Source of the DNA: Pseudanabaena sp. 'Roaring Creek'
GTDB taxonomy: Bacteria > Cyanobacteriota > Cyanobacteriia > Pseudanabaenales > Pseudanabaenaceae
Reading direction: 5' to 3'
DNA: 39,344 nucleotides
Assembly: GCF_001402795.1 (NCBI RefSeq)
Contig: NZ_LIRE01000047.1
Span: 1-39,344 of the forward strand
In this document: positions 1 through 39,344 of the stretch, one piece after another
Numbering within the stretch: the stretch's first letter is position 1
Layout of the letters: each line of letters begins with the position of its first letter
Position numbers and translations under genes: made by a program
Notes under the pieces: model-generated
Databases searched by the model: none
Seen by the model: only the letters and a program-made list of their open reading frames with translations
What the model was told of the DNA's origin: nothing

Positions 1-354
1 CCCTATCCAGAGATTGCGCCTCATATTGTATTGATGGCTTTTCTGCACCGTGTTGTTAATGGTGGTGGCACGTTGGAGAGAGAATATGCCATTGGTTCGG
101 GAAGAATGGATATCTGTTTGCGCTATGGTAAGGTAACTTTGGCGATGGAGTTGAAGGTATGGGCTGATAAAAGACCAGATCCACTTAAGGAAGGTTTGCC
201 ACAGATCGATAAGTATTTGTCGGGTTTGAGTTTGGATACAGGTTGGTTGGTGATCTTCGATCGCCGTTCTAGTTTGCCGCCGCTAAGCGATCGGACGACT
301 ACTGAGAATGTCATCAGCCCTGCAGGGCGAGAGATTATCGTGATTCGTGGATAG
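1..354 (+). CDS. C-terminal fragment of an AAA-ATPase/PD-(D/E)XK nuclease-like protein
   Basis: The reading frame is open from the first base, so this is the 3' end of a gene that starts outside the window (117 codons visible). The visible part resembles the C-terminal region of bacterial AAA-ATPase-like proteins that end in a PD-(D/E)XK nuclease-type fold. It shows a GxGRxDI segment followed by MELKVW, which fits the D...ExK core, then a segment DTGWLVIFDRR that is common in this group. Such proteins are often found in mobile or accessory regions, but their function is mostly unknown. It ends 23 bases before the recombinase gene on the same strand. The family call rests on recalled motif similarity; the ATPase half cannot be seen. 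Confidence 0.6.
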   Translation, partial: PYPEIAPHIVLMAFLHRVVNGGGTLEREYAIGSGRMDICLRYGKVTLAMELKVWADKRPDPLKEGLPQIDKYLSGLSLDTGWLVIFDRRSSLPPLSDRTTTENVISPAGREIIVIRG

Positions 355-377
355 ATAACTAATCAATTGATACAGAT

Positions 378-1319
378 ATGTCCATTCCAGAGCCAATTTT
401 AGTTATTTACAGCGAACCGCCCAAAGCGATCGCTACTACGGACTTACGCCAAGCAAGGGTTGATGAATTTTTAGCATCGAGGTCTTTGCAGCCGAAGAGC
501 CGTAAGGCTTATCAAGCGGACTTGCGGATATTTATGGATTGGTGCGATCTGGCTTGGGTGGATGTGAGTCGTCGCAAAGTGACACAGTTTAAAACTTTTT
601 TGTTGAAGGAACGTGAGTTGGCGCTGAGTTCGGTGAATCGGGTGTTACGGACTCTGAAATCGTTTTATCGATGGATGTTGCTATCGGAATATGTGGTTGC
701 CGATCCGACGATTGGGATTCAGCAGGAGCGATTACCCGATCCTGTGGCAAAGGATTTGGAAGATGAGGAGGTGTTGCGGATTTATGAAGCGATCGCCTTG
801 AGTAAAATGATGTTACGAGATCGGGCTTTGTTTTCGATTTTGTTGCATGGATTGAGAGCGGAGGAAGTTTGTCGTCTCAATATTGAGGATTATGTGAATG
901 GGGAATTAGCGATTAAAGAGGCGAAGTGGGATAGTAAGGGAGAAGTACCTTTGACGAAGTTAGGTATTCAGGATTTGGATGCTTATTTGGATTGGAGGAG
1001 TGAGCAAGAGGTCGAGTTATTGCCTGAAAGTCCTTTGTTTGTGTCTTGTTCAAATCGTAGTCAGGGTAAGCGACTGACTTATTGGGGTATTCGTCATGTG
1101 ATGGATGATTTGGCGGAGAAGACGGGGATTGATTTGCATTCGCATCGAGGAAGGCATACGTTTGCAACGAATTTAATTGTGAAGTATGAGCTAGATCCAT
1201 CCTTAGCGATGGAGTTGACTAGACATAGAGATGTGAGGAGTTTTAGGCGTTATACCAATCGTAAGAATAAAATTGCGGCGAAACGTGCTTTCTTGAAAGC
1301 ATCCGAAAAATTTGATTAA
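378..1319 (+). CDS. Tyrosine recombinase (XerC/XerD-like integrase)
   Basis: A 313-residue site-specific recombinase of the tyrosine family, which cuts and rejoins DNA through a phosphotyrosine intermediate. An N-terminal SAM-like core-binding domain covers about residues 25-105. The catalytic domain carries all expected residues: R160 (in HGLRAEEV), K187, the H256-x-x-R259 box, H283 and the nucleophile Y292. The length is typical for stand-alone Xer-like enzymes. It begins with ATG 23 bases after the preceding gene. No tRNA or obvious attachment site lies next to it, so it cannot be shown to be the integrase of an element in this window. It could be a chromosomal or plasmid-dimer resolvase homologue or the edge of an integrated island. 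It looks intact. Confidence 0.9.
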   Translation: MSIPEPILVIYSEPPKAIATTDLRQARVDEFLASRSLQPKSRKAYQADLRIFMDWCDLAWVDVSRRKVTQFKTFLLKERELALSSVNRVLRTLKSFYRWMLLSEYVVADPTIGIQQERLPDPVAKDLEDEEVLRIYEAIALSKMMLRDRALFSILLHGLRAEEVCRLNIEDYVNGELAIKEAKWDSKGEVPLTKLGIQDLDAYLDWRSEQEVELLPESPLFVSCSNRSQGKRLTYWGIRHVMDDLAEKTGIDLHSHRGRHTFATNLIVKYELDPSLAMELTRHRDVRSFRRYTNRKNKIAAKRAFLKASEKFD

Positions 1320-1395
1320 AAAGGAAAGATTTATTGAAGTTTGTGAAATACAACAGTAGATATGTCACGATTTTATTTTGCGGAATTGACTTACT

Positions 1396-2079
1396 ATGAA
1401 AATTTTACTAGTAGAAGATGACGATCGCATTGCTCGTCCTTTGATTGAAGATCTGAGAGCGCAAAAGCATAGCATCGACTATGCTAGGGATGGGTTAGAA
1501 GGTTGGGAGTGGACGCAGGCGATCGCCTATGACTTAATTCTATTGGATGTGATGTTGCCGAAACTGGACGGAGTAAGTCTTTGTCGGCGATTGCGCTCTA
1601 ATGGCTGTAAAGCGCAGATATTGATGCTTACTGCGCGTGATAGCATTTCTGATAAGGTTGTAGGCTTAGATGCTGGGGCTGATGACTATTTAGTTAAGCC
1701 ATTCGATTTAGAAGAACTATCAGCGCGTATGAGAGCATTGGCACGCCGCAGCCCAGATATAAAGCCTGAAATCTTTCACTATGGAGCATTAAGTCTTGAT
1801 TCTGGTAGTCAAATTGTTAGTTGCAGTGGACAGCCGCTCTCGCTTACATCAAAAGAGTTCATGATTTTAGACTATTTGTTGCGAAATCCGACGCAAGTAT
1901 TTACGCGAACTGCTCTAATGGACAGGATATGGGAATTTGACAAGCAGTCAGGTGAAGATACGATTAGAACACATATTACTAATTTGCGACGCAAATTGAG
2001 AGCGGCTGGGAGTTCAGACACATTTATTGAAACTGTTTATGGGGTTGGGTATCGACTTGCATCTGTAGATCGGGACTAG
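1396..2079 (+). CDS. OmpR-family response regulator (system 1)
   Basis: A 227-residue DNA-binding response regulator. The receiver domain (about 1-115) has the acidic pair at residues 8-9, the phosphoacceptor D51 in LLDVMLP and K101 in VKPF. A winged-helix effector domain follows (about 125-225), with the typical recognition-helix segment DTIRTHITNLRRKL and a terminal GVGYRL. It is followed two bases later by its probable sensor kinase. Downstream on the opposite strand is a DUF347 membrane protein. No TTTCAT direct repeat, the element shared by several later promoters, is seen upstream, so this pair seems to be a separate circuit. The signal is unknown. PepSY and DUF347 genes nearby are plausible targets, by inference only. 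Confidence 0.93.
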   Translation: MKILLVEDDDRIARPLIEDLRAQKHSIDYARDGLEGWEWTQAIAYDLILLDVMLPKLDGVSLCRRLRSNGCKAQILMLTARDSISDKVVGLDAGADDYLVKPFDLEELSARMRALARRSPDIKPEIFHYGALSLDSGSQIVSCSGQPLSLTSKEFMILDYLLRNPTQVFTRTALMDRIWEFDKQSGEDTIRTHITNLRRKLRAAGSSDTFIETVYGVGYRLASVDRD

Positions 2080-2081
2080 TT

Positions 2082-3323
2082 ATGTTTACAAAAATTCGTT
2101 ACCGTTTACTGTTGTCTTTTCTGCTTGTATTGATGGCAATATTAACTTCGCTTGGTGTAGTTGTGCGATTTCTGTTTGTGCATAGCTTAAGTCAACAGGC
2201 GACTGAAAAACTTACTACGTTGGGACATGGAGCCTCTAGTAGTTTGGAATCAGAGAATGGTCAAATTAAATTTAAAAGTGACTTTCCTCAGCAAGCTCTT
2301 TTATCCAAAGATCAAGCATTAGAATGGTTTGATATTCAAGGAAAGCCGATTTCTCATCAGGGACAATTAATTATAAGTCTTCCATTTGCTGGTGAAAATA
2401 CAGTACAAATCCAATCAGGGAATCCTCGCGTGCAATCGGTAACTTTGCCTGTGGTTAGCAATGATGATGGGATGCTGATCGGATATGTGCGTGCTAGTCA
2501 GTCGTTAGTGGAATTTGATGAGTCTGTGCGACATTTAGACTGGGGGATGTCAGGTGGTGCGGTTGTGGCTCTTTTATTAAGTGGTATTGGAGGACTCTGG
2601 CTGACTCGACAATTTATGCAGCCCATTGAGCGCAATTTTGAGCTTTTAAAGCAGTTTACTGCCGATGCATCCCATGAGTTACGCAGTCCGTTGATGGTTA
2701 TTTCCAGTAATGCTCAGGTGGCGTTGCGATACCCAGAGGGCATCCGTATAGGAGACATCGCAAAGTTTGAGGCGATCGCAGAGGCAACCAAACAGATGAC
2801 ACGTTTAACAGAAGATTTATTACTGTTGGCGAGAACTGACAATTTACTTAAAGATCATTATCAGGAAGTAAATTTAAGCGAGTTACTAACCGAACTTATC
2901 CAATTTTATAGCCCTCAAGCTGAAGCAAAATCAATTGAATTACAATTTTTAGCAAATAAGCCGATTTATACTGTTGGCGATCGCGCCCAGTTGCGAAGAT
3001 TGTTTACTAATTTGATAGCAAACGCTATTCAGTACACATTAGCGGACGGTAGGATTGATCTAGATTGTCAAATAACTGGACAGCGAGTGCTAACTTCAGT
3101 GCATGATAATGGAATTGGTATTGCGCCAGATCAGGTTGATAAGGTCTTTGAGCGCTTTTGGCGATCGGAAAACTCTCGTACTTATCATGCGGGTAGTTTC
3201 GGATTGGGATTAACGATCGCCCAAGCGATCGCTAATCAGCATGGCGGTGAAATTTCTGTCACCAGCAAACTAGGAGTTGGTAGTTGCTTTACCGTTTCTC
3301 TGCCGCTTTTGGTTAAGGGTTAA
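2082..3323 (+). CDS. Sensor histidine kinase (system 1)
   Basis: A 413-residue membrane sensor kinase. Transmembrane segments lie near residues 8-32 and 152-174 and enclose a periplasmic domain of about 120 residues without cysteines. The linker after TM2 is short and no clear HAMP domain is seen. The dimerisation domain has phosphoacceptor H198 in ASHELRSP. The ATP-binding domain shows the N box (TNLIANAIQYT), G1 (DNGIGI), the F box (FERFWR) and G2 (GSFGLGLTIA). It starts two bases after the regulator gene, consistent with translational coupling. The last 54 bases overlap the 3' end of the convergent DUF347 gene. The stimulus cannot be deduced. Confidence 0.93.
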   Translation: MFTKIRYRLLLSFLLVLMAILTSLGVVVRFLFVHSLSQQATEKLTTLGHGASSSLESENGQIKFKSDFPQQALLSKDQALEWFDIQGKPISHQGQLIISLPFAGENTVQIQSGNPRVQSVTLPVVSNDDGMLIGYVRASQSLVEFDESVRHLDWGMSGGAVVALLLSGIGGLWLTRQFMQPIERNFELLKQFTADASHELRSPLMVISSNAQVALRYPEGIRIGDIAKFEAIAEATKQMTRLTEDLLLLARTDNLLKDHYQEVNLSELLTELIQFYSPQAEAKSIELQFLANKPIYTVGDRAQLRRLFTNLIANAIQYTLADGRIDLDCQITGQRVLTSVHDNGIGIAPDQVDKVFERFWRSENSRTYHAGSFGLGLTIAQAIANQHGGEISVTSKLGVGSCFTVSLPLLVKG

Positions 3324-4043
3324 TAAAGTCACAAAAGTCACAATTACAACCAGAAAAAGAATACTCGTCATGGTCGTACCTAAACCAAAGCCACCATTTG
3401 CTAATGGTTGGGATAATAGATCGCCGATAGAAGCTCCAAGTGGGCGGGTCAAAATGTAAGCTAGCCAAAATGCTAAGATTCCATTCATTCGGAAGTATTG
3501 ATAACTGATGGTGATAATAGCGATCGCAGTGCCAAATATTAGTGCTGCTTGGGTATAACCTAGCTTCAAAGTCTCAGCAAGAAGGTCTCCTGTTGCCGTA
3601 CCCAAAGCAAATGTAAATAAAATAGCTGCCCAGTAGAAAAGCTCTCTTTTAACTGTGTTGATAGAATGCATAGCTAAAGTCTTTTCGGTGAGATACCAGA
3701 AACCAAAAATCACGGATAGTACGACACTAAATGCGATCGTAGTTGTCACTAAACTAATACTAAAGATATCTATCAAACTATCTGTAATTAATGTACCAGT
3801 CACGCTCATAAAAACGACTACAATCCAATAGCTCACGGGTATATAGCGTTTAAGTCTAAACTGATTCAAAAGTAACATTAGTAATATGCCGCTCATAATA
3901 TAGGATGTATTGACTAAGCCAAGTTTCATCTCCATATTCAAATAATCAGCCGCAGTTTCACCTACCGTAGTTGCCAAAATCTTAATAATCCAGAAAGCAA
4001 CTGTAACCTCTGGAACCCTGTTTAACACTTTTTGCATAATCAT
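3270..4043 (-). CDS. DUF347 (COG4705) four-repeat membrane protein, copy 1
   Basis: A 257-residue integral membrane protein made of four tandem two-helix units. Each unit begins with a tryptophan (or WI/YW) followed by a segment ending in a Gly-rich T/G-x-x-x-D motif: ATTVGETAADY, SVTGTLITD, FALGTATGD and TRPLGASIGD. This matches the DUF347 repeat as I recall it (four repeats, two helices each, conserved Trp). The molecular function is not established. A paralogue lies at 6232-6990 on the other strand, with an MFS transporter and a PepSY protein between them. Its 3' end overlaps the histidine kinase gene by 54 bases tail to tail. ATG starts exist at residues 1 and 3. Confidence 0.85.
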   Translation of the reverse strand: MIMQKVLNRVPEVTVAFWIIKILATTVGETAADYLNMEMKLGLVNTSYIMSGILLMLLLNQFRLKRYIPVSYWIVVVFMSVTGTLITDSLIDIFSISLVTTTIAFSVVLSVIFGFWYLTEKTLAMHSINTVKRELFYWAAILFTFALGTATGDLLAETLKLGYTQAALIFGTAIAIITISYQYFRMNGILAFWLAYILTRPLGASIGDLLSQPLANGGFGLGTTMTSILFLVVIVTFVTLLTLNQKRQRNGKATTNS

Positions 4044-4135
4044 AATATTTTTTCTGGTTGATTTTTAAAATTGCCTAAGTATTGAGTTTTAATTAGGAAT
4101 AAATAGAGTAATTTCTTATTCACCCCCAGTGAAAT

Positions 4136-5314
4136 TTAAATTGCAAACTTTTTACTTGCCCAGAGTAATAGAAACGTTGCTATTAGAGAGCAACTAGAAG
4201 AGAAACCAAAAGCACTTGTAGCGCCAAATCTCTCATAGAGCCAACCAAAGATAATCGAAGCTGGTAATAGCATTAAACCACTCACTAAATTAAACCAACC
4301 ATAGGCTGTTCCCAACAAGGATGTAGGAGCTAGATCGGCGACCAGTGCTTTTTCTACACCTTCAGTAGCTGCCAGAAATATTCCATAAAATGCGAACAAG
4401 CCAAAAATTACTATGGGAGTAGATGAACTTAATAGTCCTAGGCAAAGATAAAATAAGCCATAAGATAACCATCCCATCGAAATTAAGCGAATACGACCAA
4501 ATCGATCGGATAGTGCTGAAAGCGGTGTGGAAAATACGGCGGCAATTGCCGAAATAGTTGCCCAAGCCAAAGGTATTTGCACTTCTAATAAACCTAATTC
4601 TTTAGCTCTAAGCAGCAAAAACATATTAGATGAGTTGCCAAGAGTGAAGATTGCCACAGCTAAAAGATAGCGTTTAAAGTTAACTGGTAGTTCCTTAAAG
4701 TTCCAACTAAATCTTCTATTTTCTGATTGAACTACTGTTGCCTGAGGTTCTTGAATCAGTAGAGACATTCCGAAACAGAGTGTAGCAGGAATAATCGAAA
4801 TCAGAAATAGGTCTTTAATTTTGTAACCAAATCCTAGAAGTAAAGCGGCTAAGATTGGACCGATTACAGCTCCCGCATTATCCATGCCACGATGCAGACC
4901 AAAAGCTAAACCACGGTTTTCTGGAGAAACACTTGCCGCTAACATGGCATCTCTTGGAGAACTTCGTAAACCTTTGCCCACACGGTCAATCATGCGAATA
5001 AACAAGACTCCCACCCAATTGTTAGCAATTAAGACCAATGGGCGGCTAAAACCAGCTAAGCTGTAGCCAATAACTATCCAAGGCTTGGCAGAATTAGTGA
5101 GATCCATAATTACTCCAGACAGCAGCTTTAGAAAGCTACTGGTGGCTTCAGCAATACCCTCAATAATTCCCAATGATTTTGGTCCAACCATTAATACTGA
5201 TGCCAAATACACAGGAATCAGTGGATAGAGCATATCGCTGGCAGTGTCGTTCAGAAGGCTGATTAATCCGATCAGCCACACATTAGGAGGCAGTCGTCGT
5301 AACGTAGTGAGCAA
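4136..5314 (-). CDS. Major facilitator superfamily transporter
   Basis: A 392-residue MFS permease with about twelve membrane segments. Family hallmarks are SLLNDTASDMLYPLIPVYL near the N terminus, GIIEGIAEATSS in TM2, and the loop motif DRVGKGLRSSPRDA near residue 110, characteristic of an MFS subgroup whose substrates are mostly unassigned. The chosen start is TTG, because the sequence upstream (read on the minus strand) has AGGA eight bases before it and no ATG lies in frame until residue 28. It stands alone between the two DUF347 genes, about 90 bases from copy 1. The substrate is unknown; drug, sugar or metal efflux are all possible and none is favoured by the sequence. Confidence 0.85.
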   Translation of the reverse strand: MLTTLRRLPPNVWLIGLISLLNDTASDMLYPLIPVYLASVLMVGPKSLGIIEGIAEATSSFLKLLSGVIMDLTNSAKPWIVIGYSLAGFSRPLVLIANNWVGVLFIRMIDRVGKGLRSSPRDAMLAASVSPENRGLAFGLHRGMDNAGAVIGPILAALLLGFGYKIKDLFLISIIPATLCFGMSLLIQEPQATVVQSENRRFSWNFKELPVNFKRYLLAVAIFTLGNSSNMFLLLRAKELGLLEVQIPLAWATISAIAAVFSTPLSALSDRFGRIRLISMGWLSYGLFYLCLGLLSSSTPIVIFGLFAFYGIFLAATEGVEKALVADLAPTSLLGTAYGWFNLVSGLMLLPASIIFGWLYERFGATSAFGFSSSCSLIATFLLLWASKKFAI

Positions 5315-5403
5315 AATTAAATTCCTAGATGATTCACTAAATTATGATAAGGGCTTCTAAGTTAATTACCTTATGAAGAGGATTTTAAGACCACAATTCA
5401 TTC

Positions 5404-5430
5404 TCCTCGCTTTGGATTGAGGAGCGAGGA
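5404..5430. terminator. GC-rich hairpin upstream of the MFS gene
   Basis: An eight-base perfect inverted repeat, TCCTCGCT/AGCGAGGA, with an 11-base loop. It lies between the MFS gene start and a larger palindrome. No uridine tract follows on either strand, so it may be a leader structure or part of a composite repeat rather than a real terminator. Confidence 0.35.
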
Positions 5431-5454
5431 ATAACGTTTCTGTATGACGTTAGT

Positions 5455-5509
5455 AAGTTATTCTGACATTCAAAAATCTAGCCCAGATTTTTGAATGTCA
5501 GAATAACTT
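5455..5509. repeat. Perfect 25-bp inverted repeat with 5-bp loop
   Basis: Arms at 5455-5479 and 5485-5509 are exact reverse complements, with AGCCC between them. It lies five bases beyond the PepSY stop codon. On the plus strand the right arm is followed by a T-rich run, so the structure could end transcripts entering from the left. On the PepSY strand no T tract follows. Such a long perfect stem is more than a simple terminator needs, so a small palindromic repeat element is an alternative. Confidence 0.75.
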
Positions 5510-5514
5510 TTTAT

Positions 5515-6003
5515 TTAGCCATCATCATTGGTTTCGCCATCACCATCGCCCATTCCTGTTTCGGAAACTTGAATGCTACTGCGAACGTGATTACTTTCAC
5601 CTCCCTCATTGTTCAGGCTTTCGGTAGACAGGACACGACCGTTACCAGCATCGACTATAACTTCTTTCTGAGCGATCGCCACAGAATAAACAAGACTGCC
5701 ATCCTCATTTTCCAACTTCACAGAAGTTGCCTTGCCAGCGACAGTAGCTTCTGCGGCTTGTTGTGCTTGCTGAGGTGTGATTTTTGCCAAAGCGCGAAGT
5801 TTGGCTGACTGATTTGCATCGATTAGATCGTCTCTCGATTCACCAGTCTCGCGAGTTTCAGACATTTCGCGTTCGGCAACTTCTATAGCTGCTGGTTTGG
5901 CGGATTGCATGGGGATAGCGCGAGCAGCTTTTGCCAAACCACCAATACCGACTAGTCCGACTAGAGTCGCAACTAGAATTGCCTTTGTCGAAGTTTTCAT
6001 CAC
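5515..6003 (-). CDS. Secreted PepSY-domain protein
   Basis: A 162-residue protein with an N-terminal signal peptide (hydrophobic residues 8-24, likely cleavage near AARA) and one PepSY domain at about 75-128. The domain contains ITPQQAQQAAEA, then the LENEDGSLVYSVAI strand and EVIVDAGNGRVLS, the usual order in this fold. The tail is acidic and Gly-rich. PepSY domains are thought to modulate proteases or sense envelope state; PepSY proteins often accompany two-component systems, and one lies 2.2 kb away here. The gene is separated from the MFS gene by palindromic sequences, so it is probably transcribed alone. ATG codons occur at residues 1 and 2. Confidence 0.88.
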   Translation of the reverse strand: MMKTSTKAILVATLVGLVGIGGLAKAARAIPMQSAKPAAIEVAEREMSETRETGESRDDLIDANQSAKLRALAKITPQQAQQAAEATVAGKATSVKLENEDGSLVYSVAIAQKEVIVDAGNGRVLSTESLNNEGGESNHVRSSIQVSETGMGDGDGETNDDG

Positions 6004-6231
6004 AAGTAACCTTGATTTATTGGTTTACGTTTCAAACTATAGAGATAAATAATCAAGAAGTTTGAAAGGTCGTATTCAAATCTTAAAAAGAATAGGGATA
6101 GCTATAAATCAATAGATATGGGAATTCTTTCTAAGTTCTTGATGATTGTGGGTTATTTTTTGAGGCGACACAAATTACGGAGTGAGATTCGTTTAGTGGT
6201 GACTTTAGACAAATCGCAGTTATAAAAGTTT

Positions 6232-6990
6232 ATGGACAGGAAACAGAAAGATATTCTCAGCAAAGTCCCAGAAGTAATTTTGATCTTTTGGGTTATAAAA
6301 ATCCTCGCTACAACCCTTGGTGAGACTGGCGGAGATCTCGTCTCTATGTCAATGAATCTCGGCTATCTCGTCAGTACGATCATTTTTACAGCCATATTTA
6401 TCGTTGCGGTAATAGCTCAGGTTTTTGCAAAAAAATTCCATCCTATCCTTTACTGGGTAACAATTATTGCAACAACAACAGTGGGAACGACATTAGCGGA
6501 TTTCGTGGATCGTTCTCTTGGTATTGGCTATGCGGGCGGGACGGCAATATTGCTTATCTTGCTCTTTAGCTCGTTATTTATTTGGTATCGCACGCTTGGT
6601 TCTATCTCTGTTGATACTGTGAGTACGCCCAAATCTGAAATATTCTATTGGGTCACAATCATGTTTTCGCAGACATTGGGCACTGCGCTTGGGGATTGGA
6701 CAGCCGATACCGCAGGGCTTGGGTATAGTGGTGGAGCAATATTGTTTGGGGCGGTTTTGGTTGCGATCGCGATCATGTATTACCGAACAAATATATCGCG
6801 AACCATGTTGTTTTGGGCAGGATTCATCCTTACCAGACCCCTTGGCGCGGTTGTCGGCGACTTTCTAGACAAACCTATAAGCAAAGGTGGTTTGGAGTTA
6901 AGCCGCTCCACAGCGTCAGTCACGCTTCTCGTGTTAATTGTGGCGTGTATCTTTATCTTTCCACAGAAACCAGCAAAACAAAGACATTGA
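6232..6990 (+). CDS. DUF347 (COG4705) four-repeat membrane protein, copy 2
   Basis: A 252-residue paralogue of the protein at 3270-4043. The four tandem units are very clear: ATTLGETGGDL, ATTTVGTTLADF, SQTLGTALGDW and TRPLGAVVGDF. Each is preceded by a Trp-containing helix, and the first three are followed by a GxGY-type turn (NLGYLVS, GIGYAGG, GLGYSGG). These repeats suggest an ancient fourfold duplication and a possible pore or substrate path lined by the Gly/Asp motifs; that last point is inference. It begins about 230 bases from the divergent PepSY gene, so the two may share a control region. No function has been established for the family as far as I know. Confidence 0.87.
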   Translation: MDRKQKDILSKVPEVILIFWVIKILATTLGETGGDLVSMSMNLGYLVSTIIFTAIFIVAVIAQVFAKKFHPILYWVTIIATTTVGTTLADFVDRSLGIGYAGGTAILLILLFSSLFIWYRTLGSISVDTVSTPKSEIFYWVTIMFSQTLGTALGDWTADTAGLGYSGGAILFGAVLVAIAIMYYRTNISRTMLFWAGFILTRPLGAVVGDFLDKPISKGGLELSRSTASVTLLVLIVACIFIFPQKPAKQRH

Positions 6991-7065
6991 GTTCTGAATG
7001 AATGTGATTCGGTTAATGTTGACACCTAATGCTTTTTTACTTATTAAATACTCTCTTTAAAGATT

Positions 7066-7947
7066 ATGTTATTGACTGCAATAGTTTCTTCTGAGGCTGT
7101 AGACCTTGGATTCGTGCAATTAGGTTATCTTAAAGTGATTTTCTTGGGAATTGTGCAGGGAATTACTGAACTATTACCCATTAGCAGCACTGCTCACCTC
7201 CGTATTGTCCCCAGTTTACTCGGATGGCAAGACCCTGGTTCCGTATTCTCAGCGGCTATGCAGCTTGCTAGTTTAGGTGCGGTTTTAGCTTATTTTTGGC
7301 AAGATATCAAAAGTCTAGCTGGCAGTTCGATAAGAGCGATCGCCCATCAAGATTATCAATCTAAACCTTTCCGCTTAACTTTAGGACTAGTGATTGGCAC
7401 TATTCCCATTGGTATCGCAGGACTATTACTAAAAAAGACCCTAAATGCTCCTAATTCTCCTTTGCGTAGTCTTGTAGTTATTGGCTGTGCATCTATTGTT
7501 ATGGCTTTATTACTAGCGATCGCTGAGTTGCGAGGTAAAAGAGAAAGGAATTTTGAGAAACTTACATTTTTAGATGGACTATGGGTAGGAATTGCTCAAG
7601 CCTTTGCCTTAATCCCTGGAGTATCTCGTTCTGGTTCTACCTTAACGGCAGGATTATTTTTGAATATGGAAAGAGAAACTGCGGCTCGATTCTCATTTCT
7701 GTTAGGACTACCCGCAATTATTCTGGCAGGAGCAGTAGAGTTACACGCTTTAAGCAAAGCTGGATTAGACCTAAATGGCTGGTTAATTCTTGGGGCAGGT
7801 TTGACCTCTGCTAGCATTTCCGCATTTCTGGCTATTTTTGGACTACTCCGATACTTAGAGAAGCGAAGTACTTGGTTCTTTGTTTGGTATCGCCTAGTAA
7901 TGGGATTATTTTTATTGATTGGCTCAGTAATTGGCTTTCTTCGCTGA
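7066..7947 (+). CDS. uppP: Undecaprenyl-diphosphatase UppP (BacA family)
   Basis: A 293-residue membrane enzyme that removes one phosphate from undecaprenyl pyrophosphate, recycling the lipid carrier for peptidoglycan and other envelope polymers. Both family signatures are present: the (E/Q)xxxE helix followed by PISST-H (Q31, E35, H44) and the PGVSRSGST loop with R188. Several membrane helices follow and the length is normal, although the N terminus is a little longer than in many homologues. It starts with ATG 75 bases after the DUF347 gene on the same strand. A second lipid-phosphatase family member lies downstream at 8409. Confidence 0.93.
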   Translation: MLLTAIVSSEAVDLGFVQLGYLKVIFLGIVQGITELLPISSTAHLRIVPSLLGWQDPGSVFSAAMQLASLGAVLAYFWQDIKSLAGSSIRAIAHQDYQSKPFRLTLGLVIGTIPIGIAGLLLKKTLNAPNSPLRSLVVIGCASIVMALLLAIAELRGKRERNFEKLTFLDGLWVGIAQAFALIPGVSRSGSTLTAGLFLNMERETAARFSFLLGLPAIILAGAVELHALSKAGLDLNGWLILGAGLTSASISAFLAIFGLLRYLEKRSTWFFVWYRLVMGLFLLIGSVIGFLR

Positions 7948-8052
7948 AATGGATAAGAACCCCATGTGATATTCAATGTCTTATAGCCTATCGAATATCG
8001 GAAGCAGGCTCTCCTGATAATAAAGATTTTATTAAAACGAGTGAATTTAATT

Positions 8053-8289
8053 ATGTGCAGTCGAGACAGTTTAGTGCTTAGGAATATTTCAGTATATATG
8101 GAAACATCTAACACTGAAATTGATCAATTAGCAGAGACTCTAGGAGGCTATTGCTATAAAAGCCAAGTGAGTGAACATGGCTTTTATCAATCGTTTTTCT
8201 TTGAGAAGGAAGCAAATGCCAAGCAGTTTTTTATAGATGTGTTTCGATTTCCTGAAGTAATTAGCGTTGGTTTTGATCAATCTCTATAA
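8053..8289 (+). CDS. Small hypothetical protein, probable beta-alpha-beta-beta-alpha-beta fold
   Basis: About 78 residues, not recognised. The predicted pattern is a strand (RNISVYME), a helix (TEIDQLAETLG), two strands (CYKSQVS, YQSFFFEK), a helix (NAKQFFIDVFRF) and a strand (ISVGFD), like a compact ferredoxin-type sandwich. Because the first strand lies before the internal ATG at 8098, the start was placed at the ATG at 8053; GTG at 8041 is also possible. No good ribosome site decides between them. It sits between uppP and the PAP2 gene on the same strand. There is no evidence for function. Confidence 0.5.
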   Translation: MCSRDSLVLRNISVYMETSNTEIDQLAETLGGYCYKSQVSEHGFYQSFFFEKEANAKQFFIDVFRFPEVISVGFDQSL

Positions 8290-8329
8290 AAAATCCTTTG
8301 GCTACACTAAAAGAAACAAAATTTACAGC

Positions 8330-8358
8330 ATTTCCCTAAATTATTGATTTTGGGAAAT
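8330..8358. other. Hairpin between the small protein and the PAP2 gene
   Basis: ATTTCCC (8330-8336) pairs with GGGAAAT (8352-8358), and AAA/TTT extends the stem inward after one mismatch. No clear T tract follows. It may be a weak terminator or a leader structure of the following phosphatase gene. Confidence 0.3.
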
Positions 8359-8408
8359 ATTACTTTCTAGTCATTTTTACTATCAAATAATCAGTCTCAA
8401 TATTTTCT

Positions 8409-9098
8409 ATGCAGCAATTAGTTAAGGTATGGATTAATCGCTTAAATTCTTGGAGCAGTTTTCGCGGTTCTAGTATTGGTCTAGTTAGTTTTGTTGGTTG
8501 TCTTGCACTATTAATGGTCTTGGGGTGGCTGTGTCAAGAGGTCTGGGAAAAAGAAGCTTTTAATTTTGACACTAATATTTTACTTTGGATTCATCAATCA
8601 GCAACCCCAATTTTAGATTCAATAATGCTCAATATTACAGGTTTAGCAGATCCACCAATGGTGGCTGCAATCTTCTTTGGTACTACATTCTGGCTTTGGA
8701 GAAAGCGAAAATATTCACAAATAAAAGTATTTGCGATCGCCTGTATAGGAGGGCTAGCTCTTAATGTGGGGTTGAAACTCTTTTTTGCTAAACCACGACC
8801 TCAACTATGGCATCAACTAATTGTAGAGACATCTTCTAGTTTCCCAAGTGGTCATGCTCTTGGAGCAATGGTTGTATATGGATTTTTAGCATATCTATTA
8901 GCAACGGAATTCCCTCAATCTTCTCGATTAATTTATACTGTAATGACTGGATTAATTTTATTGATTGGCTTAAGCCGTCTATATTTGGGAGTTCACTGGT
9001 TGACAGATGTGATTGCAGGTTATTTGGTCGGATTTTTGTGGGTGATTACTTGTATCTCGATCCTGAAATGTAATTTATCATCTCATGATGAAAATTAA
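8409..9098 (+). CDS. PAP2-family membrane phosphatase
   Basis: A 229-residue integral membrane phosphatase of the type 2 phosphatidic acid phosphatase superfamily, acting on lipid phosphates such as undecaprenyl pyrophosphate or phosphatidic acid. All three catalytic motifs are present: K123-x6-R130-P131, P146-S-G-H149, and S189-R190-x5-H196-x3-D200. About six membrane helices fit the family topology. Together with UppP 460 bases upstream it gives this region two unrelated lipid-pyrophosphatase families. The exact substrate cannot be told from sequence. It has an ATG start and is probably independently transcribed. Confidence 0.92.
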   Translation: MQQLVKVWINRLNSWSSFRGSSIGLVSFVGCLALLMVLGWLCQEVWEKEAFNFDTNILLWIHQSATPILDSIMLNITGLADPPMVAAIFFGTTFWLWRKRKYSQIKVFAIACIGGLALNVGLKLFFAKPRPQLWHQLIVETSSSFPSGHALGAMVVYGFLAYLLATEFPQSSRLIYTVMTGLILLIGLSRLYLGVHWLTDVIAGYLVGFLWVITCISILKCNLSSHDEN

Positions 9099-9227
9099 TT
9101 TTGCTTATTGCATTGGATTGATTGCCAACCAATGTTTTGCTTACTGCTGTAATTAGTTTTTTGACAGATACTGTTAGCTTTATGCTTGAGCCACAACTTT
9201 ATATATGTGAAACTGCATAATATTGAA

Positions 9228-9260
9228 TTTCATCCTGATTTCATTTTCTTGATCTAGAAT
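9228..9260 (+). promoter_or_regulatory. Direct-repeat box A and -10 before the oxygenase/two-component operon
   Basis: TTTCAT (9228-9233), five bases, TTTCAT (9239-9244), then ten bases and TAGAAT (9255-9260). The layout, with two half sites one helical turn apart and no -35, fits an activator of the OmpR/PhoB class. The spacer CCTGA is identical to that of the copy before the multicopper oxidase. The following operon encodes its own OmpR-type regulator, so autoregulation is likely. Confidence 0.75.
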
Positions 9261-9349
9261 ACAATCATTAATTTAAGACCCATATTAGAAAAGCTATCAA
9301 TCACACGTAAGGTATATAAATACGAATGAATGTGAGACTTGTATAAACA

Positions 9350-9958
9350 ATGACAACGCAGAGAGATGACTGGTTTCCTACTCCGATTTGGCACTTTGAT
9401 ATTCCAAATTATGAGCAGTTAAACAAAAAATTACTTCAGGCAATTTATGTTGAAAAGCAAAAAGACAATCAAGGTGTCAGTTGGTCAAATGGAATAGGAT
9501 GGCATAGCAAAGACTATTTACATCAACGTCCAGAATTTCAAGATATTGCCCAGATCATCGTAACTAATGCACTAGAGTCTGGAGAAGAAATTGGCTTTGA
9601 CTTGAAAAGGTTCACAATGATCCTTGGGAATTGTTGGGCAGTTGTAAATCCAAAGTTTGCCTTTAATTTTGTACACAATCACCCTAACTCAGTACTTAGT
9701 GGAGTCTATTATGTGAAAGCTGCCGAAAACTGCGGCGGTATTTTCTTTAAAGATTCTCGTGATGTTGCTCATATGTTTATGCCAGCACTTACCGAACTGA
9801 CTCCTTGGACGCTCCAAAAAATTACTTATAAAGCAACAGAAGGTAAGATGATAATTTTTCCAAGTTGGTTAAATCATGGTGTAGAACCAAATCTCAGCGA
9901 TGAAGAGCGTGTTTGCATTAGCTTTAATATCAGTATGACTTATTTGACATCAGTATAA
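9350..9958 (+). CDS. Putative 2OG-Fe(II) oxygenase (TIGR02466-like)
   Basis: A 202-residue protein resembling the TIGR02466 group of putative 2-oxoglutarate/Fe(II) dioxygenases. It has the double-stranded beta-helix signature: NFVHNHPNSVLSGVYYVK with H109/H111, FFKDSR with D135, FPSWLNHGV with distal H176, and R187 before SFNIS as candidate 2-oxoglutarate ligand. Which of H109 and H111 binds iron is uncertain. The substrate is unknown. The gene is 59 bases upstream of a response regulator and kinase on the same strand, and the shared direct-repeat promoter box lies 105 bases upstream, so it probably belongs to the metal-responsive operon. No signal peptide is present, so it is likely cytoplasmic. 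Confidence 0.82.
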   Translation: MTTQRDDWFPTPIWHFDIPNYEQLNKKLLQAIYVEKQKDNQGVSWSNGIGWHSKDYLHQRPEFQDIAQIIVTNALESGEEIGFDLKRFTMILGNCWAVVNPKFAFNFVHNHPNSVLSGVYYVKAAENCGGIFFKDSRDVAHMFMPALTELTPWTLQKITYKATEGKMIIFPSWLNHGVEPNLSDEERVCISFNISMTYLTSV

Positions 9959-10017
9959 ATTTAGGGTTTTAGGATGGTTAGAACGAAGATCTACTCATTC
10001 TAAAAATTAAAAATCAT

Positions 10018-10707
10018 ATGAGAATTTTGCTAGTTGAAGATGAAGAGGATCTTGGTAAGGCTCTACAACGGAGCTTGAAGCAAGAAAAATATGTTGTTGA
10101 TTGGGTACAGGATGGTACGGAAGCATGGAGATATCTTTCAAGTCCTGAAGTAGATTATGTGTTAGCAATTGTAGATTGGATGTTGCCAAGTTTATCAGGG
10201 CTGGAAATATGTAAGCGCTTGAGAGCGCAGGGTAATTCACTACCAGTTTTAATGTTGACCGCGAAAGATCAGATGGAAGATCGCGTGATGGGTTTGGATT
10301 CAGGGGCGGATGATTACCTCGTTAAGCCGTTTGGTATGGTTGAACTGATGGCGCGGCTGAGAGCGTTGCTACGGAGACCGACTCAAGTTCAGTCACAAAT
10401 CTTACAGGTGGGGAATTTGATTCTTGATTATGGGAAGTCAACAATTGCGATCGCTAATCAAAGTGAGATCCCTGAAGGTCTGATGCTTACAACTAAAGAA
10501 TTTCAATTATTAGAATACTTTATGCAGCATCCTAATCAGATTCTTACCCGTGACCAGATTATGAATCGGCTATGGGAATTTCAATCCGAACCTGCTAGTA
10601 ATGTCGTAGCAGCACAGATTCGTCTATTAAGAAAGAAATTAGCAGAATATAGTTGTGATATCGGGATTGAGACAATCTATGGTTGGGGATATCGCTTGAA
10701 TTCATGA
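10018..10707 (+). CDS. OmpR-family response regulator, CopR/NrsR/RppA-like (system 2)
   Basis: A 229-residue regulator with receiver-domain phosphoacceptor D53, conserved K103 in LVKPF, and a C-terminal winged helix ending in GWGYRLNS. It is close in sequence to the regulator at 22507 (both begin MRILLVEDE and share EKYVVDW and VVAAQ-RLLR). The group matches cyanobacterial metal-responsive regulators of the CopR/NrsR/RppA type. Its stop codon overlaps the ATG of the kinase gene (ATGA). It is the best candidate to bind the TTTCAT direct repeats in this window, because one stands before its own operon and others before adjacent export genes. The inducing metal (copper or nickel) is inferred from neighbours only. 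Confidence 0.93.
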   Translation: MRILLVEDEEDLGKALQRSLKQEKYVVDWVQDGTEAWRYLSSPEVDYVLAIVDWMLPSLSGLEICKRLRAQGNSLPVLMLTAKDQMEDRVMGLDSGADDYLVKPFGMVELMARLRALLRRPTQVQSQILQVGNLILDYGKSTIAIANQSEIPEGLMLTTKEFQLLEYFMQHPNQILTRDQIMNRLWEFQSEPASNVVAAQIRLLRKKLAEYSCDIGIETIYGWGYRLNS

Positions 10708-12041
10708 ATCACAATAAAATCTTTTTTGGAGCGCGTTTACATCTTGCAGGTTGGTATGCAGGAGTGATGGGAATCATTTTGACTCTATCAGGAGTCGGTA
10801 TTTATCAGGTGATGGCTCATGCTCATTGGCAAGCAGTCGATCGCGAGTTAGAGTCCGTAGCTGGGACATTGCATGATAGTTTAGAACCTTTGCTAATAGA
10901 AAGCGATCGCATTTCTCCCAGCGTCCAGCAAATTCTTCCTAATCTTTGCGTCATCGGCGAGAAATGTGAGCAAGAATCTTCTGCAAGACATATTATGGGT
11001 GCAATCCAACAAGATAGCTTCTATGCATTATTTCTGACTCATTCTGGAACCTTGATTGCCACAGTCGGAAAACCACCCATTGGAGTTGTCCCTCGAACTT
11101 CACAAGAGACTTGGCAAACAATTGAGGATCGCAAGGGAAATCGCTATCATCAAATCTCGCTTTTACTTAAAAACAACAGTGGAAAGTCATGGGGATATCT
11201 ACAAGTAGGGCGATCGCTTGCTGACTATGATCATCATCTCGAACAATCAAAATTGATATTGATCGTGAGCTTACCGATCGCTTTTTTGATTGTGAGCATT
11301 GCAAGTTGGTATTTAGCGGGTATAGCGATGAAACCAGTTTATTCTTCTTATCGACAAATCCAGCAATTTACGGCTGATGCTGCCCATGAACTGCGGACTC
11401 CGCTTGCAGCAATTCGAGCTACAGTTGAATCTACTCTTAGTAGTGATGCAATTTCCGAACTAGAGTCAAGAGATATTTTACAAACAATCAATCGCCAAAC
11501 AGTGCGCCTTTCAGAACTGGTGCAAGATTTACTTCTGCTTTCGAGGATGGATTTACAACTAATTGCTTTACAAAAGCAGGTTTGCTGTTTGAATGAAATT
11601 GTCAGTGATTTAGTTGAAGAAGTTTCGGCACTTGCTATTCAGTCGGATATCGATCTAAAGCTGAAAATTGATAATGAATCTGCAATTTATGTCAATGGTA
11701 ACGAAGATCAACTCTATCGACTAATTCTCAATATTCTGATCAATGCGATTCATTACACTCTTGAGCAAGGCAAAGTTGAAATATCTCTTGAGCAAATCGA
11801 ACACCATGCGATCATCCAAATTCAGGATAATGGAATTGGTATAAGTTCCACTGATTTACCCAACATCTTCGATCGCTTCTATCGAGTAAGTAGCGATCGC
11901 TCTCGCAAAAAAGGTGGATCGGGACTAGGACTGGCGATCGCAATGGCGATCGCTAAAGCTCATGGGGGAAATATTCAAGTCAAAAGTGAGTTTGCAGAAG
12001 GTAGTACATTCACAATTGAGATTCCTTCTATTTTTTGTTAG
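10704..12041 (+). CDS. Sensor histidine kinase, CopS/NrsS-like (system 2)
   Basis: A 445-residue kinase. The start is set at 10704, where ATG overlaps the regulator's TGA, rather than at an upstream in-frame TTG. TM1 covers about residues 16-38 and TM2 about 183-205. The periplasmic domain between them holds H57 in AGTLHDSLEP and a cysteine pair C82/C88; both are at identical positions in the kinase at 23199, suggesting a conserved metal or redox site. Phosphoacceptor H228 (AAHELRTP), the N box (ILINAIHYT), G1 (DNGIGI), the F box (FDRFYR) and G2 (GSGLGLAIA) are all present. It probably senses periplasmic metal and controls export genes in the window. Confidence 0.92.
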   Translation: MNHNKIFFGARLHLAGWYAGVMGIILTLSGVGIYQVMAHAHWQAVDRELESVAGTLHDSLEPLLIESDRISPSVQQILPNLCVIGEKCEQESSARHIMGAIQQDSFYALFLTHSGTLIATVGKPPIGVVPRTSQETWQTIEDRKGNRYHQISLLLKNNSGKSWGYLQVGRSLADYDHHLEQSKLILIVSLPIAFLIVSIASWYLAGIAMKPVYSSYRQIQQFTADAAHELRTPLAAIRATVESTLSSDAISELESRDILQTINRQTVRLSELVQDLLLLSRMDLQLIALQKQVCCLNEIVSDLVEEVSALAIQSDIDLKLKIDNESAIYVNGNEDQLYRLILNILINAIHYTLEQGKVEISLEQIEHHAIIQIQDNGIGISSTDLPNIFDRFYRVSSDRSRKKGGSGLGLAIAMAIAKAHGGNIQVKSEFAEGSTFTIEIPSIFC

Positions 12042-12045
12042 GACA

Positions 12046-12078
12046 TTTCATCTTCATTTCATAACAATCCGTCATAGT
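12046..12078 (+). promoter_or_regulatory. Direct-repeat box B and -10 before the DUF2808 gene
   Basis: TTTCAT (12046-12051), CTTCA, TTTCAT (12057-12062), then ten bases and a -10-like CATAGT (12073-12078). The spacing is identical to box A. The predicted start lies about 30 bases before the DUF2808 ATG. The box starts only a few bases after the kinase stop codon. Confidence 0.72.
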
Positions 12079-12117
12079 TGAAATGTCAGCGTTTGAATTT
12101 GAATTAAAGAGTCAATC

Positions 12118-12600
12118 ATGAAAAAATTAATGTTTCTCGGCACACTATTAGCAGCAACATTTGCATCTGTGTCCGCCACACTCGCCACTCCATCTTTGCC
12201 CAATTTATCCGCACCACACATTGATGCAACTGGAGCAATACCCAATAACAAGAGCGCATCAGCACCCACCTATTTCTTTCAAGTTCATGTCCAAGGACAT
12301 ACCCTTTCGAGTGTTACCATTGACTTACCTGAAGGGATTAAGGTTGGCGGGACTATTAATGTAGTCGATCAACTCAATCGTTCTATAGGAGCAACCATCA
12401 CGCCACAGGGTAACAAAGCTACAGTCTCTTTTGCTCAGCCAATCGATACTGGTACAACTCTAAACTTTTATATGCGTGATATATTAGTTGCTGGAAATCA
12501 AAAAGGCTTGATCCATCTAATTCCTGTTTCTGCAAAATTCGCAAATTTAGATGCAGATATTCCACTTGGACTTGTTCGCATTCAAACCTACGGTAAGTAA
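12118..12600 (+). CDS. Secreted DUF2808 protein
   Basis: A 160-residue protein with a signal peptide (about 1-23, ending near TLAT) and a DUF2808-type beta-rich domain. The domain begins at YFFQVHVQGHTLSSVTIDLPEGIKV, a sequence pattern common in this mostly cyanobacterial family, and continues through the PID-TGTTLNFYMRDI and GLIHLIPVSAKF segments. No enzymatic residues are recognisable. The protein is probably periplasmic or secreted. It has its own direct-repeat box, sits directly after a metal-type kinase and is followed by a strong hairpin, so it appears to be a single-gene unit of the same regulon. Its role is unknown. Confidence 0.82.
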   Translation: MKKLMFLGTLLAATFASVSATLATPSLPNLSAPHIDATGAIPNNKSASAPTYFFQVHVQGHTLSSVTIDLPEGIKVGGTINVVDQLNRSIGATITPQGNKATVSFAQPIDTGTTLNFYMRDILVAGNQKGLIHLIPVSAKFANLDADIPLGLVRIQTYGK

Positions 12601-12627
12601 AAGATTATCTCACACCAAATTGGGAGG

Positions 12628-12660
12628 TAAAACGACAACAGCTTTGCTGTTGTCGTTTTA
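12628..12660 (+). terminator. Strong rho-independent-type hairpin after the DUF2808 gene
   Basis: A 15-base perfect stem (12628-12642 with 12646-12660) around a three-base loop TTT; the right arm ends in TTTTA. It is 27 bases after the DUF2808 stop and before box C. It separates the DUF2808 unit from the adaptor gene and may work in both directions. Confidence 0.85.
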
Positions 12661-12686
12661 CATTTGGCAAAAATGAAACATTAAGA

Positions 12687-12719
12687 TTTCATACCTATTT
12701 CATTTTGTTGTGAGATGCT
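12687..12719 (+). promoter_or_regulatory. Direct-repeat box C before the full-length RND adaptor gene
   Basis: TTTCAT (12687-12692), ACCTA, TTTCAT (12698-12703), then ten bases and a weaker -10-like GATGCT (12714-12719). The adaptor ATG is 53 bases further on. Confidence 0.68.
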
Positions 12720-12771
12720 TGGTACAAAAGCAACTGCGATAAATTTTGAGTGTAAAAATTAGATTAAGCAA

Positions 12772-14337
12772 ATGAGCATATCCCCAAAACTTCGCACTCC
12801 CATTGTTAAAGTCCTTCTTAGTTTGATTTTGCTATCTAATCCTGCGATCGCATTGGCTCATGCTGGACATGGAGATGAATTTAAGGGAAATAACACAACT
12901 CAGATTACGGGAATAACTGTAGAGGATGAAGTTGCTAAATCTCTTGGAATTAAAGTAGAAACTGTAAAGCAACAGCCCCTAAAATTTGGTATTCAAACCA
13001 CAGGGCAGATTGAGACTTTACCGAACCAACAAGTAAAAGTGACTACTCCGATCAAAGGAACAATTGTTGATTTGCTAGTAGAGCCAGGGGCTTTAGTTCA
13101 AGCAGGTCAACCTGTTGCTATTCTATCTAGCCCAGAACTAGCAGATTTACGAGTTAGTGCGCTGGAGAAAAAAGCAGATGCAAGTGGAAATGTGCTAACT
13201 TCTGAATCAAATTTACGTTTAGCCCGACAAAATCTCGAACGTCAGAAGCTACTTGTTGAATCAGATATCCGTCAGGCTCAGACTGAATTAAATCTAGACA
13301 AAGAACGTTATGAGCGCGATAAGGAATTATTAGAGAAAGGTGCGATCGCCAGACGACAGTTACAAGAGTCAGAAGCAAAATTTGCTGCTGCAAGAGCCGC
13401 ATTAACTAAGGCGGAAAGTCGCTTACCTTTGCTAGAAGCACAAGCACAACTAGAAAGAGCAGAAGCTGATGTACAAGTATCTTCGATTAGAGTCGATCTC
13501 AGTACAGCAGCTTACTCGGCGCGTTTGAATCAGTTAGAGGCTAGTGCAAACTCTAATGGCACGATTACGATATCTGCACCAATTGATGGAGTTGTCAGCG
13601 ATCGCGAAGCGACGATTGGAGAATCAGTTGATGCAGCAGGCAAGCCTTTAATGACCATCGTCAATGATGAAAGGGTTCTTGCTACTGCCAACATTTACGA
13701 AAAAGATATAAATAAAATCCGTATTGGTCAACCCGTACAGGTGAAAATTGCAGGACAGCCCTCGACTACAGTTTTTCAAGGCAAGGTGACAGTGATTGGT
13801 ACTACCGTAGAAGGACAAAGCCGTATTGTTCCAGTGAAAGCTGAGATTGGCAATGTGAAGGGACAGTTAAAGGCAGGGATGTTTACCAATATCGAAATCC
13901 TCACAGATAGTGTTTCTGTACCAACCTTAGCGATTCCTGCTGCGTCAGTAGTAGAAGCAAATGGCAAGCAGTTAGTATTTGTCCAAAATGGTAAGTCTTA
14001 TCAGCCCGTTGATGTGACTTTGGGAAGGACTTCGGGGGAGTTAGTGGAAGTTACAAGTGGATTGTTTGAAGGCGATCGCATTGTTACTCAACGCGCTAGT
14101 CAACTATACGCCCAATCTCTACGTGGTGACAGTAAACCTAAAGATGAGAAAGTAGATGCTGTAATATCTGCACCTAATTCTGCAAATGGACAGATTGCTT
14201 GGTGGGCAATTATCTTAGCAGGAGGTATTGGCGGCGGTGGGATTGTTGCGGCTTCGTTTTGGCTAGGAAGGCGATCAGGTACAAAAATGGTGATTTTGAG
14301 TGAGCCTTTAAGTACAAGCGATCGCCTTGAGAGATAA
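12772..14337 (+). CDS. RND efflux periplasmic adaptor (CusB/CopB/NrsB-like membrane-fusion protein)
   Basis: A 521-residue membrane-fusion protein linking an inner-membrane heavy-metal RND pump to an outer-membrane channel. In order: signal peptide (about 1-29), a His-containing start of the mature chain (HAGHGDEF, 30-37), the first lipoyl half (88-122), a long coiled-coil hairpin (about 122-262), the second lipoyl half (263-298), a beta-barrel (300-380) and a membrane-proximal domain (385-455). A C-terminal transmembrane helix (about 475-498) with a basic cytoplasmic tail is unusual for adaptors of proteobacteria. No RND gene adjoins it; the likely partner is the pump at 34827, whose promoter has the same box. 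Box C lies 69 bases upstream. Confidence 0.9.
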   Translation: MSISPKLRTPIVKVLLSLILLSNPAIALAHAGHGDEFKGNNTTQITGITVEDEVAKSLGIKVETVKQQPLKFGIQTTGQIETLPNQQVKVTTPIKGTIVDLLVEPGALVQAGQPVAILSSPELADLRVSALEKKADASGNVLTSESNLRLARQNLERQKLLVESDIRQAQTELNLDKERYERDKELLEKGAIARRQLQESEAKFAAARAALTKAESRLPLLEAQAQLERAEADVQVSSIRVDLSTAAYSARLNQLEASANSNGTITISAPIDGVVSDREATIGESVDAAGKPLMTIVNDERVLATANIYEKDINKIRIGQPVQVKIAGQPSTTVFQGKVTVIGTTVEGQSRIVPVKAEIGNVKGQLKAGMFTNIEILTDSVSVPTLAIPAASVVEANGKQLVFVQNGKSYQPVDVTLGRTSGELVEVTSGLFEGDRIVTQRASQLYAQSLRGDSKPKDEKVDAVISAPNSANGQIAWWAIILAGGIGGGGIVAASFWLGRRSGTKMVILSEPLSTSDRLER

Positions 14338-14390
14338 AGCTACTGTTGTTAAATATTGAGTTAGAGATTTGATTATGAGTTTAATTATTG

Positions 14391-14407
14391 CTTTTTGACT
14401 CAAAAAG
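14391..14407. terminator. Weak hairpin between convergent adaptor and mntH genes
   Basis: CTTTTTGA and TCAAAAAG form an inverted repeat around a single base, in the 119-base gap between two converging genes. A bidirectional terminator is plausible, but the stem is A/T-rich and weak. Confidence 0.3.
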
Positions 14408-14456
14408 TCTGAATGATCACGAAATTCTAACGAGTAATTGGTGAATCTAATTAAGC

Positions 14457-15767
14457 TTAAGATATCCACGTCAAAAATGTTTGGAGCAATAGCCAAATAT
14501 TAAGCCCAATGATGATAGCGGAAACCAGCCATGCTAAACCTTTTAACCATTTAGGATTAGCAAATTCACCCATTAAGGAGTGATCGCTAGTAAACATTAC
14601 CAAAGGAATCACTGCAAAGGGCAGTTGCAAACTTAAAGTTACTTGACTGAGAACAATCAGGCTACTGGTGCTACGCTCACCAAAAAATATAATTGCAATT
14701 AGGGCAGGAATCACTGCCAGAAGTCTTGTTGCCAATCGGCGTAACCAAGGAGGCAAATGCAAATCCAAGAAACCTTCCATAACAATCTGTCCTGCTATGG
14801 TAGCGGTCAAAGTAGAACTTTGCCCAGAGGCAAGCAGAGCTAAACCAAAAATAGCACTAGCAGCACTGACACCTAGTAGCGGTGAGAGCAATTGGTAAGC
14901 TTCTTGAATTTCAGCAACTTTCTGATAGCCTGAAAAATGGAATGTGGCAGCAGCGACGATTAAAATTGCGGAGTTGATAAACAAAGCAAAAGAGAGAGCC
15001 ACAGTGGAATCAATCGTGCCAAATTTGATTGCTTCCCATTTCTTTTTAGGAGTTTCTTCCCAAGCACGGGTTTGCACAATTGCTGAATGCAGATAGAGGT
15101 TGTGTGGCATAACGGTTGCACCTAAAATGCCGATCGCAATGTAAAGCATTTCAGGATTCTGTAAAATCTCTAATTTCGGCATATATCCCCATAGAATACC
15201 GCCTACATCTGGTTTGGCAAATAGAATCTCGGTGGCAAAGCAAACCCCAATTGTAGCTATCAGCATAATTACTAAAGCTTCGACATAACGAAATCCTTTA
15301 TGTTGCAGCATTAACAGAACGATTACATCTAAGGCGGTGATACATACTCCCCACACCAAAGGTAAACCAAATAACAATTGAAGAGCGATCGCACTTCCTA
15401 GTAACTCTGCTAAATCACAAGCAGCGATCGCAATCTCACACAGTACCCATAGACAGAAATTAACTCTAGGACGAAAGCGATCTCGGCACAACTGGGCTAA
15501 ATCTCGCCCAGTAGCTACACCCAAACGCACACACAAAGATTGCAACAAGATTGCCATTAAGTTTGAGATCAAAATGACACTTAAGAGGGCATAGCCAAAC
15601 TTAGAACCACCTGCAAGATCGGTTGCCCAATTGCCTGGGTCCATGTATCCCACTGAAACTAAATATCCTGGTCCTGCATAAGCAAGCATCTTGCGCCAGA
15701 AATTACCAGTCTTGGGAATAGCGATTGTACGTTGGACTTCAGACAAGCTAGGTTTGCGAATAGTCAT
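14457..15767 (-). CDS. mntH: NRAMP-family Mn(2+)/Fe(2+) importer MntH
   Basis: A 436-residue proton-coupled divalent-metal importer of the inner membrane. Both NRAMP metal-site motifs are present: D43-P-G-N46 in TM1 and M220-P-H-N in TM6 (GATVMPHNLYLHS). About eleven hydrophobic helices fit the family. It is the only clear metal importer among many exporters here. Its upstream region carries a TTTCAT direct repeat in the orientation opposite to the gene, 20 bases before the ATG, which could place a regulator over the promoter. YnfA lies 87 bases upstream on the same strand. Confidence 0.93.
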   Translation of the reverse strand: MTIRKPSLSEVQRTIAIPKTGNFWRKMLAYAGPGYLVSVGYMDPGNWATDLAGGSKFGYALLSVILISNLMAILLQSLCVRLGVATGRDLAQLCRDRFRPRVNFCLWVLCEIAIAACDLAELLGSAIALQLLFGLPLVWGVCITALDVIVLLMLQHKGFRYVEALVIMLIATIGVCFATEILFAKPDVGGILWGYMPKLEILQNPEMLYIAIGILGATVMPHNLYLHSAIVQTRAWEETPKKKWEAIKFGTIDSTVALSFALFINSAILIVAAATFHFSGYQKVAEIQEAYQLLSPLLGVSAASAIFGLALLASGQSSTLTATIAGQIVMEGFLDLHLPPWLRRLATRLLAVIPALIAIIFFGERSTSSLIVLSQVTLSLQLPFAVIPLVMFTSDHSLMGEFANPKWLKGLAWLVSAIIIGLNIWLLLQTFLTWIS

Positions 15768-15786
15768 AGAAATATTACTAAGATAT

Positions 15787-15803
15787 TTTCATAATCGTTT
15801 CAT
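15787..15803 (+). promoter_or_regulatory. Direct-repeat box D, reversed relative to mntH
   Basis: TTTCAT (15787-15792), AATCG, TTTCAT (15798-15803). Both genes around it are on the minus strand, so this copy faces away from mntH and into the 3' end of ynfA. No strong -10 is seen ten bases downstream (ATACAT at 15814). Repression of mntH by occlusion, or an antisense transcript, are the options. Confidence 0.6.
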
Positions 15804-15854
15804 AATCCCATGAATACATCCAGAATTGCTATAGATAAATTTACTATTGCGCCA

Positions 15855-16184
15855 CTATTTTCTAGGTGCATACATGATTACCAAAACTCCCATAAGTGCA
15901 ATCCAGCCGCCTAGCATATCAAACTTATCTGGCACAACTTTATCCACTTGCCATCCCCAAAGTAAGGATAGAACGATGAATATACCTCCATAGGCAGCAT
16001 AGACGCGCCCAAAGTTTGATGGTTGTAGAGTTGGGATTACACAATAAATGACCAGCAACAAAATGCCCAAAGCTCCTAACCAAATGCTTTTACCTTCTTT
16101 TAACCATAGCCAAATTGAGTAGCCACCACCAATTTCACATAGACCAGCTATCAAAAAATAGAATAGCGATTGTAAGAATGACAT
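15855..16184 (-). CDS. ynfA: YnfA/UPF0060 family small membrane protein
   Basis: A 109-residue protein with four membrane helices, aligned well with the YnfA (UPF0060) family: [14 protein letters not shown], the [11 protein letters not shown] segment, and a C-terminal helix [16 protein letters not shown]. The family is distantly like small multidrug-resistance proteins, and a role in efflux has been suggested but is not secure. It begins 54 bases after the NrsD-like gene on the same strand and may be cotranscribed with it. Length is normal. Confidence 0.9.
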
Positions 16185-16238
16185 TAAAACTATCCAAAAA
16201 CCTTTCTAATTTTTGATGCAATTAGATGATCAAACCTA

Positions 16239-17633
16239 CTAATGGCTATGTAGATGATGAATATCAGTGTAGTGAGCATGACGATGTTTGGTTGGCGAAT
16301 GCTCATGAGTATGAGTATGTGGTTCGGTTAGTAACATATCTTCAGGATGATCATGTTCATGATGTGGATCGTGAGTATGTTTGTGTTCATGCCAGAGATA
16401 TTCATGTTGATGTTCATGGGTTTTAGGAGATAACAATATCTGAACCACTGACAGAAGGGCAAAACCGATCAAGCTTCCGTAAAGAAATGACGTATTGCCC
16501 TGACTTCCTAGCCAACCTGCAATGGGATAGGCGATTGCCCACCATAGATGGCTCCAAGCAAAATGTGCGCCATAAACTCGCCCTTGAAGGTTTGCAGGAA
16601 TCTGATCAGCGATGAGAGTCTGAGTCGGTAGATTTACAAAAACCTGTCCCATTCCTGCGATCGCCCAAAGAAATATCAATGGCACTAAACCGACATAATT
16701 AGCGGGTAGAATTGCGAGAGTAATTATAATTGCACCAAACAAAACCAGAACTGTACGTTCCCATTTCTGGTTAATTGCTCCTACAGTTACCGCCGCTATA
16801 GTTGCGCCAATGCCAAAAGCAGCCATTACCCAGCCATATTCTAAACTGCTTAGTTTGAGAGTTCCTTTTATGTAGCCTACGGTATTAACTAAAATCTGCG
16901 CTCCTGCGATTGATGCTACAAATTGGAGCATCAGAGCATAGCGAATAAAAGCATTAGCAAATAAACGTGTGGTTCCTTCTTTAACATCACCAATAATTGT
17001 AACGATCGTTCCTTTTGTCGATTTTTCTGAGTTCTCATTTCGCTCTACTCTCAGTTGATTTGGAAGTGTGAAAATCAGAATTGCGGCGAGAAAGAAAGAA
17101 ATTGCATCCAGAAAAAATATCTGTCTTGCGCCAATCCATGCCGATACACTGCCAGCAATGCCAGGGCCTAAAACGCCTAATAATTGATAAGTAGCAGCAG
17201 AAAGGGCGATCGCCTGAGCATATTCAGCTTTACCTGTGACTAAGGGAATCGTGGCTTGATAAGTTGGCGTAAAAAAAGCATTGAATACATTAAGGGCAAA
17301 GACTAGAACATAAATCTGCCAAACTGCATTTACAAAGGGCATGATTCCCACAATCACCATTCGCGCAATATGGGTTATGACGAGAATTAGTTTGCGATCT
17401 AGGCGATCGGCGATCGCACCTGCAATGGGAGAGAGGATTACAAAAGCTGTTACACGCAAGGTCAAAGCTACAGAAAGCACTACAGCACTATCTTTTCCTG
17501 CTAGTTCAAAAGCTAGTAAAGCCAATCCTAACCACGTTAGAGCATCACCAAATAAGCTGATAGTCTGAGCAGTATAGAGTCTGGCAAAAGTTGAATTATT
17601 GAGGCATCGTAATGGTGAGGGAACCTGTGGCAT
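16239..17633 (-). CDS. nrsD: NrsD/NreB-like MFS nickel exporter with histidine-rich tail
   Basis: A 464-residue MFS permease: about twelve helices over residues 1-400, then a hydrophilic C-terminal tail (about 403-464) packed with His, many in HxH or HDH pairs (for example HEHKHTHDPHHEHDH). The same arrangement is known in NrsD of Synechocystis and NreB, which export Ni(2+). The N-terminal motif GDALTWLGLALLAFEL and the loop ADRLDRK fit the MFS group. The gene lies downstream of a lysozyme-like gene and the RND1 pump on the same strand, as expected for an nrs-type cluster. Cobalt or another divalent metal is possible as substrate. The tail may act as metal buffer or sensor. Confidence 0.85.
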   Translation of the reverse strand: MPQVPSPLRCLNNSTFARLYTAQTISLFGDALTWLGLALLAFELAGKDSAVVLSVALTLRVTAFVILSPIAGAIADRLDRKLILVITHIARMVIVGIMPFVNAVWQIYVLVFALNVFNAFFTPTYQATIPLVTGKAEYAQAIALSAATYQLLGVLGPGIAGSVSAWIGARQIFFLDAISFFLAAILIFTLPNQLRVERNENSEKSTKGTIVTIIGDVKEGTTRLFANAFIRYALMLQFVASIAGAQILVNTVGYIKGTLKLSSLEYGWVMAAFGIGATIAAVTVGAINQKWERTVLVLFGAIIITLAILPANYVGLVPLIFLWAIAGMGQVFVNLPTQTLIADQIPANLQGRVYGAHFAWSHLWWAIAYPIAGWLGSQGNTSFLYGSLIGFALLSVVQILLSPKTHEHQHEYLWHEHKHTHDPHHEHDHPEDMLLTEPHTHTHEHSPTKHRHAHYTDIHHLHSH

Positions 17634-17671
17634 TTTTGTTTGGCTAAAATAGGTATCGATAGTTCTTAGGT

Positions 17672-18412
17672 TTAGAAAGACTCAATTTTGTTAATCATTT
17701 GAGATCCACTTATTTTACTCGTAGAGGCAAGTTCTTCAGCTAAAAATTTACGATAAAGCTTGGGTAAAAAAGGTGTCATCAAATTATCTTCAAGCCCACT
17801 GCCTAGACTAGTCCAAACATCAGATAACTCAATTAACGCATCTTCAACCCGATCTTTTTTGAGCAAAGTTAAAATATCCACATTCCATTGATGATGATCT
17901 TTGAGCCATCGATAGACAACGATATCTTGGTACTCAGGCTCAAAACTATAGGTTATGCCATCTATGGTTTCAGATGGATTGGGATGATATTTAGAAGCTT
18001 TTTCGATCCAAGTAGAGGTAAGAAATTGATACCTCCCAGAGGCGGTGGAGCATTTTCCTTTATTTACGTCAGTTTTAATCGGAATGCATTGATTAGGATG
18101 TTGACTTAGATCGTGAACATGATCTCCACCATATAAAAGCGCATAGGAGTTCTTACCACTGGACTCGCTTGCAGAAATAGTTCTCATCAAAGCTCGAATA
18201 TAGGGATCGCCATTAGACATAGCTAGTGGTGGCACATCTTCAGATACTTTCAGATAGTTAACGTGTCTTATGACGTTCTGGGCATTTTGGAGAAACCAGA
18301 GTAAGGCAAATAGGCTCAGAATTGAAGCGATGTCCCAAATCTTTTGCTTTCTACTGTATACCTTATCTTCGCCATCCTTATTATGTTTTTGTTTTGAACG
18401 ATAAAAGAACAT
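17672..18412 (-). CDS. Membrane-anchored lambda-endolysin-like muramidase (GH104-like)
   Basis: A 246-residue protein with a short basic N terminus, a transmembrane anchor (about 27-44) and an extracytoplasmic domain resembling phage lambda R endolysin, a lytic transglycosylase that cleaves peptidoglycan. Matching features are the catalytic-type Glu E83 in ISASESSG, the YGGDHVHDLSQHP segment, SGRYQFL (126-131), and DVWTSLGSGL near the C terminus. Two cysteines (109, 121) flank an insert and might form a disulfide. It lies between the RND1 operon and nrsD, 38 bases upstream of nrsD and probably cotranscribed with it. No holin or phage genes are nearby. A local wall-remodelling role is inference. 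Confidence 0.82.
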   Translation of the reverse strand: MFFYRSKQKHNKDGEDKVYSRKQKIWDIASILSLFALLWFLQNAQNVIRHVNYLKVSEDVPPLAMSNGDPYIRALMRTISASESSGKNSYALLYGGDHVHDLSQHPNQCIPIKTDVNKGKCSTASGRYQFLTSTWIEKASKYHPNPSETIDGITYSFEPEYQDIVVYRWLKDHHQWNVDILTLLKKDRVEDALIELSDVWTSLGSGLEDNLMTPFLPKLYRKFLAEELASTSKISGSQMINKIESF

Positions 18413-18462
18413 AGAGATAATTTTTAAACAGTCGCAATAGAATCTTAAAATTAAAAAATTTT

Positions 18463-18516
18463 GACTTTAAGAACTAAATTAAGGCGAATTTGTTCCTTAG
18501 TCTAGTTCTTAAAGTC
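18463..18516 (-). terminator. Terminator hairpin after the RND1 operon
   Basis: A 14-base perfect inverted repeat (18463-18476 with 18503-18516), with an inner AAGG/CCTT pair. Read on the minus strand it is followed by a run rich in T (AAAATTTTTTAA). It lies directly after the RND1 stop codon and before the lysozyme gene, so it separates or attenuates the two. Confidence 0.8.
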
Positions 18517-18523
18517 TTTATGG

Positions 18524-21500
18524 CTATGATTTAACTAATACTTGTGGGTTCTCATTCACCTCGAATTGCTTCTCAAGGGTGACAAGTTTTTGTTTGGGAA
18601 CTAACCACTTACCAAACTTGGCATAGATGGCAGGAATCACCAACAAAGTTAGGGCTGTAGAGGTAAATAGACCACCGAAAACCACGATCGCTAAGGGTTG
18701 AAGAATTTCATTTCCTGCTTCTTTAGAGAGTACCAAGGGTAGCGTTCCTAATGCCGAGGTAAGTGCGGTCATTAGGATGGCATCGATTCGCTCCAAAGAA
18801 CCTTTCATAATCACCCCTTTAAGTGGCATTCCTTGCGCGAACTTGCTGTTGTAGTTATCAACTAGCAACAAGCCATTACGAACAGCAACTCCAAACAGGG
18901 TAATAAAACCGATAAGGGAGGCAATGGAAATCACACCACCAGTAAGCGCGATGGAAATAATCCCACCGACTAAAGCTAGAGGTAAGTTGATCATGATGGC
19001 GATCGCAGCAGGGATAGATTTCACCGAAAAGTACATCAATATGAAAATCACGATCGCGGCGAGAATACTGAACACTAACAGGTTATTAGTAGCTCGCTCC
19101 TCTGATTCAAACTGTCCGCCATATTGGATAAAGTAACCGTTGGGCAGTTTTACTTTTTGCTGAATCTGAGCTTGAATGTCTTTGACAACGTTGTTGAGAT
19201 CGCGACCAGCAACGTTGGTGGAAACCACGATTAGCCGTGAGACATCTTCTCGATTGATCACATTTGCGCCCATACCGTAACTAATCTGAGCAACTTCACC
19301 GAGGGATATCTGTTGCCCTGTCGGGGCGATCAGAGGGATGGCGCGAATATCATCGAGGCTATTACGAGATGATTCTTGTAATAGGACTAAAGTATCAACT
19401 AGCTGCTGATTTTCTGATAGTTGCGAAACGACGCGACCATTCAGAGCAGTTTCGACAACATTGGATATCTGTTCCATACTCAATCCATAGGTTGCCGCCG
19501 CCGTGCGGTTGTATTGAATCTGGACTTGACGGATTGGTAATTGCGGTTCTAGTTGCAAATCCACAAGCCCAGCAACAGGCTCGATCGCATCGCGTACTTG
19601 TTCACCAATGGTTCGCAGTTGAGCGAGGTCAGAGCCATAGATTTTGATCGCGATCGCACTTCTGACACCCGATAGCACTTCATCCATACGGTGCGAAATA
19701 AATCCACCAATATTCGGAGCTACCCCCGGTAATTTATTGAAGGCTTCCCGCAATTGCTTGATGCTTTCTTCCCGATTTTTCAGGGCAGCATCGCTTAATT
19801 CCACATCCACATGAGCCATGCTTACGCCTGCACCATCTGCATCCCCAGGGGCGCGTCCTGCTCTCACTTGCACCCACTCGTATAGTGGATTGCCCTTGAG
19901 CGAGTTGGATAGTGCCATCCCTGCGCGATTGGTCATATCTAGGGATACTCCAGGGAAAAGTACCATCGAGTTAACCATAGACTTTTCTCGAAATTCGGGC
20001 AGAAAAACTCGTCCGAGGGAGGGAACAATCACGCTCGTTGCAACTAGGGCGGCAAGGGCGAAACCGAGAATAATCATCGGCGATCGCATCGACAAACTTA
20101 AAAATGGACGATATAAGCGTTCTGCCCAGCGTGATGCAAATGTATTTTCTTGAGGTAGAGTGTGATTTGCGAGGAGAATAGCGCACAAAGCGGGAGTTAA
20201 AGTCATTGCCACAAATAGAGAGGCACATATTGACAACAAATAGGCAAGCCCCAATGGTGCAAAAATCCGCCCTTCTACTCCAGTCAAGCTAAAAATTGGT
20301 GCAAATACAACAATGATGATCACCGTTGAGAAGATCACTGCCATCCTTACTTCCACAAAGGCATCAAAGATTACCTGAAAAGAATGTTTGGGAGTGCTTT
20401 GAGCTTGATTGGTTCGGAGTCCGCGATAGCAATTCTCCATATAAACGATCGAGTCATCAACAAAAGCCCCCAGAGCAACAACTAATCCCCCTAAGGTCAT
20501 GGTATTGATGCCCAAGCCTAACGCTTTCATAAATAGCAATCCAACCAATAATGATAACGGAATCGCCGTTAGTGTAATTACAGTAGTACGCCAGTTCATC
20601 AAAAACAGCAGCATGATCACCGATACAATCACAATGCCTTCTATGAGCGAAGTACTTACATTTTTAATTGCCGCATCTATAAAGTTAGCTTGGCGGAAGG
20701 TGCGAGCGACTTGCACATCGGCAGGAAATGTCGTTTGCAAAGACTGCATTACCGCTTCTACATCCTTGGTGACAGTGGGCGTATCCACATCAGGCTGCTT
20801 GTTAATCATCAGCACCACCGCAGGTTTACCGTTAAAGCTGCCATCGCCACGCTTTAAAGCTTTTCCCGTTTTTATCTCCGCGACATCTCTCAGCAGAATT
20901 GGTTTGCCATTATCAACCTTGACTACTGATTGCTGTAAGTCTTGAATTGATTTGACTTTGCCAATACCGCGTACCAATAATTCCTGACCACCACCAATCT
21001 GGAAGCCAGCAGGTGCGTTAGAATTTGCGCCTCTAGCTGCATCAGTAACTTCAGTCAGAGAAACATTCAGCGATCGCAATTTGGCAGGATTGACTAGCAC
21101 CTGATTCTGACGTTCATCACCACCATAAATTGTCACCTGAGTCACCCCTGGGACGGATAAAATCTGGTTTCTCAGATTCCCCTCAACCAACTGGCGCAGA
21201 TCCATTAGCGAAGTTCTGCCCTGACCATTCACCGTAAAGGCATATTGCAAAATAGTTCCCAGTGGCGAAACTAAAGGCGAAATTTCTGGCGGATGTACCC
21301 CTTCAGGAAGCTGATTTGTCACCTGCTGAAGTCGCTCTGTAACCGATTGTCTTGCTCGGTAAATATCAGCATTTTGATCAAATACCACATTCACCATCGA
21401 CAGCCCCACCTTAGAGGACGATCGCACAATCGTTACCCCTGGCAAGCCATTAACCGCACTTTCAATCGGGATTGTAATTTGTGACTCCACTTCATCGGGC

Positions 21501-21682
21501 GCAAGCCCAGAAGCTTCAGTGTGAATATCGACTTGAGGTGGTGCAAATTCAGGAAATACATCCAGAGGCATCTGCGTCACAGTAAAGACTCCCCACAAGG
21601 TGATTAAAATCGCACAAACGACAATCAGCCATCGCTGCACGATTGAGCCTTTAAGAATCTGGTTCAAAATTGAGTTAGACAT
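18524..21682 (-). CDS. Heavy-metal RND efflux pump (CzcA/CusA/NrsA-like), RND1
   Basis: A 1052-residue inner-membrane proton antiporter of the heavy-metal RND family. TM1 is near 16-35, with two large periplasmic loops and a helix block around 350-530 and 870-1030. TM4 carries the acidic signature GAFVDDSIVYMEN expected for proton relay. In the periplasmic pore region there are several Met (REKSMVNSM, GVSMAHVDVEL); one aligns roughly with a CusA copper-ligand Met. It starts five bases after the short adaptor gene. The neighbourhood (nrsD-like gene, divergent two-component system) suggests an nrs-type nickel system, while the Met residues would allow a soft metal. The specificity is therefore open. 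Confidence 0.92.
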   Translation of the reverse strand: MSNSILNQILKGSIVQRWLIVVCAILITLWGVFTVTQMPLDVFPEFAPPQVDIHTEASGLAPDEVESQITIPIESAVNGLPGVTIVRSSSKVGLSMVNVVFDQNADIYRARQSVTERLQQVTNQLPEGVHPPEISPLVSPLGTILQYAFTVNGQGRTSLMDLRQLVEGNLRNQILSVPGVTQVTIYGGDERQNQVLVNPAKLRSLNVSLTEVTDAARGANSNAPAGFQIGGGQELLVRGIGKVKSIQDLQQSVVKVDNGKPILLRDVAEIKTGKALKRGDGSFNGKPAVVLMINKQPDVDTPTVTKDVEAVMQSLQTTFPADVQVARTFRQANFIDAAIKNVSTSLIEGIVIVSVIMLLFLMNWRTTVITLTAIPLSLLVGLLFMKALGLGINTMTLGGLVVALGAFVDDSIVYMENCYRGLRTNQAQSTPKHSFQVIFDAFVEVRMAVIFSTVIIIVVFAPIFSLTGVEGRIFAPLGLAYLLSICASLFVAMTLTPALCAILLANHTLPQENTFASRWAERLYRPFLSLSMRSPMIILGFALAALVATSVIVPSLGRVFLPEFREKSMVNSMVLFPGVSLDMTNRAGMALSNSLKGNPLYEWVQVRAGRAPGDADGAGVSMAHVDVELSDAALKNREESIKQLREAFNKLPGVAPNIGGFISHRMDEVLSGVRSAIAIKIYGSDLAQLRTIGEQVRDAIEPVAGLVDLQLEPQLPIRQVQIQYNRTAAATYGLSMEQISNVVETALNGRVVSQLSENQQLVDTLVLLQESSRNSLDDIRAIPLIAPTGQQISLGEVAQISYGMGANVINREDVSRLIVVSTNVAGRDLNNVVKDIQAQIQQKVKLPNGYFIQYGGQFESEERATNNLLVFSILAAIVIFILMYFSVKSIPAAIAIMINLPLALVGGIISIALTGGVISIASLIGFITLFGVAVRNGLLLVDNYNSKFAQGMPLKGVIMKGSLERIDAILMTALTSALGTLPLVLSKEAGNEILQPLAIVVFGGLFTSTALTLLVIPAIYAKFGKWLVPKQKLVTLEKQFEVNENPQVLVKS

Positions 21683-21687
21683 CGAGC

Positions 21688-22380
21688 TTAAACGTCTCCT
21701 TGATCTTTGGAACGAGAGTTAAGCTTTAGTTTTTTGCGGCCGCTTTGACGATTTTTGAGTAGAAAAATTCCACCACCGATCAATGCCAATGCACTACCGC
21801 CAACAACTACACCACCAACTAGCAAGTTGCTTTCTTGCGACAATACACCTTGATCGCTGTGAGCAATTCCTTTAATGTGGGCTTGATTATGTTCTGCTGT
21901 ACTTTGGGGAGTGGCGATCGCGGTTGCAACTGCATTAGGACTAGCGACCGTACTGGGACTAGCTACTGGATCGGCTTTCTGAGTCTTGCGAGATTGGGCA
22001 TAGAGAGACAAACTACCCTGAGTCACCAGTTTTTCGCCTACTGATAGACCATCAATAACTTCAATATTTTCTCCCTGAGTCTTACCAGTCTTGACTTCCA
22101 CTGGCTCATAGAAGTTTTTGTACTGCACAAATACAAGTTGTTTACCATCAGCCTCAACCAAAGATGTTACTGGAACCATCACCCCTGCGGCACTTTTTGC
22201 AGTTTGAGCGATCGGTGTAACAATAATCCCAAACTGTTGATCGGTTTCGGAATTTATCTGCACGCGCTGAATCTTGCCTTTAGACTGAAATTCATCTCCA
22301 TGTCCGACATGGGCAAATACAGGGCTGGCGACAGCTAAAATTGCTGCTAGGACAGCACTAACTAATGGCAATTTTTTCAT
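21688..22380 (-). CDS. Shortened RND adaptor protein lacking hairpin, lipoyl and barrel domains
   Basis: A 230-residue protein. The first part (signal peptide to about 23, then HVGHGDEF and a short segment to about 60) matches the start of the 521-residue adaptor at 12772. Residues 62-130 (VPVTSLVEADGKQLVFVQ...LYAQS) match its membrane-proximal domain. Roughly 315 residues covering both lipoyl halves, the coiled coil and the barrel are absent, with no frameshift. A low-complexity Ala/Thr/Pro linker and a C-terminal transmembrane helix (186-207) with a basic tail follow. It is in an operon with RND1, five bases apart. It may be a functional minimal adaptor or the product of an in-frame deletion. 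Confidence 0.87.
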   Translation of the reverse strand: MKKLPLVSAVLAAILAVASPVFAHVGHGDEFQSKGKIQRVQINSETDQQFGIIVTPIAQTAKSAAGVMVPVTSLVEADGKQLVFVQYKNFYEPVEVKTGKTQGENIEVIDGLSVGEKLVTQGSLSLYAQSRKTQKADPVASPSTVASPNAVATAIATPQSTAEHNQAHIKGIAHSDQGVLSQESNLLVGGVVVGGSALALIGGGIFLLKNRQSGRKKLKLNSRSKDQGDV

Positions 22381-22440
22381 AGGATATCCTCACAATGGCA
22401 TAGGGCTGAATAAATTCTTAAGTAGCTTGCCAGAGGTGCG

Positions 22441-22457
22441 ATGAAATCGAGGTGAAA
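22441..22457 (-). promoter_or_regulatory. Direct-repeat box E before the short adaptor/RND1 operon
   Basis: On the minus strand: TTTCAC (22457-22452), CTCGA, TTTCAT (22446-22441), pointing to the adaptor gene. No good -10 lies exactly ten bases on. On the other strand TACAAT (22473-22478) is a likely -10 for the divergent regulator gene at 22507. GAAAC/GTTTC at 22454-22470 adds a small inverted repeat. Confidence 0.6.
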
Positions 22458-22506
22458 CGCAAATTGTTTCGCTACAATCAAGCTCGTGATTAATTTACTT
22501 AGATCC

Positions 22507-23202
22507 ATGCGAATTTTGCTTGTAGAAGACGAAATAGACTTAGGAACAGCGATTAAGCAGGTTTTAATTTGTGAAAAGTATGTAGTGGATTGGGTAACTG
22601 ATGGCGCTCAGGCTTGGTACTATCTCGAAAATCAATGGACAGACTATTCTGTGGCAATTTTTGATTTGCTCCTGCCCAAACTATCGGGGCTTGAGCTATG
22701 TAAAAAACTGCGATCGCAACAAAATCCATTGCCCGTACTCATGCTCACGGCTCTAGGACAGCCCGAAAATCGGATCGCAGGGCTAGATTCAGGAGCTGAT
22801 GACTATTTGGTTAAACCGTTTGTGATGGAAGAACTTTTAGCAAGGTTACGCGCATTGCAAAGGCGATCGCCAAATTTGCAACCACAAATTCTCACCATCG
22901 GCAAATTTTCTCTGGATTATGCCAATAACGCACTATTAGTGACGGAATCTGATCAAGTATCACAGGTAATTCCCTTAACAACAAAAGAGTTTCAGATTCT
23001 CACTTACCTCATGCAAAATGCTGATCGCATTATTTCAGGCAGCAAAATTCGCAATCAACTTTGGGATCTCAATGAAGAGCCAATCAGCAATGTAGTTGCA
23101 GCGCAAATGCGTTTATTACGTCGTAAATTATCAAGCTATGGCTGTGAGTGTCCGATTGAAACGATTCCCAGTCAAGGCTATCGGTTTAACACGCAGCCAT
23201 GA
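22507..23202 (+). CDS. OmpR-family response regulator, NrsR/RppA-like (system 3)
   Basis: A 231-residue regulator; the ATG at 22507 was chosen over an upstream in-frame GTG because it gives the standard MRILLVED start. The receiver domain has D53 and K103 (LVKPF), followed by a winged-helix domain ending in SQGYRF. It is a close relative of the regulator at 10018. The gene is divergent from the short adaptor/RND1 operon, the arrangement of nrsRS and nrsBACD in Synechocystis, so local control of that operon is likely. The stop codon overlaps the kinase ATG (ATGA). Confidence 0.92.
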   Translation: MRILLVEDEIDLGTAIKQVLICEKYVVDWVTDGAQAWYYLENQWTDYSVAIFDLLLPKLSGLELCKKLRSQQNPLPVLMLTALGQPENRIAGLDSGADDYLVKPFVMEELLARLRALQRRSPNLQPQILTIGKFSLDYANNALLVTESDQVSQVIPLTTKEFQILTYLMQNADRIISGSKIRNQLWDLNEEPISNVVAAQMRLLRRKLSSYGCECPIETIPSQGYRFNTQP

Positions 23203-24569
23203 ACACCCATCTATTATTTCGCCGTAGCCGTACTCGTCTCGCACTTTGGTATGCGGGGGTGATGGCAGTGATTTTGAGTTTGTCGGGATTTAGTATGTAT
23301 CGCTTTCTCATTCAATCCAATTGGGAAGCGATGGAACGGGAAATGGAATCGATCGCAGGGACTTTGCACGATAGTTTAGAACCGATGTTACCTGCTTCTG
23401 AAGAACCAACCGCAATTTTACGGCGGATTTTGCCAGAACTCTGTTTAGTAGACCAGCCTTGTAATGTCAGTCCTACTCTAATTCAACGGCATACTACTGG
23501 CATTAGCGATCGCAGTACATATTACATCCGTCTCTTCAATTATCAAGGTAAACTGATCGCCTTTTCACCCAGTCAAATACTTAAAGAATTACCTTCAAGT
23601 TTATCTGATCAGCCTTGGCAAACTTTTCAAAGTGCTAATGGAATCCGTTATCATCAGTTCACGATTATTCTCCATAGCGATGATGCCAAGAGTCATCAGA
23701 GACAGCAACATAAAGTCAAAACTTCTTGGGGCTATTTGCAAATTGGGCGCACCTTAGAACCCTTTGATGCAGAAGTAACGCGAATCAAAATAATTTTGGC
23801 GATTGGATTGCCGATCACTTTGATTTTAATCGCTATTTCTAGTTGGTGGCTATCTAAACTAGCAATGCAACCGATTTACAAATCCTATCAACAACAGCAA
23901 CAGTTCACCGCCAATGCTGCCCATGAATTGCGATCTCCTCTAGCCAGTCTCCTAGCTACTGTCGAAGCAATCTTACGAGTACCACAAGCTAATCTCGAAG
24001 ATACGCAAACTATGCTCTATAAAGTAGAAAAGCAGGGAAGGCGCTTGAGTAATTTAATTGCTGACCTACTGCTGCTGTCTAGTCTTGAGCAAAATTCATC
24101 TCCAAAAAAATTTCAATCCTGCTGTTTAAATGATTTAGTCAGCGACTTGACCGAAGAAATGTCAGAACTTGCCACTGCATCGGATATTCACTTAACTAGT
24201 CAAGTTCCTTCTACAGAAATCTATGTACTTGGTAATGAATCACAACTTTATCGACTGGTATCAAATCTCATTGCTAATGCAATTCAGTACAGTCCTGCTC
24301 AAGGATCTGTGCATATCAGTTTAGAAGTCCAAGACCACAATGCTGTTATCGCCGTGAAAGATAAAGGGATTGGCATTCCTAAGGCTGAGCAAAATCGAAT
24401 TTTTGATCGCTTTTATCGAGTTGATGGCGATCGCTCTCGCAAAACGGGAGGGACGGGTTTAGGCTTGGCGATCGCACAGGCGATAGTGCATCATCACCAA
24501 GGTCAGATCACTGTCAAAAGCGATCTCAGTAAAGGTAGTTTATTCATGATTCACTTACCCTTTCATTAA
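23199..24569 (+). CDS. Sensor histidine kinase, NrsS/CopS-like (system 3)
   Basis: A 456-residue kinase homologous over its full length to the one at 10704. TM1 is about 14-37 and TM2 about 197-218. The periplasmic sensor domain keeps H57 and the cysteine pair C82/C88 at the same positions and has extra histidines (H97, HSDDAKSH-QRQQH around 159-171) that the other kinase lacks. These could tune metal preference. Phosphoacceptor H242 (AAHELRSP), the N box (NLIANAIQYS), G1 (DKGIGI, with Lys in place of the usual Asn), the F box (FDRFYR) and G2 (GTGLGLAIA) are present. Its start overlaps the regulator stop. Confidence 0.92.
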   Translation: MNTHLLFRRSRTRLALWYAGVMAVILSLSGFSMYRFLIQSNWEAMEREMESIAGTLHDSLEPMLPASEEPTAILRRILPELCLVDQPCNVSPTLIQRHTTGISDRSTYYIRLFNYQGKLIAFSPSQILKELPSSLSDQPWQTFQSANGIRYHQFTIILHSDDAKSHQRQQHKVKTSWGYLQIGRTLEPFDAEVTRIKIILAIGLPITLILIAISSWWLSKLAMQPIYKSYQQQQQFTANAAHELRSPLASLLATVEAILRVPQANLEDTQTMLYKVEKQGRRLSNLIADLLLLSSLEQNSSPKKFQSCCLNDLVSDLTEEMSELATASDIHLTSQVPSTEIYVLGNESQLYRLVSNLIANAIQYSPAQGSVHISLEVQDHNAVIAVKDKGIGIPKAEQNRIFDRFYRVDGDRSRKTGGTGLGLAIAQAIVHHHQGQITVKSDLSKGSLFMIHLPFH

Positions 24570-24607
24570 TTTATCGCTAGTTCAGTAGCATAATGAGGCT
24601 GTAAGTT

Positions 24608-26533
24608 TTATCTGTTACGCAGTAATCGTAGTCCACTAAGTGTTACCAAGACTGTAGATCCTTCATGCCCAATAACACCGATTGGTAGAGTAATCCCTCC
24701 TACAAAGTTTGCAATTACTAGTACAGCAACGAAGCTAAGTGCGAATATAATATTTTGCTTCACAATGACTTGAGACCGTCTTCCTAATTCAATAGCAGAG
24801 GCAAGTTTTTCCAATCGGTCAGCCATTAACACGACATCGGCAGTTTCAAGAGCAACATCACTGCCAGTTACTCCCATAGCAATTCCCACCGATGCTTGAG
24901 CTAGAGCAGGAGCATCATTAATCCCATCACCAACCATAGCCACAGTTTGATATTGCTTTTGGAGTTGTTGTACTACATACACCTTATCCTCAGGTAGAAG
25001 ATCGGCGTATACCAGATCGATTCCTAAATTTTGAGCAATACTCTGCGCCGTGCGCTGATTGTCACCTGTCAACATTACAATTTGCCTAATTCCTAAGTGT
25101 CTAAGATGCGCGATCGCCTGAGATGCTCCTGGTCTAACTGTATCAGCAACGGCAATAATTCCGAGAACAGAGCCAGCATAACCAACCCAAATAACTGTTT
25201 TGCCTTCCTTTTCCAATTTATAACAATGTTGCTCTAGTTCAATTGCATCAGACTTCATCAACTTCTGGACAAAGATACCATTGCCAACTACGGCTATTCG
25301 ATCCTCAATTTCTCCAGTAATGCCTTGACCAGCATGAGCTTGAACGTTTAGCCCTTCACGCCATTGTAAGCCCTTTTCTTTAGCTGCTTGTACGATTGCT
25401 ATACCAATAGGATGTTCTGAAAGACTCTCTAAGGCTGCTGCAACTTCTAGTAATACTTCTTCTGATGTTTCTGCCGTTACGATCTGGACAACTTTAGGTT
25501 TCCCAATTGTTAGGGTTCCAGTTTTGTCAAAGGCGATCGCTTTTACACGTCCCATTAATTCCAGAGTGGCTCCACTCTTAAACAGAATGCCTTGCCTTGC
25601 CCCATTAGCAATTCCCGATAATAAAGTCGGCATAATCGCTGCCATCAATGCACAGGGAGAAGCCACCACCAAAAAGATCAGTGCTCGATAGATCGTAATT
25701 GACCAATCCCAGCCCAAAACAAAAGGCGGTAATGTCGCTAATAAAACTCCTACAATCACGATTGCTTTAGCATAGCTCCGCTCAAACTTTTCGATTAGTT
25801 GCTGAGATGGAGGACTTTCAGTCTGAGCTTGTTCTACTAAGCGAATTACTCGCTGAATTAAACTACTTTCTGGCGGCTGATGGATTTCAATCCTTAAAGC
25901 TCCGTAGCAATTGATTGTACCTGCGAAAACTTCATCACCCACTGTTTTTTCAACAGGCATAGATTCGCCTGTAATCGAGGCTTGATTGAGCGTGCTAAAT
26001 CCTTCAATCACTAAACCGTCAGTGGGTACTAACTCTCCTGGTTTGAGAATTACTAGATCGCCAATTTTTAGCTCTGAGATCGGCACGATTTGCTCAATAC
26101 CAAGCTGCATAACTCTCGCCGTATCTGAGGTCAAACTCATTAGCCCGCGAATACTGCGCTCAGTTCGCTGCATAGCGTATCCTTCTAGTGCACCGCTAAC
26201 AGCAAAAATTAGAATTAGAACTGCACCATCAATAATCTGGTAGTAGTCCCGTTGCCATAAACCAAGTGTTGCCGCACCCAAGGCAGCCACAATCATCAGT
26301 AAATCAACATCTAGTTCTCTTTCTTTCCATAGCGTAGTTAATCCATCTCGCGCACTCTCAAACCCACCGACAACATAAGCTATAGGCAAAATTAGTAAAG
26401 CCAGTCCAATCCAACCTGCATTTAGTGCTAACCAGCCTAGTAAAACAAGGAGAGCGCAGAAAGCTGCCGCAATAGCATCGGGATGATTTTTAAATAGTGC
26501 AGGAAAGTTTGGAAAATGAATCTTGGGAGACAT
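24608..26533 (-). CDS. coaT: P1B-4-type cobalt-exporting ATPase CoaT
   Basis: A 641-residue heavy-metal ATPase of the inner membrane. It has no N-terminal metal-binding domain. The transport helix has S292-P-C294 in place of Cys-Pro-Cys, and the last helix has HEGST (from H623), both typical of the P1B-4 cobalt group. Catalytic motifs are all present: TGES (188-191), phosphorylated D336 in DKTGT, SEHP, and GDGINDAP. It is divergent from coaR across an 81-base gap containing a MerR-type operator, as in the known coaR/coaT pair of Synechocystis. Iron or zinc export cannot be excluded. The gene converges with the system 3 kinase, 38 bases apart. Confidence 0.92.
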   Translation of the reverse strand: MSPKIHFPNFPALFKNHPDAIAAAFCALLVLLGWLALNAGWIGLALLILPIAYVVGGFESARDGLTTLWKERELDVDLLMIVAALGAATLGLWQRDYYQIIDGAVLILIFAVSGALEGYAMQRTERSIRGLMSLTSDTARVMQLGIEQIVPISELKIGDLVILKPGELVPTDGLVIEGFSTLNQASITGESMPVEKTVGDEVFAGTINCYGALRIEIHQPPESSLIQRVIRLVEQAQTESPPSQQLIEKFERSYAKAIVIVGVLLATLPPFVLGWDWSITIYRALIFLVVASPCALMAAIMPTLLSGIANGARQGILFKSGATLELMGRVKAIAFDKTGTLTIGKPKVVQIVTAETSEEVLLEVAAALESLSEHPIGIAIVQAAKEKGLQWREGLNVQAHAGQGITGEIEDRIAVVGNGIFVQKLMKSDAIELEQHCYKLEKEGKTVIWVGYAGSVLGIIAVADTVRPGASQAIAHLRHLGIRQIVMLTGDNQRTAQSIAQNLGIDLVYADLLPEDKVYVVQQLQKQYQTVAMVGDGINDAPALAQASVGIAMGVTGSDVALETADVVLMADRLEKLASAIELGRRSQVIVKQNIIFALSFVAVLVIANFVGGITLPIGVIGHEGSTVLVTLSGLRLLRNR

Positions 26534-26561
26534 CTAATTTGATTGCAATAGGAATTTTCTT

Positions 26562-26593
26562 ACTCTAAACCTTGACATTAATGTTAAGGTCAA
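26562..26593 (-). promoter_or_regulatory. CoaR-type coaT promoter with 20-bp spacer
   Basis: On the minus strand TTGACC (26593-26588), a 20-base spacer and TAGAGT (26567-26562). The spacer is filled by a near-perfect 11+11 dyad, ACCTTGACATT/AATGTTAAGGT (26569-26590, one mismatch). An overlong spacer with a central dyad is the hallmark of MerR-family promoters, where the activator untwists the DNA. Confidence 0.85.
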
Positions 26594-26614
26594 GTGATTG
26601 CATAAAATAGCAGT

Positions 26615-27733
26615 ATGGCAATTCAGCATCTAACAATCAAAGAACTGACAGAGAAGGTCGGCGGGGGCATTACACCGCGTATGGTGAGGCATTACCATCT
26701 TTTAGGACTATTGCCGCAGCCTATTAGATCGTCTGGTAACTATCGACTTTATGCAGAGCATGATGTTCAACGACTTAGGCGGATTGTGGCATTGAAACAG
26801 CAGGGCTTCCAGCTTTCGCATATTCATCAATTACTAGACACATCCCCCGATCCTGAAATTACTCAAGGTCTGATGATGCAACTTCAGCAACAGTATCAAA
26901 GAGTAATGCAGCAAATTGTCCATCTAAGGCAAACAGCATCTGCATTGGAGAGTCTACTAGGACGAGATCGGAACTGTCAGATTGCACAAGCTGAGGCGAT
27001 CGCCCAACTGAAGCTATTAGAAATAGAGACACAGAGTGGCTTAGGAAATATTGAAAAGATCTGGCAGGGTCTAGATGCAAATGTTTGCTTTCACCCCGAA
27101 TCATTTCAAGAATCCTTACAACAACTATTACCAGATCTATCCGACCGTTCTGAAATTGAGGTAGATTTGCTATCAAAACTAGTGCTTGCCTGTGGTGATG
27201 TCAGTTTAGTATCGTTTGTACGATTGAGTAGAGATGCGATCGGCTCGGCACGCAATGCTCTTAAAGCTGGTTGTCAAATTGTGACTGATGTTCCTATTAT
27301 CAGCACCGCATTAGATCTAACAAGACTTAAGCATCTGGGTTGTGTGGTTGAGACTTTAATTAATAATCCTCATATCAGCACTGCACCTGAAGCCGAGCAA
27401 GCATTCTGGCAAGAAGCTATGTGGCAAGAGCGTCTACAGCAATTATCTGAAGGTTGTATATTGGTTATTGGTTATGCACCTTCAATTCTTTTAGCAGTGT
27501 GTGAGGCAATCTCTAATCAGAAACTTCTCCCCTCACTGGTGATTGGAATGCCGCTTGGCTTTAGCCATGCGCCCGCCGCCAAGCGTACACTCATGCAACT
27601 TGACATTCCATTTATCACGATTGATAGCGCGTTAGGTGGTGGTCTACTGTCAGCTACAGCATTAAACTCTTTAGTTGAAACGCTGATCGAAAAACCAGAT
27701 TGCCACTGCTATCTGAGTTTGTCAGCTAATTAA
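26615..27733 (+). CDS. coaR: CoaR, MerR-family cobalt-responsive activator with precorrin-isomerase-like domain
   Basis: A 372-residue regulator. The N-terminal MerR winged helix covers about residues 6-75 (TPRMVRHYHLLGLLPQP, NYRLYAEHDVQRLRRI), followed by a helical dimerisation region (about 80-120). The large remainder, about 160-355, resembles precorrin-8X methylmutase (CbiC/CobH), with AGCQIVTDVPII and VVGMPLGF-type segments. It ends with C363-H364-C365, the same Cys-His-Cys motif described for cobalt sensing in Synechocystis CoaR. It activates coaT, the divergent gene. A TAAAAT (26603-26608) seven bases before the ATG could give a nearly leaderless transcript. Length and layout match CoaR. 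Confidence 0.93.
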   Translation: MAIQHLTIKELTEKVGGGITPRMVRHYHLLGLLPQPIRSSGNYRLYAEHDVQRLRRIVALKQQGFQLSHIHQLLDTSPDPEITQGLMMQLQQQYQRVMQQIVHLRQTASALESLLGRDRNCQIAQAEAIAQLKLLEIETQSGLGNIEKIWQGLDANVCFHPESFQESLQQLLPDLSDRSEIEVDLLSKLVLACGDVSLVSFVRLSRDAIGSARNALKAGCQIVTDVPIISTALDLTRLKHLGCVVETLINNPHISTAPEAEQAFWQEAMWQERLQQLSEGCILVIGYAPSILLAVCEAISNQKLLPSLVIGMPLGFSHAPAAKRTLMQLDIPFITIDSALGGGLLSATALNSLVETLIEKPDCHCYLSLSAN

Positions 27734-27793
27734 TAATCATTCTCAGCTTCAGAAATCTACTTTTATGATAGATGAGTAGTTCTTTGTCAATTA

Positions 27794-28639
27794 CTATGCA
27801 CGACTACCTTTTTTAGAAACCGTGTCAGGAAAACGCCGCCGCAACCCGTATAGCCAAACTAAACCAAAAACACCCAATGAGATCGCCACAAGACTGATGA
27901 TTTGGGCAGTACGAAGCGATCCAAACATCAGGCTATCTGTCCGCAAACCTTCAATCCAAAAGCGCCCTAGACTATAAGCGATCGCATAAGTCATGGTTAA
28001 CGTCCCAGTTCTGATTTTGGGAAATCTGAAGAATAGAAACACCAAGATCGCGAATACACCGATATTCCAGACTGATTCATATAGAAATGTGGGATGGAAG
28101 TATGACTCGCTTGCAAATTCGGCTGGACGGCGATCAACGGGAATAAATAATTTCCAAGGGAGATCGGTGGGTGTACCAAAAGCCTCAGAATTAAAGAAAT
28201 TGCCCCACCGCCCGATCGCTTGTCCTAAAATCAGCGCAGGCATAATAATATCTGCCATTAACCATGCTGAGATTTTTTGGCGTTGACAAAAAATAATTGT
28301 GGCAACAGTACCGCCAATGATTGCGCCATGAATCGCGATGCCGCCTTCCCAGATTGCAAAAGCCTTATACCAAGGTTGATTTTGGAAGCGTTGCCATTCA
28401 AATAAAACATAGTATAGACGGGCGCAGGGAATAGCACCAACCACCAACCAAATTACGAGATTGCCGACTATATCTGGATCAATACCACGTTTTTTTGCAA
28501 GTTTTTGGGCTAATAGTGTGCCGATAACAACTGAGGAGGCAATCAGCATTCCGTACCAACGGATCGAAAGTGATCCGATTCCAAAAGCGATCGGACCTGG
28601 AGATGTAAACTCAAATGCAAATGGTAAGAAGTTAAGCAT
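27794..28639 (-). CDS. lgt: Prolipoprotein diacylglyceryl transferase Lgt
   Basis: A 281-residue membrane enzyme that attaches diacylglycerol to the lipobox cysteine of prolipoproteins. The ATG at 28639 is preferred over an in-frame TTG 48 bases upstream, giving the usual [18 protein letters not shown] start. Signatures are WYG near residue 28, HGAIIGG, and the Lgt box [13 protein letters not shown]. About seven helices are visible. It is housekeeping in type, but it sits here downstream of the VKOR gene with a terminator between. Two lipoproteins are encoded in the last 1.4 kb of the window; a specific link is not implied. Confidence 0.93.
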
Positions 28640-28684
28640 TAGAAATGATGTTGTGTGAAGTTGAAACAAGAATCTATTCAAAAA

Positions 28685-28710
28685 CAAAAATGTTGTTTAC
28701 AGCATTTTTG
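28685..28710 (-). terminator. Terminator between the VKOR-Trx gene and lgt
   Basis: A 12-base stem (28685-28696 with 28699-28710, one mismatch) around a tiny loop. On the minus strand it is followed by a T-rich run. It lies five bases after the VKOR-Trx stop codon and before the lgt ATG, so lgt probably has its own promoter. Confidence 0.72.
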
Positions 28711-28714
28711 AGGA

Positions 28715-29755
28715 TTAATGATCAGGCAGCATATAAAGAAAGTTATGATCGCCTTGATATCCTGACAAATCAGCAAGCTTTTGAAGCGGTTGCTCACCCG
28801 AATAAAACTTGCCATTAATGTCCCATGTAGGCACTGTCTCAATTTTAGCTGCTTCACAGAGTTTTGGTTGAGAGTTTTTACCATCAGGTAAGCACTCAAT
28901 CCAATTCAATTCGGCTAAAGCTTCTTTACCAAAAAGTTGCTTTTGTTTGTAGCAATGAGGACAGGTATAGAGAACATACATCTTTGCACCGATTTGTTTG
29001 AGATGCTTAGCTAGGGAAATTTCGGCAGTACCTGAAGTTGTCGTAACTTCCCAGCCTATTCCCTTTTTAGGTCTTGCTGTTGGTGTTTGGACAATTTGTT
29101 TTCCTGTAGCGGCATCAATGGGTAGAGTTACACTTGCGATCGGTTTATTCACACTTCCATAGATAGCGAATGACCCAACAATAGTAAGAGTGGCGATGAG
29201 CGCACCTGTGAAGAATAATTTTCCGATGTCTTCCCATTTGCGACCAATGACCGATAACACAAATAGACTGGTAGATAGAAGCGCAGAAGCGATGCAGTAA
29301 ATACAAGCAGCCTGAATTACCGTAACTAACAAATAAATCAAGTAGCCACTAAATATCATCATTGCAGTACCACCCATAAAGAGTAGTAATCCTGTCCAGT
29401 TATCTAGCTTAGTACGAAGTTCCTTTTGTTCTTGCTTAACTAATAAAGGTGCGATCGCAAAAGCAATCATACTGGCATAACCCAAACAGCCAAATAGCGA
29501 TAGCGGCAAACCGAAAATCTTGGCATAGGGAGAAGTAAGCACTATATCGCAGGCGTTGGTCGGGCAGGCTACCGATGATTGGGAAAAACTAACAAAGGTA
29601 AGATAAGCGGTGATCACTAAGCCCAGAGTCGATATTGCAGCCATGATCGGGCGGTAATATCGCTGTAACCAAGTATGCGATAGCTGTTGCTGACGGAGTT
29701 CTTTGACTTTTTGAGCGGTAGATGAGATTGAATCTTCAGGAATATTTTCGTTCAT
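28715..29755 (-). CDS. VKOR-thioredoxin fusion, membrane disulfide-forming oxidoreductase
   Basis: A 346-residue fusion of a vitamin K epoxide reductase-like membrane domain and a thioredoxin-like domain, as in cyanobacterial and plastid (LTO1-type) proteins that replace DsbB/DsbA. The VKOR part (about 35-200) has loop cysteines C64 and C69, and the active CxxC at C151-I-Y-C154. The Trx-like part (about 245-340) has C265-P-H-C268 and further cysteines. It passes electrons from periplasmic or lumenal protein thiols to quinone. Exported copper and metal proteins nearby could be clients. Just upstream of its ATG is a short relic matching the end of a P-type ATPase gene. Confidence 0.9.
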   Translation of the reverse strand: MNENIPEDSISSTAQKVKELRQQQLSHTWLQRYYRPIMAAISTLGLVITAYLTFVSFSQSSVACPTNACDIVLTSPYAKIFGLPLSLFGCLGYASMIAFAIAPLLVKQEQKELRTKLDNWTGLLLFMGGTAMMIFSGYLIYLLVTVIQAACIYCIASALLSTSLFVLSVIGRKWEDIGKLFFTGALIATLTIVGSFAIYGSVNKPIASVTLPIDAATGKQIVQTPTARPKKGIGWEVTTTSGTAEISLAKHLKQIGAKMYVLYTCPHCYKQKQLFGKEALAELNWIECLPDGKNSQPKLCEAAKIETVPTWDINGKFYSGEQPLQKLADLSGYQGDHNFLYMLPDH

Positions 29756-29776
29756 AATTTTTTCAATATTTAAAGA

Positions 29777-29812
29777 TTATTTCAAAACTCTGGTCGCATT
29801 GGCGATCGTCAG
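29777..29812 (-). pseudogene. Relic of a P1B-type ATPase C-terminus
   Basis: On the minus strand these 12 codons read LTIANATRVLK and a stop; the last nine residues (IANATRVLK) and the stop match the end of the ATPase at 30585. Differences over the shared nine residues are all synonymous and the stop codons differ (TAA versus TAG). Upstream similarity ends at once. It forms an imperfect 36-base direct repeat (27 matches) with 30585-30620, bracketing the methyltransferase gene. Confidence 0.7.
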
Positions 29813-29906
29813 ATTAACGACTTAACGACTAAAACTAAAAGTGGTCTGTAGTGAAGCACGAGTGGAGGAAATCGAATTTGGGTACATAGACAATTTTCGA
29901 AGCTTT

Positions 29907-30521
29907 TTAACCTTTGCGAAAATAGCAATATATGAACTTTTGCTCTATTCCAAATGGCGTTTCGTGAGATTCACTGACGGAATGCACTAAATCAAAGTTA
30001 TTCCCAAACTCGTTATGCAAGGTATCCGGATTGTAACGAACGATTTCTAATCCGCTACAACGCGAAGGCCCATCAATACCGAAAGTAGCAATAATAACGT
30101 GACCACCAGTTTTAACCGAATTCATGATAGCTTTTACATATTTCTGACGGTCGGCGGCGTTGGTGAGAAAGTGGAAAACAGCACGATCATGCCAGACATC
30201 ATAAAAATTATGTGGCAGTTGAACTTGAGTAATGTCGGCTACCAGCCAATTAAGAACTTCTGACTGAGAGCCAATCCGTTCTCGTGCTACCTGAAGGGCT
30301 GCTGCCGAAATGTCTAGAACTGTGATGTTTTGATAATTCCTGACCAATAAGTTGTCCGCTAGAGTGGAAGCCCCACCACCAATATCGATAATTTGACCTG
30401 ATTTATCCACATTGGAGCGCTCGATAAACTGCAACGAAACTTCAGGATGTTCCTGAAACCAGCTTACCTCTGTAGAAGCTTTTGTCTCGTAAACGTTTTC
30501 CCAGTGAGTTTTGGTTTCCAT
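29907..30521 (-). CDS. Class I SAM-dependent methyltransferase
   Basis: A 204-residue Rossmann-type methyltransferase. Motif I is IIDIGGGAS (about 44-52), followed by VLDISAAAL (motif II acidic residue), WLVADITQ (motif III), and WHDRAVFHFL with GGHVIIATFG (motif V). The substrate is not recognisable; similar small methyltransferases occur near metal or thiol detoxification genes, but that is weak evidence. It lies between the Zn/Cd ATPase gene (63 bases upstream) and the VKOR gene, on the same strand as both. The direct repeat around it suggests that it came in by insertion or that a second ATPase gene was lost. Confidence 0.87.
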   Translation of the reverse strand: METKTHWENVYETKASTEVSWFQEHPEVSLQFIERSNVDKSGQIIDIGGGASTLADNLLVRNYQNITVLDISAAALQVARERIGSQSEVLNWLVADITQVQLPHNFYDVWHDRAVFHFLTNAADRQKYVKAIMNSVKTGGHVIIATFGIDGPSRCSGLEIVRYNPDTLHNEFGNNFDLVHSVSESHETPFGIEQKFIYCYFRKG

Positions 30522-30584
30522 ATTTTTCTATGTAGCTAGGGTGAATAAGTTTTCTATTCTACGCATCGCATGGCTACTTGAAAT

Positions 30585-32546
30585 CTATTTCAGAACCCTA
30601 GTCGCATTAGCGATCGCGGCTAAAGCCACACCGACATCCGCAAAAACAGCTTCCCACATAGTTGCTACGCCGAAAGCACCAAGCACAAGGAATACGGCTT
30701 TGATACTCAATGCGAAGATGATATTTTGCCAGACAATACTGTGGGTTTTACGAGCAATTTGAATTGCTTCGGCAATCTTGGTAGGAGAATCATTCATAAT
30801 CACCACATCTGCCGTTTCGATCGCAGCATCGGAACCCAAACCACCCATTGCCATACCAACATCCGCTCTGGCTAGTACTGGCGCATCATTGATGCCATCA
30901 CCAACATAGATAACTTTGTCTTTTTTGCCTGATTTACTGAGAATCTCCTCGAAAGCCGTGACTTTACCTTCTGGCAACAATTCTGCTACGTAGGAATCGA
31001 GTCCTAATCTGCCAGCGATATCAGCAGCGACACCATCGTTATCACCAGAGAGCATAATCACTCGCTTGATGCCGATTTGATGCAGATCTTGAATCGCTTT
31101 TACTGCATCATCTTTAATTTCATCAGCAGCGATGATGTAACCTGCATATTTCGTATCTATGGCAAGATGCACCACGCTACCAGAGACTTGGCAAGTATTG
31201 TGAACAATATTTTCTCGATGGAGCAGGCGATCGTTACCCGCAAGCACAAGGCGATCTCCGACCATTGCCCGAATGCCATGCCCAGCGATTTCTTCGTAAT
31301 GAGTAACTTTGGTTAAGTCCAGTTCTCCTTTATATGCTTCTTTAATCGATTGGGCGATCGGATGCGTAGACTGCGCTTCGATATGAGCAGCCACAGACAA
31401 TAATTCATCTTGGCTAAATCCATTCTCAGTTACAATCTGCGTGACGTGAAAGGTTCCCTTTGTCAAAGTCCCTGTTTTATCGGAAACAACTGTTTTCACA
31501 TCGTTCAATACATCTAAGAATGTCGAACCTTTGATTAAAATGCCTTTCTTTGCCGCTCCACCAATGCCGCCAAAGTAGCCTAGAGGAATGCTAATCACCA
31601 GACCACAAGGACAGGAAATCACCAAAATTACTAAGGCGCGGTATACCCACTCAGCCAAGGTTGCGCGAGGAATAACTAGGGGTGGAATGATGGCGATCGC
31701 TAAAGATACAAACACGACAATCGGTGTGTAGATCTTGGCGAACTTGGTAATGAATTTCTCAGTTTCTGCCTTTTTGCTACTCGCATTTTCTACTAAGTCG
31801 AGAATTTTAGCGATCGAAGATTCTCCAAATAACTTGGTGACTTGAATATCCAAAATCCCAGTTTTATTGATCGTTCCTGCTAGGGCAGCATCGCCGACTT
31901 TGACAGAACGCGGCACGGATTCACCTGTCAGAGCAGAAGTATCTATTTGAGAAATTCCGACAATTATAGTGCCATCAAGAGGAATCTTCTCACCTGCTGT
32001 AACTGTAATAATGTCGCCGATTTTGACTTTATTAGGATCGGTCTTCGTAACCACACCATTCACTTTGAGGTTGGCATAGTCGGGACGGACTTCTAAAACA
32101 GCTTTAATTGATCGCCTTGAATTACCAACGGCATAGTCTTGGAAAAGCTCGCCCACTTTAAAGAACAACATTACGCCAACAGCTTCTGGTAATTGATGAA
32201 TGGCGATCGCCCCTAATGTCGCAATGGTCATCAAGAAATTCTCATCAAAAAATCTGCCTTTAAGAATATTCTTGCCAGCTATCGTCAGCACATTCCAACC
32301 ACTTAATAAATAGGCTGGAATCAGAATCAAATACTCGGCAAAACTGTAAGGAGTATTATGCAGAGGTTGGTTATAAATAGAACCTATCAATAACAGGGCA
32401 GTCACCACAACCACTGGAATTACTTCTTTTTTAAGATCGAACTCCCCAGCCTCATGACTATGCTCGTGGTCGTCACCTTCTTCATGATCATGATCGTGAT
32501 TCTTGGGATTTTTAGGCGCATCTTCACCGCAACAACTACTTGACAT
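30585..32546 (-). CDS. P1B-2-type Zn/Cd/Pb-exporting ATPase (ZiaA/AztA/Bxa1-like)
   Basis: A 653-residue heavy-metal ATPase. The ATG at 32546 is preferred over an in-frame TTG 24 bases upstream. The N terminus starts MSSSCCGED, then a His/Asp/Glu-rich stretch (about 16-31) that likely binds Zn, and no classic HMA domain. The transport helix has C312-P-C314; catalytic motifs TGES (207-210), D356 in DKTGT, STHP and GDGINDAP are present. The last helix contains FADVGVAL, whose Asp is typical of Zn(2+)/Cd(2+) pumps. An SmtB-type operator precedes it and an SmtB-type repressor gene lies 86 bases upstream. Zn versus Cd preference cannot be settled. Confidence 0.92.
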   Translation of the reverse strand: MSSSCCGEDAPKNPKNHDHDHEEGDDHEHSHEAGEFDLKKEVIPVVVVTALLLIGSIYNQPLHNTPYSFAEYLILIPAYLLSGWNVLTIAGKNILKGRFFDENFLMTIATLGAIAIHQLPEAVGVMLFFKVGELFQDYAVGNSRRSIKAVLEVRPDYANLKVNGVVTKTDPNKVKIGDIITVTAGEKIPLDGTIIVGISQIDTSALTGESVPRSVKVGDAALAGTINKTGILDIQVTKLFGESSIAKILDLVENASSKKAETEKFITKFAKIYTPIVVFVSLAIAIIPPLVIPRATLAEWVYRALVILVISCPCGLVISIPLGYFGGIGGAAKKGILIKGSTFLDVLNDVKTVVSDKTGTLTKGTFHVTQIVTENGFSQDELLSVAAHIEAQSTHPIAQSIKEAYKGELDLTKVTHYEEIAGHGIRAMVGDRLVLAGNDRLLHRENIVHNTCQVSGSVVHLAIDTKYAGYIIAADEIKDDAVKAIQDLHQIGIKRVIMLSGDNDGVAADIAGRLGLDSYVAELLPEGKVTAFEEILSKSGKKDKVIYVGDGINDAPVLARADVGMAMGGLGSDAAIETADVVIMNDSPTKIAEAIQIARKTHSIVWQNIIFALSIKAVFLVLGAFGVATMWEAVFADVGVALAAIANATRVLK

Positions 32547-32555
32547 ACTAAATCC

Positions 32556-32577
32556 TGAATATATGAACAACTATTCA
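32556..32577 (-). promoter_or_regulatory. SmtB/ZiaR-type operator before the Zn/Cd ATPase gene
   Basis: TGAATA (32556-32561) and TATTCA (32572-32577) are perfect inverted repeats. An overlapping TGAA-N6-TTCA (32564-32577) sits within ATGAACAACTATTCA, very like the SmtB operator of Synechococcus as I recall it. It lies ten bases upstream of the ATPase ATG, so the ATPase gene probably has its own repressed promoter. Confidence 0.7.
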
Positions 32578-32632
32578 ATAGATTAGCACTAACTTCAACC
32601 TTTATTGATTTTCAAATCAATAAGCTTTATGC

Positions 32633-33022
32633 CTAAACTTCTTTCAAATGATTGGCAACTTCTCGGTAAAGATTGACAATATGCTCATCCGCGAGGCTGT
32701 AGTAAACATTACGCCCTTCTTTACGGTACGTGACTAATCTCGCTGATCGCAAAATTCGCAGTTGATGAGACACCGCAGAATCACTCATTTTCATGGCTAC
32801 AGCCAAATCACAAACACATAATTCTTGCCCTGCCAGAGCAGATATGAGCCGCAATCGATGAGGGTCGGATAACACTGCAAAAAAATCTGCCATCTGTTGT
32901 GCTTGTTTGGGCGAGAATATCTCAGACTGACAAGCAACCACCTTATCTAGATGCACCAGATGAATCTCACAGTTTGGTGCATCATCAGTTTTTATAGGCT
33001 GTGTTTTCGACTCGGCTGGCAT
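32633..33022 (-). CDS. ArsR/SmtB-family metal-sensing repressor (ZiaR-like)
   Basis: A 129-residue winged-helix repressor that releases DNA when it binds metal. Both known sensor sites of the family are complete: alpha3-type E67-L-C69-V-C71-D, with N-terminal C18 and C31 as extra ligands, and alpha5-type D112, H114, H125 and E128 with exactly the SmtB spacing. The recognition helix SDSAVSHQLRIL (80-91) is typical. Two sites suggest a ZiaR-, AztR- or BxmR-like sensor of Zn, Cd or related metals. The gene is followed by the ATPase gene, its probable target. Confidence 0.92.
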   Translation of the reverse strand: MPAESKTQPIKTDDAPNCEIHLVHLDKVVACQSEIFSPKQAQQMADFFAVLSDPHRLRLISALAGQELCVCDLAVAMKMSDSAVSHQLRILRSARLVTYRKEGRNVYYSLADEHIVNLYREVANHLKEV

Positions 33023-33034
33023 GGCAATAAAAAT

Positions 33035-33049
33035 TGATAATCATTTTCA
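33035..33049 (-). promoter_or_regulatory. Zur/Fur-like box before the SmtB-type repressor gene
   Basis: The 7-1-7 sequence TGATAAT-C-ATTTTCA differs by one base from the Zur-type consensus TGATAAT-N-ATTATCA as I recall it for cyanobacteria. It lies 12 bases before the repressor ATG. It could be a Zur/Fur site or a degenerate operator of the repressor itself. Confidence 0.45.
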
Positions 33050-33103
33050 ACTTTAATCTTACCAGAGCCTTATTTTTACTTTGAACCTTATTTAGTCCTT
33101 AAG

Positions 33104-34582
33104 CTATGCTTGCATTTCCACAAGCCCCATCATGCCAAGATCTTCATGATCGAGGACGTGACAGTGATATACAGTTTTCCCCACAAAATCGCGAAACGGA
33201 ATCCGAATCCGCACTGTTTCCTTCGCGCGAACACGTAGGGTATCTTCCCATGCTTGATAAGGATCGGGCTTGCCATTGCGATCGATTACTTGGAAAGGGT
33301 TTGTATGCAAGTGAAACGAGTGTTCCATGCCATCAGTATCTACGTTTGCGATCTCCCAATCTTCTGTAGTTCCTAATTTTACGACAGCATCTACTCGATT
33401 CATATCAAAGGGTTTGCCATTAAATAGAAATGCCATCTGCATTCCCATTCCCATTGACATTGACATTTCGATGCGTCGAGTTGCGATCGGTTGAGGTAAT
33501 ACTTCTACAGGAATGAGTTTTTGTGGTAATGGGAGTGGCTTTGCCAGCTCGTCTTTATAGGCGATCTTAGCAATAACTTGGGTTGTGCTATCTACAGTTC
33601 CACGATTACCCATCATCATGCCACCATTATTCATACCCCCCATCATCGCAAATCCGCCGCGATCGTAAGGTAAATTGAGCAAGCGATATTGTTTGGGATT
33701 GCGATCGCCTCGAACTAACACCTCTGCGCGTTCGCCAGGGGATAATAGGATTTCTTTTAGTTCAACAGGTTCGGCGATCGCACCACCATCAGTGGCAATC
33801 AAATAAAACGGGTGATCTTCGAGACTGAGACGATAAAAACGGGATGTTGAAGCGTTGATCATCCGAAAGCGCAACAAACCGCCAGAGGCTAAAGAAAACG
33901 TGGGATTTACTTGTCCGTTAACGGTAAGAATTGAGCCTTCCCGTCCGCGCATAACGTCCATATGATTAGGGACAGGAATTTTGCCATTCGCATCAAGGGC
34001 AAAATCTTTCAAAAACAAAAACTCTTCTTTAGCGGCTAGAATTTCAGGAATTTCATCCAATGCACCACGCACGATAAAGATTCCTCCTAAACCCGCAAAT
34101 ACCTGTTCGGCGACCATTTCATGCATGTGGGGATGATAGAAAAATGTTCCCGCAGGATGATTTTTCGGTAGGGTAAATTCATAGGTTTCAGTTTCACCAG
34201 AGGGAACCGCAAGAAAAGCATTGTCAGCTTTTCCTGTGGGCGGAATGTGTAACCCGTGATAATGAAGGTTTGAGGCTTGAGATAACTTGTTAGTGAAACG
34301 GATGCGTACAGAGTCCCCAGCTTTTGCTTCTAATCTCGGTCCTGGAATTAGCCCGTTATAGGTCAATAAGTTCCCCTGTTGTTGCCCCAATTGGATGAGG
34401 CTGGGACGTGCTTCTAAAGCCACATCTAATAAGCCATTGGAATTAGTTGTAAATACTTCAGCACCATTAGTCTTTTGAGGAAGTGACATTGAGGTACTAG
34501 CCCAACTGCATTGGGTTAATAGTACAGATCCAGTAGCACCAGCACTAAGGGAGAGAAACCTACGTCGATTAATGGAATTCAT
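33104..34582 (-). CDS. Tat-exported multicopper oxidase (CueO/laccase-like)
   Basis: A 492-residue periplasmic multicopper oxidase that probably oxidises Cu(I) or other substrates with O2. The N terminus has a twin-arginine motif (RRRFLSL, 6-12) and hydrophobic region. All copper motifs are present: H107-x-H109-G, H150-x-H152, HSFHLH before the last domain, and the H473-C474-H475-x3-H479-x4-M484 type 1 segment. Two Met-rich inserts (around MMGGMNNGGMMMGN and MSMSMGMGMQM) recall the copper-binding segment of CueO. It is transcribed away from the second RND pump; a direct-repeat box on its strand lies 117 bases upstream. A role in copper tolerance is likely. Confidence 0.93.
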   Translation of the reverse strand: MNSINRRRFLSLSAGATGSVLLTQCSWASTSMSLPQKTNGAEVFTTNSNGLLDVALEARPSLIQLGQQQGNLLTYNGLIPGPRLEAKAGDSVRIRFTNKLSQASNLHYHGLHIPPTGKADNAFLAVPSGETETYEFTLPKNHPAGTFFYHPHMHEMVAEQVFAGLGGIFIVRGALDEIPEILAAKEEFLFLKDFALDANGKIPVPNHMDVMRGREGSILTVNGQVNPTFSLASGGLLRFRMINASTSRFYRLSLEDHPFYLIATDGGAIAEPVELKEILLSPGERAEVLVRGDRNPKQYRLLNLPYDRGGFAMMGGMNNGGMMMGNRGTVDSTTQVIAKIAYKDELAKPLPLPQKLIPVEVLPQPIATRRIEMSMSMGMGMQMAFLFNGKPFDMNRVDAVVKLGTTEDWEIANVDTDGMEHSFHLHTNPFQVIDRNGKPDPYQAWEDTLRVRAKETVRIRIPFRDFVGKTVYHCHVLDHEDLGMMGLVEMQA

Positions 34583-34698
34583 ATATATTCAGGCTATGAG
34601 CCATGACAAAGAGAGATAGGAATAATGACTTGGAGACTTGATTGAAGGGTTTAATACATCTCTAGACACTACTTTTATATCTAGTTTGACTTGGCACA

Positions 34699-34715
34699 AT
34701 GAAATCAGGATGAAA
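34699..34715 (-). promoter_or_regulatory. Direct-repeat box F before the multicopper oxidase gene
   Basis: On the minus strand TTTCAT (34715-34710), CCTGA, TTTCAT (34704-34699), identical in all 17 bases to box A. Ten bases on lies CAAACT (34688-34683), a weak -10. Confidence 0.72.
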
Positions 34716-34760
34716 TATCCTGTTTACTTACAAACCTTAATAAATTTCTAATTCAGCTAA

Positions 34761-34793
34761 TTTCATAGTGGTTTCACAATCTTATGAAACAAT
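34761..34793 (+). promoter_or_regulatory. Direct-repeat box G and -10 before the second RND gene
   Basis: TTTCAT (34761-34766), AGTGG, TTTCAC (34772-34777), then ten bases and AACAAT (34788-34793). It is back to back with box F in the 244-base divergent region. Confidence 0.65.
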
Positions 34794-34826
34794 GATTAGC
34801 TTATCGGTTCACCATATATTTGATTC

Positions 34827-37800
34827 ATGCTCAATGCCGTTGTCAAATGGTCGATCGCGCAGCGCTGGCTAGTAGTGATTGCCTCAATCTTAATCTTGCT
34901 ATGGGGATTTCGGGTATTAACCCAGATGCCCCTAGATGTATTTCCTAACTTTGCACCGCCGCAAGTGGAGATTCAAACTGAGGCGACGGGGCTAGCTCCT
35001 GAAGAAGTAGAATCGCTGGTGACAAGACCGATTGAGAGTGCCATTAATGGAACCCCTGGTGTAGAAAAGGTGCGTTCATCTTCGGCAGTGGGTATTTCGG
35101 TTGTGAAAGTGATATTCACTTGGGATACAGATATCTATCGGGCGAGGCAGTTAGTTACAGAGCGATTGCAGCAAGCTCAGAGCCAATTACCTAAAGGTGT
35201 GGGTATACCGCAGATCTCTCCGATTAGTTCTCCAATTGGGGCGATCGCTAAATATGCTTTCACGATCGACGAAGGTGGTAAAACTAACTTAATGGAAGTA
35301 CGGCGCATCGTGGATTGGCAGGTAAAAAATCGGCTGTTAGCAGTTCCAGGGGTAACACAGGTTGTAATTTTTGGTGGTGATATTCGTCAGTATCAGATAT
35401 TAGTCGATCCAGTTAAATTGCAACAATATGATGTGACCTTATCAGAAGTTACCGAAGCAGCCCGAAAAGCAAATGTGAACGCGGCGGGTGGATTCTTGAC
35501 TAGTCCAGATCGCGAACTCTTGATACGTGGTATTGGACGGATTGAATCAGCAGAGCAATTGCAGAAATCGGTAATTAAATCTAAAAAAGGAGTGCCAGTA
35601 TTACTCAGTCAAGTTGCCGATGTCAGAATTGGTGCGGAGCTAAAACGGGGAGACGGGAATCTCAATGGCAAAAAATCGGTTGTGGTAATTGTGAACAAAC
35701 AGCCGAACGCTGATACTCCTTCAGTTACCAGAGCCGTAGAAATAGCGATCGCGGAAATTAAACAAGGACTACCAAGCGATGTAAAAGTCGAAACGACTTT
35801 TCGCCAAGAAGAATTTATCGAGGCATCCCTTAAAAATGTTGAGGAATCCTTGCGGGATGGCACGATTATTGTATCCGTCGTTTTGATTCTATTTTTGATG
35901 AACTGGCGCACCGCCGTAATTTCCTTGAGTGCGATTCCGATTTCGTTATTGCTAGGAATGATGGTGCTGTCATGGACGGGACAGGGCATCAACACGATGA
36001 CCTTGGGGGGATTGGCGGTAGCGATCGGTTCGGTAGTAGATGATGCGATCGTGGATATGGAAAATGTCTATCGCCGTCTCCGTGAAAATCAAATTGCAGG
36101 CACACCAGTGCCGCCGTTGGAAGTAGTTTTTAACGGCTCAGTGGAAGTTCGTGTTAGTGTTCTCTTTTCGACTGTAATTATTGCGGTCGTATTTGCGCCA
36201 ATTTTTGCCCTTTCTGGAGTGGAAGGTCGAATTTTTACGCCGATGGGTGTTGCTTATTTACTCTCGATTGTTGCATCGACGCTAGTAGCACTAACTCTAA
36301 CTCCTGCTCTTTGTGCCTTGCTCTTGGTAAATCGCCCTTTACCTCCTGATGAGACTTGGTTAGCGCATAAATCTCAACAAGTTTATCGTCCTGCTTTAGT
36401 CTTTGCCATTCGTCATCCCAGTATTGTTTTGGGAGTAGCGATCGCCGCTTTGATTGCTTCGATGATTATCTTGCCATCCCTCGGTCGAGTATTTTTACCC
36501 GAATTTCAAGAGCGATCGCTAGTAATTTCCACAGTTCTCTATCCTGGGGTTTCACTGGAAACTACTAATCAGGTTAGTTTGGTTGTGCAAGAACATCTTA
36601 AAGATGATAAACACTTTGACGCTTTGCAACTGCGATCGGGACGCGCCCCCGGGGATAGTGATGTGGGCGGCGTTAACTTTGCTGAGCTAGATGTGGAACT
36701 CAGTGAATCAGGTGTAAAAAAACGTGAGGAAAGCGTCGAAATTCTTCGCAAAGAATTTGCAAAAATCCCAGGGGTTGCGGTAAATATTGGCGGATTTATT
36801 TCCCATCGGCTTGATGAGGTTCTTTCGGGTGTGCGAAGTGCGATCGCCGTCAAGATCTTTGGTGCTGATTTAGAGCAATTGCGAACCATTGGTCAACAAG
36901 TACAAGCCGCGATGAATAACGTCAATGGAATCGTAGATTTGCAAGTAGAACCACAAGTACCGATTAAACAATTACAGATTCGCTTCGATCGTGATGCTGC
37001 ATCTCGTTACGGCTTGCAAGTCGGCGATTTGGCAGAAACTATTGAAACGGCTCTGAATGGCAATATTGTCTCTCAGGTTTTGCAACAACAGCAAGTATTT
37101 GATTTACTTGTGTGGCTAAAAGAAGATTCGCGCAATAATCAGGAAACTATCAGCAATCTATTGGTAGATGTGCCTGATGGAAAGAAAGTGCCACTTTCCC
37201 AAGTTGCTAAGGTTTCCTTTGGTGAGGGACCCAATACAATTAATCGTGAAAATGTTTCGCGGCTAATTGTCGTATCAGCCAATGTGAACGGTCGCGATTT
37301 AGGCTCGGTGATTAAAGATATTCGCGATCGCATTAAGACTCAAGTGCAATTACCCTCTGGTTATTACATTCAATATGGCGGTCAGTTTGAATCTCAAGAA
37401 CGCGCTACTGAGACTTTACTATTTGCAGGGGCGATCGCTTTTATTGCCATTACCATACTGATTTACTTCGCAGTTAAATCCATTCCCGCCACGTTCATGA
37501 TTATGATTAATCTGCCACTTGCGCTAGTGGGGGGTGTAATATCTGTAGCGCTTGGAGGTGGCATTATCTCAGTCGCTTCGATGGTAGGATTTATCACGCT
37601 TTTTGGAGTTGCGACAAGAAATGGATTGCTGTTAGTGGATAACTACAACACCAAATTAGCAAAGGGAATGCCATTGCAAACGGTACTAGTGGAAGGTTCC
37701 CTAGAGCGTCTTGTTGCCATCCTAATGACCGCCCTCTCTTCAGCCTTGGGCATGGTTCCTCTGGTTATTGGCACTGGCGCAGGCAAAGAGATTCTACAAC

Positions 37801-37958
37801 CGTTAGCGGTTGTAGTTTTAGGTGGGCTGTTTACTTCGACAGCCCTCACCTTGCTGGTTTTACCAGCTTTGTATTCCCAGTTTGGGAAATACATCATTCC
37901 TAAATCTAATTTGGATAGACAGGTTGAAGTGCCATCTATCCAAGAATCTATCTCCTAA
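34827..37958 (+). CDS. Heavy-metal RND efflux pump (CusA/CopA-type context), RND2
   Basis: A 1043-residue paralogue of RND1 with the same layout: TM1 near 14-33, two periplasmic loops, and the TM4 acidic signature GSVVDDAIVDMEN. At the periplasmic positions where RND1 has Met, this protein has Thr and Phe (SLVISTVL, GVNFAELDVEL). By context it belongs to a copper-type set: divergent multicopper oxidase, downstream YtkA-like lipoprotein (eight bases later) and DUF305 protein, as in cop genes of Synechocystis. No adaptor gene is adjacent; the one at 12772 is the likely partner. The metal is therefore inferred from neighbours, and the missing Met is a caution. Confidence 0.92.
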   Translation: MLNAVVKWSIAQRWLVVIASILILLWGFRVLTQMPLDVFPNFAPPQVEIQTEATGLAPEEVESLVTRPIESAINGTPGVEKVRSSSAVGISVVKVIFTWDTDIYRARQLVTERLQQAQSQLPKGVGIPQISPISSPIGAIAKYAFTIDEGGKTNLMEVRRIVDWQVKNRLLAVPGVTQVVIFGGDIRQYQILVDPVKLQQYDVTLSEVTEAARKANVNAAGGFLTSPDRELLIRGIGRIESAEQLQKSVIKSKKGVPVLLSQVADVRIGAELKRGDGNLNGKKSVVVIVNKQPNADTPSVTRAVEIAIAEIKQGLPSDVKVETTFRQEEFIEASLKNVEESLRDGTIIVSVVLILFLMNWRTAVISLSAIPISLLLGMMVLSWTGQGINTMTLGGLAVAIGSVVDDAIVDMENVYRRLRENQIAGTPVPPLEVVFNGSVEVRVSVLFSTVIIAVVFAPIFALSGVEGRIFTPMGVAYLLSIVASTLVALTLTPALCALLLVNRPLPPDETWLAHKSQQVYRPALVFAIRHPSIVLGVAIAALIASMIILPSLGRVFLPEFQERSLVISTVLYPGVSLETTNQVSLVVQEHLKDDKHFDALQLRSGRAPGDSDVGGVNFAELDVELSESGVKKREESVEILRKEFAKIPGVAVNIGGFISHRLDEVLSGVRSAIAVKIFGADLEQLRTIGQQVQAAMNNVNGIVDLQVEPQVPIKQLQIRFDRDAASRYGLQVGDLAETIETALNGNIVSQVLQQQQVFDLLVWLKEDSRNNQETISNLLVDVPDGKKVPLSQVAKVSFGEGPNTINRENVSRLIVVSANVNGRDLGSVIKDIRDRIKTQVQLPSGYYIQYGGQFESQERATETLLFAGAIAFIAITILIYFAVKSIPATFMIMINLPLALVGGVISVALGGGIISVASMVGFITLFGVATRNGLLLVDNYNTKLAKGMPLQTVLVEGSLERLVAILMTALSSALGMVPLVIGTGAGKEILQPLAVVVLGGLFTSTALTLLVLPALYSQFGKYIIPKSNLDRQVEVPSIQESIS

Positions 37959-37966
37959 GGAAATCT

Positions 37967-38467
37967 ATGCGATTATTTCAACCGATTCTTCTCAGTCTGA
38001 GTTTGGCTAGTTTAGCAGTACTAGCAGCCTGTAGTAACAGTACCCCAACGACGACAAGCTCAACACCTGCAACTACAGTAGCTAAGTCCGTTGAGACACC
38101 TAAAGCTAGTTCTTCTCCTAGCATGGCAAAATCTGAAACTAAGAGTGATAATCCTAAAAAGGGAGGACAGGTGATTGAATCAGGAATCTATCATTTAGAG
38201 TTAGTTCCAGAGCCTGAAGAGAATGGTATCCATCTTGATTTCTTTTTGCTAAAGGGTGACAATCACGAAGCAATTCCTGATGCCAAGGTAACTGCACAGG
38301 TACAGCTACCTGATGGCACTCAAAAGAATCTTGATCTAAAATACGATGCCCCTGAAAAGCACTATACAGTAGCACTATCAGGTAAAGCGGTGGGCGAGTA
38401 TAAAGTCGCAATTTTGTCAGATATTAAAGGTGAAAAGGTAAACGGGCGATTTAACTTTAAGTTGTAG
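37967..38467 (+). CDS. YtkA-like periplasmic lipoprotein (CopC-position protein)
   Basis: A 166-residue lipoprotein. The signal peptide ends at a lipobox LAAC with C22, followed by a Ser/Thr/Pro-rich linker (about 23-75) and a small beta-sandwich (about 80-166) resembling the YtkA-like family (FFLLKGDNHEAIPDAKVTAQVQLPDG, GEYKVAIL). It starts eight bases after the RND2 stop with AAGGAAA as ribosome site, so it is in the same operon. Synechocystis copBAC also ends with a small protein gene. A metal-binding or pump-accessory role is inferred; few His, Met or Cys are seen in the domain, which argues against strong copper binding. Confidence 0.8.
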   Translation: MRLFQPILLSLSLASLAVLAACSNSTPTTTSSTPATTVAKSVETPKASSSPSMAKSETKSDNPKKGGQVIESGIYHLELVPEPEENGIHLDFFLLKGDNHEAIPDAKVTAQVQLPDGTQKNLDLKYDAPEKHYTVALSGKAVGEYKVAILSDIKGEKVNGRFNFKL

Positions 38468-38497
38468 TCATGTTCTTCTAAAAATAGAGATCAGGAA

Positions 38498-38515
38498 GGG
38501 GAAAACATTTTCCCC
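38498..38515 (+). terminator. Terminator after the RND2-lipoprotein operon
   Basis: GGGGAAAA (38498-38505) and TTTTCCCC (38508-38515) form a perfect stem with a two-base nominal loop, followed by a pyrimidine-rich run (CTCTATTTCTT), 30 bases after the lipoprotein stop. Confidence 0.75.
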
Positions 38516-38536
38516 CTCTATTTCTTGATATTTAAA

Positions 38537-38563
38537 ATCGAGCTACCTAGAAAATAGCTCGAT
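38537..38563. repeat. 9-bp inverted repeat abutting direct-repeat box H
   Basis: ATCGAGCTA (38537-38545) pairs with TAGCTCGAT (38555-38563) around a nine-base loop. Its last base is the first base of the TTTCAT repeat. It may be a second regulator's operator or a second terminator. Confidence 0.5.
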
Positions 38564-38595
38564 TTCATCTTGATTTCATTATCTGGCTTTAAACT
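38563..38595 (+). promoter_or_regulatory. Direct-repeat box H and -10 before the DUF305 gene
   Basis: TTTCAT (38563-38568), CTTGA, TTTCAT (38574-38579), then ten bases and TAAACT (38590-38595). The DUF305 ATG follows 27 bases later. Confidence 0.72.
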
Positions 38596-38622
38596 ATTCA
38601 GTAACTAAGAAATTTGAGTTCT

Positions 38623-39342
38623 ATGAATTTCACTAAATTGAACATCCTATCTCACAGTTTGAGTCTAGTAGCAATTATCTCGATTGCAACTGGAGCTTTA
38701 GCAGCCTGTTCCACAACAACTCCAGAAACATCTGCTTCTACTTCTACTGTTGCGATTAAACCTAGCTCTACGCCTGCGGCTGAGACGGCAATGCCTAGCA
38801 TGGACAATACGCATAATATGAGCAATATGCATATGACAATGGATTTAGGACCAGCCGATGCTAATTTTGACCTTCGATTTATTGATGGTATGATTCCGCA
38901 TCACAAAGGTGCAGTTGAGATGGCAAAAGAAGCTCAACAAAAATCACAGCGTCCTGAAATTAAAAAACTAGCCGATGAGATTATTACCGCTCAAGCTAAA
39001 GAAATTACTGAACTACAGACTTGGCGCAAACAATGGTATCCCAATGCTAGCAACAAGCCAATGGCACACAATGCTCAAATGGGACATATGATGGAGATGA
39101 GCGATGAACAAATGAAAGGCATGATGATGAGCCAAGAATTAGGGGCGAAGGATGCTGAATTTGATCTACGCTTTATCAATGCGATGATTCCCCATCATGA
39201 AAGTGCAGTGACAATGGCAAAAGATGCTTTAGCTAAATCCACTCGCCCAGAAATCAAGAAGCTTGCACAGGATATTATTTCTTCACAGCAAGCAGAAATC
39301 AAACAAATGCAAGAATGGAAGCAAGCTTGGTATAAAAAATAA
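38623..39342 (+). CDS. CopM-like lipoprotein with two DUF305 domains
   Basis: A 239-residue protein; the ATG at 38623 was chosen over an in-frame TTG nine bases upstream. The signal peptide ends at lipobox LAAC, so it is probably a lipoprotein, then a Thr/Ser/Pro linker and a Met/His-rich stretch (MDNTHNMSNMHMTM). Two DUF305 domains follow, each with DLRFI-x-x-MIPHH, a helical EMAK or TMAK segment, RPEIKKLA and a terminal WK/RxxWY. Between them is a second Met-rich stretch (HNAQMGHMMEMS, MKGMMM). The related CopM of Synechocystis binds copper in the periplasm. Box H upstream links it to the same regulon. The gene ends two bases before the window end and is complete. Confidence 0.9.
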   Translation: MNFTKLNILSHSLSLVAIISIATGALAACSTTTPETSASTSTVAIKPSSTPAAETAMPSMDNTHNMSNMHMTMDLGPADANFDLRFIDGMIPHHKGAVEMAKEAQQKSQRPEIKKLADEIITAQAKEITELQTWRKQWYPNASNKPMAHNAQMGHMMEMSDEQMKGMMMSQELGAKDAEFDLRFINAMIPHHESAVTMAKDALAKSTRPEIKKLAQDIISSQQAEIKQMQEWKQAWYKK

Positions 39343-39344
39343 TA

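Follow-up and report, generated by a model that had tools for sequence, protein, structure and literature searches.

A cyanobacterial RND adaptor of the NrsB type reduced to its membrane-proximal domain

A 39,344-nt stretch of Pseudanabaena sp. 'Roaring Creek' DNA (contig NZ_LIRE01000047.1, hereafter the window) encodes a minimal RND adaptor of 230 residues, which keeps the membrane-proximal domain (MPD) of a full adaptor and lacks the other three domains. This form is ancient, is widespread among Cyanobacteria and is maintained by selection beside a single clade of heavy-metal efflux (HME) pumps. The reading that we favour, and consider probable, is that the protein is an old internal-deletion adaptor of the NrsA nickel/cobalt pump that presents metal to the pump and gates it without building a duct.

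Gene structure and operon context

The gene occupies positions 21688-22380 on the minus strand and runs from ATG to stop over 230 codons with no internal stop. Its product consists, in order, of a signal peptide, the motif HVGHGDEF directly after it (22288-22311, minus strand), the MPD (residues 38-134; 21979-22269, minus strand), a linker of 59 residues with three histidines (residues 131-189; 21814-21990, minus strand), and a predicted C-terminal membrane helix with a hydropathy of 2.1 (residues 190-208; 21757-21813, minus strand). A preliminary description of the sequence had already listed these elements except the linker, giving the motif as HxGHGDEF; the reading frame and its features were as described, but the strand was not, as the gene lies on the minus strand. 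The motif is a candidate metal site, and in the form HxGH/N it was counted in all 38 short adaptors as well as being visible in alignment A1. The same alignment shows a linker motif, HAQADAxGIPHSHD, that is conserved in many freshwater short adaptors and missing from those of Synechocystis and the marine strains, where the linker histidines are absent. A Pfam search with the short protein returned no significant family, and TIGR00999 (CzcB/NccB) matched its C-terminal part only, at 45 bits, which is below the family cut-off of 319. No sigma-70 promoter was found by consensus search, and CopR-like TTCAT repeats in the window were below chance expectation.

Only 5 nt separate the stop codon of the short adaptor from the start of RND1 (18524-21682, minus strand), an NrsA-type HME pump (TIGR00914, 793 bits) that falls in the NrsA clade, so the tight coupling to an intact RND gene reported earlier was borne out. 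Downstream on the same strand are an NrsC-like protein, assigned by position and homologues (17672-18412; its same-position homologue carries the annotation glycoside hydrolase family protein), and an NrsD-like MFS permease with 22 histidines in its last 60 residues (16239-17633). Divergently transcribed on the plus strand are an NrsR/RppA-type response regulator (22486-23202; NF041734, 376 bits) and an NrsS/RppB-type histidine kinase (23199-24569; NF041735, 683 bits), both above their NCBIfam cut-offs of 250 and 400, respectively. An identical gene order is annotated on plasmid pSYLC of Synechocystis PCC 6714, where the short protein is labelled hypothetical, and on pPg_05 of Pseudanabaena galeata, where it is labelled a cobalt transporter. 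In Synechocystis, nrsBACD is under nrsRS control, and the operon is reported to be Ni2+-inducible and required for Ni2+ tolerance (PMC4284471). Based on the gene order, the divergent nrsRS pair and the NrsC and NrsD neighbours, the short gene is therefore identified from its sequence context as nrsB of the nickel/cobalt operon nrsBACD. The preliminary description was right to see a genuine minimal adaptor tied to RND1, but missed that it belongs to this known operon. No difference was found between the window protein and Synechocystis NrsB, for which PCC 6714 and another Synechocystis genome were compared: gene order, divergent nrsRS, the His-rich tail of NrsD and the short form itself (approximately 220 residues) are all shared.

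Domains lost relative to a full adaptor

A full-length, CopB-like adaptor of 521 residues is also encoded in the window (12772-14337, plus strand) and served as the comparison protein. The short-adaptor profile matched it in two colinear pieces, with profile positions 9-64 corresponding to residues 12-69 and positions 67-154 to residues 383-469, so approximately 313 residues are missing in frame, in good agreement with the figure of about 315 proposed previously. The absent segment, approximately residues 70-382 of the full protein, comprises the beta-barrel, the lipoyl domain and the hairpin, and profile match, residue mapping and models place the junction at residues 57-66 of the short protein (22183-22212, minus strand). 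In the AlphaFold2 model of the short adaptor, helix 44-49 and strand 53-56 are followed by the elements from strand 67-70 to helix 123-132; in that of the full adaptor, helix 52-58 and strand 61-64 are followed by the barrel, lipoyl domain and hairpin (71-381) and then by the elements from strand 385-389 to helix 442-451. The order of secondary structure flanking the gap is thus identical in both proteins.

Between residues 41 and 130 the short-adaptor model has a pLDDT that is for the most part around 90 or higher. Using VIA-align, model residues 38-134 superposed on the two ends of CusB from the CusBA complex (Z 12.2, 2.2 Å over 97 residues), and the model also matched the MPDs of ZneB, BesA, AcrA and MexA. 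Judged against the four-domain RND adaptor, the short protein therefore has the MPD, as seen in the model and the structural alignment, and has lost the beta-barrel, lipoyl domain and hairpin in both sequence and model. The top Foldseek match was 5A4G, a SilB construct that likewise contains only an N-terminal metal site and the MPD; that protein is a laboratory construct for Ag+/Cu+, whereas the NrsB arrangement is natural.

Distribution and evolutionary history

At least 25 of the 386 cyanobacterial genomes sampled have the short-adaptor ORF, a minimum estimate since scoring was limited to few candidates in each genome; beyond Cyanobacteria, sampling covered plasmid records only. Short homologues range from Pseudanabaena through the Nostocales to small-genome Cyanobiaceae-like members, and in almost all of the loci inspected a heavy-metal RND gene lies immediately downstream. 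Homologues of the same layout beside RND genes, which the preliminary description had advised looking for, are thus present across Cyanobacteria, and the relatives at this position are short rather than full-length, ruling out a recent deletion confined to this strain. The dN/dS of the window gene, measured against three close relatives, is 0.13-0.17; the gene consequently gives no sign of decay, as had been claimed, and a pseudogene was ruled out. The loss of domains relative to a full adaptor might in itself suggest a decaying or recently deleted protein without function, and in two loci (L039 and L069) the short-adaptor gene and the pump gene appear to be interrupted. With a layout that is constant across Cyanobacteria, an intact frame and this low dN/dS, we regard such an explanation as extremely improbable; the short adaptor is under selection and is no recent accident.

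Several other candidates were set aside. Apparently uninterrupted matches on Leptolyngbya, Kovacikia and Cupriavidus plasmids turned out to be full adaptors or, in Cupriavidus, a frame that extends into hairpin and barrel sequence, and a 217-residue frame in another genome (G293) was a fragment of a full adaptor. Among the short forms, a Chondrocystis plasmid carries two in tandem (136 and approximately 220 residues) ahead of the pump gene (L087, 9484-10594), and a second short adaptor of genome G022 (L094, 8942-9526; 194 residues) has no clear C-terminal membrane helix.

For 88 distinct HME pumps, the adaptor directly upstream was short in 38 and full in 43, with none within reach in 7. A short adaptor was directly upstream of every NrsA-clade pump examined (36/36), and related CopA-like pumps had a full adaptor in nearly all cases. 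In the pump tree the 36 short-adaptor pumps form one clade, NrsA (SH-aLRT 100), and adaptor state changes twice, compared with 29 times when states were shuffled. Two pumps with short adaptors (adaptor genes at 8294-9028 of L085 and 7947-8573 of L097) fall inside the CopA-like clade, a conflict with the pump tree that points to re-pairing or to a second origin. In the adaptor tree, which is based on approximately 130 columns and was built without long branches, all short forms make up one group (100/95), and placing these two adaptors with the full adaptors of their pump relatives was rejected (AU p 0.005). Although the pump tree needs two state changes, the adaptor tree unites the short forms, so one shortening followed by later re-pairing is the simplest history and two independent origins were not favoured. 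Since the outgroups have full adaptors, internal domain loss from a full adaptor is the likely direction of change.

Constraint on the docking domain of NrsA pumps

In AcrAB, the DN and DC subdomains of the pump funnel are held by the barrel of the adaptor, whose MPD rests against the porter domain and the base of the funnel (PMC6975555). A pump whose adaptor lacks the barrel would therefore be expected to show relaxed constraint on its funnel. With domain borders placed by eye from sequence landmarks, in a test that was not pre-registered, the ratio of funnel to porter variability was 1.84 for NrsA pumps, as opposed to 1.09 for pumps with a full adaptor, a difference matched by 3 of 988 circular shifts. 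By subclade, the ratio was strongest in marine NrsA pumps (1.94) and was 1.65 in freshwater NrsA pumps, compared with 1.21 and 1.14 in two full-adaptor subclades; the freshwater group did not differ significantly from one of the latter (161 of 988 circular shifts). The docking (funnel) domain of NrsA pumps is thus less conserved than that of full-adaptor pumps. The funnel hairpins are retained.

Relation to full adaptors and outer-membrane ducts

The main rival to an adaptor working alone is a mixed ring, comparable to TriABC, in which each pump protomer would have NrsB at one of its two adaptor sites and, at the other, a full adaptor encoded elsewhere that would reach TolC. RND pumps do have two unequal adaptor sites, giving an adaptor-to-pump ratio of 2:1 (PMC6975555), and in two marine loci (L079 and L080) the apparent operon order is short adaptor, pump, full RND adaptor, the last being a 399-residue protein immediately behind the pump gene. 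In the first of these (4501-9455) the short adaptor has 209 residues and the full one matches TIGR01730 at 129 bits. Close relatives of the window full adaptor, defined by E at most 1e-80, occur in 15 of the 36 genomes with the short form, including this one, but are absent from the other 21, so the full adaptor is no obligatory partner. The cooperation between the two window adaptors that was suggested earlier does not, in general, hold. The full adaptors pair with another pump clade, and the weaker constraint on the NrsA funnel also argues against a second, barrel-bearing adaptor there; for these reasons we consider the mixed ring unlikely, though it deserves more weight than any other alternative.

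The window full adaptor belongs to a CopB-like group that goes with CopA-like pumps, and it is probably the partner of RND2 (34827-37958, plus strand), a CopA-like HME pump approximately 20 kb away. In another genome (L020) a relative of the full adaptor with 55% identity and a 96% identical RND2 share one locus, and the metal genes that separate the two in the window may therefore be an insertion. A second RppA/RppB pair and then a DUF2808 protein come before the full adaptor, the whole group spanning 10018-14337. No outer-membrane factor gene was found within the window; TolC-type genes on other contigs of this genome gave two strong matches and one weak match. General RND or ABC adaptors are encoded elsewhere in almost all short-form genomes and could supply a duct.

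Proposed role of NrsB

A metal-handling role as a pump accessory, as suggested earlier, is plausible. According to the reading we favour, an old internal deletion left the signal peptide, the N-terminal His motif, the MPD, the linker and the C-terminal membrane anchor. NrsB would dock through what remains on the porter domain of NrsA, its terminal histidines (the HxGH motif) would offer Ni2+/Co2+ to the entry cleft of the pump, and it would gate the pump. It would form neither ring nor tube and would recruit no TolC itself, so that the metal would presumably be released into the periplasm.

It is also conceivable that NrsB acts as a metal chaperone or sensor with no stable docking on the pump, delivering Ni2+ to NrsA, for example, or reporting to NrsS. 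The protein is small, its HxGH motif is conserved, and many freshwater members have a His-bearing linker, all of which would suit such a function. Yet it has kept the complete pump-docking MPD fold documented by the CusB superposition, and its gene is almost always immediately ahead of a pump gene, which makes this explanation improbable.

Comparison with known adaptors and implications

CopB of the Synechocystis CopBAC system and the window full adaptor resemble NrsB in the N-terminal motif, the MPD and the C-terminal membrane helix, but CopB-like adaptors retain barrel, lipoyl domain and hairpin and are paired with CopA-like pumps. CusB, ZneB and CzcB share the MPD fold and the role of HME adaptor, but are full four-domain proteins. 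Among the reduced adaptors described so far, BesA from Borrelia burgdorferi (4KKS-4KKU) comes closest; it has an MPD of the same fold and lacks the hairpin only, keeping its lipoyl and barrel domains (PMC3807786, PMC8277102), and it has been cited as a challenge for models of tip-to-tip assembly (PMC4446572). The reduction of NrsB goes beyond that of BesA. The operon and the gene name are already known. The literature searched on nrsBAC, which covered work later than the original 2000 paper, describes it as an RND system and does not mention the shortness of NrsB or its MPD-only architecture, and a 2026 adaptor review contains no mention of NrsB or of Cyanobacteria.

An RND adaptor is usually viewed as a bridge that takes cargo to TolC. 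A natural adaptor consisting of the MPD only, preserved across Cyanobacteria alongside one clade of pumps, would mean that the gating and metal-presenting role can be separated from the building of a duct. It may even be, though we put this at somewhat less than an even chance, that a whole HME RND clade works with adaptors incapable of forming a tube and limited to metal presentation and gating, and the pump would then be an inner-membrane machine without an exit duct of its own. As the NrsBA pair is small and the operon has been worked on genetically in Synechocystis, the question is directly testable.
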